Under the pieces are notes generated by a model that did no database searches, had not been told where the DNA came from, and worked only from the letters and a program-made list of their open reading frames with translations. From the NCBI GenBank assembly GCA_030998015.1, contig JARWMV010000079.1:1-64000 (forward strand): a DNA stretch of 64,000 nt. Direction: 5' to 3'. This DNA is from Ceratorhiza oryzae-sativae (lineage: Eukaryota > Basidiomycota > Agaricomycetes > Cantharellales > Ceratobasidiaceae). The first letter of the stretch is position 1, and every line of letters starts with the position of its first letter. Below, one piece after another: positions 1-64,000 of this stretch. Made by a program: the position numbers and the translations under genes.

Positions 1-1
1 A

Positions 2-1100
2 CTAAAAGAAGCCCCCCTCCTAATTCAGCCAGAGCCCAATAAACCATTCATTCTGGAAACAGATGCCTCAGGCTATGCCACAGGTGCTGTACTATTGCAA
101 TATGGAGAAGATGGAATGCTCCACCCAATCTCCTATTATTCCAAAGCTATGGTCCCTGCAGAAAGGAACTGTGACATCTACAACAAAGAAATGCTGGCAA
201 TTATAAAAGCCCTCAAACACTGGCATCACTTGCTAGAAGGAGCTGAACACCCAGTAAACATTGTCTGTGATTGCAAGAAGTTGGAATACTGGAAGACAAA
301 TTGGCCACTGAATGGCCAAGTCACATGATGGCACAAGTTCTTATCCAGGTTTGAATTCAAGATTCTATACTTCGAAGGGGCAAAAAATGGCCAAGCAGAC
401 ATACTCTCCAGGCTGTCAAGGCATGTCCCTAAAGAGGGGAGTGAGAGCCAAGCTCTGCTTGTGCAAAACCAATTTTTGGAGCTGAAATCACTGTGCCTAC
501 AAGCAATTACACCAGACCATGACCTGGAAAAACTCATTAGGGATGCTATCCCAGGGGATGAGCACCTATCAAAAGTGCTAAAAGCCTTAGACAACAATGA
601 GAAGGTCAAAAATTGGGAATGGGATGAAGGACTTTTATGATACAAGGGCTGAATCTATGTCCCAAATAACAAAGAACTTTGCAAGCTGGTCATCAAAAGT
701 CATCATGATAACCCAGCAGCAGGACACCCAGGACTGTTCAGAACATATGAATTGTTAAACCACAAATACATGTGGTCATCAATGAAAAAATCAGTCAATG
801 AATATGTCACACATTGCGAATCCTGTATCAGGAACAAGCACAGCAACCAAGTTCCCCCAGGGCTTTTAAACCCAATACCAGCACCAGAAAAGCCTTGGGA
901 GGAAATCACCTATGACCTGATCACTGGGTTACCCCTGTCAGAAGGATTTGATGCCATATTTACAATTGTCGACCACCTGACAAAAATGGTCCACTTTATT
1001 CCATGTCAATCGGAAGCCAGTGCTATGGATTCCAACCTGTTCTTAACCTATGTATGGAAACCTCATGGGTTACCACAAAAAACCATTTCAGACCATGGCC
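2..1100 (+). pseudogene. G1 pol fragment: RNase H and N-terminal half of integrase
   Basis: Frame 2 reads an RNase H domain (ETDASGYATGAVL around 50-100, then the AERN...KEMLAI motif near 160-210), a tether, the H2C2 integrase zinc finger (H-x-D-N-P-A-A-G-H ... CESCIRNKH, ~700-845) and the start of the integrase core (WEEITYDLITGLP, FTIVDHLTKMVHFIP). It stops abruptly after the TISDHG segment because a mobile element is inserted at 1101. Three TGA stops interrupt it (326-328, 638-640, 650-652). At each, sister elements suggest arginine, so they look like CGA to TGA changes. Reverse transcriptase would lie left of base 1. Confidence 0.85.
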
Positions 1101-2541
1101 TAGAGGTGCTGTGCCAGGCTCCTGCAGCCAGAACTTGCCAGAATTCTGGCTAAAATTCCAGCGAATTCCAGCGTGCCAGTTGCCAGTGCAGGTGCCAGAA
1201 TAGCCTCAAGGGTGCCAGAGTCCTAGGCGGAGTCCTGCAGTACTGGCATACCTGCATACCTGCATACCTGAATACTGGCACATTGTCACCTGTACACGAC
1301 CACCACGGATTGCATATATTAAGCACTCATAAAATGCGCAAAATTCAGCGGATCAAATTGTACTTTACTTGATTACAAACGGTTAAGAAATGAGCAGTAT
1401 CGGCGCAGAATCGTCTAAGAAAAATATTCAGGGGGATGCGCAGATGTTCAAGCTTGCTATCCTGAGCTCTAATTGAGGCAATATACATACTAATCGACTC
1501 GTCTCACTGAGAGGAATCGAATGCACATATTTTCATAATAAACGAACGCTTTTATCGAAAGTTATCAGCGATATAAAGGGGGAAACCCCTGAACAGCGCC
1601 ACAAGCGCTAGTGAAACCAGCTGTGCAAACCTCGCTCCTTGCGCGCGAGTCGATGCGCATTATCATAAGGACTCTATATACCAAAAACCAGCCTGATTGA
1701 AGGTGTTTTAGCTGGTGAAACTGGGGGAACAGCGCCCCTGATGCTGAAAACCCCCTGAAATGCGCCATGGACACCCACACAGTGCTATTCTGGCTTTCTT
1801 AGTATCACAGACAGATTCAGGGATGCTTATTGCCCTATCTCAGGTACCTGAAACATCTGGAACAAGCTTATAACATAAATTTCCAACCATGTGCAGTGAT
1901 TCTGCTGGGTTGACAGTGAGGTTGCCTGCACACACCCCGGTTCATAGTTATCCAGTCAATGTATTTACTAGATATAATGTCAGTAGGGGTTTTTCAAGCT
2001 CAGGAGAAAGGCTAGCTGGTCGGATAAGCTTCAAACAGCTTTCTTTGTGGTGAAATAGCATGTGCGCATTTCCCAGAATATTTCCTGAGCATCAATTTGC
2101 AGCGAACTATGCGTTATCGAATTTTTTGCGCGGAGCAAATGACATATCTGTGATCTCCTGATTTTTGCGCATTTAATGAGCTACTTTGCGAGAGATTGTG
2201 GTGAGGTTTATGGCCCTGGAAATGTTGGCCACAAAGACCCGAACAAAAGAACTGCATAAAATTTGCCAGAATGAATTTCGTATGAAACGTGCTCTATATC
2301 ATTGGAATGCTCTCTCTTCTGCGCATCTAATGAGCTATTACACAACTTGATGTGGTGAGTTCTGACCATAGCCAGTTGCAGGAGTCCCAGGATTCTGGCA
2401 TGCTCCTGCACCTGCCAGAATTCTGGCACAGACTCCAGCAACTGGTGAGCCAGTGCCAGTGCCAGTGCCAGAATGGCCAAAAAGCGCAGGAGTCCTGCTG
2501 CAGGTGCCGGAGTCCTGCAAAATTCTGGCACAGCTTCTCTA
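1101..2541. mobile_element. hAT-NA1: non-autonomous hAT-like element, 8-bp target duplication
   Basis: The insertion is bounded by 17-bp imperfect inverted repeats: TAGAGGTGCTGTGCCAG at 1101-1117 against the complement of 2525-2541 (TAGAGAAGCTGTGCCAG). An exact 8-bp duplication, CCATGGCC, flanks it at 1093-1100 and 2542-2549. TAG-type ends plus 8-bp duplications are hallmarks of the hAT superfamily. No transposase is visible inside. Subterminal DNA is rich in GCCAG/CTGGC motifs, including the palindrome TGCCAGAATTCTGGC at 1136 and 2413. Internal blocks are shared with 6790-8187, for example CGACTCGTCTC near 1495 and the stretch around 1585, so the two form one family of ~1.4 kb. Frames crossing its edges are chance fusions with the gypsy gene. 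Confidence 0.85.
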
Positions 2542-3433
2542 CCATGGCCCCAACTTTGCATCCAAATTTTTAAGGCACCTGTACAAATGGCTGGATATAA
2601 AACCGTCCTACTCCACAGCATACCACCCTCAAACAGATGGCCAATCTGAAAGGGTGAACCAAGTAGTAGAAGGGTACATCAGACACTACATATCAGATCA
2701 GCAGGATGACTGGGTCTCACTCTTACCCTTGGCTGAATTTGCCTACAACAACAGTGTCAATGCCTCAACCAGCAAATCACCATTCTTTGCAAACTACAGT
2801 TTCCACCCAAGGCTGGCAGTGGGGGACAAGGAGGGACAAGAATTCCCCCTAGCAGACAACCATGCAGAATGGCTTCAAAAGGGTCATGACAAACTTAAGG
2901 CCACTCTGGAAATATCAAACCAGAGAATCAAAGAATACTATGACCAGAAACATCAGACTCCAGAAGCTATTAAGGTTGGAGACAAAGTATGGCTTGACGC
3001 CAAGAACATACAGACACAACAGGCCTCCAGGGAACTGGCCCACAAGAGAGTTGGACCATTCAAGGTGGTAGCACAACACAGCACTCATGCCTTCAAACTG
3101 GACTTGCTGATAACCATGAAAATACACCCAGTATTTCATGTTTCACTCCTGACCAAATATAAAGATGACCCCTATGGACATCAGGTTCCCCCACCACCAC
3201 CTGTGGTAACTCCTGAAGGGGAAGAAGAATTCGAAGTGGAACAGATCAAAAAGTTGCAATACAGCAAAAGGTCTAACGTCTTCAAATACTATGTCAAATG
3301 GCTCAGTTATGATGAGCAACAATGGTTAACTTACGATGACCTGGTAAATGCACCAGAACTCATGGCTGACTATGTCAAGTCACATCCAAAGGCACCCCAT
3401 GACCCCTGTGCCTTGAAGGGGGAAGTGTCATGA
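2542..3433 (+). pseudogene. G1 pol fragment: integrase core to chromodomain
   Basis: Directly after the hAT insertion the integrase resumes at GPNF. The D-N and E regions of the DDE core follow (YHPQTDGQSERVNQVVEGYI), then the GPY/F-type module (RVGPFKVV...HAFKLDL...IHPVFHVSLL) and a C-terminal chromodomain (EEFEVEQIKK ... YYVKWLSYDEQQWL). The chromodomain would steer integration to particular histone marks. This 3' part is one continuous frame. It ends at the TGA overlapping the LTR start (TGTCATGACC at 3426), the usual end of fungal chromovirus pol. Confidence 0.85.
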
Positions 3434-5243
3434 CCTGACACACATACAGTGGGCAACAAATCAAATGGGACATGTGACCATCTGACAGAGAATCAACTGT
3501 AAAAGATGAAGGATAGACAACATCAGACACATGTGTTAGTAGAATATACAGCTATATGCCATATGATTTCCCTGGCAGATTTTCAGGACAACAGCTTGAC
3601 TCTATGGCAAGATAATGTTTGGAGAAATTTTTGGCTGTCCCATTTGATTTGACAATTCATACCTGGATGCTCATGCTGGGTAACAACAGGCTAGCCTGCT
3701 CATTTCCTGGTCAATTTATCTAAAACAAAATATGCCAGGCATCTTTTAAACATCATAAGAGTATGTTTTTGGAGTTTCAGCAAGTTGGGATGCACTAATA
3801 GAAAGTTATAGGCTGTTCAAGATGCTAGGTTTGCATGCTCTCCCACCCCTTGTTTCACACTGATTTAGGCAGTTCATCTAATACAAATGACATTAAGACA
3901 TTCAATGATCATTTATAAGCTCTAAATGCATGAATGAAACCAGCTAAGAGGCACATACAGGAGTGGAAGTAGCTGGGATACATTTCCATGCATACACCCA
4001 ATAGAATAAACCAGTCATGCTGAGGGCAGGAGTTCAGCTGGAAGTCTAAAAGCTACATGGATTATAGTACCCCTGGGAGGGAACCTTTGATCTAAGTTTC
4101 AAGGGGACAGGGCTAAGACAAGGAAAGTTACAGACCATGCAGTACAAAAATTGGACTTTTTGATCAGATTTACTATGAGATTGGAGACAATTTGCACTGC
4201 AAGGTCTGTAACTTTCCTTGTCTTTGCCCTGTCCCCTTGAAACTTAGATCAAAGATTCCCTCCCAGGGGTACTATAATCCATGTAGCTTTTAGACTTCCA
4301 GCTGAACTCCTGCCCTCAGCATGACTGGTTTATTCCATTGGGTGTATGCATGGAAATGCATCCCAGCTACTTCCACTCCTGTATGTGCCTCTTAGCTGGT
4401 TTCATTCATGCATTTAGAGCTTATAAATGATCATTGAATGTCTTAATGTCATTTGTATTAGATAAACTGCCTAAATCAGTGTGAAACAAGGGGTGGGAGA
4501 GCATGCAAACCTAGCATCTTGAACAGCCTATAACTTTCTATTAGTGCATCCCAACTTGCTGAAACTCCAAAAACATACTCTTATGATGTTTAAAAGATGC
4601 CTGGCATATTTTGTTTTAGATAAATTGACCAGGAAATGAGCAGGCTAGCCTGCTGTTACCCAGCATGAGCATCCAGGTATGAATTGTCAAATCAAATGGG
4701 ACAGCCAAAAATTTCTCCAAACATTATCTTGCCACAGAGTCAAGCTGTTGTCCTGAAAATTTGCCAGGGAAATCATATGGCATATAGCTATATATTCTAC
4801 TAACACATGTGTCTGATGTTGTCTATCCTTCATCTTTTACAGTTGATTCTCTGTCAGATGGTCACATGTCCCATTTGATTTGCTGCCCACTGTATATCCA
4901 TTCTATAATATTTTCTTGATTTATTAGATTTTATGAGATCATTTTCAAAACATACTTGCCTTTTATGGTATATCTGTGTCATGTGATTCAGGGGATGTTC
5001 TGGACTGATAACTGAGATGTATTTCAACTCTGATGTGAAATTCTGCAGTTCCACAGTCACTTCTATCACTTCTATCTCTTATCAGTTATGACTCACTGTA
5101 TGGACTCGTTTGTTATGATGTGGCTCATACCATGTTTATAAACTGGGTCAAGTTCACAGAGGACTCCTCAAGAACTTGACCTCTCATTGAATACAAGTCC
5201 TTTCTTACTATTTTCCTCATTGCCTGACTTGTCATTGTCGACA
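3426..5243 (+). repeat. G1 3' LTR, split by a foldback element
   Basis: The LTR starts TGTCATGACCTGACA and ends ATTGTCGACA. Without the 1446-bp insertion at 3447-4892 it is about 370 bp. That matches the uninterrupted LTR at 30091-30466 and the reverse-oriented one at 31519-31892, which share the segments around TTTTATGGTATATCTGTGTC and GAACTTGACCTC. Confidence 0.8.
3447..4892. mobile_element. Foldback 1: 1.45-kb near-perfect palindrome flanked by TA
   Basis: Bases 3447-~4158 are repeated in inverted orientation at ~4182-4892, leaving a loop of about 25 bases around 4170. The outer ends are CAGTGGGCA and TGCCCACTG, with TA on both sides (3445-3446 and 4893-4894). Taking the element and one TA away restores the CATATATCC stretch seen in the intact LTR at 30091. 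TA duplications and CAGTG ends suggest a Tc1/mariner-type foldback. There is no coding capacity. Confidence 0.8.
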
Positions 5244-5999
5244 CCATGTCAGGATACAAGGTGTGTGTTGAGGAAGTTAAGGAGCCAGATTCGGATGATG
5301 AGAGTGAAATTGTGCCTTTAAAAGGTGATGCTTGAATCAGTTGCAGGGGCTGGTTTTGGGTGAAATTTTGAAAAAATATACAGACTCTGTACCTGACTCG
5401 GAAGCATGTAATCCACCTACTATGAATGTATGCAATCTAGAAATCATGTCCTTATCAAATGAATCGCAACTTCAGTTATTTTCTGAGCAAGTCCTGTGAA
5501 ATCCCCTGTAAACAAAAGTTCATCAATCCAAGGAAAACCTTTCCAAGGATGGGCCATGATTGATTCTGGCACAACTTGTGTTTTTCTCCATGAAAAACTT
5601 GTGCAAGAATTCAAGCTATTTAAAAACCAATTATAGAAGCACTGGGGAAATCACAGAAAGTCAAGAATTGGAAATGGGACAACAGCCTTCTTATCTTTAA
5701 AGGCAAAGTCTACATACCTAATGACAATTCTATACAACAAGACATCCTAGCTTCCTGACACAACAACATGGCTTCTGGTCACCCAGGTCAATTTAGGACA
5801 ATCAAGTCAGTGGAACAAAAATACTATTGGAAGTCACTCAAGAAGGCGGTCAATGCATACGTAGCCCACTGTGAATCTTGTATTTGCAATAAACACAGCA
5901 ATCAAGCACTGCCAGGCATTCTCAACCTAGTGTAAGTACCACATTGTCCTTGGGACCACATCAATTATGATCTCATTACTGGTCTCCCCAAATCAGAAG
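5244..5999 (+). pseudogene. G2 gypsy remnant: protease and integrase zinc finger, internal deletion
   Basis: An aspartic-protease segment is readable at about 5549-5638 (GWAMIDSGTTCVFLHEKL, with the catalytic DSGT). It is followed almost at once by the integrase N-terminal H2C2 finger (HNNMASGHPG ... HCESCICNKH, ~5760-5905). Reverse transcriptase and RNase H are therefore deleted between them. Stops and frame breaks are frequent. The integrase core begins (YDLITGLPKSE) and is cut at 5999 by a solo LTR. The region before 5549 is probably decayed gag/linker, but I cannot assign it firmly. Confidence 0.65.
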
Positions 6000-6674
6000 T
6001 GTCACAACCCTCTTCTTTAGGGTGTTGACTAGCTTCCTTACAACATTTAGCTTGATGTTGGCATTTACTCAAGCAAGGTTTGGTCTTCTTATCCTGATGT
6101 GTGGCAGTGGCTGCAGCCCTTGACTTGTTGATGAGCTCTAGTAGTTGTGGATCAAGATTGTCTAAGACAATGAGATCCCTTGGAGAGAATTTGTAAAGTG
6201 GATAGATATGTTGTACAATTTCCAGTATGTCTTAAGTGCACACCTGTCTCACTAGGAGACTGTGATAGTATGTTGATGTACTCTTAAGTTACTAAATGAA
6301 TAGCACCTAAGTCTTATGGCTTGTATCTTAAGTATCACCCTTGAGGGGAGATTGACAAGGTAGAGCAAGCTAGTTAGTTACCAGCTTGCACCCCATGTAT
6401 TTATACTAAGGAATACATGGTCTGTGTATACATCTTATAGATCTCATGAGTAAGGAAAGTGGGTCAAGTGAGATAGATCTGCACTTGGCGTTCTAAAGAT
6501 AGCAATGTGTTACTAAAGATAGTGCACTAAGGGACATAGCATGATAAGAATAGATGCTGGTTGGTAAGCAATCAAGGGCATCAGTCAGCAAGTAAGTCCA
6601 TGACTAAGTGAGTGTTAGTCATGAGGCACAAAGAGAAAATTAATGGTATCAAGTCAAGGAAGTGGCTCATGACA
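6000..6674. repeat. Solo LTR with 5-bp target duplication inside G2 integrase
   Basis: It begins TGTCACAACCC and ends GGCTCATGACA (TG...CA ends, TGTCA/TGACA inverted tips). The exact 5-bp duplication AGAAG flanks it at 5995-5999 and 6675-6679. No internal retrotransposon genes remain, as expected after LTR-LTR recombination. It is 675 bp long and not obviously the same family as the G1, G2 or G3 LTRs. Confidence 0.8.
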
Positions 6675-6789
6675 AGAAGGTTTTGATGCTATCCTCACCA
6701 TTGTTGATAGGTTTTTGCAAATGGTCCATTTTATACCAACTACCTCTACTGCTACCACTATAGATATTGCCAATCTCTTTGTAACCTAT
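6675..6789 (+). pseudogene. G2 integrase core, short middle piece
   Basis: Between the solo LTR and the next insertion, about 115 bases encode GFDAILTIVDRFLQMVHFIP and NLFVTY. This is the integrase-core segment containing the first catalytic aspartate region. It joins the piece before 6000 to the piece after 8187 in the same order as in intact elements. Confidence 0.75.
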
Positions 6790-8187
6790 TAAGGTTGCTG
6801 TGCCAGGCTCCTGCAGACAGAACATGCAGGAATTCTGTATGAAATTCTGGCATATTCTGGTGGTGCAGGAGACAGAGACAGTGCAGGAATTGCCCCAGGA
6901 GTGCTGGAGTCCTGCAGCTCCTGCATTCCTGCAGACTGGCATTCCTGCACCATTGCATGAACCCTGCCATTTGTATCATGTAAGGTACCATTAAATGCAC
7001 AAGATTCAGCACATTCTATTGATAAATACAACATGTCTCAGTAATAAAAACTGAGCAGGATTGATGCACATTTGTCTTGGGAAAATAATCAGGGGTAAGC
7101 ACAGCCACCCATGCACCCCTAACTAAGCGTTAAACCAGCACATATATATACCATTCGACTCGTCTCGCTGAGAGAAATCGAATGAGCCTGCTCACACCTC
7201 AATCAGACGCCTCTCTGAGGAGATACAAGTGATATACAGGGGGTTAGCCCCTGAATAGCGCCACAAGCACTAGTGAAACTAGCCGTGGAAACATCGCTCC
7301 CCTTTCATAAATAGATGCGAACCACTCATGAGATTATGTATGCGAAAAATCAGCGTGATTGGAGCTGTATTAGTGGGTGAAATCCATGTAGCATCCCCCC
7401 TGATGCTTAAAATACCCATAAATCGCCCCTACACAAGCATGCAGTTCATTACAGGCTTTTCGAGTCTCATAGATCGCTTCAGAGGCATTAGATACCATAG
7501 TCTACATGTCTGGTGTGCTCTAAAGCAGTTCTCCAACATAAATTTCCAACCATGAACAGTTGTTCAGCTGGGATGTCACCAGATCACATGAACACATACC
7601 AGTTCACTGGAATCCAAGGTAGGTACTAGATAGATAACATGTAGTTAGGGGTTTTTGAGGTCCAGGAAAACGACAGGTTCGTTATCCTGGTACCAAAATG
7701 CCATCTTAGCGCTGAAATGGTAGCTGTGCACTTCTGACAATATTTTCTGAACATTAATTAGCTGCGATCTACATGAATATGATTTTTCTACATCATGAAA
7801 GTTACATATTCAGAATCCCTCATTTCTGTGCATTCTATGAGGTACTAAACAACTAGATGTGGTGGGTTTTAAGGTGACTGAAATATTGGCCTTGAGGCTC
7901 AAAATCAGAAAACTGCCAGCGATTTGACAGGTTTAATTTTCTATGAGACATGCTATATACCGTTGAAAAGCTCTTAGCAGCGTGCATCTAATGAGCTATT
8001 AAACAACATGATGTGACAACATCTGACTGTAAACAGTTGCAGGAGTCCTGGAGTTCCAGCAAGCTCCTGCACCTGCCGGAATTCTGTATGGAGTCTGGCT
8101 CCTGGCATGCTGGAGCTGGAGCAGGAGCAGGAATCCAAAAAAATGCCAGGAGGTGTACTCCTGCAAACTTCTGGCACAGCATCCTTA
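6790..8187. mobile_element. hAT-NA2: second non-autonomous hAT-like element
   Basis: The 17-bp inverted repeats are TAAGGTTGCTGTGCCAG (6790-6806) and the complement of 8171-8187 (TAAGGATGCTGTGCCAG). The 8-bp duplication TAACCTAT is exact at 6782-6789 and 8188-8195. The core GCTGTGCCAG and several internal blocks match the element at 1101-2541. It is about 1.4 kb with no transposase. Frames inside and across its borders are not genes. Confidence 0.85.
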
Positions 8188-9080
8188 TAACCTATGTCTG
8201 GAAACTTCATGGCCTTCCCTCTAAAACCATTTCAGACCAAGGACCACAGTTCAATTCAGAGTTCCTCAAGCATTTGTATAAGCAACTCAATATACGCCCA
8301 GTGCTTTCTACAGTGCACAGACCCCAAACAGACAGATTAGCTGAACGACTCAATCAGGTTGTGGAAATATACCTTGGGCATTATGTAGCATACAAACAAG
8401 ACAATTGGGTTGGTCTCCTACCCATGGCAGAGTTCTCCTACAACAATGGAGTAAACACCTCTACAGGGCAAACCCCTTTCTATGCCTGCTACAGTTTCCA
8501 TCCCAAGTTTTCTGTTGGGAAACAACTTGACAAACATGTTCCTGTAGCAGACAAACATGCTAACTGGCTCCAAGAACAGTCTGAAGAACTCCAATTGGCT
8601 GTTAAACTGGCAAATGAGAAAATCAAGCATTACTACAATCTCAAACACCATTTGCTGGAAGAAATCAAGATTGGAAATTTGGTTTGGCTAGACGCATGTA
8701 ATATTTGTACTGAATGACCAGTTGCAAAGCTGTCTGCCATGAAAGTCAGTCTGTACAAGGTGATTAGCCAAGAAGGTACCCACACTTTCAAACTTCAGTT
8801 ACCTCATACCCTCAAAATCCATCCCGTCTTCTGCATGTCTTTATCATTTCTAAAAAAGGAAGATCCTTATGGAAGAGAGCCTCCCCAGCCCCCAGCTGAG
8901 GTTATGCCAGAAGAAGAAGAAGTATATGAAGTTGAAAAGGTTTTGGACTCCAGAAAACACTGCAACATCATTCAATATCTCATTAAGTGGATCGGTTACA
9001 GGCCAGAGTCTAACACCTGGGAACCTATTGAGCACCTTCAAAATGCACTGGATGTGGTCAAAGACTTCCACCAAGAATAA
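8188..9080 (+). pseudogene. G2 integrase core to chromodomain
   Basis: The integrase resumes with VWKLHGLPSKTISDQGPQF and runs through the RPQTDRLAERLNQVVEIYL segment. A stop at 8715 (after NICTE) breaks it, and it continues with the GPY/F-like module and a chromodomain (EVYEVEKVLDSRKH ... YLIKWIGYRPESNTWEP). The frame ends just before the 3' LTR at 9121. Damage is mild (one stop, possible CAA to TGA or a small shift), but the whole element is dead because of the insertions upstream. Confidence 0.8.
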
Positions 9081-9120
9081 CCTCAAGCAATCTGTCATCC
9101 ATCCCTTGAGGAGGGGGTAG

Positions 9121-9416
9121 TGTCACAAGCCAGGAGGTGTTGTGGCAATTAATGGACATTTATCATATTTGCTATGGACTTAATATCTATAGTTTACAAG
9201 TCATGTGACACATGGAACATTCTGGAATCTGATGTAAGTGCTGACTTGTCTTCATTTGATATTGCATGACCAATTGTTGTATGACTTTGTGTATTCTTGG
9301 CTGTGTACTTTGTAATACATAAGGAGGGTCTAGTTCAAAGGGGATTCCCCAAGAACTTGACCTCCTGTTGTGAGTGTTAGTTCAAATATCTTTTAGATCA
9401 TTGTTAGGTCTTGACA
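9121..9416 (+). repeat. G2 3' LTR
   Basis: It starts TGTCACAAGCCAGGAGG directly after the chromodomain end and finishes TTAGGTCTTGACA. It contains the conserved segment AAGAACTTGACCTCCTGTTG near its 3' part. The LTR at 11221-12189 is a homologue interrupted by a foldback. Length is about 296 bp. Confidence 0.8.
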
Positions 9417-9785
9417 GGTAAGGTGGATGATATGGCAAATGTCAACTAAAAAAGGCAAGTGAGGGTTTGTTGGGATTGCAGCAGCAAGATGAGATTGTAT
9501 TTGGAGTGTGTAAAACACAATTTGTTGTGTATGTGTTGTAGAATGTGATAAATGGTGGCCAAAGGGGCAACATGGCTGTGTATGGCAATAAGACCACAAG
9601 AGGGACACGTTAAGAATGTTGAGACACACTGAAAAAAGTGCAGAGGGCAGTAATTAAGTGTAGGTATAGCACATAGGCACTCAATCCCACTCTTGTCACC
9701 ACAGTGGACATGCCAGAGGGCAGCAGAGATGATCCAATAGCTATGGACAACACAGAGAGACCCCAAGGCATGTGACCTCCACTAC
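9417..9785. other. Unassigned 370-bp spacer between two G2 copies
   Basis: The spacer is CpG-poor DNA following the G2 LTR. Short frames on both strands show no recognisable family motif. It may be flanking DNA of the first G2 copy or degraded transposon sequence. I see no gene in it. Confidence 0.4.
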
Positions 9786-10234
9786 AATGTCTCAACCAAG
9801 TTGTAGAAATCTATCTGAGACATTATGTTGCATACAAGCAAGACAATTGGGTTGTCCTTTTACCTATGGCCAAGTTCTCCTACAACAATGGTGTGAACAC
9901 ATCTACTGGGTAACCACCCTTCTACACCTGTTATAGTTTCCATCCCAAGTTCTCTGTAGGGAAACAACTTGACAAACACATCCCTGTAGCCAATGAACAT
10001 GCCAACTGGCTTCAAGAACAGTCTGAAGGACTTCAATCAGCTATTAAACTTGTGAATGAGAAAATCAAACATTATTACAATCTAAAACATTGTTTGTCAG
10101 AAGAAATAAAAGTTGGAGACTCAGTTTGGCTTGACACATGCAATATCCACACAGAACAAACAGTTGTAAAGTTATCCTCTGAGAAAGTTGGCCCATACAA
10201 AGTTATATCCAAAGAGGGTACACATGCATTTAAG
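9786..10234 (+). pseudogene. Second G2 copy: integrase C-terminal part
   Basis: This 5'-truncated copy begins at LNQVVEIYLRHYVAYKQD, homologous to 8350 onward in the first copy. It runs to the GPY/F-like module (GPYKVISKEGTHAFK) and is then cut by a solo LTR at 10235. There is one TAA in place of glutamine (STG-stop-PPFY against STGQTPFY). It resumes at 10893. Confidence 0.75.
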
Positions 10235-10887
10235 TGTTATGACCCATCAAACAGACATAACAGAGTAACCAAATATTTTTACAGATTTATGGCATTTTTC
10301 CTAAGCGGAACGAGCCATAAACAAGGTCACATGACCTCAGCACTTAACTGGTGCTTACGGTGGTTACCCTGAACTTGCTCCAGCATTTCTCTCCATTGTT
10401 ACTTGGAGCAAGGAGTGAGTTGTCACATGGTCTTGGTGCTTAAACTGGTGCTTACAGTGGTTACCCTGAACTTGCTCCAGCATTTCTCTCCCTTGTTACT
10501 TGGAGCGAGGAGCAAGTTGTCATGTGATCTTGGCGCTTATGGCAGGATCACATGACCTCAGCACTTATCACTCCAACCTCATGTGGCTCTATAAGATTCA
10601 GAGCTGCACAAACTTAAGATAAACAATTACCTAACCCATGGTACTGTATATAACCTGTACCTACTGCAGACTGTGCTTAGATAATACATCTGCAGCCACT
10701 GCAGCCACAGGCATATATAAGAAGGATGGAGCAAGATTGGATGCCTCAGCTTGCTTTATCTTGTCAACCACCATAGACCATAGCAAACACTGTAACTAGA
10801 ACACTCAATACATACCACATAACATCAAACTGTCAATGCAGCCACTACTTAAGTGCTTCACAAGGAAGCATCCAGAGGTTCATGACA
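10235..10887. repeat. Solo LTR in second G2 copy, with internal 97-bp tandem duplication
   Basis: It begins TGTTATGACCC and ends GAGGTTCATGACA. The flanks are TTAAG (10230-10234) and ATAAG (10888-10892), a 4-of-5 duplication in a frame that rejoins as HAFK/LQLPHTLK. It contains a tandem duplication of about 97 bp (units starting near 10346 and 10443), each with CTTGCTCCAGCATTTCTCTC. Confidence 0.7.
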
Positions 10888-11220
10888 ATAAGCTTCAATT
10901 ACCCCATACTCTCAAAATCCACCCTGTCTTCCATACTTCTCTGCTATCCCTAAAAAAAGAAGATCCCTATGGGTGAGATCCCCCCCAGCCGCCAGCAGAA
11001 GTCACACCTGAGGGAGAAGAATTATACAAAGTTGAAAAAGTTTTGTACTCAAGAAAATACTGCAATGTTGTCCAGTACTTGATCAAATGGGTTGGATATG
11101 GACCAGAGTCAAATACATGGGAACCAATTAAACATTTACAGAACACCTTGGATGTGGTTAAAGATTTCCACACAGAATACCTGCAAGCTATTTGGCACCC
11201 ATCCCTTGAGGAGGGGGTAG
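10888..11220 (+). pseudogene. Second G2 copy: chromodomain end of pol
   Basis: The segment LQLPHTLKIHPVFHTSLL and a chromodomain (YKVEKVLYSRKYCNVVQYLI, then the KWVGYGPESNTWEP part) are readable, with one TGA near 10976 (PYG-stop-DPPQPP, where arginine is expected). The frame ends at 11203-11228 and the LTR starts at 11221. Confidence 0.75.
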
Positions 11221-12189
11221 TGTCATGAGCCAGGAGGCATTGTGGCAATTAATGACAATTTCTAGTATTTTAATATTCCTTATTATCTATAGTTTACATG
11301 TCATGTGATTCATGAAACATTCCAGTTGATTTGACAGATGCTGATGCATCCTCATTTGATATTGAATGACCAATTGTAGTTTGTGACTAAGTATTCTTGG
11401 CTGTACAATGAATGATAAATACATTGGCTTACAAAACTGATGCAGCATCAGTGTTAGCACTCTACATCAGCAAGGACTGCTTCTCAAAGCTGTATAATAG
11501 CTTGAATACATAACTATACATCATACACAAACATTGCACTAGCTAAGAGGCAGCATGAGTGCGTGTTTGTGACAGTGGGGGAGAAATACTGGAGAGGGGG
11601 GTTTTCAGTTCACTCATCCAGGGAGGCTACAGCTTAGATACTCTAGTATAGGATGTAGAGCTACACTGTGCAAGTAGAATGAGCACCTGTACATGTCTCT
11701 ACACCTGGCCATTGTGGAGATATTAGTAGCTGAAGATGCTGTTTTTGAGTGTTTTTGGCTAAGAAGCACCAAAAATGCCATTTTCAGCTGCCAATATCTC
11801 CACAATGGCCAGGCGTAGAGACATGTACAGGTGCTCATTCTACTTGCACAGTGTAGCTCTACATCCTATACTAGAGTATCTAAGCTGTAGCCTCCCTGGA
11901 TGAGTGAACTGAAAACCCCCCTCTCCAGTATTTCTCCCCACTGTCACAAACATGCACTCATGCTGCCTCTTAGCTAGTGCAATGTTTGTGTATGATGTAT
12001 AGTTATGTATTCAAGCTATTATACAGCTTTGAGAAGCAGTCCTTGCTGATGTAGAGTGCTAACACTGATGCTGCATCAGTTGTGTAAGCCAGTGTAACAG
12101 GGGTTGAGTTCAAAGGGAGTTCCCCAAGAACTTGACCTCCTGTTGTGAGTCAGTTCAAATATCTTTAAGATCATTGTTAGGTCTTGACA
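11221..12189 (+). repeat. 3' LTR of second G2 copy, split by a foldback
   Basis: It starts TGTCATGAGCCAGGAGG and ends TTAGGTCTTGACA, as in the LTR at 9121-9416. A 673-bp palindromic element sits at 11422-12094. Without it the LTR is about 296 bp. Confidence 0.8.
11422..12094. mobile_element. Foldback 2: 673-bp palindrome flanked by TA
   Basis: Arms of about 320 bp pair around a short centre near 11758. The ends are CATTGGCTTACA and the complement of TGTAAGCCAGTG, and TA lies on both sides (11420-11421, 12095-12096). It differs in sequence from Foldback 1 but has the same architecture and the same kind of target, a TA inside a gypsy LTR. There are no genes. Confidence 0.75.
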
Positions 12190-12763
12190 TGGTGTTCATG
12201 ACACCCTGAACCACCCCCTGGTATAATGTGACCAAATGAACCCAAATTTGGCCCAACAGTTTTTGTAGAGTAGAGGGGACCTTGGGCAGTTGGCACAATC
12301 AAGATTTCAGTGCCAGCCCATCAGTTGGAGCACCTGAACATGAACCCAGAATGAACCCCCTCAACAACTTGTCCAACAAGTACCCAGACAGCTATCTCCC
12401 ACATTTGTTTATTTATCTCACTTTTGCATTTCCCCTTTTGGCTCATTTATATTTGTTTTGTTTGCTTCAAGCTCAATGCTCACATGGAGACTTCAAGATG
12501 TGCACACAAGGTGTGCTTAGAATTGGACTAAATTGATTGGACTGGACAATTTGTACCACCTGATTAGATGTGACATTAATGTAACTATAGTGTATTAAAT
12601 GTGAGCACATCTAACACAATTGAGTACTGCCACATCAAACCACATAGCCACAGGTATAAGTGATTAGATGCTTAGATTAGATGACAAAGTTGTCTAATTT
12701 GGGACACATTTAATCTCAATGGAGATTAGTGTTAACAAGCAACAGAACTCTCAGGCCTTCTCA
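12190..12763. other. CpG-poor region left of the pogo relic, no gene recognised
   Basis: This may be the decayed catalytic part or flank of the pogo-like element to its right, because CAGTTTTTGTAGAG at about 12257 resembles the complement of CTCTGCAAAAACTG at 13198. I cannot read a DDE domain. The motif TGTTCATGACACC near 12193 resembles TCATGACACC repeats at 13299 and 13356. Confidence 0.3.
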
Positions 12764-13079
12764 TGGATTATGTCCCCAGTAAGTTGTATGTTCTCATCAA
12801 GCTTCTGGATAACCCACTGCTTCAGCACCACATCAACTTCAGGCAGGGTGACAAGGGGATAGCGCTTCTGTTTAAGCCAATTAGGATTGTCCTTCACATA
12901 GTCTCAAATAAAAGCCTTGCACTGGACCAAGCAAGAGATGGTAGGCTGAGTAATTGTAGCATATCTCACAGCAGGGTAACCATCTGAGTTTGAGTATAAA
13001 GCTCGCAATTGGCATGGTAGAAGTCGATGATGCATAAGCGATCGTAGTTGGTCAGATTTTGCTTCTTGGGGAGTTGTCA
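12764..13079 (-). pseudogene. Pogo/CENP-B-type transposase relic (N-terminal DNA-binding domains)
   Basis: On the minus strand a first helix-turn-helix can be read (KKQNLTNYDRLCIIDFYHAN). After a frame change and stop comes RYATITQPTISCLVQCKAFI, and after another stop a second, CENP-B-like domain (NPNWLKQKRYPLVTLPEVDV, then KQWVIQKLDENIQLTGDII). This order matches the CENP-B N-terminal and HTH_CENPB domains of Tigger/pogo transposases, which bind the element ends. The DDE catalytic domain is absent, and two in-frame stops and a frameshift make it a relic. Confidence 0.6.
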
Positions 13080-13197
13080 AGCTCTCTCAGACATGACAGA
13101 AATGCGCTGGTGCATTGCCAAGTGCTTTTTGCCAGACTTACACACCATTTAGTAGCACATATATGAGCTATATGCAAGTAAACATACCTTTGAAGCA

Positions 13198-13382
13198 CTC
13201 TGCAAAAACTGAGGGTGTAATAAACCCGGAGGAAAGATAATGGTGTCATGCTACCTGATGATGCCTCATCACACTGTGACACCGGTGTCATTCGGTCTCA
13301 TGACACCATTATCTTTCCTCCTGTTTTATTACACCTCGTGATACATCTTGATCGCTCATGACACCCATCAGTTTTTGCAGAG
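13198..13382. repeat. 185-bp inverted repeat (MITE-like or abutting element ends)
   Basis: CTCTGCAAAAACTGA (13198-13212) is mirrored at 13368-13382. The arms continue through GGTGTAATAAA...GGAGGAAAGATAATGGTGTCATG against its complement at 13299-13337. The right arm has about 28 extra bases containing another TCATGACACCC. It may be a MITE of the neighbouring pogo-like family, or two element ends side by side. No clear target duplication was found. Confidence 0.55.
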
Positions 13383-14866
13383 CATGATTAATTGTTGTAA
13401 TTGCGAAAGGAATGGCTGAAGGCATCGAAAGAAATTAGGAAAAAAACGAGAGAAAAAGGATGAAGCACAAAATTGTCAAGACTATGTTTTCATTCCTTAT
13501 ATACAGCTAGCTATCAACGAGACCGCTCGAAAACCGCCCAGAAACCGCTCGAAACCCGCTCAAAAAAATAACGAGTATGTACGCGTGCAGACACGTCTCC
13601 TTTTCCAATGGGAGGTGGCTGTGTCTTTTGGCCTTACACGCGCCGGATGGGGAATTTGACTCCCCCGCATGAAACACGTCGATTCTGTCACGCTATGCAT
13701 TTGCAGAGTATGCATTTCGCCAGGTTCTACTGTACCCGCGCTGCCGCTCTGCGTCCAACAACGGCTGCGGCTTAACGACGCAAGACACCGCTCTCTACCG
13801 AGTCGGCGTACTCTTGACACGTCGACGAGGGCCGCTCGCTTGTCGCGTCAACGAGTCGATCATATTTACCTGTGCGTCTATTGAGTGCCCTGTCGCGTTC
13901 CGGCGCGTAGCTAACGGTCTCCCTCTTGATCAATGTGAGTCTCGAGACACGTCACGCCCACCCCGCCACACCGGCGCACCCATATCACCTTGCTCCTGCC
14001 CCGACTCACATATTGGCAAACCGACCGAGCCTCCACACGCACATTCGGCCGCTCTAACACAATCCCAACCAGACACGAAACGACATATCCGTCGCCTTGA
14101 CACCTCACACACAACCAAATCCGCCCAAGCTCATAAGCGGTCACAAGCGCTCAGAAGCCGAGGAGCGCAACGAGCACACCCCCCCCCTTAGCGAGCACTC
14201 CGGACAATTGATTGCCGATCAAAGGCAATTAATAGTGCACTCCAGTGCTCACGACCGTGGACTCACGATCGCTTGTGAGCGCTCGTGAGCATTCGCTGAA
14301 ATCATTTGAAAAAATTGCATCAGATGTGTCGATGTTCATTTCTCATGTACTTGTGTATGTACATTTGCACGCTATTTAATGTATAATAACTATACGACGG
14401 TACAAAACACTGTATGGAGCCCCTAGACATGAGTTGTGACCATTATTGCTGTTTGCAAAACGGTTTGGGGTGAGCACATATCAACGCTTCCCGACAAAAA
14501 AAAACCGCCCAGACAGTAATCCGACCATATCTCGCCCATTTCGCATCCTATCGAGAAGTGAATGATACCGTTGGAATCGCGTTGCAGAGGCGCATCTGAA
14601 TATATATACACGAGACATAAATATATCGATTTGATAAGAATTGTCGCGCGCCACATTTGGCCGTTATCTGCCCCAGCCGTTCGAAATCCTTGCCCATGAG
14701 ACGGTGTAATGGCCTTATTAAGGACACATAAGACGTACCAAAGTCGCCACGCCCCCAAAATATCCGATAGACTCTCTGAAGGAAAACCATCGGATCACAT
14801 ACCACACGTAAAGTAGCTATAAGACGTTGGAATCCTCAAGAATACCTGGAGGGGCCAACTAACCTT
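13383..14866. other. CpG-rich spacer without recognisable genes
   Basis: Base composition changes sharply here: CpG is frequent after 13.5 kb, unlike the first 13 kb. Several short frames occur on both strands (for example 13814-14191 plus, 14423-14758 minus), but none has a recognisable motif or intron-compatible extension. There are repeated short words such as CCGCTCGAAA near 13520-13560 and AAGCG/GCGAG motifs near 14130-14290. It probably represents old host DNA next to the CACTA left end at 14867. Confidence 0.45.
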
Positions 14867-15250
14867 CACTGTAGGAAGTGTCGGGACGTAACCTAAGGCC
14901 CCCGCTCGGGACTTCATTTAGAGCCTGTCACGGACAATATAAACGGCCCTTCGGGACGTCAAAAACGTCCGATTCGGAGCCGAATTGAACCTGATACACG
15001 TCCGGATCCAAAAACCACAACCGGCTTCAAGACTAATTACACAAGCACATATGAAGTCCAAAAGTGAAAAAGACGTCCACTAGAAGACGCGTAACACGTC
15101 CAAGGGACGTGTTTCACCTCCAAGCATGGACGTCAGATCGAGTCCTATGGACGTCCCCAAGTCCACTACTGCGGACGTCTTCAAGTCCGTTACTATGGAC
15201 TTCCGGTAGTCCAGAGCGGGGACCTTTTCGAGGTCTTGTCACCGGACTCT
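14867..15250. repeat. K1 left terminus and subterminal ACGTCC/GGACGT array
   Basis: The terminus CACTGTAGGAAGTG equals the inverted tip at 48580-48593. The next bases (ACGTAACCTAAGGCCC) match in inverse the block at 58401-58435. Behind it the words ACGTCC or GGACGT recur many times (for example near 14960, 15070, 15100, 15128, 15150, 15172). Clustered short subterminal repeats in both orientations are the binding sites of accessory proteins in CACTA elements. Confidence 0.65.
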
Positions 15251-15572
15251 TACCATTCCATATCATTCTTATTATAGGTTAGGATATATGCGATAAAAAG
15301 TAATATATTTGCGAGAGGTAGCAACATCGAAGGCGTCAACGCGTAGCAACATCAGCATCGTAAGACATGAGAAAAGGACGTTAGAAAAGGACTTGAGAGA
15401 TGAAAATGAGAAAACGGATGCTATTGTGCGTATAGGTCGAGCTAATCTCACACATACCCTGGTCTTCTGGCCAACTAGGCCTTCTTGCGACCAGAATGAC
15501 GAACAGTAGCAGCCTCTTGGACAGGCTCGTCCTACGTGTGCATATTCTGTCAGACACGATACACCTCAAGAC

Positions 15573-17914
15573 TTAGACGCATACCTCAGCAGCTACCGTA
15601 CTCTGCTCTACCTTTGCAGGCGCGCGCTCCACTTCTGCAACCTCCTTCCCCCCTTTCCCTTTGCCGGTATTGCTTGTTTTCGCAGCGGACTTCCCCTTGG
15701 TTGCGGCGGACTTGCTCGTTCCAGGTACTTTGCGCGTCTTGAGCACCCTATTCTCCCGGGGCTGCCGTTTCGAGTCAGTCCGCTGGTTTGTTGCGGTTAA
15801 CAAGTTAGCACTCACCTCGATTAAATCGATATCTTCATCGTCACCGAGACCGACCTCTGCTTCAGGTTCAGCCTCAGCTTCGGACTCAGGTTCAGGTTCG
15901 GGCTCGAGCTCTGGTGTAGCCTTTAGCTTGGGCTTCACAGCCGTCGAATGCAGAGTAGGGTGGAGGGTCGAGTTGTCGATGGAACCAGCAGATTTGCCCT
16001 TAACACGGCCGCCGCGACCGCCACGAGCGGCAGGTGTACTGGACACAGGAGGGGGACACGGGTCAGAAGATGGGTTGTAGCTAGGGTCAACGGCGAGCAT
16101 ATCAACCAGGTCTTGGTACATGGGTGGCGTCCTAACGACTTGGCCTTCAGCCTGGCGCATGGCCATCAAGCCAAGTTGCTTCATGACGGTGGCCGAGATA
16201 GGTATGCCGCGCCACACAGTGCTGCTGTCGGATACGGTAGACGAGAACGGTACAATATTTGTTGCCTGAGTGACTGGAGTATTGTCCTGAGAAGCGGGCT
16301 CAGGAGTAGGGATAGTGGGTGCAGGAGGTGAAATGGAAGTATCCGTGGTGGCTTTCGAACGCGTGGTGCGTGTATGCGTGGCGATGCCGGTTGGTGCACT
16401 CGGAGGCGGAGATGACGATCGCGATGGCGGCGGTGACGGAGGTGGCGATGACAAGGGCGACGAAAGAGGGGACGAGCTTCGTACCGAACGGATAGTACAG
16501 CTCTTGTTTGTCAGAGCGGAGTGTTTGGGAGCAAGGACGGTCCCCAGGGGTGAGATCGGTACATCCTCAGATGTAGAGCTAGGGATACGAGCTAGGTCTG
16601 ATTCGCCAGTCAAAGAAGGATTAGAGGAGCGAGTAGTAGAAGTGGGGGTATCCTGACGCCGTGATAGATTCAGGATGCCGGTCATTTGAGATATGTCGAA
16701 CATGCCTCCATCTTCGTCCTTGTCGGTGTTGCTGTCTAAACAACAGTGTTAGTATATAGAATATAAGACTGTTAACGTTGTCTTACCAGTGCCTTGCTCA
16801 ATTGACATGTCAATCACCCGATCAGGTCGCACATGAATCCTAGAAGAGTCGTGCATTGTCATGTCCCTAGCGCCGGCTGCGTCGTCGTCGTCGTCATCAT
16901 TGTTGCCAGGTAGTCTAAGGTCAAAGTATTCCCCGGCGTCATCTTCGTTGCGCGTCGCCGCCACCTGATCCTGGATTACATTAGCGGGTTTGTTGGCAGG
17001 AGCACGTTTGCCGGCAGGGGCTAGATCGGTGGCAGGAGCTGGATTGGCGGAGGGGGCTGGATTGGCAGCAGCAACTGGGCCGGCAGCAGGCGCTTGATTG
17101 GTGGCAGCAGCGGGAACTGGGTTGGCAGCAGGAGCTGGTTGGCCCTCAGGTTGAGGGTCCATGGCCTTATTTACCGTGGGTGCCTTTTTACTCTTCCTCT
17201 GTTTACGCTCGCCGTACTTCTTCTGGTACCCGTCGCGCTTTCATTGAAGGATGACATTGCAGAATGCTAGTGGGCCCCAATCTCGCAGCTCCCGGAACGG
17301 CCCAAATTCTGCGTGGATATGATATATCTAGAATTGAAATCAGCCAATGTATACTAGTGCGCAATGTAGTGACGTACTGTATCTACCGCAGTTTTCAATG
17401 CCATTGAATCTTGTTTCATAATCGGTAAGTTTGTGTCAATTCCATGCGTATTCTGCAGAATAGTCTTGCAGTTTTCCTACGAACGGGTTGATTAGCTTAA
17501 GATTAACAAGCAAATGGATATGACACATACGTAGACTAGATCGTAATCAATATTGTTCATCCCTAGCGCTTTCTGGAGGTTGTATCCTCCATCTCCTTTG
17601 CCCCTTCCAGGTGAGCCTTTTGGCTTTACACCAACCTTGACCATAATAGAATGCTTGGGCCCAAGTCCGTGGACTGCACCAGGAATGCGAGTGACAACCC
17701 ATTGTCCATCGACCTTGTGCAGATTATAGCCAGCTAGAGAGTCAGAATGGTAAGTATTGGCTACCAAATAGGTCAAAACAAGGATGCGAAACTTACTCTG
17801 CTGTGCAATTGCAGCTTTGAGGGCTTCAATTTCAAGCTTATTATTGGCAGCAAGCATAGTTGGAGTAACAAGAACAGATTTTGGCAGTGGGAGGGAGACG
17901 GAGGTGTTGAACAA
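15573..17914 (-). CDS. K1 accessory protein (CACTA second gene), several exons
   Basis: The minus-strand exons can be chained. A start exon (VTPTMLAANNKLEIEALKAA, coiled-coil-like) is followed by a conserved block (GLGPKHSIMVKV ... GSPGRGKGDGGYNLQKAL, ~17550-17720) and a segment ending near the KYGE...KQRKSKK basic stretch (~17200). Next is a long Pro/Ala-rich repeat region (~16990-17160), and after a short intron at about 16739-16785 a 376-residue Ser/Pro- and Glu-rich tail to 15573. The conserved block recurs in element A (31893-32932). Divergent placement against Tnp2 and homology between copies support a transposon accessory gene, perhaps the TNPA-like subterminal binder. Exact exon borders and activity are uncertain. 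Confidence 0.55.
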
Positions 17915-18480
17915 GAGAAAACAAGAATGAAGGTGCAGAAAAGGACTTGAAACCAGTCCAAATCACAGGGTCCTGGGCGCTTCAACAAGGGCCAAATGCC
18001 ATCTTGTTTGTAGCTTTATTTGTTGTACTAGGGGCAGACAATCTTAGACTGGCTGCCATTCACAGCCTGGCCTGATTTGCACATTGTTGAGTTTTGTTTT
18101 CAACACAGCTAATAGGTTGTCTTAGGCTGGCTGAACTCATACATTTAGAATCAATGAGTAAATGAGTGTCAATTGCAGGATTGTGAGTTGTTAAGATACA
18201 TGTGGTACTGAAACAACAGTGGTTGTACTTCAAAGGAGACGTAGGGAAGAACAGCAGACTCAATCAACATGTAAGGCAAAAATGGATGTAGTACAAACTT
18301 GTAATGATAGGGAGTGGCTATGTACCAACAGCAGAGGTGGACAACATGATGTCAAGTTGCTTGACAACCTGTATCGCTGTCTATATATGCTACTTGCTTG
18401 TCCTAAATGTATAAATCTATTAGTTGAAACAGAACTATCAGCACAAAAATAGACTCACTACAACAGCATCCTTTCCAGGA

Positions 18481-18537
18481 GGTGGGTTTTTGGGTCATGG
18501 TACTTCTTAGCCAGACTGAAGCTGATGATGTTCACCT
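18481..18537 (-). pseudogene. Casein-kinase-1-like kinase relic in K1
   Basis: The minus strand reads VNIISFSLAKKYHDPKTH. This corresponds to the CK1 DFG segment (IDFGLAKKY.DPKTH) with DFG decayed to SFS. The homologous place in element A (33622-33712) keeps DFG. The surrounding 18.0-19.5 kb is CpG-poor and full of stops, and no other kinase exon is clear here. It is a relic with no function. Confidence 0.5.
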
Positions 18538-19577
18538 GGTGAGTGAAAGGTTAAACATATGTCGTATGAATAGTATATTTACTTACCTGGTTTCCACACT
18601 TTCCAATACCTGTTGGGTTGCCAATATCTCAAGGTAGTATGAGGTGCCAAGAGTCAGCGCAACAGACAGAATAGAGCTATTTGTACACTGAAACTAGTAT
18701 TAGTATGATACATGTGTTAAGTAATGTGAGTGCACTCACCCAGCTCTCATTGAGCATGATTCATAATAGAGACTCGGCGCAGGAGGTGAGATAAAAAGAG
18801 TGCCATTGAAGTGTGAGTTATCTAAGCCAAAGCCAGATGAGTTAAACCTAATGATACGGTAGGTGAATCACTCACAGAAGAATTGTGAGATGATGGGAGA
18901 GCATAAGTGGGGAGTCAGTGGGTGATGGCTGAAGCTGCGAGGTACCTTTCTACTCTAAAACACAAGGTTGAGGCCATTCATCTCAAACAAGTTGGGTACA
19001 GGGGAGGTATATTAGCAATCAGTGCTCATGACACAACATGGTCCCATGAGGCTTACTGAGATGTCATGGAAGCTGGTGTGGCTCCAATGCTGTTGGTTGC
19101 GGCCATTTCAAAGGCATTCAAATGACAGTCTAAAAACCATGGTGTGTCCTGGTTAGGGTGAGTAAAAATTTAGGGGGCTGTTCTAGGGGGATACAATGCA
19201 TGATAAAATGATAGGCGTGGTAGGAATACATACAAAATATGTACTCAGATCAATACTCTCTCAGCGCCACCATTGATAGTAGGAGTTTACGCATTTGATC
19301 AGCATGGATAGCCAGGTTTTGGGGGAGGTACTTATGCATTTGTGTATAGTAGGGCCTGTCAGAGAACAGTGATTGGCCAGCACAGTTGTTTTTGGGTGGC
19401 TTGCAGGGAGGGTTGAGATTGTGGTGTCGATCGTTGGGCTGGACTTAGACCCTGCTCGATTGTTCAGTCAAGCACCCAAGTCATGCTCTCAGTCCAGAGT
19501 GACTTGTGCTTACCTTAGACCACATCCCCTTAAGATGCACTCGCTAATTTTGTTGCAGAGCTCACACCCCCTACAAC

Positions 19578-21437
19578 ATGCCCATCTGCCCATGCTGCAT
19601 GGGAATCTTTGCAACCAACCACAAGGTTCGCTTACACATGGCTGAAAATCAACAGCGGATTGCTGCTGAAGTCGCTAACTTTGCCAACTATGTCCCTCCC
19701 CATAACAACTTGGCTCTCAGACCACCCCCAGAAAATGACAACATTGGCAGGGACAACATCACCCTCAATAATAACAATTGAGCACCCAACATTGAGATGC
19801 CTCCTGCCAACCCAGGTCCTCTTCATGGCATTCATTTGGGAGCTCCAGTCACAATGGAAGAAGAGTTTAATGGTGAGCGCTCACATTATCTGTAATAATT
19901 TGCTAACCTATTCTTATATTGGCCCCTAGATGATCATATGGATTTGGACGACTTAGGCAAGGGCGAGGGCAAGGGCAAAGATGTGGGCAAAAACGTAGGC
20001 CAGGGCAAAGACATGGGCAAAGACGTAGGCAAGGAGAATGTGGTCCCTCCTCCAGGTGAGTTTAATCAACTTAATTTTGCTCTAATGTCAGGCAGCTCAC
20101 CCCTCATTTAGATTTACCTAATCCCGCTCCAGCTCCCTACCAGTGCCGCCAGGTAGTCATTGAGGACTGGGACAGTGACAACGAGCTAGAGGACATTGAG
20201 TTACATGTTATTGACACTGACAATGCTTTGGTAGGTAGCATCAAGCAAGATCCCAAGTTCATCGAGCACCACAAGCAACTAGGTCTCAATGCTGACAATG
20301 CACCTGAGATGGATGACAGGGAATTATGGGCATACCTGCAGAACAATCTTGGTGATATTGCTGTTGAGGAGTGGAGAGATATATGTATGTCTGTAATTCT
20401 TGTCAATAGAGCCTTCATATGTATAGCTAACATAATTCAACTAGTCAATGGTGATTTGACTGAGACAGATTGCAAAACCCTCAAGTTTCTTGCTGCTCGC
20501 CTGCATTCCCACTTCTCGCAAGCAACATATGAGGATTTACGTCTACATGCTTGCAAGGAGCTTGGGTTATCTAGTGATTTTGTCACCTGGCAGCGTCTCA
20601 AGGTTCTCTCTGGGCTTGAGTCCTGCCTATACGACTGCTGTATCGAGTCTTGCATATGCTACCTCAGCAAGTATGAGGACTACGATGCATGCCCCTACTG
20701 CAAATCCCCTTGGTACAGTAACAGAAAGCCTTGTCGCACCTTCATGTATACTCCCCTCATCCCCCAGCTTGTCAGCCTCTTCCAGGACGCACGATCATTG
20801 TGGACATGAGGCACTGTGCCGATCACGAGACCTATCGAGCCACCAACCCTGGAATAATCTCTGACATCTTTGACAGTGAGATTTACCAGACGCTCCAACA
20901 AACTCAGGTGAAGCCTGATAACAACTACCGATATTTTAGTTGTTGCACTGACATTGCACTTGCACTTGGCACTGATGGATTCTCTATGTACAAGCAACGA
21001 CAACGCAAGGGCAACTCAAGTGCCTGGCTGATCAATGTAGTGAACTTGAACCTCCATCCCTCCATTCGAACTTGTCTTGAAAACATCATCTGCATTGGTG
21101 CTATACCTGGCCCAAAGGACTGTAAGGATATCAATTCCTTTCTCATTCCTCTTGTTGAGGAGCTCCTAGAGCTCACCAATGGCATCGAGACACACAGGGT
21201 GGCATCTGAGGGAGAGGATTTTGATGGTGCTAAGATCAGATTCACATTACATGCATTTCTTATCATTCTATTTGGTGATATTCCTGCAATCTCAAAGTTG
21301 CTCAAGCTTAGGGGTCCCAATGCAATCATGCCGTGTCGGATGTGCTTAGTTCCAGGCACCATATACCATGGTCATGGGACTACATATTATGTCCCTCTGA
21401 CACCACCTGGGGATGTCGAGGCGGCCAACTTCTGCTT
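19578..21437 (+). pseudogene. K1 Tnp2-type (CACTA) transposase, 5' half
   Basis: The start is MPICPCCMGIFATNHKVRLH, a zinc-finger-like N terminus. Low-complexity Gly/Lys repeats (~19955-20035), an acidic segment and the conserved Tnp2 region follow: ATYEDLRLHACKELGL, CPYCKSPW, FMYTPLIPQLVSLF, then LGTDGFSMYK (candidate first catalytic Asp) and LFGDIPAISKLL (candidate second Asp). Defects are an early stop near 19781 (TGA) and a frameshift near 20790. The gene is cut after TYYVPLTPPG at 21437 by G3. Introns lie near 19873-19928, 20055-20112 and 20384-20450. The transposase would cut at the element termini, but this copy is dead. Confidence 0.8.
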
Positions 21438-21956
21438 TGTCATGACCTAGACCATGACATGGATTTTATTATGATTTTCGTATATTTTATAAAATCTCTC
21501 TTTTTTCATATTTTTGGACAAGTCCTGTTTAATCGGATATATGCATAGAATTACTTACATGATCACGTGACCTTGTTGTTGTTTATGTTCTGTTTGTACC
21601 TTCTGGAATATTCTGTTACATGGCACCATTCTCACATTGTACGATAGTTGTCTTGCACCATACATGTATTTGATATAGCTCATCGTATGAATATATAAGG
21701 GAGAGTCTGAGAGCCTTAAGCCTCAGAACTCGACCTCCTGTCGTATCCCTTCTACTACCTGTGTGACTCTTAGTCCATAGTCCCTGCCCAGTCCTCTTAA
21801 GGACAAGTGCACATACTCTACCTCCTTGTGTCTTATCACACCCTCACTGCACATCCTACCTTAGACATTGTCAGTAAAGCCTCTGGCATCGCTGCCCATA
21901 GGCTTGTCATCACCACTTAGGTGTTTGACATTACTGTTCAGGTCGTAGCTCTGACA
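21438..21956 (+). repeat. G3 5' LTR
   Basis: It starts TGTCATGACCTAGACC and ends GTAGCTCTGACA, 519 bp. It carries a TATA-like GAATATATAAGGGAG about 290 bp in, followed by the conserved AGAACTCGACCTCCTGTCG. Compared with the 3' LTR it keeps more CpG dinucleotides (TTTCGTAT, AATCGGAT, ATCACGTGAC). Confidence 0.85.
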
Positions 21957-22323
21957 TTAGGTCGAGTTCTTCCTCATCACTTGGGATTGAGACGTACCCC
22001 TGTACTAGCCTACTGTGAAACGGAGAAAGGCTCGGACCACATAATAATCAAAAGTGGAAAGAGACTATCCAGTAACAGGTGTCTACAAGGCAGATGGTAC
22101 CTATCGCCCAACCCTAGGACTCTTGTCCATCACCGCACGTGTTGCAGACAGCAAACTACCCGCTTGCAAAAAAGACGCTCTATATCACACCTGTCAAAGG
22201 CTTGTTGATTAGTTGTAGTCATTGTTCAACGCTAGGTAGCAGAGCAGCCACAGTGTTTGAGAGTGAAAATCCCAGCTTCAAGAGCACCCACCATACTTGT
22301 CTATCCCACTTCCTTTTTTAGCT

Positions 22324-23637
22324 ATGTCCACACCAAACCCTGCCCCCGCATGGATTCAGTTCGATGCCACTCAGATTCAAGTACCCACCAATCCAGCTGA
22401 CCTACTAGCATTCACCCACACAATCAAGGACACACTGATTGCAATAAATAACAATCTTGCAGTATTCATCAATCAACAGTCGGCTGAACTATCCACTATC
22501 AACACCACTCTCCAGAACCACAATACAAGCCTATCTAACCTTGACACAAACGTAGTCGCGCTCCAGGCTGCAGTCCAAGCACCTGGTACAAGCACCTCTA
22601 TTGCGCGTACTTGAGCACCCAAGTTATCAGTGCCTGCTAAATTTGATGGTTTGGATAAAAACAAAGCGGTATCCTTCAGGGTCGCGGTGGCCCATTATTT
22701 GCAGACTTCCTATCCCTCTGCAACTGCTGATGAGCAGATTGCTTACATCATTTCCTGCCTGGATGGCAAAGCCCACGAATGGCTGGAACCCTACCTGGAA
22801 GATGACATTATCAATGGCAATCCAGTCACTTGGCTCCACAATGTCAATGATTTCTGGACCCAATTTAACACTTGCTGGAACGTTGCCAACAAGACCGAAA
22901 ACTTCAGGGCAAAATTCAAATCACTCAAACAAAAGAATTCAGTCCAAGAATACTTTAAGGACTTCCAGACATATTCCCAGGGCCTTGGCTACAACAACGC
23001 ATCCCTTCGCAATCACTTCTACGATGGTCTCACAGTCAAAATCAAGGAGTTCCTTGTGGCCCAAGACTATGATCACATGGCTGCCAACGTCACCTTGCAA
23101 ACCCTTGCAGACAAGGCACTCAGAATCGATCAGCGTATTGAGTCATTCCAGGCACAAAATCCATCCTCCAAATCTTCCTCTTCCAATGTGGCTAGCACCT
23201 CTACCAAAGCTTCCACCTTGCCATCAACAGCTCCTCCCAAAGGTCAGGCCAGGGAAAAGATGTCTGTTGGGGAAAAGGTGTACATGCTTGGTCCAGATGG
23301 CAAGGCTTGCAAAGGAACAATTTCGGCTATAAACCGCAACGCCAAAGGACAGTCGATTCCCACAATCAAATGGAATGACAGATCATCTGAGGAAACTACC
23401 TTCAAACAAATCCAAAAAGATTTGCATCCGATCGTCGTTGCTCCCTTGGCTCCTACCCTGGCCAAAGGGTCTGGTCCTGGACCTATGGATCTAGATTCAG
23501 TGGGGAAAGGAAAAAAACCTGTAATATGCAGCACTTGTGGTGGTCGTGGCCATTATTCTAGCACTTGTCCCTCCAAACCCTATTCTGGGCAAGCTGCTTC
23601 CCTTTCTGGTGATGAGTTGGAAAACAAGGATGCTTGA
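22324..23637 (+). pseudogene. G3 gag with zinc knuckle
   Basis: The start is MSTPNPAPAWIQFDATQ. A coiled N-terminal part (NNNLAVFINQQSAEL...) reaches a TGA at 22612-22614 and continues in the same frame as the gag core (KFDGLDKNKAVSFRVAVAHY, HEWLEPYLEDD, FWTQFNTCW). It ends with a CCHC zinc knuckle (CSTCGGRGHYSSTC, ~23528-23570) and a stop at 23637. The protein would form the retrotransposon particle and bind RNA. The single TGA replaces a likely CGA (T-stop-APK). Confidence 0.8.
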
Positions 23638-24240
23638 ACATTGACAGAGCAAATGTATCAAGCAAAACCTGTATGGACTTTGAGATATATGCTATAGACA
23701 ATGTATCCCCTTTGAATATATATTTTGTTGCATCTGAAGCCCCGTCTGCTCCAGAAAATAAAAGCATCAACCATATGCAAACCATGCATGGTTGGGCCAT
23801 GATTGAATCAGGTGCATCTTCATGCTTTATACACCCATGCCTAGTTAAACAATATCAAATACCCACTTATAAAAAGAAAAATCCAAAAAAATTAAAAGTT
23901 ATCGATGGTTGTGAAATCTCTTCTGGTATTGTTGATACAGAATGTGTTTTTATTTTAGAAATAGGCAGTCATAAGGAACAATTGGTTCGTAATGTAGCAG
24001 ACATAGGTAGACACACCTTAGTACTAGGAATGTCATGGCTCAAATTACATAATCCAAATATTGACTGGCCAAATAAACGTATTACCTTTGACTCAAACTT
24101 TTGTATAAAAAACTGTGTTCCTGCTTCTAATGTAGTTCTTGGCAATGTTGGTGGTGTTGTTGACCCATTCGATGAAAACCTAGGAGGTGTCAAGGCTTAC
24201 CAACCTCTTGAAGGCATCCCTAGTGTTAAATATACGCATT
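23634..24240 (+). pseudogene. G3 protease region (start of pol)
   Basis: The frame overlaps the gag stop and lies in the -1 frame relative to gag. It contains a retropepsin-like site (GWAMIESGASSCFIHPCL, ESGA in place of the usual DSGA) and a flap-like segment (TLVLGMSWLKLHNPNIDW). The conserved linker PLEGIPSVKYTH ends at a solo LTR inserted at 24241. Loss of the catalytic Asp (D to E) would itself inactivate the protease. Confidence 0.75.
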
Positions 24241-25171
24241 TGTGAAGGTTGTGTAGGGAGGTACGTAAGCACTAGTATGACTGAATGGTCTAAGGCTGTT
24301 ATCAACAAGTATACGTAACAATTAGCCATAGTGGACAAGTTAATGTTACTATGGAAGGGAGTTCGTTATCCTGGTATTACAGTACATGACGTAAGGTATG
24401 GTATGTCTATATATCCTGTAACCGAGAGATGTTACAATGGTCTGTCCGTCGTATAACCCTATGAAGGACTGAGAGTGGGAGTATCCCTGAAGTGCTCGAA
24501 GTCTTTGATATGTCTTCTTTCTGCTGAAGCGTGCTATTGCCTAGTGCTACCTGGTCTTGGTTGGGACTTACACTGGCCTAGTGACGCTTGAGGGGCAACG
24601 GTCAAAGTACAGTCGCTTATTGGGGTACGTGCTACAAGTGTCTACTTGTGAAGGTTAATGACAGAGCAGAGCTCAACGTATATGCACTGGAGCGGAGCTC
24701 GATACAGTGTCACAGGAGCAGAGCTCGATACTGTGAAGTCTCTTGAGTAGGCCTTGAGGCACACACTGAAGGTAGTAAGATATTGATTGTAGTAAAAGTG
24801 AGGTGCCCTCTGAGAGCCTCAGAGGGGTTTCTTATATACATGCAGAACAAGGCAGTACAACAAGGCTATGTTGCACAGCTATCCAGTGCAGACACAGCTA
24901 TGCTATGCTGTGAGCACAGGAATGCTGTACGGCTAGCACAGGAATGCAGTACATCAACACAGCAAGGCTGTACATCGACACAGGATGGCAGTGCAGAGGC
25001 AGTACAGGCAGTGCAAGGCAGTACAAGCAGTGCAATACTAAATATATAGGACAGCCACGTTCTATAAATAGAGAAAAGAGAATATATGAGCCCATGGTAT
25101 GACATGCAGTCACATGACACTTTAGTATACTTGTTTATAAGCGCTGAGTGGCTATGCTAACACATGCAAAC
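24241..25171. repeat. Solo LTR-like insertion inside G3 pol
   Basis: The insert starts TGTGAAGGTTG and ends CAAACCA. The flanks are GCATT (24236-24240) and GCATG (25172-25176), a 4-of-5 duplication. Removing the insert joins KYTH to the following reading frame (LYIVITPRDPGG). The LTR is unusually long at 931 bp. It contains a TATA-like TTCTTATATACATG near 24830 and a run of CAGTACA/CAGTGCA words from 24850 to 25035. Confidence 0.65.
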
Positions 25172-25176
25172 CAGCA

Positions 25177-28115
25177 TGCTCTACATAGTTATCACACCTA
25201 GGGACCCTGGAGGTGTTGTGGTATCAAAACCACTTGAAGGCATCCCAGAGGAACTCCAAGACTATATGGACGTATTTTCTGAGGACAAAGTGATGGAGTT
25301 ACCTCCTCACCATCCATATGACCTTGAGATAGTCCTCAAGGATCAAAATGCACCAGTAAAAGGACTGGTATACCCCCTTTGCCCTTCGGATGATGAGGAA
25401 TTAAGAAGAATACTCAAAGAGCAGTTGGACAAAGGGTTGATCAGGCCCTCCAAATCACAATACAGCTCTCCAGTAATCTTTGTTCCTAAAAAGAATGGCA
25501 AAAGAAGGATGTGTGTCGATTATCGTTCACTCAATTCCAACACAGTACGAAACGTGTATCCCATACCTCTCATTTCCACCTTGGTAGAGAAATTGAGAGG
25601 AGCATGCATATTCACAACTCTGGACCTTAAATCTGGCTATAATCTGGTCAGAATTAAAGAAGGAGATGAATGGAAAACAGTGTTTAAAACAAAATATGGT
25701 CTATTTGAATACTTGGTCATGCCTTTCGGTCTTTGTAATGCTCCAGCCGCCTTCCAGAACTTCATGAACAAGATCTTTAGGGATTTACTAGATGTGTCAG
25801 TCATAGTATACCTTGACGACATACTTATATTTTCCAAAAACCCTGCAGATCACACGAAGCATGTTCAGGAGGTGTTATCCTGACTTAGGAAACACCAACT
25901 ATACTGCAACCTGGAAAAATGTGTCTTCAACGCCTCTGAAGTAGAATACCTAGGTGTAATTGCCAACAGCGAAGGAGTCAAAACAGACCCAAAAAAGGTC
26001 CTGGAAGCGGTTAATTGGGAAACACCACGTACCATAAAGGAAGTGCAGGAAGCACTAGGGTTTTTCAACTACTATCGCTGCTTCATAAAGGACTTTGCAG
26101 GACAAGCTTGGCCTATGTACCAGCTCTTGCATAAAGATGTCCATTGGTGATGGGGTAAGAATGAGGAAGCATCTTTCCAAATTCTGAAAAAAGCACTAGT
26201 TGAATCTCCTGTCTTAATCCAACCAGACATCACAAAGGAATTTATACTGGAATGTGATGCACCCAACTTTTCCACTGGAGCTATCCTTAACCAGTACAGC
26301 AGAGATGGTAAATTGCACCTGGTAGCCTTCTATTCCAAAACTCTATCACCAGCCGAATGAAATTATGATATACATGATAAAGAATTACTGGCTATGATAC
26401 AAGCATTCAAAGAATGGCGTCACTTTCTCAAAGGATCTTAAATCCCTGTCTTGGTACTCTCAGACCATAAAAATCTAGAGTTCTTCCAGACAAAAAGGGA
26501 CTTAAACTGGAGACAAGCAAGGTGGATGGGCTTCCTGGCCGACTACAATTACAGAATCAAATACAGAAAAGGGGCACAAAACAGAAAAGCTGATATACTA
26601 TCTTGACAAGAATCACTTTGGAGAGAGGCAGCTAAAGAGGGGGGTAAAACCCCACCGCTTATCAGCCCTGAGCTTTTCATTTCAGCAATTCTCACCAACC
26701 ATTCCCTCAATGATTTAATCAGGGATGCATTACCAGATGATAAGACTGTATCAAAGATTCTAAAGTCCCTCAAGGAAAACATTCTGGTTAAAGGCTGGCG
26801 TCTAGAAGATGACTTGTTGTACTACCACAACTGCATATATGTACCAAACAAGTCAGAAATCAGACAAGTAGTCATAGAAAGCTGGCATGACAATCCTGCA
26901 GCAGGGCATCCAGGGCATTTCAGGACACTAGATCTCCTATCTTGAGATTACTATTGGTCCGGAATGAAAAAATCTGTTGTCAATTATATTCAGGCATGCG
27001 ACTCATGTATCCAGAACAAGCATTCAAACCAAGCCCCTCCTGGTCTCCTACAACCCATAGACTTACCAAATAAACCCTGGGAGGAAATCACCTATGACTT
27101 GATCACCAGATTACCAATGTCAGAAGGTTACAATGCAATACTCACAGTGGTGGACCGATTATCAAAAATGGTACACTTTATCCCCACACACTCAGGAGCC
27201 ACTGCAGTAGACATTGCAAACCTATTTGTAAACTTTGTCTGGAAACTACATGGATTACCCCAAAAAACCATATCTGACCAAGGCCCTAACTTCAATGCCA
27301 AATTCCTTTGCCAACTGTACAAACACCTAAACATTGAACCACACTACTCTATGGCGTACAGACCACAGGTTGACAGGCAAAGTGAAAGACTTAACCAATT
27401 CGTTGAAATATATCTTTGTCACTACATAAATCACAGACAGACAGATTGGGTGGCAGCATTGCCTATGGCAGAATTTGCATATAATAATGGGAAGCACTCA
27501 GGATCAAGCCACACACCGTTCTTTGCCTGCTATGGTTACAACCCAGACTTCACTGTGGGTAATACCAAAGAAAGCCAGGTACCTGCTGCCAATCAACATG
27601 CTGAACACCTCAAGGAAATCCAAGAAGAGGCCAAGGCTGCTCTAACAATTGCCAATTGAACATACTCTGAATATTATAATTGAAAGCATTGTGAAGCACC
27701 AAAGATTGAAGTTGGATCAAAGGTCTTCCTAGACGTCTCAAATATCAAAACTATACGCCCTTCTAAGAAATTGGATAACAGGCGTTTTGGACCATACAAG
27801 GTACTGGAACAAATCAGGAAACATACCTTCAAACTGGAATTACCCAAATCCATGAAGGTTCATCTGGTATTCCACACTTCACTCCTATTCCCAAAACCAA
27901 TAGATGACTATAACTGGCAACCTGTACCTGTTCCACCAGTGGTCACTCCTGATGGCAAAGAGGAATTTGAAGTTGAAGAAATCCTGGACTCTCGAAAGGT
28001 TGGAAGAAGATTGGAGTATTATGTCAAATGGAAAGGCTATGGACCAGAAGAAAACCTATGGTTACCTAAAGCTGAACTCAAGAATGCACCTGAACAAGTC
28101 AGAGAATTCCACTGA
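25177..28115 (+). pseudogene. G3 reverse transcriptase, RNase H, integrase, chromodomain
   Basis: The reverse transcriptase shows KKNGKRRMCVDYRSLN, LDLKSGYNLVRI, MPFGLCNAPAAFQ and the catalytic VYLDDILIFS (YLDD, ~25805). RNase H follows (ECDAPNFSTGAIL, HDKELLAMIQAFKEW), then the H2C2 finger (HDNPAAGHPGHF ... CDSCIQNKH), the integrase core (WEEITYDLITRLP ... DQGPNFNAKF ... YRPQVDRQSERLNQ) and a chromodomain (EEFEVEEILDSRK ... YYVKWKGYGPEENLW). Eight stops lie in one otherwise open frame: TGA at 25881, 26148, 26358, 26604, 26943, 27657 and 27681, and TAA at 26439. Apart from these the frame is almost uninterrupted over 2.9 kb. Confidence 0.85.
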
Positions 28116-28153
28116 CACCATCCCAATGCACTTGGACCTTGATGGGGGGGAAG

Positions 28154-28670
28154 TGTCATGGCCTAGACCATGATGCAGATTTTATTATGATTTTTGTATA
28201 TTTTATAAAATCTCTCTTTTCATATTTTTGGACAAGTCCTGTTTAATCAGATATATGCATAGAATTACTTACATGATCACATGACCTTGTTGTTGTTTAT
28301 GTTCTGTTTGTACCTTCTGGAATATTCCGTTACATGGCACCATTCTTACATTGTATGATAGTTGTCTTGTACCATATGTGTATTTGATATAGCTCATTGT
28401 ATGAATATATAAGGGAGAGTCTGAGAGCCTTAAGCCTCAGAACTTGACCTCCTGTCATATCCCCTCTACTACCTGTGTGACCTACCAGTCCATAGTCACT
28501 GCCCAGTCCTCTTAAGGACAAGTGCACTTACTTCAACCCCTGTGTCTTATTGCACCCTCACTGTGCGTCCTACCTTAGACATTGTCAGTAAAGCCTCCGG
28601 CATTGCTGCCCATAGGCTTGTCATCACCACTTAGGTGTTTGACATTACTGTTCAGGTTGTAGCTCTGACA
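28154..28670 (+). repeat. G3 3' LTR
   Basis: It starts TGTCATGGCCTAGACC after the polypurine-like GGGGGGGAAG and ends GTAGCTCTGACA, 517 bp. It is close to the 5' LTR. Most differences sit at CpG positions, usually TpG or CpA here against CpG in the 5' copy. Confidence 0.85.
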
Positions 28671-29844
28671 CAAGGTAGTCTTAATCTTTCACAGTGTAAG
28701 CTGACTAATTTCTAGGCATAAAGAGCAAGACTACTAAGGTCAGGTTCCCTTTGATATCTTAAATGTAGTTCAGCCCTAGTCGCTTGGACTAACTGATACT
28801 AATCTTAATACTAGACTTAAGCAATAGCTTATAGGATAGATTGTGGGCTGCCTAATGCGTGTACTTCCTCAGCTACAGGTACTTAGATTTCCTCTAATAG
28901 CTGGTACTTAATGTCACACTCAATCAGGCAATATTGTATCCTTATATATCTCTGTATATAAGATACAATGACTCAGACAGTATATAACTACTATGGTACT
29001 TTATTCCTCAGTACTAGTTATATAAGAAATCACACACAGACAAGAGAAATAGAAAGAGAAAAGAAACCAATAACCAGTCTGGGTTGAGTAGAGGGAGGAG
29101 GTGGTCTGGAAGGGCCTCAGAGGAGGTCCTTTTATACCCTGAGGAGGGCATTCCAGAGCCAAATAGATGCATGCATGCCAGTGCGATCATCAAAAGAGGG
29201 TACTGCTATACTTGGGGTACACCCTAGCCCAGTATAGGATAAAAGAGTAAAGACAGGGTGTGGATCAAAGGCATTGATGCATCTGAGACCTGCTATTGGC
29301 TTGTAGATCATATTATCATAGTATATACATGTAATGAATGGAGGCTACATCTCAGTGAGTCATAAGGTGAGTCAGAGAAGCTTCTGGATCAATTTGGGAA
29401 GCTCTCCTGACTCACTGGAGTCATTAGATCTTGATTGATGGTCCAGTAAGATTCTAATGATCTTCAGGCCATTCCGGCGTGAGGATCCAGTGGATCGCGA
29501 CGATCTTCGGGCAGCAGATACTGCTGAAGATTAGCTATCAATAGAGCAGAAGATCGCTTTGATAGCGTAAGCGGTTGCCAAGATATGAGTGGTGCAATGT
29601 TGTAATCAATATCTCCTGATAAGAGGAAATATCGCAACCTCTATATCTCTCTGAGTTCTTAAGATAACATCACAATTAAATATGCGTTGGAAAGAGGAGA
29701 TTTTGTACTATTTAATGGAACACAAATAGTACAATTTCAGATGCATACAAATTCATTTAATTTCAAGAAAAATTACAGAGGCATTGCTTGAGGTTGGTAG
29801 AGCAGACTAAAATAATAGAAAAATGTTAGTGATCCATAACAACA
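28671..29844. other. Unassigned TE-like segment, no coding capacity
   Basis: This AT-rich DNA has a TATA-like CCTTTTATACCCTGAGG near 29130 and short inverted words such as GATCTTC/GAAGATC near 29450-29550. It ends ...CCATAACA where a G1 fragment begins. Length and texture resemble a long LTR like 24241-25171, but I found no matching partner or target duplication. No gene is seen. Confidence 0.4.
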
Positions 29845-30083
29845 TCAAGCTCCCCCACCTCCACCTGTGGTAACTCCAGAAGGAGAAGAAGAATTTGAAA
29901 TAGAGCAGATCATAAAGTCATGATACAACAAAAGGTCTGATGCCTTCGAATACTATGTCAAATGGCTTGGCTATGACAAGCAACAATGGTTAACTTACAA
30001 TGACCTGGTGAATGCACCAGAACTCATTGCTGACAATGTCAAGTCACATCCAAAGGCACCCCAGGACCCCTGTGCCTTGAAGG
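29845..30083 (+). pseudogene. G1 fragment: chromodomain end of pol
   Basis: This 5'-truncated copy begins at the proline run after PYGHQ (PPPPPVVTPEGEEEFEIEQI). The chromodomain follows with one TGA near 29919 (IIKS-stop-YNKR). It is homologous to 3180-3433 and continues straight into its LTR at 30091. Confidence 0.75.
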
Positions 30084-30090
30084 GGGGAAG

Positions 30091-30466
30091 TGTCACAAAC
30101 TGACATGCATATATCCACTCTACAATATTTTCTCAATTTATTACATTTTATGAGACCATCTTCAAAACATACCTGCCTTTTATGGTATATCTGTGTCATG
30201 TGATTCAAGGGATGCTCTGGACCAATAACCAAGATGTATTTCAACTCCAATGTGAAATTCTGCAGCTCCGCAGTTGCTTCTACTGCTTCTATCTCTTATC
30301 AGTTGTGACTCACTGTACAGACTTGTTTGTTATGATGTGGCTTGTACTATGTATATAAACCAGGTCAAGTTTGCAGAGGACTCCTCAAGAACTTGACCTC
30401 TTGTCAAATACAAGTTCTTTTACTTTCTTACTATTTTCCTTGTTGCCTGACTTGTCATTGTTGACA
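30091..30466 (+). repeat. G1-family LTR, uninterrupted
   Basis: It starts TGTCACAAACTGACATGC and ends CATTGTTGACA, 376 bp. It is the reference that shows where Foldback 1 entered the LTR at 3426-5243. Confidence 0.8.
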
Positions 30467-31205
30467 GCCTGTGCCACTTAAAAAGCTAGGATGAGGGAGG
30501 TCCAATGGCGTTGAGAAGACAGGGGAGGTGTACTTGTGGGGTGCAGTTGTTTCTTGGACTATTGCTTCTAGTCTGAGATGGTCTTGGAGGAGGGATAGAT
30601 AGTCCTCCTGATGTTTGCGCAAACACTCAGTTAGGTATGTGCAGTGGGCCTTGGCTTTGTGAAGTTCTTCACAAGTTTCTTTGTACTTATTTTGGTAATA
30701 ACAATACCTGTCTTGGAAGTTTTCAATGGTGTTTAACAGGTGACGAAGAAGTTGTTGGCCAAGGTTCTCCAGCTTATAGCTGGTTGCAGGGGATGGCGTA
30801 GTAGTATAAAAATTTGTCCTTTTTAGGACAGTAGGGGCAGCATGCAGGGAAGGTGGCTCTGTTTGCTCAGTGGCAAATTTTGCACTCAGGGGCACCCGGC
30901 TCAGTAGTGAAGGCTTGTTGGGCTTGTCCAACTTTCTGGGGGCAGACTTTGACAATTATTACTTGGTTAAAATTGATGTGCCCAGCCTCTTCAAGGATAT
31001 CTTCAACTGAATTGAGGGTGAAGCAGTGGATAGACAGGTGTCCAAACCACCCATACAAATGGGAACGCTGGTCTTCTGTAAAAGGTTGTGCCACTTGAGG
31101 GCCATGCATTCTGTCAGAGATGTACTCGAGCAAGAGCAAGATAAAAAGGAAAAATAGACCCTTTCCTGAGTCTATTGGAATAGGAAGGTGACCTCCGTTG
31201 CTCAA
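30467..31205 (-). other. Two overlapping minus-strand frames of unknown origin
   Basis: A first frame (31205 to 30867) starts MSNGGHLPIPIDSGKGLFF with a hydrophobic stretch FLFILLLLEYI, then EDQRSHLYGWFGHLSIHCF. A second frame (about 30955 to 30455, shifted by one) encodes a heptad-rich, probably coiled-coil segment (LLRHLLNTIENFQDRY, ELHKAKAHCTYLTECLRKHQ). The two may be parts of one gene separated by an intron or frameshift. I do not recognise a family. The segment lies between two G1 LTRs in opposite orientation and has transposon-like low CpG, so it could be retroelement or captured sequence. Confidence 0.35.
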
Positions 31206-31518
31206 CTACTTAAGGGCAATGAGCAACCCCACCTCTTGTTGACAAAAGAGATTAGAGAACCAAAGCTTGTTACAACATGTGAGGGACCCAACCTTTGGTC
31301 AGTGAGCAGCTGTGTCTGTGAAGACCAGTAGCGCTTCAGCTGATATAGGTATGCAAGGTTTCACAGGGGCATGTATAGGGCAGCAATGTCTTGTGGCTGT
31401 GGATAGGTGGAGTGGGATTGGGGAAGGCAACAGAGAGTTATCTCAAGATGATGCCAACGGCGTTCAAGACATATCCCAGACAACACTGAGACTTACAATT
31501 GACAAGAACTTGACCTGA
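31206..31518. other. Short spacer before reverse LTR, nothing recognised
   Basis: This is upstream DNA of the minus-strand frames at 30467-31205. No motif or repeat is recognised, and it ends at a G1-type LTR in reverse orientation at 31519. Confidence 0.3.
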
Positions 31519-31892
31519 TGTTGACAACAACAAGTCAGGCAATGAAGAAAATAGTAAGAAAAGAAAAGAACTTGTATTCAACGAGGTCAAGTTCTTGAGG
31601 AGTCCTCTGTGAACTTGACCCAGTTTATATACATGATATGAGCCACATCATAACAAACAAGTCCATACAGTGAGTCACAACTGATAAGAGATAGAAGTGA
31701 TAGAAGCAACTGCAGAACTGTGGAATTTCACATCAGAGTTGAAATACATCTTGGTTATCAGTCTGGAACATCCCCTGAATCACATGACACAGATATACCA
31801 AAAAAGGCAAGTATGTTTTTGAAAGGATCTCATAAAATGTAATAAATCAAGAAAATATTATAGAGTGGATATATGCATGTCAGCTCATGACA
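31519..31892 (-). repeat. G1-family LTR in reverse orientation
   Basis: On the minus strand it starts TGTCATGAGCTGACATGC (31892) and ends near TTGTTGTCAACA (31519), about 374 bp, homologous to 30091-30466. The flanks CCTGA and AAATG do not form a target duplication. It truncates the accessory gene of CACTA element A. Confidence 0.75.
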
Positions 31893-32932
31893 AAATGCCT
31901 CCCCATTGTCATTGTCGTTGTTCTCACCTAATATGAACAACTGTTAAGTGCATATATGCATAGCTAAACTGAGACTTACCAGCATCTTGATCACAGGACA
32001 TGTCTACTGACCGATTTAGATTAATACAAACATTTGTCGAATCCAACATTGACAAGTTGCAACAGCCAAAGGGAGGCTTGTCATCTTCACTGTCGTTGTC
32101 ACTGCCAAAGGGAGGGTCCTCATCATTGCCAACATTGTCACTGAAGCTCTTGTCCTTGGGGAGGCTGATATCAATGGTTTCACAGGCTTGTTCATGCTCA
32201 TTTCACCCTGCCACTGCCTGGTTTGGAGGCACTGGGTTCCCATGTTGCTTGCTTTTAGCAGCAGCTTTCTGCTTTTGAGCCTTGATCCTCATTGGGTCAC
32301 CATACTTCTTCTTCCACTGACTAGCCATTCTTTGAAGAATGACATTGAAGAATGCAGTTGGGGCCCAATGCTTGAGCTTGCAGAATGCCTCCAACTTGGG
32401 GTGGATTGTATAAATCTGGAGAGGGCATTACAGCTACAATAAACAGTATGATTTCTTGTCACATACCATTTCAATTGCATCTCTCAAAGCTTCTTTTGGT
32501 TGTTTCGTGATGGGCTGGGTCTTGTCGATTCCAAACATACTCCTAATAACAGTCTTGTGGTTGTCCTACAAATAAAATATGTTAGATTGAGTGAAACACA
32601 GCACAAGAAGACATACATACATATAACAAGCTGTAATCCTCATCACTCAGTTCAAGTTTATTTTGGAGATTATATCCCCACTTCTTGCCCCTTCCAGGTC
32701 CACCCAGGGGCTTCTTATCAACTTTGATCTTGATCAGTTGTGTAGGTGCAAGGCCAGTAATGGCTTTGTTGACTCACTTCAACACCCACTTGCTGTTCAA
32801 CTTTTGAATGTCCAAACCAGCTAGACAGGTGGGTGGTTAGCATTAAGTCAAGGCAAACATATGGCAACAAATGTGAGGCTTACCTTCAGCTGCTATCACT
32901 TCCCTGAGGAGGGAAAAATTGTTGTCTGGCAT
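31893..32932 (-). pseudogene. Element A accessory protein, truncated
   Basis: The minus-strand exons read MPDNNFSLLREVIAAE, then LAPTQLIKIKVDKKPLGGPG and RGKKWGYNLQNKLELSDEDY (~32640-32760), then FFNVILQRMASQWKKKYGDP (~32290-32350) and an acidic tail. The block L.P...I.VKV..KP.G.PGRGK..GYNLQ is shared with the K1 accessory protein. A stop (WVLK-stop-VNKA near 32775) and truncation by the LTR at 31892 make it inactive. Confidence 0.65.
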
Positions 32933-33621
32933 AGTTACCACAGTGAGAGCGACAGAAAGCTGAAAAAGGTTGAAGGGAGGGGTGGTGAATGAACACTGGC
33001 AAAGGCAGTCATAAATAAAAGCATGAAAAGGACCTGAAACAAGTCCATAGGTCAGGGACCAGGTGTGAAGTGCTGAGGCCAATTACTGATTAGGCAAATG
33101 AGATCTTGAGCAGGATGTCTAGACATCCAAATATTGGGGCTGGTGTACAAGACCCACAGTGAGTTAAGCAATTTATTATGCCAATGCATATATGATTCAA
33201 GCTTGCCTGGGTCTAGCAGGCAACTCCATCTATGGTTTGCATATTGTATTCTCAATAACGTATGTAAATGAGTTTATGAATCGAAAATATTTAAGGTACA
33301 TGCAAAGGTGCAAGGGGATGCAGAACAGTTGGGCATTATGAAAAAGTACAGAAAGAACAACAAGCTTAGCTGGTGTATAATGTGAAACTGATGATGACAA
33401 GCACTATAGTAGTGACAAGGAGGGTGCCCTACATACCAATCATGCCAGAAGGCAATGTGATGTTGCAGCACTCAAGGCGCCTGGCACCATCCTGCACTGG
33501 GGCACATGCAAGGGACATGGGTTGTCACAGTGTGCTTACTCTGCAAGCAAAAACTGTTAGTATAGAATGAGATAGAATGAGTATATGGATCATAGTACAT
33601 ACCAGCACCAATCACATAGCC

Positions 33622-33960
33622 CTAACTGGGCCCATGTCCTCCCTGTATGGGATATGGAGGTGGGCCTTTGGGTTGTGATACTTCCTGGCCAGACCGAAGT
33701 CAATAACATTGACCTAACAAGCAACGTTAGATATGCATGGCCTGAACAGTTAAAGTACTTACAGGAGCAGTGGCCTAGTTGGTACTGTGCAGGCAGTTGA
33801 ATGTCTCAAATTTGATTTGTGTTTTGAGCAATTCTGGTTCGTGAGCACAGTAGAACAAGCACTATATCCCACAAGCAGGCCACCCATAATGAAGTTGTCT
33901 GGCTTGATGTCTCAGTAGATGAGGTCCCAAGAGCTGCCATGAGACATCTGCATCTGGCAA
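33622..33960 (-). pseudogene. Casein-kinase-1-like kinase relic in element A
   Basis: Two minus-strand segments carry kinase core motifs. 33958-33868 reads SSWDLIY-stop-DIKPDNFIMGG, the catalytic loop (Y-R-D-I-K-P-D-N) with arginine changed to TGA. 33712-33622 reads VNVIDFGLARKYHNPKAHLH followed by IPYRED, the DFG segment and the CK1 signature region. They are separated by an intron-sized gap, and TTGCCAG before the first looks like a splice acceptor. The N-lobe and the C-lobe after IPYRED are not readable. The same relic position in K1 shows that the kinase piece travels with this transposon family. It is not functional here. Confidence 0.65.
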
Positions 33961-34888
33961 GATGAAGGGGAGTACAATATGTGTGTTACACAACAAATAC
34001 ACACTCACCTTGGTTCCATGAAGCATAGTCCCTGGTGAAGATTTCATCATAAGCCGTGATATGAACAAATGTTGTCCAAAATCAAGATTTGTGAGAGCAA
34101 ATGACGGGAAGAGTGAAGGTCAATTAGCAAGGGGTAAATCACTTGAAGAAGAATCGTAAGGAAATAAAGGAGGATCAGTGGGGGGATCAGTGAGTTTCGT
34201 GACAAACCTGTACGCCAGGTTTCTATTCTACAACACAAGGACTGACCGGTTGTATAGGGCATGGCTTGGGACTATGTTAATCAATAATTGATTTGGGCAC
34301 AGGGGATGGAATTGAATTAATCGGAGCGCTCTGGTGATGGCATGCAAGCATAAAAAAACTTACTAGACATCATAACAGTCCCAGCAGACATCGGACTGTT
34401 GGTTGCGGGGATCTTGGAGATGCTCTGTCGACAAGATGAGCAGCCAGATTGTTGCGGTTGGGGCAAACAAATGGACGTTTGACGTGTTCTAGACAGACAT
34501 GAGGTGTGAGCGACTGCTAAGGGTGGTAGAAATACGTACAGAAAATACGTACATTGTCTTGTACCCCTAGCGCCACCATGAACAGAGGGAACTTGGCATG
34601 TTTGATCAGCACGAGTCGTAAGTTTTCCAGAGACACTTACGGTTATTAGTTTTGATAGCAGAGAAAGTGGCTGGTCGGACAAAGGGGGCTGGTCAAGGCA
34701 ATGATTGTGCGGGTAGCTGGCAGTCTAGGTTGTGGTCGTAGTGTCGATCGTTGGGGGAGCGTGGCTGTGCCTGCTTGATTGCCCCCAGCGCTCAAGTGAA
34801 ACTCTACGATAATTAGTTGTTCGCACTCACCTTCGACCACATCCGCATAAGATGACCCCAGTGTCAATGTGCTCTCCAACATTCCAGT

Positions 34889-37800
34889 ATGCCCGTCTGC
34901 CCTTGCTGCCTCCGAGATTTTGCCACTGACCAGGAACGTCGGGAAAAAGCCCCGGGGCAAATTTGACCCGGTGTGGCAAACCGGGTCGGTTACATCATGT
35001 AACCGCCCGGGCTGTGTAATCTCTACAAATTTGCCCTGTTTACCCATGGCAAATTGTGCAAACCGGGGTAAATAACGGCGTGTTTCACCCGGGGGAAGGC
35101 AAACTGGGAAAATGGGCAAATTGGATGTAATTTGCCCAAATTTGCCTGGGGCTTTTTTCCTGACGAAGTTCGGCTGCACAAGGCCAAGAATTGGGCTCAA
35201 CTGGTTGCTCGTATTGACGTTGCCCGTGCCCAGTGGCGGGTCCAACATGATAACGGCCTAACGCCCGAACAGGGCCTCGGTGGCGACGAAGACGATGAAA
35301 TGCATGGCCCAGCTTTCAGTGAAGATAACCCTGCCCCTGCCAACGCAGGTCTCCATCACGGTATTGATTTGGCGGCCATAATTGCAATGGAGGACGAGGA
35401 TATTTGTGAGTACAAGATTTTGTGAGTCTCGACTAGCTAACTCACCTACTATACCATTCTACTCCCAGAGGATAACATGGATTTCGAGGATTAGGATGAT
35501 GAGGATGAGGAGGTCGACGATCTGTTCATTCCCCCCCCTGGTAAGCCAAATCAACGTTTCCTACCAGTGATAGCGAGCTAACTCTCCTACACCTATTAGA
35601 AGTAGCTGGGCCGCTGCCTGTATATCAAAATCATCCAGTGATAATCGAGGATTGGGAGAGCAAGGATGAACCACAGGCTTTTGAGCATGACGTTGACACC
35701 TCATCCGAAGGTAGTCTCGAGCAAGACCCCGAGTTCCACGAACACAATGGGCTGCTTGGTTTGGATGCCGATAACAAGCTGGAAATGACTGAAGAGGAGT
35801 TATGGGCGTTTCTACGACAGTACATTGGCAATATTGCATTCGAAGAATGGGTTGAGATGTGTAAGCTGTGTTTATTCGAATCGGTTTTGTTCAAATCTAA
35901 CTCATCCATTTAGACAACCCTGACTTGACCGAGACAGACCGCAAGACCCTCAAGTTCCTGGCCGCCCGTCTCTGCTCGCACTTCTCACAGGCAACGTACG
36001 AGGACCTGCGCTTACACGCCTGCGAGGAGCTTGGACTACCCAGCGATTTCGTTGCCTGGCGCCACCTCAAGATACTCTCGGGCTTGGAGTCTCGCCCGTA
36101 CGACATGTGTATTCAATCTTGCGTGTGCTACGTCGGCAAGCACCGAGACCTTGAAGTTTGCCCGTACTGCCAAGAACCCCGATTTAGCAATGGAAACCCC
36201 CGGCGTACTTTCATGTATACCCCCCTTATTCCGCAGCTAATCGCCCTCTTTCAGAATGCCCGTTTCGTCATGAACATGGGGCATCGCGCCAAACACGAGT
36301 TGCATCAAGCCACCCACCCCAACATAATCTCAGATGTCTTGGACGGGGAGATATATCGGACACTGCGGCAGACTCGAGTCAAACCGGATGAGAACTATCG
36401 GTATTTCGATAGTCCCGATGATATTGCACTTGGACTGGGGACTGATGGCTTTTCTATGTTCAAGCGACGACGACACAAGGGGAACTCGACCGCGTGGCCA
36501 CTCATACTGGTCAACTACAACCTTCATACCTCAATTCGGACCCATCTCGAGAACGTCATCTGTGTTGGTGTCATTCCCGGGTCTACAGAGTGCAAGGATA
36601 TAAACTCGTTCCTCGTTCCCCTCGTCGAGGAGCTTTTGCAGCTCGCTGACGGTGTCAACGCGATTAAAGTGGCAGTCGGAATAGACCTTGTACAGGGTGA
36701 TGTTCTTCCGTTCAAGTTACAAGCCTTTCTTATTATTCTATTCGGCGACATCCCGGCAATTTCGAAGCTACTCTTACTTAGGGGGCACAATGCCATGACC
36801 CCGTGCTGAACATGTCTCATATCAGGTACAGCATACCACGGTCAGACGGTGACGTATTATGTTCCTTTGACCCCCCCTAAAGCCCCTGAGGCGGAGCACG
36901 TTGAGGTGGTGTCCCCCGACAAGCTGAATCTTTTCATGCGCACACATGTCAATTTCTTGTACTACTTCAATCGGCTTGCTAGGCTTTCTGACTCCCCAGA
37001 ACGCACCCGACTCTCACAGGAATGTGGACTTCACGGGAAGCCTGTGCTCGCGAGCCTCAAGTCGATCGACCTTTCGAGCTGCGCACCGTACAAGATGATG
37101 CATCTCATATTCGAAAACTTGGTCGTCAATATGGTTAAGCACTGGAAGGGGATATTCAAGTGGATCACGCAGGGCAACGAGCCTTATGTTCTAGGTAATG
37201 ACACATGGAAGCTGATTGGAGAACGGACTGTAGCGGCGGCAAAGACGATGCCGTCGCAGTTTGTCAGTTCGATACCCAATATTGATAAAGACTTCAAACT
37301 GTACACGGCTGAAGCACACTCATTCTGGTTTACATACCTCGCGCCGGTTTTACTGAATGGAGTACTCCCCGATGAGTACTATGAGTAAGTCCGTTTCATG
37401 TATGCTTAACGACTGCACTAACATACTTATTCAAGGCATTTTCTGGCGATGCGTGAGATCATCCTTTTGTGCCTTGAACTCGAGATATCACTTGCACAGG
37501 TGGATGAGCTCGAAGTAAAAGTTCAAGAATGGGTTCAAGAATACGAAAGGTAAGCAACGCAACGACGATTCCAATTAATTCGCTGTATCATTGCCAATAG
37601 GCTTTACTATCAATACGACCACAATCGGCTCCCGGCTTGCGTTCTGACGATTCACGCGCTCCTGCACATACCGCATTATATCCGCCGAACCGGTCCACTT
37701 TCGGCTACATGGTCCTTCGTAATGGAGCGATTTTGTGGATTTTTGCTTAGACCGGCCCTCTTGAATCGTGTCCGACCATACGAGTTTCTCGACAACTACA

Positions 37801-38141
37801 TTCGACGGCGTGCGCAGATGCAAATCGTAGCGCATATACATAACATGCCGTCACTCGTACAGCCACCCACTCGTATAGATCCCGATGATGAGGAGTTAAT
37901 ATCTTCAAAAGAAATAATATATGATGCGAGTGAGTTAACCACATCTTAGTTCTTACGAATTTCCTCAGGCATACGAACGCTTAGTAGACCGCAACTTCGC
38001 GCTTGGACAGCCGGTGGATCGACCTTATCCGGCCAGCAATCGACTCAAGAGAAGGATTACCAGATACTTCGGACTTGCTGAGGAGAAAGGCCGTAGGGTC
38101 ACGTACCAGGAGTTGCACGACAAGGTTGACTGGGACTCTGT
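34889..38141 (+). pseudogene. Element A Tnp2-type transposase, 5' part (interrupted by element B)
   Basis: The start is MPVCPCCLRDFATDQE, where a MITE splits the zinc-finger-like N terminus. It resumes VRLHKAKNW and passes an acidic part. The Tnp2 core follows: ATYEDLRLHACEELGL, CPYCQEPRFS, FMYTPLIPQLIALF, LGTDGFSMFK (candidate Asp), LFGDIPAISKLL (candidate Asp) and MMHLIFENLVVN (candidate Glu region). It continues through several introns (near 35406, 35861, 37387, 37550) to TYQELHDKVDWDSV at 38141. One TGA (36807, MTPC-stop-TCL, arginine in K1) is the only stop in the core. The rest of the gene is at 47463-48088. Confidence 0.85.
34936..35163. mobile_element. MITE of ~228 bp in the Tnp2 N terminus
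   Basis: The ends are CGTCGGGAAAAAGCCCC and the complement of GGGGCTTTTTTCCTGACG, with inverted GGCAAATTTG just inside. Flanks GAA/AA on both sides suggest a 2-3-bp duplication. Removing the insert and one copy restores CAG GAA GTT CGG, i.e. D-Q-E-V-R-L-H, which matches NHKVRLH in K1. It is not coding. Confidence 0.75.
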
Positions 38142-38500
38142 GCGAGTACAACGTCCAGAAAAAATGGACGGGATGAAAAAAAAATGGACGGTGACAAAAC
38201 GTCCATTTTCGAAAGATAAAATAATCAGGACGTTTGGCGTAAGGTCAACTTCAAGCAGAAGGAAATTTTTCATCCATGCAAATATGGACGAATCGTCCAT
38301 ATGTTTATGGACAAATAGTCCATTATCTTAGCCCATCGATGAACATACTACAATAAGTTTCATTCAAATAAATCCAGAAATTTGGCACAAAATAACTGGA
38401 CGTTTCAGTTAGATCAAGACGAACACACAAGCAAGATTAAAGTAGATCTTTCAGGGGAAAGATGAACGTTTGAACAAGAGTAAAACGGATGTTTCAACAT
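38142..38500. repeat. Element B left end and GTCC/GGAC subterminal words
   Basis: TGGACG, CGTCCA and GTCCAT recur around 38152, 38165, 38185, 38205, 38230, 38288, 38298, 38311, 38320, 38398 and 38465. The right end shows the same words at 47319, 47355, 47380, 47398, 47413, 47434 and 47450. Such clusters are expected binding sites for the CACTA accessory protein. Confidence 0.6.
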
Positions 38501-38628
38501 GATAAGAACTAGTAGGACATGCATTGACAGGTTGGCAGCGAGGGGGCGGATGGAGAGCCAGCCTATAGCAGGATATTTGTTAGCAGGGATACAATCGAAT
38601 GAAAGATGTACACACCGAGACCACGTAA

Positions 38629-39021
38629 CTAGATGTGCACGTTGGACACTTGTTCAACAAGCGAATTGAGTCCGCGTTGAGTGCGCCGCTCACGACGACG
38701 CTGAGCGCGCGCTCGAGACGCCGACTGCAGGGAACGAACAGTGGTCATGGTTCCGTGGAAGTCCACATCCATATCGGCATCCGCCAGGAGTCCAGCGTCG
38801 ATAGAGCTCATGCGGCTGGCCGCGATGCGTTCGATGGTGATGCCGAGTTCAACGAATGTGATCGAATCGTTGCCATCTCGGTTAGCTATCTCCTGAATGG
38901 CTTCACGGAGCTCATGGACGCTGATCATTTCGCCGCAGTCATTACGGATGTGGCGGCGAAAGTTTCCGCATCTAAAGACCCCGTCGCAGACGAGACAGGT
39001 GCGGACACGAGGAGCAGACAT
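38629..39021 (-). CDS. Small zinc-finger protein in element B, resembling the transposase N terminus
   Basis: This 130-residue frame starts MSAPRVRTCLVC. It contains C-x2-C-x5-C-x3-RRHIR-x2-C (residues ~9-29), the same spacing and RRHIR core as the N-terminal finger of the element B transposase at 43596. After the finger comes a helical, acidic segment and a basic C-terminal patch (RARAQRRRERRTQRG). It lacks the catalytic region. It may be a truncated transposase paralogue, a regulator of the element, or a decayed duplicate. The start was chosen at the first ATG before the finger. Confidence 0.5.
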   Translation of the reverse strand: MSAPRVRTCLVCDGVFRCGNFRRHIRNDCGEMISVHELREAIQEIANRDGNDSITFVELGITIERIAASRMSSIDAGLLADADMDVDFHGTMTTVRSLQSASRARAQRRRERRTQRGLNSLVEQVSNVHI

Positions 39022-39042
39022 GCTGCGTAGGTGAATCAGCAA

Positions 39043-40337
39043 CGAAAAAACAAGAATGTCGAATGTAGAGTGACATACATTTCAGTGAATTGTTCAATCG
39101 GGCGAGGTTGTTGAGTTTGACAATAGGCGTGATAGTGGTGTGGCGAGTGTATTTGGTGCTCGATGTGTCAATCGAACATACTTTTATAACCGTTAACTGC
39201 GTGGATTGTTTAGCACTTGGAAAAGGCGTAAAAGAAAAATTGAGGCGGACCTCGATGACGCATTCAGGGAGTTCCATAGCTCGCTCCATCGGCGCTGATG
39301 TTGTGGTCGACGTAAACTCTTGCTTTGTTGAGCCAAGGTGCGCATCAGCAATTCTTGTGCGCCAAACAATGACGCAGTCGGTGAGACTCGGACGGCAAAA
39401 CGCCACAACATACTAACAAAAGCTTAATTTTGTTAGCGCAAATTGCATACGCCGCAAGAGCGGTAGTTGAGTGGCCAGAAGGCTCTAACGGCTAGTAAGG
39501 ATACGAAAAAAAACTCACTATTGACATAGCTAATTGACGGAATCACTTCATGACATGACCCATTCATCGGCGGAACAGCTGCATGTGTTCAAGCGCACCA
39601 GAAGCGCATTCGGAGCACGGGACCATACACACTAGTGTGGGTGGAGTGTGTCGAGGGCGCTTGACATGGTCGAGGCTCGTGGTGGTGGACTTGATAGCGT
39701 TGTACGTCACATGATGCGCATCATGGCTTCGCTGGATCACAAAGTAGCACTGCCACTTTCCCAATTTGGCTGAGACTTAGCGCTGGTGCGTCCGGAGGAT
39801 TGTGGCCATCACAACCCGAAATATTTGGGTGCTCCCGATCAAACACCATTTAATATGGTGACGAGAATGGTTGGCACGGCCGTAATGGGGTTGTTTGAAG
39901 ACCTAGAAGACACATTATCCTGAGGCGTACCATCGCCGGATCAACTAGTTTGGATTGAACAAAACATGGATAAAAAGAAGCAGCTAAATCCCCCCGAAAA
40001 AACTTGGTGTTTGGTCTGTAAAGCGGCCCCAACAATATGACCATTTATATTCTAGCGTAATAGCCAAGCATAAACAGACAAAACGCCCTGATACTTGCTC
40101 ATACAGTACAGCCAATTATTTCCAGGCATAACAACCAGTTTTATTTGGGTAAATGATCTCATGTGTTCAATACAAGGCAAATAAGTGGTTATGCATGTAA
40201 ACACTGGCCTTGGCTATAATCACAGCATGTGAAACAGCTATCCAAATAAATATACAACAAAAGGCGAAAGAGGGTACTACATGAACAAGTAGTGAACTGC
40301 ACGTTGCCAAGAAATTGAGAAAAGCACACAACATTTG
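39043..40337. other. Element B internal spacer, no gene recognised
   Basis: A minus-strand frame at about 39406-39090 (MAFCRPSLTDCVIVWRTRIA...) might be an upstream exon of the zinc-finger gene, but splicing at the GTATGT/GCAG pair (39020-39075) does not keep the frame. The rest up to the transposase stop codon shows no motif. Confidence 0.35.
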
Positions 40338-43300
40338 TTAGTCTGCCTCAGCAAGATCCTCAAGTATGTCCAATCGTGCAGCAATTGATTCACGGTCCAC
40401 AATATACGAGGCTGGTTGAGGGATGGGAACTGTAAATCATCCAACAAGACATGCAATATCATTTGCATTGATGATCTCGGGATTAGCCAGGTGGCCACCA
40501 GATAGCTTATACTCAACCAGATCAGCACCATGTTCTCGAACACACTTGAGGTGCGGTATGGCTGAAACCAGCGCAAGTGCGAGGGGCTTGAGTGGGGGAG
40601 CAGGACAACCAGCAGCCTCAAGAATTACCTGCAAAAAGTTAGTATCAACAATAATAAATCTCTCAGCTCGACCATAACCCCAGTCCTCTGCTCTAAGCAC
40701 TTGGGGACCAGCACGGTCCCACTGATAGCGGCCAAGCCGAGTCTCATACTGATCATCATGTATGCTCAGCTATGATTCAGCAAAACTATTGTGTTGAGCT
40801 CACCTTGACAAACGATGCATCACGCAACTCTCGATCAGAGCTTGGTGATAAGGCATGCCCACGAATTAGGTCACCACCCCCATTCAGGTCAACCTGCTGC
40901 ATACGACCCCATTGAGTGAAAGCCCGCCCATCAATGGCCTGACGCACAGGTACAGGGTCGATCCCAAGGTAGGCAGCAAGATACGCAGCCACCTTCTGCC
41001 CTGTACTAAGGCTAAGGGGAGTCTCCTGATATGGGTGAGCGAACACAAGATTGGGATGGCCGTCATATCTTGTGCCAGAGACAATTGTGATTCGCTGGCG
41101 CTCAATGTTGAGGTGCTCACGTAGGCTGTAGATGAGCTTGAGTTGGGCAAGCTGGGCGATTTGGAGGATGCGGCGGTTGAGGGATGCATAGGGGAAGCGT
41201 TTGCTGATGTTTGCCTGTGCAAGCGACCCACAGTAACGCTCCATTGGGAATGCCCAGTAACACCAGACAGGGCCCATCATCTCAATGTCATCAGCAACAT
41301 GGAGAAGAGCATGGAGCAGGAGGGTGCAGGCGCGGATACAGCTCCGAGTCTTACGATAGTAAAGCCTTCATTGAGATGTGTGGTTAGCCAAAGAGAATGA
41401 GTGGTAAACAGAATAATGAATGATACGTACTCTTCATACTTTTGTACCCATTGAGCAAACCCTTCCTGGATTGACTTGAGATCATCGCAAGTGATCGAGA
41501 GCGCACAGCATTTGCTGATAAGCTTGACAAGCTCAACAAAGTGCCGATAATAGGCCTCCCTGGTGAACTGGCGACGAAGGAGGGCAGGGCCGAGTAGTGT
41601 TGCGAAAAGTAACATACTCTCCGATGTGGTATGTGAGCGGTGGTCAGCCAGATTCGGAATACGACATCCAAACCGCGAGGGGATGGTGTTGCCGCTCTGA
41701 GCGCAGGTCATGCCAAGCGCTGACCAAATGGAGTTACTGAATATGTAGTCGTCATTTGCGCTCCCAAACTCTTTGTACTTGTGGGAGTGGGTCCAAAGTG
41801 AGATTAGCGTTGGCAGTATGTTTTCGAACATCAGATGCATAAAGTTGTGAGGAAATGAGCCTGGGAAGTCAAGCGAACCGAGTCGAGCAAGGGTTGAGAG
41901 CCCGTTGATGCCGGTTTTGCGGCTACGACGATCTTCCTGGGCATTTGTCTTTGACTTCTCAACATGAAGGGCATGCTGAAGGAATTCATAATGGGTGCGT
42001 TGTGGGAGATTGAGTGGGTCATATGACTGAGGTCCTTCGTCATGAGCAGCATAGGGTTGGGACAAGGGGACATAGTGTGTGTTTGAATTGAGCGCACGGA
42101 TACCAATGATCTTGCAAGCACGGCATGGATGTTTCCCGTTAACACCCTTCATGCACATCATTTTGGCAACCGCCAGCATGTCACCGAAGCAAGTGAGGAG
42201 ATGGGCGCGCAGACAAAATGGGTGCATCTGTTCACCGTTGAAGGCCGCAACACCATGGGCAAGTTCCTCAAGTTCGTCAACAAACGGTTCGAGGAATGTG
42301 TCGAGCTCCTGAGGCGAGTTTGGTCCAGGGATAACACCGAGACATAGCAAATTCTCAAGGCGGTGACGAATGACTGGGTCGAGGTTGTAGTTGAAAACCA
42401 CCAATGGCCAACACTGTTTGGTGCGAGTCTTGAAGGGACCAACCCCATCGGTCGACAATCCAAGAGCAATGTCTGTCGGTGACGAAAAGTAGTGGTGGTT
42501 CTCAGGTTTACCACGCACTTTGACACGACACTTCAACAGGTTGGTATAGTGCTGGCCATCGAATATGTCGCACAAGGCTCCAGGGCGTGGTCGACGTTGT
42601 GCACGATAACCTAGCAGACGTGCCGTCGTAGGGTCTCGGTACATATTGACAAGGCGGGGGATCAGGGGTATGTAGAGGAAGTAGTGTCGAGCTTGAACAC
42701 CGGTGCAAGAACGCTTATCACGTTTGTATCGGTAGGCCCCACAGCGAGGGCATTCAAGGCGCCTCTTATACGGGCCAGTATACGCTACGCACGAGTTGAT
42801 GCAGCAGTCGATGCGGATGCCCTTCATGCCAGTCAACTGGATCATGCGAGAAGTATACTCGCTCTCTGTCGGAAAACCATCAAGGCGGCCGGGGAATGCG
42901 AAAGGGAGTGCTTCAAACTGACGCCCGGTAGCATCCAGGGTCACCTTGTAGTTGAATGCCTCAGCAAGAAGCAGGTCTTCGGGCGAGAGCTGAAAGCCTG
43001 GAATATGATAAGCATTTAAATTGGTGTGATAAGTGAATACACGTACCTCCGTCTTTAGCTATGTCCTCTTGCGTTCGCATGCGGGCAACATCCTCGATTG
43101 ATAGTCCCTTAAGCCACGGCTGTGCCTTGTAGAGAGTCGCCAGTGGATCATCCGCAATGTTTGCTGGTTCAGGTATAAGGGGAGATGGAAACCTGGTCGA
43201 TGGCCCAGCGCCAGGTGAGTCTAAATGGAAGTCCGGATGACGAAGGCGTGCATCCAAGTCCATTCGATCATGTGACCGAGACCGAGACCGAGACCGAGAC

Positions 43301-43596
43301 TTGCGGCGTTTGCGTTTACGACGCTTGCGAGGGGGCTCGGGTGGCTCGGGCGGATCAGATTGTTCAGGGGGATTGGAAGGCTGAGGCCAAGGAGATGTAG
43401 GTCGTTTCCGTTTATGATAGTAGCGGTCACGAGGGCGAGAAGTGTAACCGGTACGAATTGCCCATTGAGCAGATTGAACCAACTTGTTCCTCCGACGAGG
43501 GCTACCAGGGCATCCCAAACGAATGTGACGCCGAACCGTTTTGCAAGAAAGGTCTTTCTTGCAATCGGGGCACTCAAGGGTATAATGCGCAGCCAT
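40338..43596 (-). pseudogene. Element B Tnp2-type transposase, nearly intact
   Basis: The start is MAAHYTLECPDCKK with a C-x2-C-x5-C-x3-RRHIR-x2-C finger, then a Pro/Arg/Ser-rich linker encoded by a GACCGA hexamer run near 43270-43300. After an intron near 42985-43045 comes the core: MKGIRIDCCINSCVAYTG, CPRCGAYRY, FLYIPLIPRLVNMY, LSTDGVGPFK (candidate Asp), CFGDMLAVAKMM (candidate Asp), HLMFENILPTLI (candidate Glu). Introns near 41375-41437 and 40740-40800 lead to GPVWCYWAFPMERYCG, and a C-terminal segment ends SIAARLDILEDLAEAD. One TGA near 40437 (CLVG-stop-FTVPIP, CGA expected) is the only clear defect; a TACTAAC branch site lies at ~40640. It would mobilise element B. Confidence 0.8.
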
Positions 43597-44629
43597 GACT
43601 GGCAACAAAGCATGTTAGCCATCATGAAAGCCGATTCAGTCTGAAAGAAGAAAAGCAACACATACCTGGGAGGAGAAATAAGGCGTGCTGCGAGTTATTT
43701 GCAGCGCTGCCAAAACTGGGGCACTGACAAACAACACTGATTTTTATCCTATAAGAATAAATTAGCACAAATTTGGCAACTGGGATAAGCACAACGTACC
43801 AGCTGGACCCATTGTGAAACGCGGCACGGCAAGTGGCACTTTCCAAGACTGCCAGACACGACACGGTGCTAAAGACAAACAATGACGCCCAGTTGTTGAG
43901 AAACGCGATCACGGAGGCAAACTCTCGATTGCAAAGGCAGCAAGACAGTGTTCGCCTCCGCGATAGTCTACAAACAAGGCCAACAACTCATCAACAATTA
44001 GCCACGATCCATTGAATGCTCAAACAAGAGAAAACTCATCTACTTCGTGCACTAAGTGCAAGTCCCGGTCGCAAAAATACGGCCGCGCAAATCGTGTGGA
44101 GCGGAGACAGACACTTGGGTTCAAATGTTAGGGCCATATGATTGAATATATTGGTATTCTAGCTCACCATCGTGCCATGGTTCCATGTATTGTGTTGCCG
44201 AACAAGTGGACAAGGAGGCGAGGGACGACAAACTGGCTTAGCACCAGGAAAAACTGCTAGAAGCACATGATTAATTATGGGCTGAGTGTCCAGTTTTTGG
44301 AGCCACTAGATGAACGCTGATGTGGCGTGGGCACAGGGTGTTGGCGATGGTCGGGGAGCGAAAGGCCAGCGTCCAAGGGCCACGTGACCATCTGCATCCG
44401 CCGATGCTCCACTGATGCACAACGCTTGACGTCATGTGGCGAATCCGAACATCGAACATCAGCTCCCCTCATTCAGACCCTACCACCACAATGATCAGAT
44501 ATTCGACCGTTGTCGCACTAGCCGCCCCCCCTGTCATGGATTGAGGTGAGTCTCTTCTACTCCTCTTGACGACCATCTCATCGCTTCCCTCCTAGTGCAC
44601 ACTTGATTTTTTTCCTCTCCTGTACTCTC
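43597..44629. promoter_or_regulatory. Divergent intergenic region of element B
   Basis: About 1 kb separates the divergently transcribed transposase and accessory genes and must hold both promoters. A palindromic CRE-like TGACGTCA lies at 44427-44434, about 200 bp before the accessory start codon. A CT-rich stretch (TCTCTTCTACTCCTCTTG, TTTTTTTCCTCTCC) precedes the start, as in many fungal promoters. Function is inferred from position only. Confidence 0.4.
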
Positions 44630-46960
44630 ATGCCCTATTCAGCGCCCAAGACCAAACCCAGCAAGGGCAAGCAGCGCGCCCGCCGCGACTCCGATTCCGA
44701 CTCGGATGGCAACCACCACATCGACGCAGACATCGCTGCGACACTCAACAAAAGTCGCAAGAAGAAGAAGAAGGCCCCCCCTCCTGCGCCACAACAAGAT
44801 GGCACCTTAACTGAGTCCGAGTCTGAGTCGTCAGACGATGAGACCGCTCGTCTTCGTGGTATGTTCCTCGTTGGCACTCTCTTTTGCTGCAGCTAAATCA
44901 AACTCTGGTAGCTGAAAACGCTCGACTTCGTGCTGAGCGCAACAAGCTCATGAATGAGGCGCATTCTGAACCTACCCCCGCCCCTCGTACATCCAATTCT
45001 GGCTCTACAACAACCAACGTCGAGCGCATTGCGCAGCCTGATCGGAAAGAGAAGATCAAGGCGGACAAGTGGCGCGTGTGGTTGGGCTGGACTGGGAGCA
45101 AGGGGCGCTGGCTCCAGTGTCGCGTATGTCCTGTTTTCTTATTGACCACACGCTATACTAATCGTCTTTGTAGTCATATACACGCTGGGCTGTCGACCGA
45201 GCTCCCCTGGACCTACTGAAACCTTGGAAGCAGCAGGATCCCAGCGATGTCAGCGCCGCCGTGGCTCTTGTGAGTTTTCTATGGTTCTTCTGTGTCTATT
45301 ACTAATTTATAGCTAATTTTGCCGCCAGCTAACAAAACGTGTCCCGGAGCTCAGTCGTTTCGAGAAGAACTGGGGCGCGCTACAGTTGATCCAAGAGACC
45401 TTCAATCACATGCGCGAAACCTTCGTCATGAACGAGCTCTCAAGCTCTGATGAGGACGACGACGACGAGCGGAGGGAGAAGAAGAGGAAAAAGAAGGAGA
45501 AGAAGGAGAAGAGAGAGAAGAGGGCAAGGGAGAAGGAGGAGGAAATGGTTCGAGCGAAAGCAAAAAAGTCGAGCCATGAGGATGAAGATGGCAGCGACGA
45601 AGGCAATGCTGGGGTTGGCGCTGGGGCTGGCAGTATCGCTGGTGCCAGCACCCGTGATGCGGATGGAGGTGCCAACGGTCGTGGCGACGACAACGGAGCT
45701 GAAGAAACGGCTCAAGGTATGTATTCTCACCGCTTCGTCCTTGCGATTGATCTGACAGTTCTTCAACAGCTATGAAAAGGCTTCATAGCGCGGGCGAGCA
45801 CAGTGCGAGTGGCAACGACGATGGTGCCAGCGCTGGAAGTGCGGACAATGGTGCCAATGGTCGTGGAGACGGCCAGAAAGGACTCAAAGAAACGGCCCCT
45901 CACGGTATGTTTCGCCAAATCTTTGTTGTTGCGATCTTTCTGACAATTCCTTCCACAGTCACAAAAAATCGCCATGTCATGGGCGAACCAGGCATGGCAG
46001 ATAGTTCATGTTATATTCACATTGCTCACCACCACTACAGAGTCGTCTTTGTCTAAGTCGTCGCAGGCTAGGCACAGCTCCCCAGCCGCACACGGTGCTG
46101 ATGGTTCTCGCCACCCCGCAACGTCTCGGCGAGTCGAGGGCGCCTCGCCAGCGCCTCGCCGCTCTCCGGTCGCGTCCCCGAGGCCATCAACCAACGGCAC
46201 GCCTGGCCGCGAAGCGTCTCGTGACCCGCCACCTCCTCCCCCTTCGTTGTCCGGCTCGCACGGCGACACTACTGCGGGCGATACACCTGCTCCCAGCGAC
46301 CCTTCTCTGCCCGAGGGCGCTGCCCGCTCAAGTACTGCTGCCGCCGCTCTTGCTGTCATCAACGGAGGTGTCCCCGTCCCCGATAAATCCAGGGAACGCT
46401 GGTTGAAAAAACAAAGTGCCGCCCAAGGAGCACAGGACAACTCCTCGCCGCCAACACCCTCTTCAAAAGCGGCCGTCGCAACGACTGGGAAGAGGAAACG
46501 CGCCAGCGAGGAGGACGGAAACAAGGAATCCCCGTTGAAGCCGAAATCTCCTCGACTACCAGCCAGGGAGCAACTCCCGCGCCGTTCGAAGACCAAACCG
46601 ACCCAGGCCAAGGAGCTCGCGTCAGCAGCGGCCCCAAAGAGTAGGAAGCGCAAGCAGGAAGGAGGTGAGGGAGCGGGCGGTCCCAAGAAGCGTGGAAGGC
46701 GGGGTGAGTCGACCGCAGTCAACCACGACCCTCACAAGGCCAGGACTAACGGTAAACGGGGAGCCCAGGAAATGAAGCCCAGAAGGAGTGAGGGCAAGGA
46801 CGAGGACGAGGACGAAGGGTGGACAGCGCAACGTCTCTCCGACTCATCCGAGGAAGAGGTGCCGGTGCTGTCGGGGTCCTCTTCGTCGTCGATGGACGAG
46901 GATTCGGAATCGAATTCGTCAATCGAAGATGAGGACGAGGATATAGATGAGGACATGTGA
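44630..46960 (+). CDS. Element B accessory protein (charged, low complexity, multi-exon)
   Basis: The start is MPYSAPKTKPSKGKQRARRD. Short introns can be placed near 44858-44911, 45124-45172, 45270-45328, 45717-45770 and 45905-45959, with GTATGT-type donors and CAG/TAG acceptors. The protein has an acidic N-terminal part (DSDSDSDG), a coiled-coil-like LAENARLRAERNKL, and a conserved-looking middle (DKWRVWLGWTGSKGRWLQCR, PWKQQDPSDVSAAVALLTKR, SRFEKNWGALQLIQETF). Then come a Lys/Glu-rich stretch (~45470-45550), a Pro/Ser-rich part and an acidic end (EDEDEDIDEDM). Position and orientation match the second gene of CACTA elements, so it may bind the subterminal words. I recognise no domain family. 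Confidence 0.6.
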
Positions 46961-47462
46961 TCGCACATGCACAGTCAAGTTCTGGCATATTTCTTTCCCT
47001 GTCACTATATCTAGTAATTTTGATCGAAACGTGTATGTAAAAGCCTGTTAAATGTCAATATTTCGTCATGTATTCTGCCCGAAATAATATGTACGCTCGG
47101 TCCGCACATTCAGGTAAATTTTAGGGTTGAAAAATCTAGTTACAAACAGTATGAACGCCAACAATTTTCCAGTTCATAACGACGCTACAGTCTGTCAGAA
47201 AACGGCTGTTGAATCCGTAAGAAACCTAACAAATTACAGCCATATAGAGTGCATTAAACATCCATAAAAACCTAGACAAAACTCCTCCCGAGGCGTCAAA
47301 ACGCGACTGAGCAGAACGTCCAGAAAGCGGCCCTTCTTAAGTACCGTAAAATTGTGGACGTTTGAATAGATGCTTTTCGTCCATAATTTCAGTTCGGACG
47401 GACAGAATCCATGGACGATATAAGCATAAATTACGTCCATTAATTCTGGACGTTTTAGTCGC
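46961..47462. repeat. Element B right subterminal region and right end
   Basis: This AT-rich 3' flank of the accessory gene is followed from about 47310 by repeated ACGTCC/GGACG words and the terminal CGTCCATTAATTCTGGACGTT (47434-47454), the inverse of 38150-38170 at 19 of 21 bases. Confidence 0.6.
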
Positions 47463-48088
47463 TAAGAGGGACACCCTTGTTCGTCATGGCAGATTTCGCA
47501 TGACAAGTATGGGGGACCGAGTTCGTGCGGCCCGTCTGATTCAGGCCTCCCCAAAGTCTCGCGATAACTCATTCATACGGGTGCGTATTTTGCATGCACC
47601 TATCCTTCTTGCGTTTGCAGCACTAATACACAAATCTGGCTAGTACGAGCTGTTGCCAGATGAAAACTATCGCTTCAACCACCTCGAGGACCAGGCACAT
47701 CGCGTGCTCCACTACGGCCGAGTCAAAGATATATTCTACGTCGAATACAAGCAAAACCGCCCGTGAGTCTATATTTTTTGAAACTTTTGTAGTACGCTAA
47801 CATCAAGATAGGGTGGAAGTTCGGAAACCTTATCTACTGGCTCTCGTTGAAGAGTGCAGCGACACACGCGGTCTCGATGCGACACTTCCCGAAAACCCCC
47901 TCGTTACGTATAACCGACTTGAGACTGCCCATATCATCAATCTTGGAACGGTACATGCTGCCGTCGGAAGGATAAAGGTCGGCGGTCGAAATACATGGGC
48001 GATTCTGGACCGGAGTCGAGGTGCGCGCACCCAGTTCAACAACGACGACGGCATCCCCGATCCCGCATTAAACCCCGAGCTGTACTGA
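47463..48088 (+). pseudogene. Element A Tnp2-type transposase, 3' part
   Basis: The frame resumes around VRHGRFRMTSMGDRVRAARL (equivalent to ERWGKLRIGDGGIVLGARAR in K3). It splices at 47581-47643 and 47763-47811 and ends NPELY-stop at 48088. It contains the conserved C-terminal motif YELLPDENYRFNHLE and the region around VTYNRLETAHIINLGTVHA. No stop is seen in this part. Joined to 34889-38141 it would form the complete transposase, but element B splits it. Confidence 0.75.
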
Positions 48089-48593
48089 AACAGCAGCACT
48101 CGCTCCTTTGCTCTCGCATGTCACGATTCGTACTTTTATTTCTTGTATTTGGAGTTCACTTTCGCCGTCTACGCACTGTCCCCCTATTCTTTCGCCCATA
48201 TGACACATGACTGCGCTGTATCAAACGTTGAGCTATTTTGCTCTTCCCCTTTTCTTTATATTTTCCGTGTGTTGTTTAGCTCTCCCACACGTGTAGTTCT
48301 CGCTCTAAAGTTATTGCTATATATCATCTTTCGTTCGACCTCTCTATATGCTTTGGACTCCTTAGAGGACCTGGCCGCCCTCGAGTCCAGACCGCCGGAG
48401 CCGAGGGACTTAAAGCCGTCCACGGCGTCCCTGGTCGTCCAATTTGCTTTCGCGAGACCACGGCTCGGCCTGTCAAAAATGGATCCCTATGGACTGATTT
48501 TTTGACGGGATCTCCCCGGCGTCCCTTAGGGACGCCAAGGGAGGACGTCGTAGTCCAGGGGACTTTGATGAGATCCACGCACTTCCTACAGTG
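48089..48593. repeat. Element A right subterminal region and right terminus
   Basis: The 3' flank of Tnp2 becomes rich in GTCC/GGAC words after 48340 (GGACTCC, GAGGACC, GAGTCC, CGTCC, GGGACG, GGACGTCG). It ends with CACTTCCTACAGTG (48580-48593), the exact inverse of the K1 left terminus at 14867-14880. CACTG...CAGTG tips fit the CACTA superfamily. Confidence 0.7.
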
Positions 48594-49400
48594 CTACTTG
48601 TGGGGCTGGCGGCTTGCGCAAGTCGCAACGCAAAACCCCCGACTCGAGCGGCGACATAGACGGGAACCAGCCAACTCGCCGCACAACTCGACAGTGGGTC
48701 ACACAGAGTTCATCGATAAGTGGGCAAGCTATCGGGAGTTCGATAACTAATGTATCAATACAACTCACAGGCTGCTACTAAGGCTCAGTCCATTCGCGCC
48801 TCACGGAAGAAGGCCGGTAACTGGTACTTTCGAATAACACAATCTCTTGATCTAACCGATGTGCGATATGGGAACATCGTAACCTCCACCCCCCAATGGA
48901 TTTTTTCCTTTTCTCTTTCATGACCTACACGATACTCTATTTGCTCTATTATCTCTGCCTTTCGTTATGTTCAGTGATGTCTCCAGGTCCCTACAGTTAT
49001 GTGTACGCGACCTCCCACGATATACGAACATTCCATAGCTCAGAAATACGATACATTATTCTACATGTCATTGCGTGAACAGTAAATTATGGCCCAAGGA
49101 CCGGTTCCTTGGCACGGAAAATATGATACGGGAGGACCCATGCACAGTCCCCTGGGGCCGTTTTTTACTTCCCCAGGAGCATCGTCCACGGCACCTGTCT
49201 GAGGTGTCCGGGACTACAAAAAAGGTCCCGAGAACAGTTTGGCACGTTTCAGACATTTCGAGCCGCCAAAAGGCAGCTCCGAAGGCCGAATTCAGACTTT
49301 TTGGCTGTTTATGGAGGCTCGGACCTTAAACTGGTGTTTTGGATCGAGCGCGAGAAGGCCCCAGGGGCATTCTTTATGGACCGGATTGTCCGGTTCCTGG
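48594..49400. other. Segment between CACTA end and element H
   Basis: The first 300 bases are CpG-rich and may be host DNA. A plus-strand reading near 48695-48890 (GHTEFIDKWASYREFD, then ATKAQSIRASRKKAGNWYF) could be two pieces of an exon-containing gene, but I do not recognise it. From about 49085 the DNA is rich in GGTCC/GGACC words (GGACCGG, GGACCC, GGTCCC, GGACCTT) like a transposon subterminal region. It probably belongs with 58379-58435, the sequence on the other side of element H. No complete gene is seen. Confidence 0.4.
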
Positions 49401-49618
49401 TAGACTCCTTCCCAGCCGACGAGCACGTGACGTCAGGGAAAATACAGGGTTCTTTTCACTCATGACTTCGTGCTCGGACGACTGGCCCCAATTGTATGTT
49501 TATTTGTGTTTACCCAGGGCCTCACCCTGTGCTGACACAGAGCTACGCTGTTCGTGCGTCACTCTGAGGTCACTCTGGAACACTCCACGTGACTTTCGCA
49601 GTCATCTCTTGGTCACTC
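49401..49618. repeat. Left 218-bp terminal inverted repeat of element H
   Basis: It pairs with 58152-58369. A frame running through both copies gives the same peptide over about 78 residues, so identity is at or near 100%. The match stops at GGTCACTC (left continues CCTCATC, right continues TTACCCTC in the inverse sense). The helicase start codon lies 45 bp further inside, so the repeat probably carries its promoter. Confidence 0.9.
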
Positions 49619-49662
49619 CCTCATCTATGTACCTCGCATTTTTATAACCTTTAATTTATACA

Positions 49663-52424
49663 ATGCCCATACCTTGGCCCAAGCAGCACATTGGCTTGGA
49701 TGATATCAGGTCGTGTGCTGAGCTATTTTTCAATGTCTCTCCTTGTCTCTTCCAAGCTCAAACATGCCAGCTGCAGCTTGAGCAAAAACATACTATCTTG
49801 GTTTCTCCGACTGGATCTGGGAAATCGCTCACCTTCCTGCTACCGTTCTTGTGGCAATCTGAAGGGATTTGTCTTCTCATTTGTCCCTTACAGTTGCTGG
49901 GCAATCAGCATTCTATTCACCCCGTACTTGAGGTTATTGGTATTCAAGCCATCAACCTAACATCCAAGACAGCTACAGACCAAACATTCAAGGTGTGTGC
50001 AATTTTAAAGCTCAATAGGGACTATTGTACTTACTGTTTCCAGGATATCGCTAGTGGGAAGTACCAACTTGTGGTTACATCCCCAGAGTATGTCGAAGAA
50101 GACACACGTTTTGAGACCTATCTATGGAGATCAACACAGTTTTGTGAGCGAGTTACACGTGTGATTTTTGACGAAGCACACTGTGTTTTGGACTGGGGTG
50201 GATTTCGGCCATCTTACAAGAAACTATCCTTCCTGCCCAATCAAATCCGACATGCAACTTTTCTAGGCTTATCGGCAACCCTTACACCGAAGATGGTCGA
50301 CCAATTGAAGTCATCATTGGGCTTGGGCGACAAAGTAGAAGTTCTTCGATCCTCGAATGATCGACCGAACATTATTCCGGTGGTTCACGAAATGCAACAC
50401 TCGGCACAATCGTTCTTCGACACTGCATTCCTTATTCCGCTTGGTCTAACTACAGACTCTCCACCTCCTCAAAAATTCTTGCTATTTATGAACTCCCGTG
50501 TGCAGTGTGTTGCTGCAGGGAAATTTCTTCGTGGCCGGCTCCCGTGTGAGCTCCGTAATCTTGTGGTCTGGGTACATTCGGATATGTCCCGTGAATTCTG
50601 TATTCGGGCACTTGAAGATCTGCGAGCTGGGCGTATTTTTGGCATTGTATGCACTGACGTTGTCGGAATGGTACGTGTCTCTTAACCATCTTCGCCAATG
50701 TGAGCTCATATAACTCGCTAGGGGATCGATATATCGGATATCGAGTTGATTGTACAGTTTCAGCTACCTACCAAATTCTGTACGCTTTTCCAGCGGTTTG
50801 GCAGATGTGTGCGAAACCCTGCGTTGGTCGGGTTTGCGATTCTCATTGTTGAATTGAAATACTTTGACCATACCAAGAAACGGCTACAAGAGCAGGCAGA
50901 AAAGCGTCAGGCAGCGAAGAAACGAAAGGCCAACAAAAGCGTCGACGCGAATCAAGGTAATGGTGTCTTAGACATCAAACCTGAGTTGGCAACGGTTTCA
51001 TCGTCATCTCAGGCAAACCCAGGCAGTGCGGAGCCTCCTAAGAAACGACATAGGCGTACCCGAAGTGTCGAAGACGTTATGGATACATTCATCAATGCTC
51101 ATGAACGGCGCACATCAACACCTCGATCCGGATGCCGTCGCGTGGCCGGCAATCAGTTTTTTGCCAACCCTGCGATTCCTGAAGGTAATGTTCGCAAAAA
51201 TACACAAGCAAATACATATACTAATACATATCTTCATACGACAGAGGGAAGCAAGGGGTTCTGCTGTACACGTTGCTGTCGACCCCCTCCTCCTGCGTCC
51301 GAGTGCTGCGACGTCTGCAATCCCGAGATTGCCAAATCACTCATGACCGTCACCGATACTCCTCCTACTTCCAAACGTGCTCCACCTCAAGTCCAGCTCC
51401 GAAATGAAGACCCTACTCAATGGTCCACGACTGATCAAGGCCTTCGCGAGGCACTGGAGATCTGGCGCAAGGAGGAGGCGGCAGCGCGCTGGGGACCGAA
51501 CCATATGATTGGAGGGCGAGGTATCCTCGGTAATGAGCAAGTTGAGAGGATTGTGCCTCTGGCTCGCCGTGGCCTGATTCGTACGGCCGAAGACCTCAAG
51601 CGCCACGTTCCAAAGTGGCACTACCACGACCACTACGGCCATCAGATAATCAAGATCGTTCTCAATGCTTATCCCCCTCCCACGAACACACCAACAGCTC
51701 AGCAACCCCCTGTTGTCTCTGGGGGAACAGAAGCGCAGCGCTCTCAAGCCCCCCCTTCCAAGAAACCTCAGGCTCAGGTTCACTGTAGTGCTTGTGGTGA
51801 GGCTGGCCATAACTGTAAGTTTTTTGTGTCGGTCTGATACACTGAGACAGCGGCTGAATCGAATCAATAGCGAGGAATGTTTTCAGATGTAACAAGAAGC
51901 AGAAGGAGCGACAGGACATGATCAAGGCGTCAGAAGCCACACCTGCTCGGCCAGACGACCCCCCCACACTGAAGCATAGCCCATCGCCATCCACTTCGGC
52001 ACTTCCACCGACTAACACCCACCCAGCCCCCATTGCAGCTAACCATTACCCCACTCCATTTTACCCAATCACTCATTACCCACATGCGTATCATCCTGGA
52101 TATCCATCTCATACCACACTTCCTAACCCCATATATTATCCAAATATTAGTACATTGCATTCTTTCCTGACTTCGTTCTCTCCTTATTCATCTACGGCAA
52201 GGTCTACTGCGCGTAATACGTATCCTAATTCGTTTTCACCAACCAGCAGTATTCCATCGACCTCCATTTCAGGCTCAATCGCATCATCAGCAGCGGCTAT
52301 CCACGACTCTCCAGGCGATTCGACGCCAAGCTGGACGCCAACAGCGATAGCGTTCACCGGAGCACGCGATAGTACTCGCCCGGGACAATGTGAGTTCATT
52401 TTCTCAGCTCGAAGATGTTCTTGA
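49663..52424 (+). CDS. RecQ-type DEAH helicase with zinc knuckle (element H)
   Basis: The start is MPIPWPKQHIGLDDIRS. Motif I is SPTGSGKSLTF (residues ~48-58), motif II FDEAHCVLDWGGFRP (DEAH, ~152), motif III LSATLTP, a domain-2 segment (HSDMSREFCIRALEDLRAG ... VCTDVVGMGIDISDIELIVQ), and motif VI QRFGRCVRN, a variant of QRxGRxGR. A Cys cluster (CCTRCCRPPPPASECCDVC) may replace the RecQ zinc domain. A CCHC knuckle (CSACGEAGHN-SRNVFRC) is created by splicing 51815-51870. Other introns are 49993-50043, 50671-50721 and possibly 51185-51244. The Pro/Ser/Tyr-rich tail ends at 52424 and overlaps the convergent gene. It is expected to unwind DNA with ATP. In H it may serve transposition. No stop codons are seen. 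Confidence 0.85.
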
Positions 52425-53692
52425 AGTCGAGCTAATGTTTCTTTCATCACAGGGGGTGGATGGTAGACGGTGCGCTCAGTCAAACCGTAGCTGCGCTCAA
52501 TGAGACCATGTATATTTTGATAATCCATAATCAACGGCGATTCCTTGATGAGTCTTTGGACCGTGCGATTTGAACTGGAGCCAGAGTACAGACATTTACT
52601 CATGAAGTTGTTCCGTTCGACTAGCCAGTCAACGCCCCGGAACCCATCCGCTTTGCCCGTAGGATTGACCAACCAATTCTCTTGAACGATTTTAGCGAGT
52701 TCTGGCAGCCAACCTCCATCCAATTGGATCAGGAATTCAGTTATGTGTCGTGCGTATTTATGATTTTTAGTATGTCTCCATAAATATACCCACAACGGTA
52801 GCAGGTCACACATGCACTGGATGTCGCCATACTTTGAGGCTCGCGTGATCGAGACGTAGAGCAGCGCGTCTCGATTGAATAATCGCATTTGGTCCTTGAT
52901 CATATCGCCCTCGGTTGTCCCAGGTTGGGCTGGAGAATACATTGTATCGGCGACATACAACTCAACAAGCTCAGCCGACAAACATTCGATATCCACCCAG
53001 TCTGGTTTCCAATTTTTCAGATCAACACCATATTTCTCCTTGACAAGCAACCTCCAACAATCAACAATAGAGGCGTGTAGGACATGCTGGATCACATTGT
53101 GCGTTCGACAAAACCCCGGGTTACTACTAAGCTTTCCTTCTTCGCGGGGTCGCAGGATTGAACAGCATCGAAATATCGAGTGCGGGCTAGGAGTATGGCC
53201 CAAGCGAGGCTTGTCCGGTTCAATATACAGTCGCCAAAGTGAGTTAGCCATGGCCATTCGAGTATGAAACCAGCCAATTATAAAGACAATAAACTGAAGT
53301 CGATTCCGTGCAGTAGCTTCAATCGATCGGCTCTCAAGAAGACTCAATATATGCTTGTAGGTTCCCATATCGCCATGCATTATAAGTATAATCTTCTCCA
53401 AGTCCTCGTCGGTTATATTTGTCTGATTCAGAATATGTTCTATTGCTGTGGCATTCCCGTGATTGGTCGAGACATTTATTTCTGCCGCACGAAGAGGTAT
53501 TTGTTCCGTTTTGATTGGCTCTATTGACCCTCGACTGACTGGCGACCCAAGCTCATCTGCACGAAATTTCTCTTTTAGTGCGGGCGCGATTGTATCAGTG
53601 TCCTCGCTGAGTAGCATTTGTCTGACGTGCCATGCATACAACGACTTGACGCTTCGTTCGTCCTCCTGAGCAAATGATCCTTTCGCTACTAG
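52184..53692 (-). pseudogene. DUF6589-like protein, C-terminal part (element H)
   Basis: The conserved blocks recall the DUF6589 family of fungi and some invertebrates: LIMHGDMGTYKHILSLLESR, FIVFIIGWFHTRMAMANSLW, ILRPREEGKLSSNPGF, a ...HKYARHITEFLIQL block, and ENWLVNPTGKADGFRGVDWL followed by VERNNFMSK. The true sequence enters from the hAT target duplication at 53685-53692 (reading LVAKGSF). The frame upstream of that to 53818 belongs to the hAT end. It ends LRAVDLAVDE-stop at 52184, overlapping the helicase 3' end by about 240 bp. No stop codon interrupts it. Function is unknown; it is a candidate transposase of element H. Family assignment is from memory of motifs. Confidence 0.7.
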
Positions 53693-56600
53693 TAGGGCTC
53701 CTGCGGATGCGGTTCGGATCGAATGAGCTAGAAAACCGGCGAATATTACCTCATCAACAGAACAGAGCCGCGTACAATCCGCCCCACTCGCGGTTAGCCG
53801 ATGCTGATCGGATATCACGTGTCATTATGACGTGTGCTGCGAACACAAAACCCAATTTGTGTACAGACATAGAGAATGATAATATATACATGTCCCCAAT
53901 TATGCAGAACCCGATGCGTATCTCAATTTCTTCTCAAGTATTATTCTGGCACGGTAGTTCATCAGAGCGGATTGTGTCTGCAGAAAGCAAGGCACGTCGC
54001 AACGATATCACATCCCGACCTGCACTGAAAACTCGCTCCACGGCAACAGATGTACCTGAGGGAGCGGTTAGGTTGGAAGGCACGGTTGTAGCGGCGCTAG
54101 TGACATACCTGGTATACACAGGAAGTCTCGAGCCATTGCGGCAAGTCGAGGGAAGCGATGCGCATTCAGGTGCCACTAATCTAAAGGCGGCAAGGTGGTA
54201 ACTTCCTCCTTAAGATACTCGCGTATCTCAGCTACCGAAGAAGCAAAGCCTGGTAGAACGCTGTCTCGCCTAGGTAGTTGTTGCTTCCAAGCACGTGTAA
54301 ACTTGTCATCGTTATCATCAGCAATCGGAGTGGGCGAAATTTGCGATTCAGGTGCTGAAGTGTGAGCATTGTTGCCTGAATAGAATTTGCTACACGTGTC
54401 ATATAGAGATCTTGTGCAATCCTCAACCCACTCTTCAGAGAACAAATCTGATGTGTGCGGCTGTTGAGCTTTGAATAGTTCGCCCTTAAATCGAGGATCT
54501 AAGACTAATTGAATGTTAGTGAATAGGTTTGCTACAATTGGGCTCAAGATAGCTTACTTGTCGCAAAGAAATAGTACTCTGAATCATAAGTAGACTGGTC
54601 AAAGAATTCCAGGAGCTTTTCCTTGCAAGCCCGTACACCATTCAGCAATTCAGGCGATCTCTTGACTGAAATGCTTTTCTCTAAAGCTGATATATGCGCA
54701 ATCAGGACAGAGTATATGCGCAATGAGAAGCTGAGAGTGGGATATTTCTCTGCGGCCATCATGGACGAAGCGCCGCAAAAGAACTAGGAAAAAAAGTGAG
54801 CTCATGTGTGTGCTTTCTTATCTGTAACAATCAAAATACCTTGAGCCAGTTACATATCTGGGTCACAATCTCCCAGTCGCGCTTTGAGAGTGCATAATGC
54901 CGATATATCTTGATTTTTGGGTGCGATGTAAGCGAGTCAATTGTCTGGAAGGAATACTCATTAATATTCACTACAGAACCAACTGTCAAGGTGAGTTTTA
55001 GTGTACCTCAGAAAACTCCAAAGCACGCTCAAGCATATAGAATGTGGAGTTCCACCGGGTTACGACATCTAAAATAAGATTTTTTATCTTCTTCCGTTTG
55101 TAAGGCTTGTTTATGTCGGCAGCCTTCTGCTCATGGTAGTCCTCAATGGATTCAGCAATCGATCGAAACAGGTCCATACGCTGGGGTGAAGAGCGGATAA
55201 GCTTAACAAGCTTTCGAATCTATATGTGCAAATACTATGTGATTAATTGATTTTTAAATGAGATGAACCATTCACGTACCTTGTCGATTGCTGAAGAGAG
55301 ATTAACAGCAAAGTCAGCTATTGAGCTGTCATCGTCCTCATTAGCCTCCTGATTGTCTGATGCTACGACCATCTCCGCATCTTCAGCTGTAAGATTCAGG
55401 TCTGTCGGATCGAAATCTCGTATATCTGTCGATGGCGGGATTGCAGAAACGCCTCGTAACAGCGACATGACGGCAAGGTGGATTACATGAGATAGACAAC
55501 GTATATGACCTTTTTCGCCGTCCCAGCGTGTAGTGGAGGTGGATCGTTCTAGGGCAGCAGCAAGGTGGCGCACAAGAGTACCATTACTACTTGCATTATC
55601 GCTCACAAGAGCTAATAGTTTGTCCCCGATTCCCAACTCAGATATAGTTGTAGCCACGGCATTTGCCATGTTCTGGCCATCATGCGCCCTGTGCAGTTCA
55701 ACGAAGTCAATCAGGCTTTCCTCCAGCCACCAATTGTGGGTAATCCAACTGGCCATTATTGCAAGAAATGCAATCTTATTTGAAGACGTCCAGGCATCGC
55801 AGGCAATAGCCATGAGTCCTGGTAAAGATCTCAGATATTGCTTCATTGAGCGGCGCATGGTTTCGGTGTGGCTGAAAACACGTTCCCGAATGGCCTCAGC
55901 CTTAAGCAGATGACCTTCAAGTGCTGGTTTGAGATATGTAAGAATATCTTGAAACTCCTCGTTTTCAACTTCGCTGAAGGGCTGATTGCCAGTAACAATC
56001 CATCTTGTCAAGCATCGGAATAGCTCATCCATATTAAACAACTGAAGCAGTAGCATATAGTCAGTATATAAACAAGAAGTAGATATAAACTTATACACAC
56101 ACCTCCTGAGCAACCGTTGACATATCCTGAACTCCCTGTTCCGGAGAAGTGCTGTTCTCGGCCTTCGGTCTTGCTGCCGGACCCGAAGATTCGTCAACTA
56201 GACAGGCGTTTTCCCATATGAGTGCGTGCTTTTCTTTCAAGTGAAGACGAGCGTTTGACGTAGAACCTCGTGATCGTCCACCTCTGATCCATTTCCATCC
56301 TTTTCCTGCTCGACAAATGCCACAGCGTAGAGTGCATGAAACCAGCCGCCCGAGATCATCTAATACAGGATCAAACATATCGACGAAATTGTACACAAGT
56401 GAACGATTTTGGGAGAAGTGTACACTGTCTGCAGCGTTACAAATCGAGGCACGATAACTCATAGCACGTCGGCAGGCACGAACAGCATCAGGTACAACAG
56501 CCGGATCATCGGAAAGAGGGCAGTTGTCGCTATCGATGTCATTAATGCGACGACGTTTGGATGGTTGCCCTTCGGGCAATGTAGGAGAAACCTTAACAGA

Positions 56601-56852
56601 AGACATAGCAAATCAGTTTTGGGATCGATTGATGCGCCGCCGCTGCTTATATATACGCGCCTCGAAGGCGGGATTTGGTTGGGCTGGTCAATTTGAAATC
56701 CCCGCCGCTGCTGACTCACCAACCGAGAACATTCTCGGCTATTCGCAGTTTTCGGTTTCGGATGTATGCAAGTCCCGGCTCGGCTATCCTATCCACAAAC
56801 CGAAATTCGATCCGTCGGTTTGTACGGATAAACCGAAACCGCAGGGGCCCTA
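53693..56852 (-). mobile_element. hAT element (3160 bp) inserted in the DUF6589-like gene
   Basis: The left end TAGGGCTCCTGCGG (53693) pairs with the complement of 56839-56852 (TAGGGCCCCTGCGG). Subterminal CGGTTCGG/CGGTTTCGG words follow on both sides. The 8-bp duplication GCTACTAG is exact at 53685-53692 and 56853-56860. It contains one multi-exon hAT transposase gene on the minus strand with a single clear nonsense codon. It is complete in structure and probably recent. Confidence 0.92.
53935..56606 (-). pseudogene. hAT transposase, multi-exon, one nonsense codon
   Basis: The start MSSVKVSPTLPEGQPSKRRR is followed by a BED-type zinc finger (CTLRCGICRAG ... ARLHLKEKHALIWE). After an intron at about 56045-56103 comes the catalytic region (MAIACDAWTSSNKIAFLAIM with a candidate Asp, LALVSDNASSNGTLVRHL with a second, HIRCLSHVIHLAV), then LDVVTRWNSTFYMLERALEF, LDPRFKGELF, and the C-terminal dimerisation motif (NAHRFPRLAAMARDFLCIP, then after an intron GTSVAVERVFSAGRDVISLR). 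A TAG near 54188 replaces a conserved tryptophan (D-stop-WHLNAHRF). Apart from that the exons chain well. The enzyme would cut and paste elements with TAGGG ends. Confidence 0.85.
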
Positions 56853-58132
56853 GCTACTAGATCCAAGAAGCGATCGTGTGAGAGATCAACTGGAGGTGCG
56901 TCGCTTGCTCTATCGGGATTGTGTACCGAGTTAGCCCACAGTTCTTCAGAAATGCAAAGATCCTCTTTTTTTGTTCCTGGCCGGAGCGGGACAAGAGTGG
57001 CCGTTGTTAAATGGGCAAGTTTCGTGCCATGTGTAAGTGTTGGCTGCTCGCTACCGTACGTGACCTCGAGGTTATCATAGGCAGCACCAAAGACCATATT
57101 ATGAAGGTGTGTTTTCAGTCTTTTTCCAGCTTCCTTTGACATTCGATCACTCATTCGGTCGATTGTGCTAGGTGCAATACTGAGGCCAGCATGCGACATC
57201 ATCTCGATAACTTTTGTAGGCGTATTCGTCGAGTGCGCAAACATTCCAACAACGGTTTGCATCCCATTGCATCGCATGTTGCTATTCCTCATGCATATAG
57301 TAAACAAAGTAGCTCGTCGCTTTTGTATCAATTTAGGTGAGTCTTTGTTCGCAGTACGGTCGAACGTTGCACTCACAATGCTTGTACGCTTCATCTGTTT
57401 TAGGTGGTAATCGCCTTCTTTCCTTCTTTTTGATCCCACACTCGTCTTCCAATTCGGAGGACTGTGACGAGGCTCAGACTGTAATTCGGCGCTTTGGTTC
57501 GGAACTGGAACGCTGCTTTCGCCCTCGTCATCTGACTCCTCCGAGTCCGCACCCCAATCATCATCTGGCAAATCATCATCGCCCGAGACTACTTCTCTTT
57601 TTGACTCGGCAGGTTGTCTCAGCCCACTTCGCTTGAGTTCGGTCACATCGAATTCCAACTTGGTAAGATAGTCCCTGTTGCGAGCAAATGATGCTGACAT
57701 TGTGTGCATTATGGGAACGTTCAGTAACACTCCGAAAAGTCTCCACAGGTGAGGGCAGCGCTCGTGGATTATCTTGCCTGCTCTCATCGTTGTAAATCGC
57801 TCAAACTGGGAGGTCGCATCCGAGCGTGAGTTGAAGTGAAACCCAGCACTTGGAGTGATGATTGTATGCATCTCTTCGACATATTGGTGAGTCGTAATAT
57901 TTCTAGCTAGCTTTTTTATGATCCCTTGTGTAGTTGAAAAGCTTAGCAAATGAGACATAACTAAATTGAGATTTTTTGGAGTACATAGATTACCGCGTAG
58001 AGCTTGTGCGTGGCTAGTCAAGTGGTAGCATTCCAAGCCGGGTTGTATATATGCACATATGAGATCCGTCAGTGAGATGTTCTCCTGTGTAAAAAGCTCT
58101 GTTGCTAAGAAAAATTGTCGCTGTGTGAGCAT
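56853..58132 (-). pseudogene. DUF6589-like protein, N-terminal part (element H)
   Basis: The frame opens MLTQRQFFLATELF about 20 bp inside the right terminal repeat. It runs 426 codons without stop to the hAT insertion at LDLVA. Motifs are FERFTTMRAGKIIHERCPHL, RATLFTICMRNSNMRCNGMQ, VGMFAHSTNTPTKVIEMMSH, SIAPSTIDRMSDRMSKEAG and FGAAYDNLEVTYG (Asp at about residue 353), then LCISEELWANSVHNPD. A Ser/Asp/Glu-rich, probably disordered segment lies at residues ~190-220. This order is typical of the N-terminal half of DUF6589 proteins. Codons beyond 56852 come from the hAT end and are not part of the protein. Confidence 0.7.
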
Positions 58133-58151
58133 ACTGCAGGGTGGAGGGTAA

Positions 58152-58369
58152 GAGTGACCAAGAGATGACTGCGAAAGTCACGTGGAGTGTTCCAGAGTGA
58201 CCTCAGAGTGACGCACGAACAGCGTAGCTCTGTGTCAGCACAGGGTGAGGCCCTGGGTAAACACAAATAAACATACAATTGGGGCCAGTCGTCCGAGCAC
58301 GAAGTCATGAGTGAAAAGAACCCTGTATTTTCCCTGACGTCACGTGCTCGTCGGCTGGGAAGGAGTCTA
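58152..58369. repeat. Right 218-bp terminal inverted repeat of element H
   Basis: This is the inverse of 49401-49618. It ends GGAGTCTA at 58369 and is followed by the 9-bp duplication GGTTCCTGG. The DUF6589-like frame starts just inside it, so this copy probably carries that gene's promoter. Confidence 0.9.
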
Positions 58370-58378
58370 GGTTCCTGG

Positions 58379-58435
58379 AGCATTTTATTGACGTGAATCT
58401 CGGGCCTTAGGTTACGGCCCTGACTTCCCACAGTG
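58379..58435. repeat. CACTA-like right terminus next to element H
   Basis: GGGCCTTAGGTTACGGCCC followed by TGACTTCCCACAGTG (58401-58435) is the inverse of the K1 left end (CACTGTAGGAAGTG...ACGTAACCTAAGGCCC) with few changes. It marks the right end of a transposon that hosted element H and that itself entered the K3 transposase gene. Its left end was not found. Confidence 0.55.
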
Positions 58436-60093
58436 CCGTATCGGACCGAGGAGAGGATGAAACGTCAGATGGAAAAGATAGAAAAGGCACAGTCTAAAGC
58501 TGAGTTTGAGGAATTTGCTAAACAATATGGCATTTCTGGCCGGACTGTACTTGATCGCATCCCCTCGCTCCAGCGCCTGACATTGTACCCCCACGAATTC
58601 CTCCACTTGTTCCTGCTCAATCATATCCCCGACTTGATCATGCTTTGGGTCAGCGGTCACCCTTCAATAACTAATGCTGGGTGCGAACATTATCTAATTT
58701 CAAAGGCTGACTGGGCTGCCATTGGACGCGAGACCGAAGCTTCAACGTACTTGATCCCTAGCGCCTTTTCTCGACCATTGCGTAACATCGAGACTCACTG
58801 GCAACTTTTCTGTGGTGAATCTTGGACTTTGTGGTCTATCTATGTTGGGCCTATTGTGCTTCGAGGCCGTCTCCCAAAAAAGTATTATGATCATTTTATG
58901 GAACTCGTCGCGATCATCAAATGTCTGATTCAGTACGAGAATACAACCGAGCGGATTGAACAACTATGCGAGAAAATTGCTGGATATGTCGAGCGGTACG
59001 AAGAGTAAGTCAAGATTTTACTCACCTTTCTCTAGGCTAAAACTTGTTCTAGGTATTATTACCAGTATAACTACAACCGGCGTTATGTTTGTAAACTTAC
59101 AGTCCACGCCTTGCTCCACATCGCCGACGAAGTCCTTCGATGCGGGCCGGTCTGGGTTTTTTGGTCTTATCTCACCGAACGATACTGCCGCGAGATTATC
59201 GCATGCGCTCGACAGCGGGTGGTTCCGTTTGCAACTGTCCGAAACTACGTTCTTCAAATGTCTCAGCTCACCTCGGTCTCGATGCGATTCTCGGAGGTCC
59301 GAAAGGCTTTACTCTTCGGAAAATCCGATGCACCGGTAGACGTAAGCAGGATGGAGACAAAATATACTGAATGTAAGTCTTTTTCGTCTACTCACAGACT
59401 CAATCTAATAGGTCAAGACCCCGATGTCATCCTTTGACGCCCTCGCCTGCCTGGGTTCCGCATGCAACCCAACGTCCGACGCCGAGTTGCGGCATTCCTA
59501 AGCACCAACATGAACACCGAGCGCTCGCATCACGAATGAATGCAATATCTTCCTGAACGGTGTGAGCGCTGGGGAAAGCTCCGGATTGGAGACGGGGGGA
59601 TTGTATTGGGTGCGCGTGCTCGAGAAACCCGCTTTCAGCACATGGTATGCGCGATAACACATTTATTCGGGTAAGTCGGCTCATTCCATTTCTTCAAATA
59701 CTAACACTGTCTAGTTCGAGTGCGAGGTAGACAAAAATTACCGCAATAACAGACAGATCGAAATGGTGAATGAAATCGGCTATGGACGACTCGACTTCAT
59801 CTTGGCGATTACCCTCCCCACCAATCCCGACTTCAGCGTCCCTCACCCACAGCTACACGTCCTCGCTCACATTACGGAAGCCAAGGACGTTAAAGGCGAC
59901 GCTTCGACATCGCTTTTATCATACACCGAGCTCGGCCGATCATTCGTCCTTAACGTTACGCCGGTAAAGAGCGTAGTCGGGCGGGTTGAAACGCGAGGCG
60001 TCAAGGCGAACGGAGAGTGGGTTATTATTGATCGCAGCGACACGCTCTGTGAGACGACATTTCATCAGGACGAGCAGGAGTACGAGGAAGATT
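58436..60093 (+). pseudogene. K3: Tnp2-type transposase, 3' half
   Basis: The frame begins abruptly at YRTEERMKRQMEKIEKAQ, a mid-protein position, because of the insertion ending at 58435. It contains LYPHEFLHLFLLNHIPDLIM (HL...N region with the candidate third catalytic residue), LWSIYVGPIVLRGRLPKKYY, introns near 59009-59053, 59374-59412 and 59671-59716, then LLHIADEVLRCGPVWVFWSY. The C-terminal part runs RWGKLRIGDGG ... DKNYRNNRQIEMVNEIGYGR ... EWVIIDRSDTLCETTF to a stop at 60093. Two TGA codons (about 59437 and 59537) occupy arginine-like positions. The N-terminal half is not in the window. Confidence 0.75.
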
Positions 60094-62258
60094 GACACCC
60101 ATGTAAAGTACTCACCAGAATATATGTATGCGCGAAGACATGTATGACCTAAGTTGAATTTACCTGTATGGATTTCTGATATCTGGGCGCCGAAAACTTA
60201 CCTGGGTCGATTTACATGGGACATGTATGATCAGACCGGTATACGGGGGTCACCTACCTAAGTTTAGGTGGAATTCAATTCACAGTGTTAAGACGGTAGC
60301 CGAGCGAACGGGAAAGCGGATTGGAGCGAGCATTTTGCTTGTCCCGCGCGGTACCATCGGATGCGCGCTGGCGTGGAGGCTACTGGGAGGGAGGCAGCCG
60401 CAAGGGGTTCAAAATGCGGATACTGCATTTGTGGGTAAAATCACAATTTATGACCGCAGGCTGGGAGCGGCGAAGGGCGCGCGAGAGAAAGCAAGGCGCG
60501 GTGTGTGTAGGATTCACCGACGCATGAGGTATAGAGCGAGTGAAAAGAATCCGTTGGGCGAATGGAGGATACTTTTTCCGGCTGTTGGATACACAAGGAA
60601 CGTAGCCTGGTATTGAGATCTAGGCAACGATTCAAGAGTTAAGAAATTCGAGCGCAGGACGGAGAGCGGCGAGCAGTTCACGAGGAGATTAATCGAGCGT
60701 AAGATTTGCCAGCGATGGATGCGTAGAAGGTACTGTTGAATTTACAATCATATGCGTGTATGTATGCGCATATTAGTTTCTGTTTCGTATCCCCCTCTCT
60801 GATATCATGCGCGAGTTCGCGGGAACCCCCTCTCTCCTTCCTTAGTTCTCTACCTTCGTAGTTGAGCTAAGGTATCGTATTTTCTTTTCTTTTCATGTAT
60901 TTGATTCTTACTGTACTCTGAAGTACTATTTGTATCTTAGGTACAGTATATACAAGTTCTCTACCTTCGTAGTTGAGCTAAGTACGATTTGTATCTTAGC
61001 CACGAGATACCTCCCTGCGTGAGAGGTACATCAGGGCGCTGGTCGACATTTGACATCCCAGCGAGCGGTTGCGTTGATCCCAAGTGTCTAAACGTCTATA
61101 GAAGGTTGAAGGCCGATGCGTCTTGAGCATCAATCGTTTAGACAGAGTCCAATTCCGATCATACGAGATCGATCATTTTGGACGATATCGCTGCAAAATT
61201 AATGAGAACCGTGAGCAAAGGAATCCATTTGCTCCATGGATGATAGAAAAGCGAGGCGGATAAGCATCATAACCGGGGAGTAGATAAGGAATGAAGAATG
61301 CGGATGGAAATTAGCTGCAGTATTTTATTCGGCTCGTGTGGATGTGAGGAGGAGCAACTCGCCTTGTCCGCGCGTCGTTAATGGTAGCCGCGGATATGTG
61401 CCATAATCGTGCACCTCGCCGTCACTGTGAAGCTATATGGCATGATCAACTCTGGGACGGGGATGGCTGGGAGGCGGTATATATAAACGACTCGAAAACG
61501 ACAAAGCAGACGTGCTTGGGGGCTGGTGCTCATTGTGTGTCGCAAGCTGCAACGGCAGGTGCTTTTCTCCCCAGGCTGACATGGCGCTGTTCTGTGGAAG
61601 CGATCATGGTCATGGTCGTGGCGCGGTGTCGCGGGTGCGACTGTGGCTGTGCAGTCTGACCATTGTGGTTCCGTTCCCCGAGCGAGATCTCAACATTCCC
61701 CACTGTCTATGCAACATATGCGTCTACGAGAAAATTTTGGCTAAATGAATTCTCACGCTAACTCATGCTGACGATCACTGGTTTTACGCTGCAGGCAAGA
61801 GTTCCAAAGTAAATGACATTCAACCAGCGTGTAGAATGGATCCGTATCTCAATAGTACGCGTTATATACCGTCATACTGGTCTGCCTTTTCCCTCACCTG
61901 AATTCATTTCAATAGTTAATAGCTCTCTATTGGAGCTTAATATCTACCGCTGTGCTACGTAAACGGATATGAAACCCGACCAAGTTGGTTGCCATTGATG
62001 AAATTTCGCTTGAGACCTGGATTCATGCTCTGGTCACCCGTGCAATGTCTCTGAACCCGGCGATCGTAGGAGACGCTATTTATCCTTCAACCAGGCCGCC
62101 AATTTCTGAGGTTTCTTCAAGCCACAGCCAGTGAACCAATGGATTCAATAATGGAAGGAGAGCTTGAACGCGTTTTGATTACAGCGGATATTGAAGCCGA
62201 CAATCAGGGACAAGCAAACAAGGAAGTACAGAGAATACATATTTCAGAAGTGAAGGAT
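60094..62258. other. Intergenic region, no gene recognised
   Basis: Short frames (60227-60616 plus, 61381-61659 plus, 62139-62378 plus) lack recognisable motifs, and the last is antisense to the WD40 gene tail. A 28-bp direct repeat (AGTTCTCTACCTTCGTAGTT...) occurs at 60844-60871 and 60955-60982, each followed by TGTATCTTAG. The CpG-rich, non-repetitive texture suggests genuine host intergenic DNA at the right edge of the transposon cluster. Confidence 0.45.
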
Positions 62259-64000
62259 CTACCTATCGCTCGTTGGTTCAGCAGCCGCGTACACACTGGC
62301 CCATTCAGTACCGTGCCTGAAGCGCGACAGATCAAGCCATACAGGATGCGGAGCATCTCTCGAAATCACAATCAATGAGTCGTCAAGTTGAGGCCTTTGA
62401 TACTCGGGAGGCAACCAGAAGAGTAGTTCACCAGGTGACAGAGAGACCCATCCGTTATGATCGCAAAATTTCATCAGACGAGAAGCATTCCGATAACGAG
62501 TGGTATCGGTTTGCATGTTAGGAAGACGAGTTGCAGGAGAATCTTGTGGACCGGGAGTAATCCGATGTATGTCCTGAATGGTATTGCCTGTGGGACCTTG
62601 ACGAAGGTCCTGCCCCAGGGGCCGTTCGTATGAGGAGCTGTAGTCGAGGTGTGAGATCCGAACACTGTCGTCAAATGAGCCAGAGACAATGTGACGACCA
62701 TCAGGCGAGTATGCAACAGACCAGGCCGAGGATTCGTGGCCAGCAAGTGGTTGACCAACTGCAGCACCTGTATGCGCATCCCACACTCGCACTGTCAGAT
62801 GAGCCAGAGACGATGTGACGACCATCAGGCGAGTATGCAACAGACCAGACCGAGGATTCGTGGCCAGCAAGTGGTTGACCAACTGCAGCACCTGTATGCG
62901 CATCCCACACTCGCACTGTCTTGTCAGATGAGCCAGAGACGATGTGACGACCATCAGGCGAGTATGCAACAGACCGGACCGAGGATTCGTGGCCAGCAAG
63001 TGGTTGACCAACTGCAGCACCTGTATGCGCATCCCACACTCGCACTGTCTTGTCAGATGAGCCAGAGACGATGTGACGACCATCAGGCGAGTATGCAACA
63101 GACCGGACCGAGGATTCGTGGCCAGCAAGTGGTTGACCAACTGCAGCACCTGTATGCGCATCCCACACTCGCACTGTGTTGTCATCTGAGCCAGAGACGA
63201 TGTGACGACCATCAGGCGAGTATGCAACAGACAGGACCCAGGATTCGTGGCCAGCAAGTGGTTGACCAACTGCAGCACCTGTATGCGCATCCCACACTCG
63301 CACTGTGTTGTCAGATGAGCCAGAGACGATGTGACGACCATCAGGCGAGTATGCAACAGAAAGGACCCAGGATTCGTGGCCAGCAAGTGGTTGACCAACT
63401 GCAGCACCTGTATGCGCATCCCACACTCGCACTGTCTTGTCAGATGAGCCAGAGACGATGTGACGACCATCAGGCGAGTATGCAACAGACCGGACCGAGG
63501 ATTCGTGGCCAGCAAGTGGTTGACCAACTGCAGCACCTGTATGCGCATCCCACACTCGCACTGTGTTGTCATCTGAGCCAGAGACGATGTGACGACCATC
63601 AGGCGAGTATGCAACACAAAGGACCCAGGATTCGTGGCCAGCAAGTGGTTGACCAACTGCAGCACCTGTATGCGCATCCCACACTCGCACTGTGTTGTCA
63701 GATGAGCCAGAGACGATGTGACGACCATCAGGCGAGTATGCAACAGACCAGACCGAGGATTCGTGGCCAGCAAGTGGTTGACCAACTGCAGCACCTGTAT
63801 GCGCATCCCACACTCGCACTGTGTTGTCAGATGAGCCAGAGACGATGTGACGACCATCAGGCGAGTATGCAACAGACCGGACCGAGGATTCGTGGCCAGC
63901 AAGTGGTTGACCAACTGCAGCACCTGTATGCGCATCCCACACTCGCACTGTGTTGTCAGATGAGCCAGAGATGATGTGACGACCATCAGGCGAGTATGCA
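62259..64000 (-). CDS. WD40-repeat protein, C-terminal part (likely NACHT/NLR-type), runs off window
   Basis: About ten 129-bp units encode 43-residue WD40 blades (consensus SVAYSPDGRHIVSGSSDKTV followed by RVWDAHTGAAVGQPLAGHES). They are nearly identical apart from a few positions (SSVRS, SSVWS, SWVLC, SWVLS; SSDN, SSDK, SDDN). Such young arrays form the ligand-sensing ends of fungal NLR proteins (HET-D/HET-E type NACHT-WD40). The N-terminal effector and NACHT parts would be right of 64000. A 5-base deletion near 62795 shifts the frame before the last full blade. The expected tail (GWVSLSPGELLFWLPPEYQR ... LDLSRFRHGTEWASVYAAAE) continues in the new frame to a stop at 62259. This copy may therefore be a pseudogene, or the deletion may be an assembly error. 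Confidence 0.85.
   Translation of the reverse strand, partial: HTRLMVVTSSLAHLTTQCECGMRIQVLQLVNHLLATNPRSGLLHTRLMVVTSSLAHLTTQCECGMRIQVLQLVNHLLATNPRSGLLHTRLMVVTSSLAHLTTQCECGMRIQVLQLVNHLLATNPGSFVLHTRLMVVTSSLAQMTTQCECGMRIQVLQLVNHLLATNPRSGLLHTRLMVVTSSLAHLTRQCECGMRIQVLQLVNHLLATNPGSFLLHTRLMVVTSSLAHLTTQCECGMRIQVLQLVNHLLATNPGSCLLHTRLMVVTSSLAQMTTQCECGMRIQVLQLVNHLLATNPRSGLLHTRLMVVTSSLAHLTRQCECGMRIQVLQLVNHLLATNPRSGLLHTRLMVVTSSLAHLTRQCECGMRIQVLQLVNHLLATNPRSGLLHTRLMVVTSSLAHLTVRVWDAHTGAAVGQPLAGHESSAWSVAYSPDGRHIVSGSFDDSVRISHLDYSSSYERPLGQDLRQGPTGNTIQDIHRITPGPQDSPATRLPNMQTDTTRYRNASRLMKFCDHNGWVSLSPGELLFWLPPEYQRPQLDDSLIVISRDAPHPVWLDLSRFRHGTEWASVYAAAEPTSDR

What the first reader, a model, noticed from the sequence alone, without database searches (positions are those of the whole stretch)
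49401..58369. Candidate undescribed DNA transposon: 218-bp TIRs, 9-bp duplication, RecQ helicase plus DUF6589-like gene
Seen directly: identical inverted repeats 49401-49618 / 58152-58369, an exact GGTTCCTGG duplication on both sides, and two convergent genes filling the interior. RecQ-like helicases and DUF6589 proteins are known as abundant, poorly explained gene families in mushroom-forming fungi. Finding both inside one bounded element with a target duplication would explain their amplification as transposon cargo or machinery. No standard transposase (MULE, hAT, CACTA, PIF, piggyBac) is encoded by H itself, apart from the later hAT insertion.
Basis: partly seen in the sequence, partly recalled or inferred. 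Interest (0 to 1): 0.9.

Follow-up and report, generated by a model that had tools for sequence, protein, structure and literature searches.

The report
AcademH-like RecQ transposon of a fungus
This is a real jumping gene of a mushroom-class fungus that carries its own cutting enzyme, until now filed only as the unknown domain DUF6589, together with a DNA-unwinding helicase; it most likely belongs to a transposon group already named AcademH.

Summary
Confirmed and extended. The 218-bp inverted repeats are identical and the 9-bp duplication exact; contig C51 holds the empty site with one 9-mer, 100 of 100 bases equal to the joined flanks. Related DUF6589/RecQ elements recur: 14 were delimited at both ends, 13 with exact 7-9-bp duplications, against 0 of 182 mispaired flanks. 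RecQ was found at 22 of 26 DUF6589 loci, and the two genes diverge in step. DUF6589 is not cargo: it has a conserved D-D-E triad and a predicted DDE-transposase fold, ranks 1-35 of 50 listed structural rows being DDE recombinases (domain alone: 95, 100, 101). "Undescribed" is probably wrong: passages I saw describe AcademH, an Academ lineage with helicase and 9-10-bp duplications, and fungal Academ copies carrying recQ_fam helicases. Homology of DUF6589 to the Academ transposase could not be tested; no Academ sequence was available. Verdict: genuine DDE transposon, most likely AcademH. What may be new is naming DUF6589 as its transposase.

The parts
49392..49400 (.). left target-site duplication GGTTCCTGG
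   Evidence: single copy at the empty site on C51
49401..49618 (+). left terminal inverted repeat, 218 bp, begins TAGACTCCTTCCCAG
49663..50670 (+). RecQ-type helicase gene, first coding part (ATG at 49663, 45 bp inside the TIR border); may hold a further in-frame intron, because the C232 copy is split here
50671..50721 (+). intron of the RecQ gene (GT..AG); splicing it keeps the frame through TDVVGMGIDI
   Evidence: predicted, no transcript seen
50722..51837 (+). RecQ gene, second coding part: rest of helicase, a Cys-rich stretch resembling the RecQ zinc site (by eye), zinc-knuckle-like end (by eye)
   Evidence: (Helicase_C E=0.0077, below cutoff)
52184..53684 (-). DUF6589 transposase gene, 3' part: second catalytic Asp, conserved His, catalytic Glu
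   Evidence: PF20231 E=5.6e-86; residues read in locus L014
53685..53692 (.). target duplication GCTACTAG of the nested insertion (second copy at 56853-56860)
53693..56852 (-). later hAT-like insertion inside the DUF6589 gene; not part of the original element
   Evidence: 8-bp duplication, 13/14 terminal match; weak hAT-like_RNase-H match below cutoff
56853..58132 (-). DUF6589 transposase gene, 5' part (ATG at 58132, 20 bp inside the TIR border) with the first catalytic Asp (AYDN, by eye in the ORF)
58152..58369 (-). right terminal inverted repeat, 218 bp, identical to the left
58370..58378 (.). right target-site duplication GGTTCCTGG

Best explanation
The element is an autonomous-type DDE transposon, most likely of the AcademH lineage of the Academ superfamily. 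Shown: identical TIRs, a 9-bp target duplication, the empty site, related copies elsewhere with 7-9-bp duplications (9 bp commonest), and two co-inherited genes. Strongly supported: the DUF6589 protein is the DDE transposase. Inferred: it binds the long TIRs, cuts the element out and joins the 3' ends to target DNA with a 9-bp (in some elements 8-bp) stagger that host repair turns into the duplication. The RecQ-type helicase is a standing partner that probably unwinds ends or helps repair or replicate through the transposition intermediate. Each TIR lies 20-45 bp upstream of a start codon and probably carries the promoters of both genes. In this copy a later hAT-like insertion broke the transposase gene.
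Confidence: 0.82

Rival explanations
1. It is a DDE transposon of a superfamily of its own (DUF6589 superfamily), outside Academ, that acquired a RecQ helicase independently, as KolobokH did.
For: No Pfam transposase family matches DUF6589; ends TAGACTCC/TAGTCTCT and 8-bp duplications in some elements; RecQ is reported in another superfamily too (Kolobok).
Against: Helicase type, duplication length in the window copy and fungal distribution all fit what is printed for AcademH and fungal Academ.
Confidence: 0.13
2. DUF6589 and RecQ are cargo or bystanders, and movement is driven by another transposase acting in trans.
For: This copy holds a hAT-like insertion; 2 of 120 listed DUF6589 relatives carry a further Pfam domain (PF26138; PF12937, an F-box by recall).
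Against: DDE fold and triad of DUF6589; the 17-bp group-1 terminus was found only at DUF6589 loci; RecQ and DUF6589 kept together across elements about 25% identical; the C83, C232 and C7 elements are 5.5 kb and carry both genes between the TIRs.
Confidence: 0.03
3. A subtelomeric RecQ repeat or a segmental duplication rather than a transposon.
For: Telomere-linked RecQ repeats are known in fungi (passages). Positions relative to telomeres were not tested here.
Against: Exact TIR borders, target duplications at many sites and the empty site; some copies lie far from contig ends, e.g. C235:752 kb of 1.77 Mb.
Confidence: 0.01

Closest known systems
AcademH (Academ superfamily; Kojima 2020, paper not held, known here through passages of PMC10045372 and PMC10799480)
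   Same: Helicase encoded in the element, 9-bp duplication in this copy, occurrence in Basidiomycota; PMC6416283 (passage) says fungal Academ copies carry PF00270/recQ_fam domains and are often annotated as host genes.
   Different: Some elements here leave 8 bp (reported 9-10); helicase and transposase are two separate genes here, convergent in group 1 and divergent in group 2 (how AcademH arranges them I did not see); transposase homology untested.
KolobokH
   Same: Fungal transposon with transposase and a RecQ helicase (passage).
   Different: Kolobok duplicates TTAA (recalled); here the duplications are 7-9 bp of varied sequence. The helicase there lies downstream of the transposase domain.
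hAT (Hermes) and P element transposases
   Same: Predicted RNase H-type fold with long helical stretch between second Asp and Glu; 8-bp duplications of hAT and P (recalled).
   Different: No sequence match; long TIRs and RecQ partner.
MULE/MuDR
   Same: Long TIRs, 8-9-bp duplications (recalled for MULE).
   Different: No MULE Pfam match to DUF6589; RecQ partner.
Telomere-linked RecQ repeats of fungi
   Same: Amplified RecQ genes (passages).
   Different: Described there as subtelomeric, with no TIR or target duplication in the passages seen; here TIRs, duplications and an empty site.

Membership tests
AcademH (Academ superfamily) | helicase gene carried by the element | tested here: met
   DEAD E=2.8e-21 and recQ_fam E=3.6e-27 for the first RecQ ORF, the latter below NCBI's whole-protein cutoff; RecQ at 22 of 26 DUF6589 loci
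AcademH (Academ superfamily) | 9- or 10-bp target duplication (definition from a passage of PMC10045372) | tested here: met
   Met by the window copy: 9 bp with empty site. Across 14 elements only partly: 9 bp in 8 (two of them after moving the script's end by one base), 8 in 4, 7 in 1, one imperfect 8-mer
AcademH (Academ superfamily) | transposase homologous to other Academ transposases | not testable with these tools
   No Academ sequence at hand; paper not held
AcademH (Academ superfamily) | no XPG nuclease (mark of AcademX; XPG recalled, 'nuclease') | tested here: met
   No XPG match in the 7 ORFs scanned of 42 listed (these include both genes), nor in the Pfam column of the 120 listed of 331 relatives
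DDE transposon (general) | RNase H-type catalytic domain with conserved D, D, E | tested here: met
   (predicted structure, not solved)
DDE transposon (general) | TIRs, target duplication of narrow length range, empty site | tested here: met
Kolobok / KolobokH | TTAA target duplication (recalled) | tested here: not met
   duplications are 7-9-bp sequences, not TTAA
hAT | match of the transposase to hAT Pfam families | tested here: not met
   DUF6589 proteins match only PF20231 above cutoff; predicted fold is similar
MULE/MuDR | match of the transposase to the MULE Pfam family | tested here: not met
Helitron | no TIRs and no target duplication (recalled) | tested here: not met
   TIRs and duplications present

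The most novel reading that the evidence does not exclude
DUF6589 elements form a DDE transposon superfamily of their own, spread through mushroom-forming fungi, with a RecQ helicase as a standing partner and a stagger that shifts between 8 and 9 bp among subfamilies; many of the DUF6589 and RecQ gene models of Agaricomycetes are its copies.
Probability: 0.13. Interest if true: 0.7.

Novelty: new member of a known kind. Interest (0 to 1): 0.45.

Why it matters
It gives a likely function to PF20231/DUF6589, still "family of unknown function" in the Pfam copy used. It suggests that many DUF6589 and RecQ gene models in mushroom genomes are transposon genes rather than host genes. Near-identical copies and an empty site make helicase-assisted DDE transposition testable: what does a RecQ helicase do in such an element?

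Tried and rejected
Cargo model: rejected by fold, triad and co-divergence. Telomere-linked RecQ: rejected for this locus by TIRs, duplications and the empty site. Fusion of DUF6589 to XPG or helicase as proof of Academ kinship: looked for in the Pfam columns of three protein searches, none seen; those searches need shared 5-residue words and a length window, two of them scored only the 7999 and 7998 best candidates, and one search lists 120 of 331, so this is weak. Sequence profile of DUF6589 against PDB sequences: no transposase match (one kinase at E 1.5). A family missing from the structure lists is not thereby excluded. Paper searches for DUF6589 and RecQ with DUF6589 gave 0 papers; Academ with Rhizoctonia 0. 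Only open-licence papers are held, so this does not show that nothing is in print.

Results against or outside the reading: 4 of 26 DUF6589 loci lack a detected RecQ (C237:77412, C55 near a contig start, C51 with one end only, C3:185150); 6 RecQ loci lack DUF6589 (C236, C23, C99, C3:1450, C25, C11; C99 and C25 carry group-2 ends). C241 has no exact duplication. No group-1 end was found at C3:351 kb. Several group-2 ends lie on contigs without a DUF6589 match (C99, C25, C39, C18, C33); they were not examined.

Full report
Observation. Arms 49401-49618 and 58152-58369 match 218 of 218, similarity ends at both borders, and GGTTCCTGG abuts each end. Inside lie a RecQ-type helicase gene on + (ATG 49663, one GT..AG intron 50671-50721, stop ending at 51837) and a DUF6589 gene on - (ATG 58132, end 52184; PF20231 E=5.6e-86). 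The DUF6589 gene is split by a later hAT-like insertion, 53693-56852, with its own 8-bp duplication; across that junction its frame is open for 941 codons stop to stop, so the gene appears to have been whole when it was hit.

Insertion proven. The 500 bp left of the element match contig C51:33698-34197 and the 500 bp right match C51:34189-34688, each at 99%; the two overlap by exactly the 9 duplicated bases. The fetched 100 bp equal the joined flanks at 100 of 100 positions and hold GGTTCCTGG once. C51 stays collinear further out. This is a pre-insertion allele or duplicate; which of the two was not tested.

A family. The 218-bp repeat recurs on C9 (161814-162031 at 83%; the right arm to 183166 in two pieces, 82% and 94%), with duplication GTTTATAGT. 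PF20231 gives 51 matches in the genome, which I group by hand into 26 loci (lower bounds, as the tool says). Group 1 elements begin TAGACTCCTTCCCAG: the 17-bp end, one mismatch allowed, has 18 sites genome-wide, 0 for the reversed control, and all 18 belong to 10 DUF6589 loci. Group 2 elements begin TAGTCTCTTCC, have short or imperfect inverted ends and carry the two genes divergently; their 22-bp end, three mismatches allowed, has 19 sites against 0 for the control, not all beside a DUF6589 match. Of 14 elements delimited at both ends (9 of group 1, 5 of group 2), 13 have exact duplications of 7-9 bp and 0 of 182 mispaired flanks reach 6 bp. By length: 9 bp in C79, C9, C7, C244a, C251, C243 and, when the script's end is moved by one base, C235a and C10 (the script itself printed 8 for these two); 8 bp in C232a, C83, C240, C43; 7 bp in C233; C241 has an 8-mer with one mismatch. 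Two group-2 pairs are 99.8% identical over 6.6-6.7 kb at different sites, so movement is recent.

Two genes, one unit. RecQ of the matching kind was found at 22 of 26 DUF6589 loci (hand tally; the C9 pair is 17 kb apart inside one TIR-bounded element that contains extra sequence). Over the 12 elements compared, pairwise identities of the two proteins rank-correlate at 0.88 (66 pairs); within group 1 at 0.83 (28 pairs, 0 of 2000 permutations as high). Groups 1 and 2 are only 20-27% identical in DUF6589, yet both carry both genes. RecQ is thus a standing partner, not recent cargo. Six RecQ loci have no DUF6589 nearby.

Where it stands in the literature. PMC10045372 (passages only) states that AcademH makes 9 or 10-bp duplications and AcademX 3 or 4, seemingly related to helicase and nuclease respectively. 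PMC6416283 (passages) states that 81% of Academ copies contain recognisable domains, such as DEAD helicase and recQ_fam, and are therefore often annotated as host genes. PMC10799480 (passages) says AcademH was found as low-copy elements in Basidiomycota, Ascomycota and Mucoromycota. PMC9587614 (passages) describes KolobokH with RecQ. The defining AcademH paper is not held. Hence AcademH is the best filing, but the transposase-homology criterion remains untested.

Distribution. Protein searches found 33, 30 and 331 relatives (the first and third scored a capped candidate list; 120 of the 331 are listed). All listed rows carry PF20231; the named sources I recognise are Agaricomycete fungi (recall, not looked up). 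The closest are Ceratobasidium proteins (84% to the C232 copy), so the host is probably a Ceratobasidium-like fungus (inference).

Mechanism, shown and inferred. Shown: insertion with duplication, repeated mobilisation, co-inheritance, conserved triad. Predicted: fold. Inferred: end cleavage and joining by DUF6589, helicase action on the intermediate, promoters in the TIRs (start codons lie 20 and 45 bp inside them; about 34 and 80 bp in the C232 copy, read by hand). Nothing here separates cut-and-paste from a copying mode.

Noticed in passing
G000:C241:1057735-1063253 against C83:13800-19321: The C241 copy has CpG observed/expected 0.06 against 0.91 in C83; 292 of 328 C-to-T/G-to-A differences fall in CpG. 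This suggests CpG-directed decay or hypermutation of some copies (C244a and C240: 0.59).
   Followed up: partly
G000:C237:58851-114480: Five DUF6589 loci within about 56 kb, at least one beside a group-2 end; a nest of these transposons.
   Followed up: no
G000:C79:67634: A group-2 terminus lies just right of the window on the same contig.
   Followed up: no
window 22615-25880: ORFs with Retrotrans_gag and reverse transcriptase: an LTR-type retroelement.
   Followed up: no
window 35901-36806 and 41280-43058: Two Transposase_21 (tnp2; CACTA-type by recall) ORFs.
   Followed up: no
window 2372-3430: ORF with Tf2-1-like SH3 and chromodomain, probably a retroelement integrase end.
   Followed up: no
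window about 60734-61024: A roughly 290-bp repeat, mostly 93-96% identical, at dozens of places in the genome; possibly a short non-autonomous element.
   Followed up: no
G000:C240:277529-277744 and 285784-285999: A 216-bp inverted repeat (97%) whose left arm abuts the group-1 element exactly; unexplained.
   Followed up: no
group-1 elements C83/C240/C232a/C241 against C79/C9/C7/C244a: Duplication length may go with subfamily: 8 bp in the first set (C241 imperfect; C43 also 8, subfamily not determined), 9 bp in the second.
   Followed up: partly
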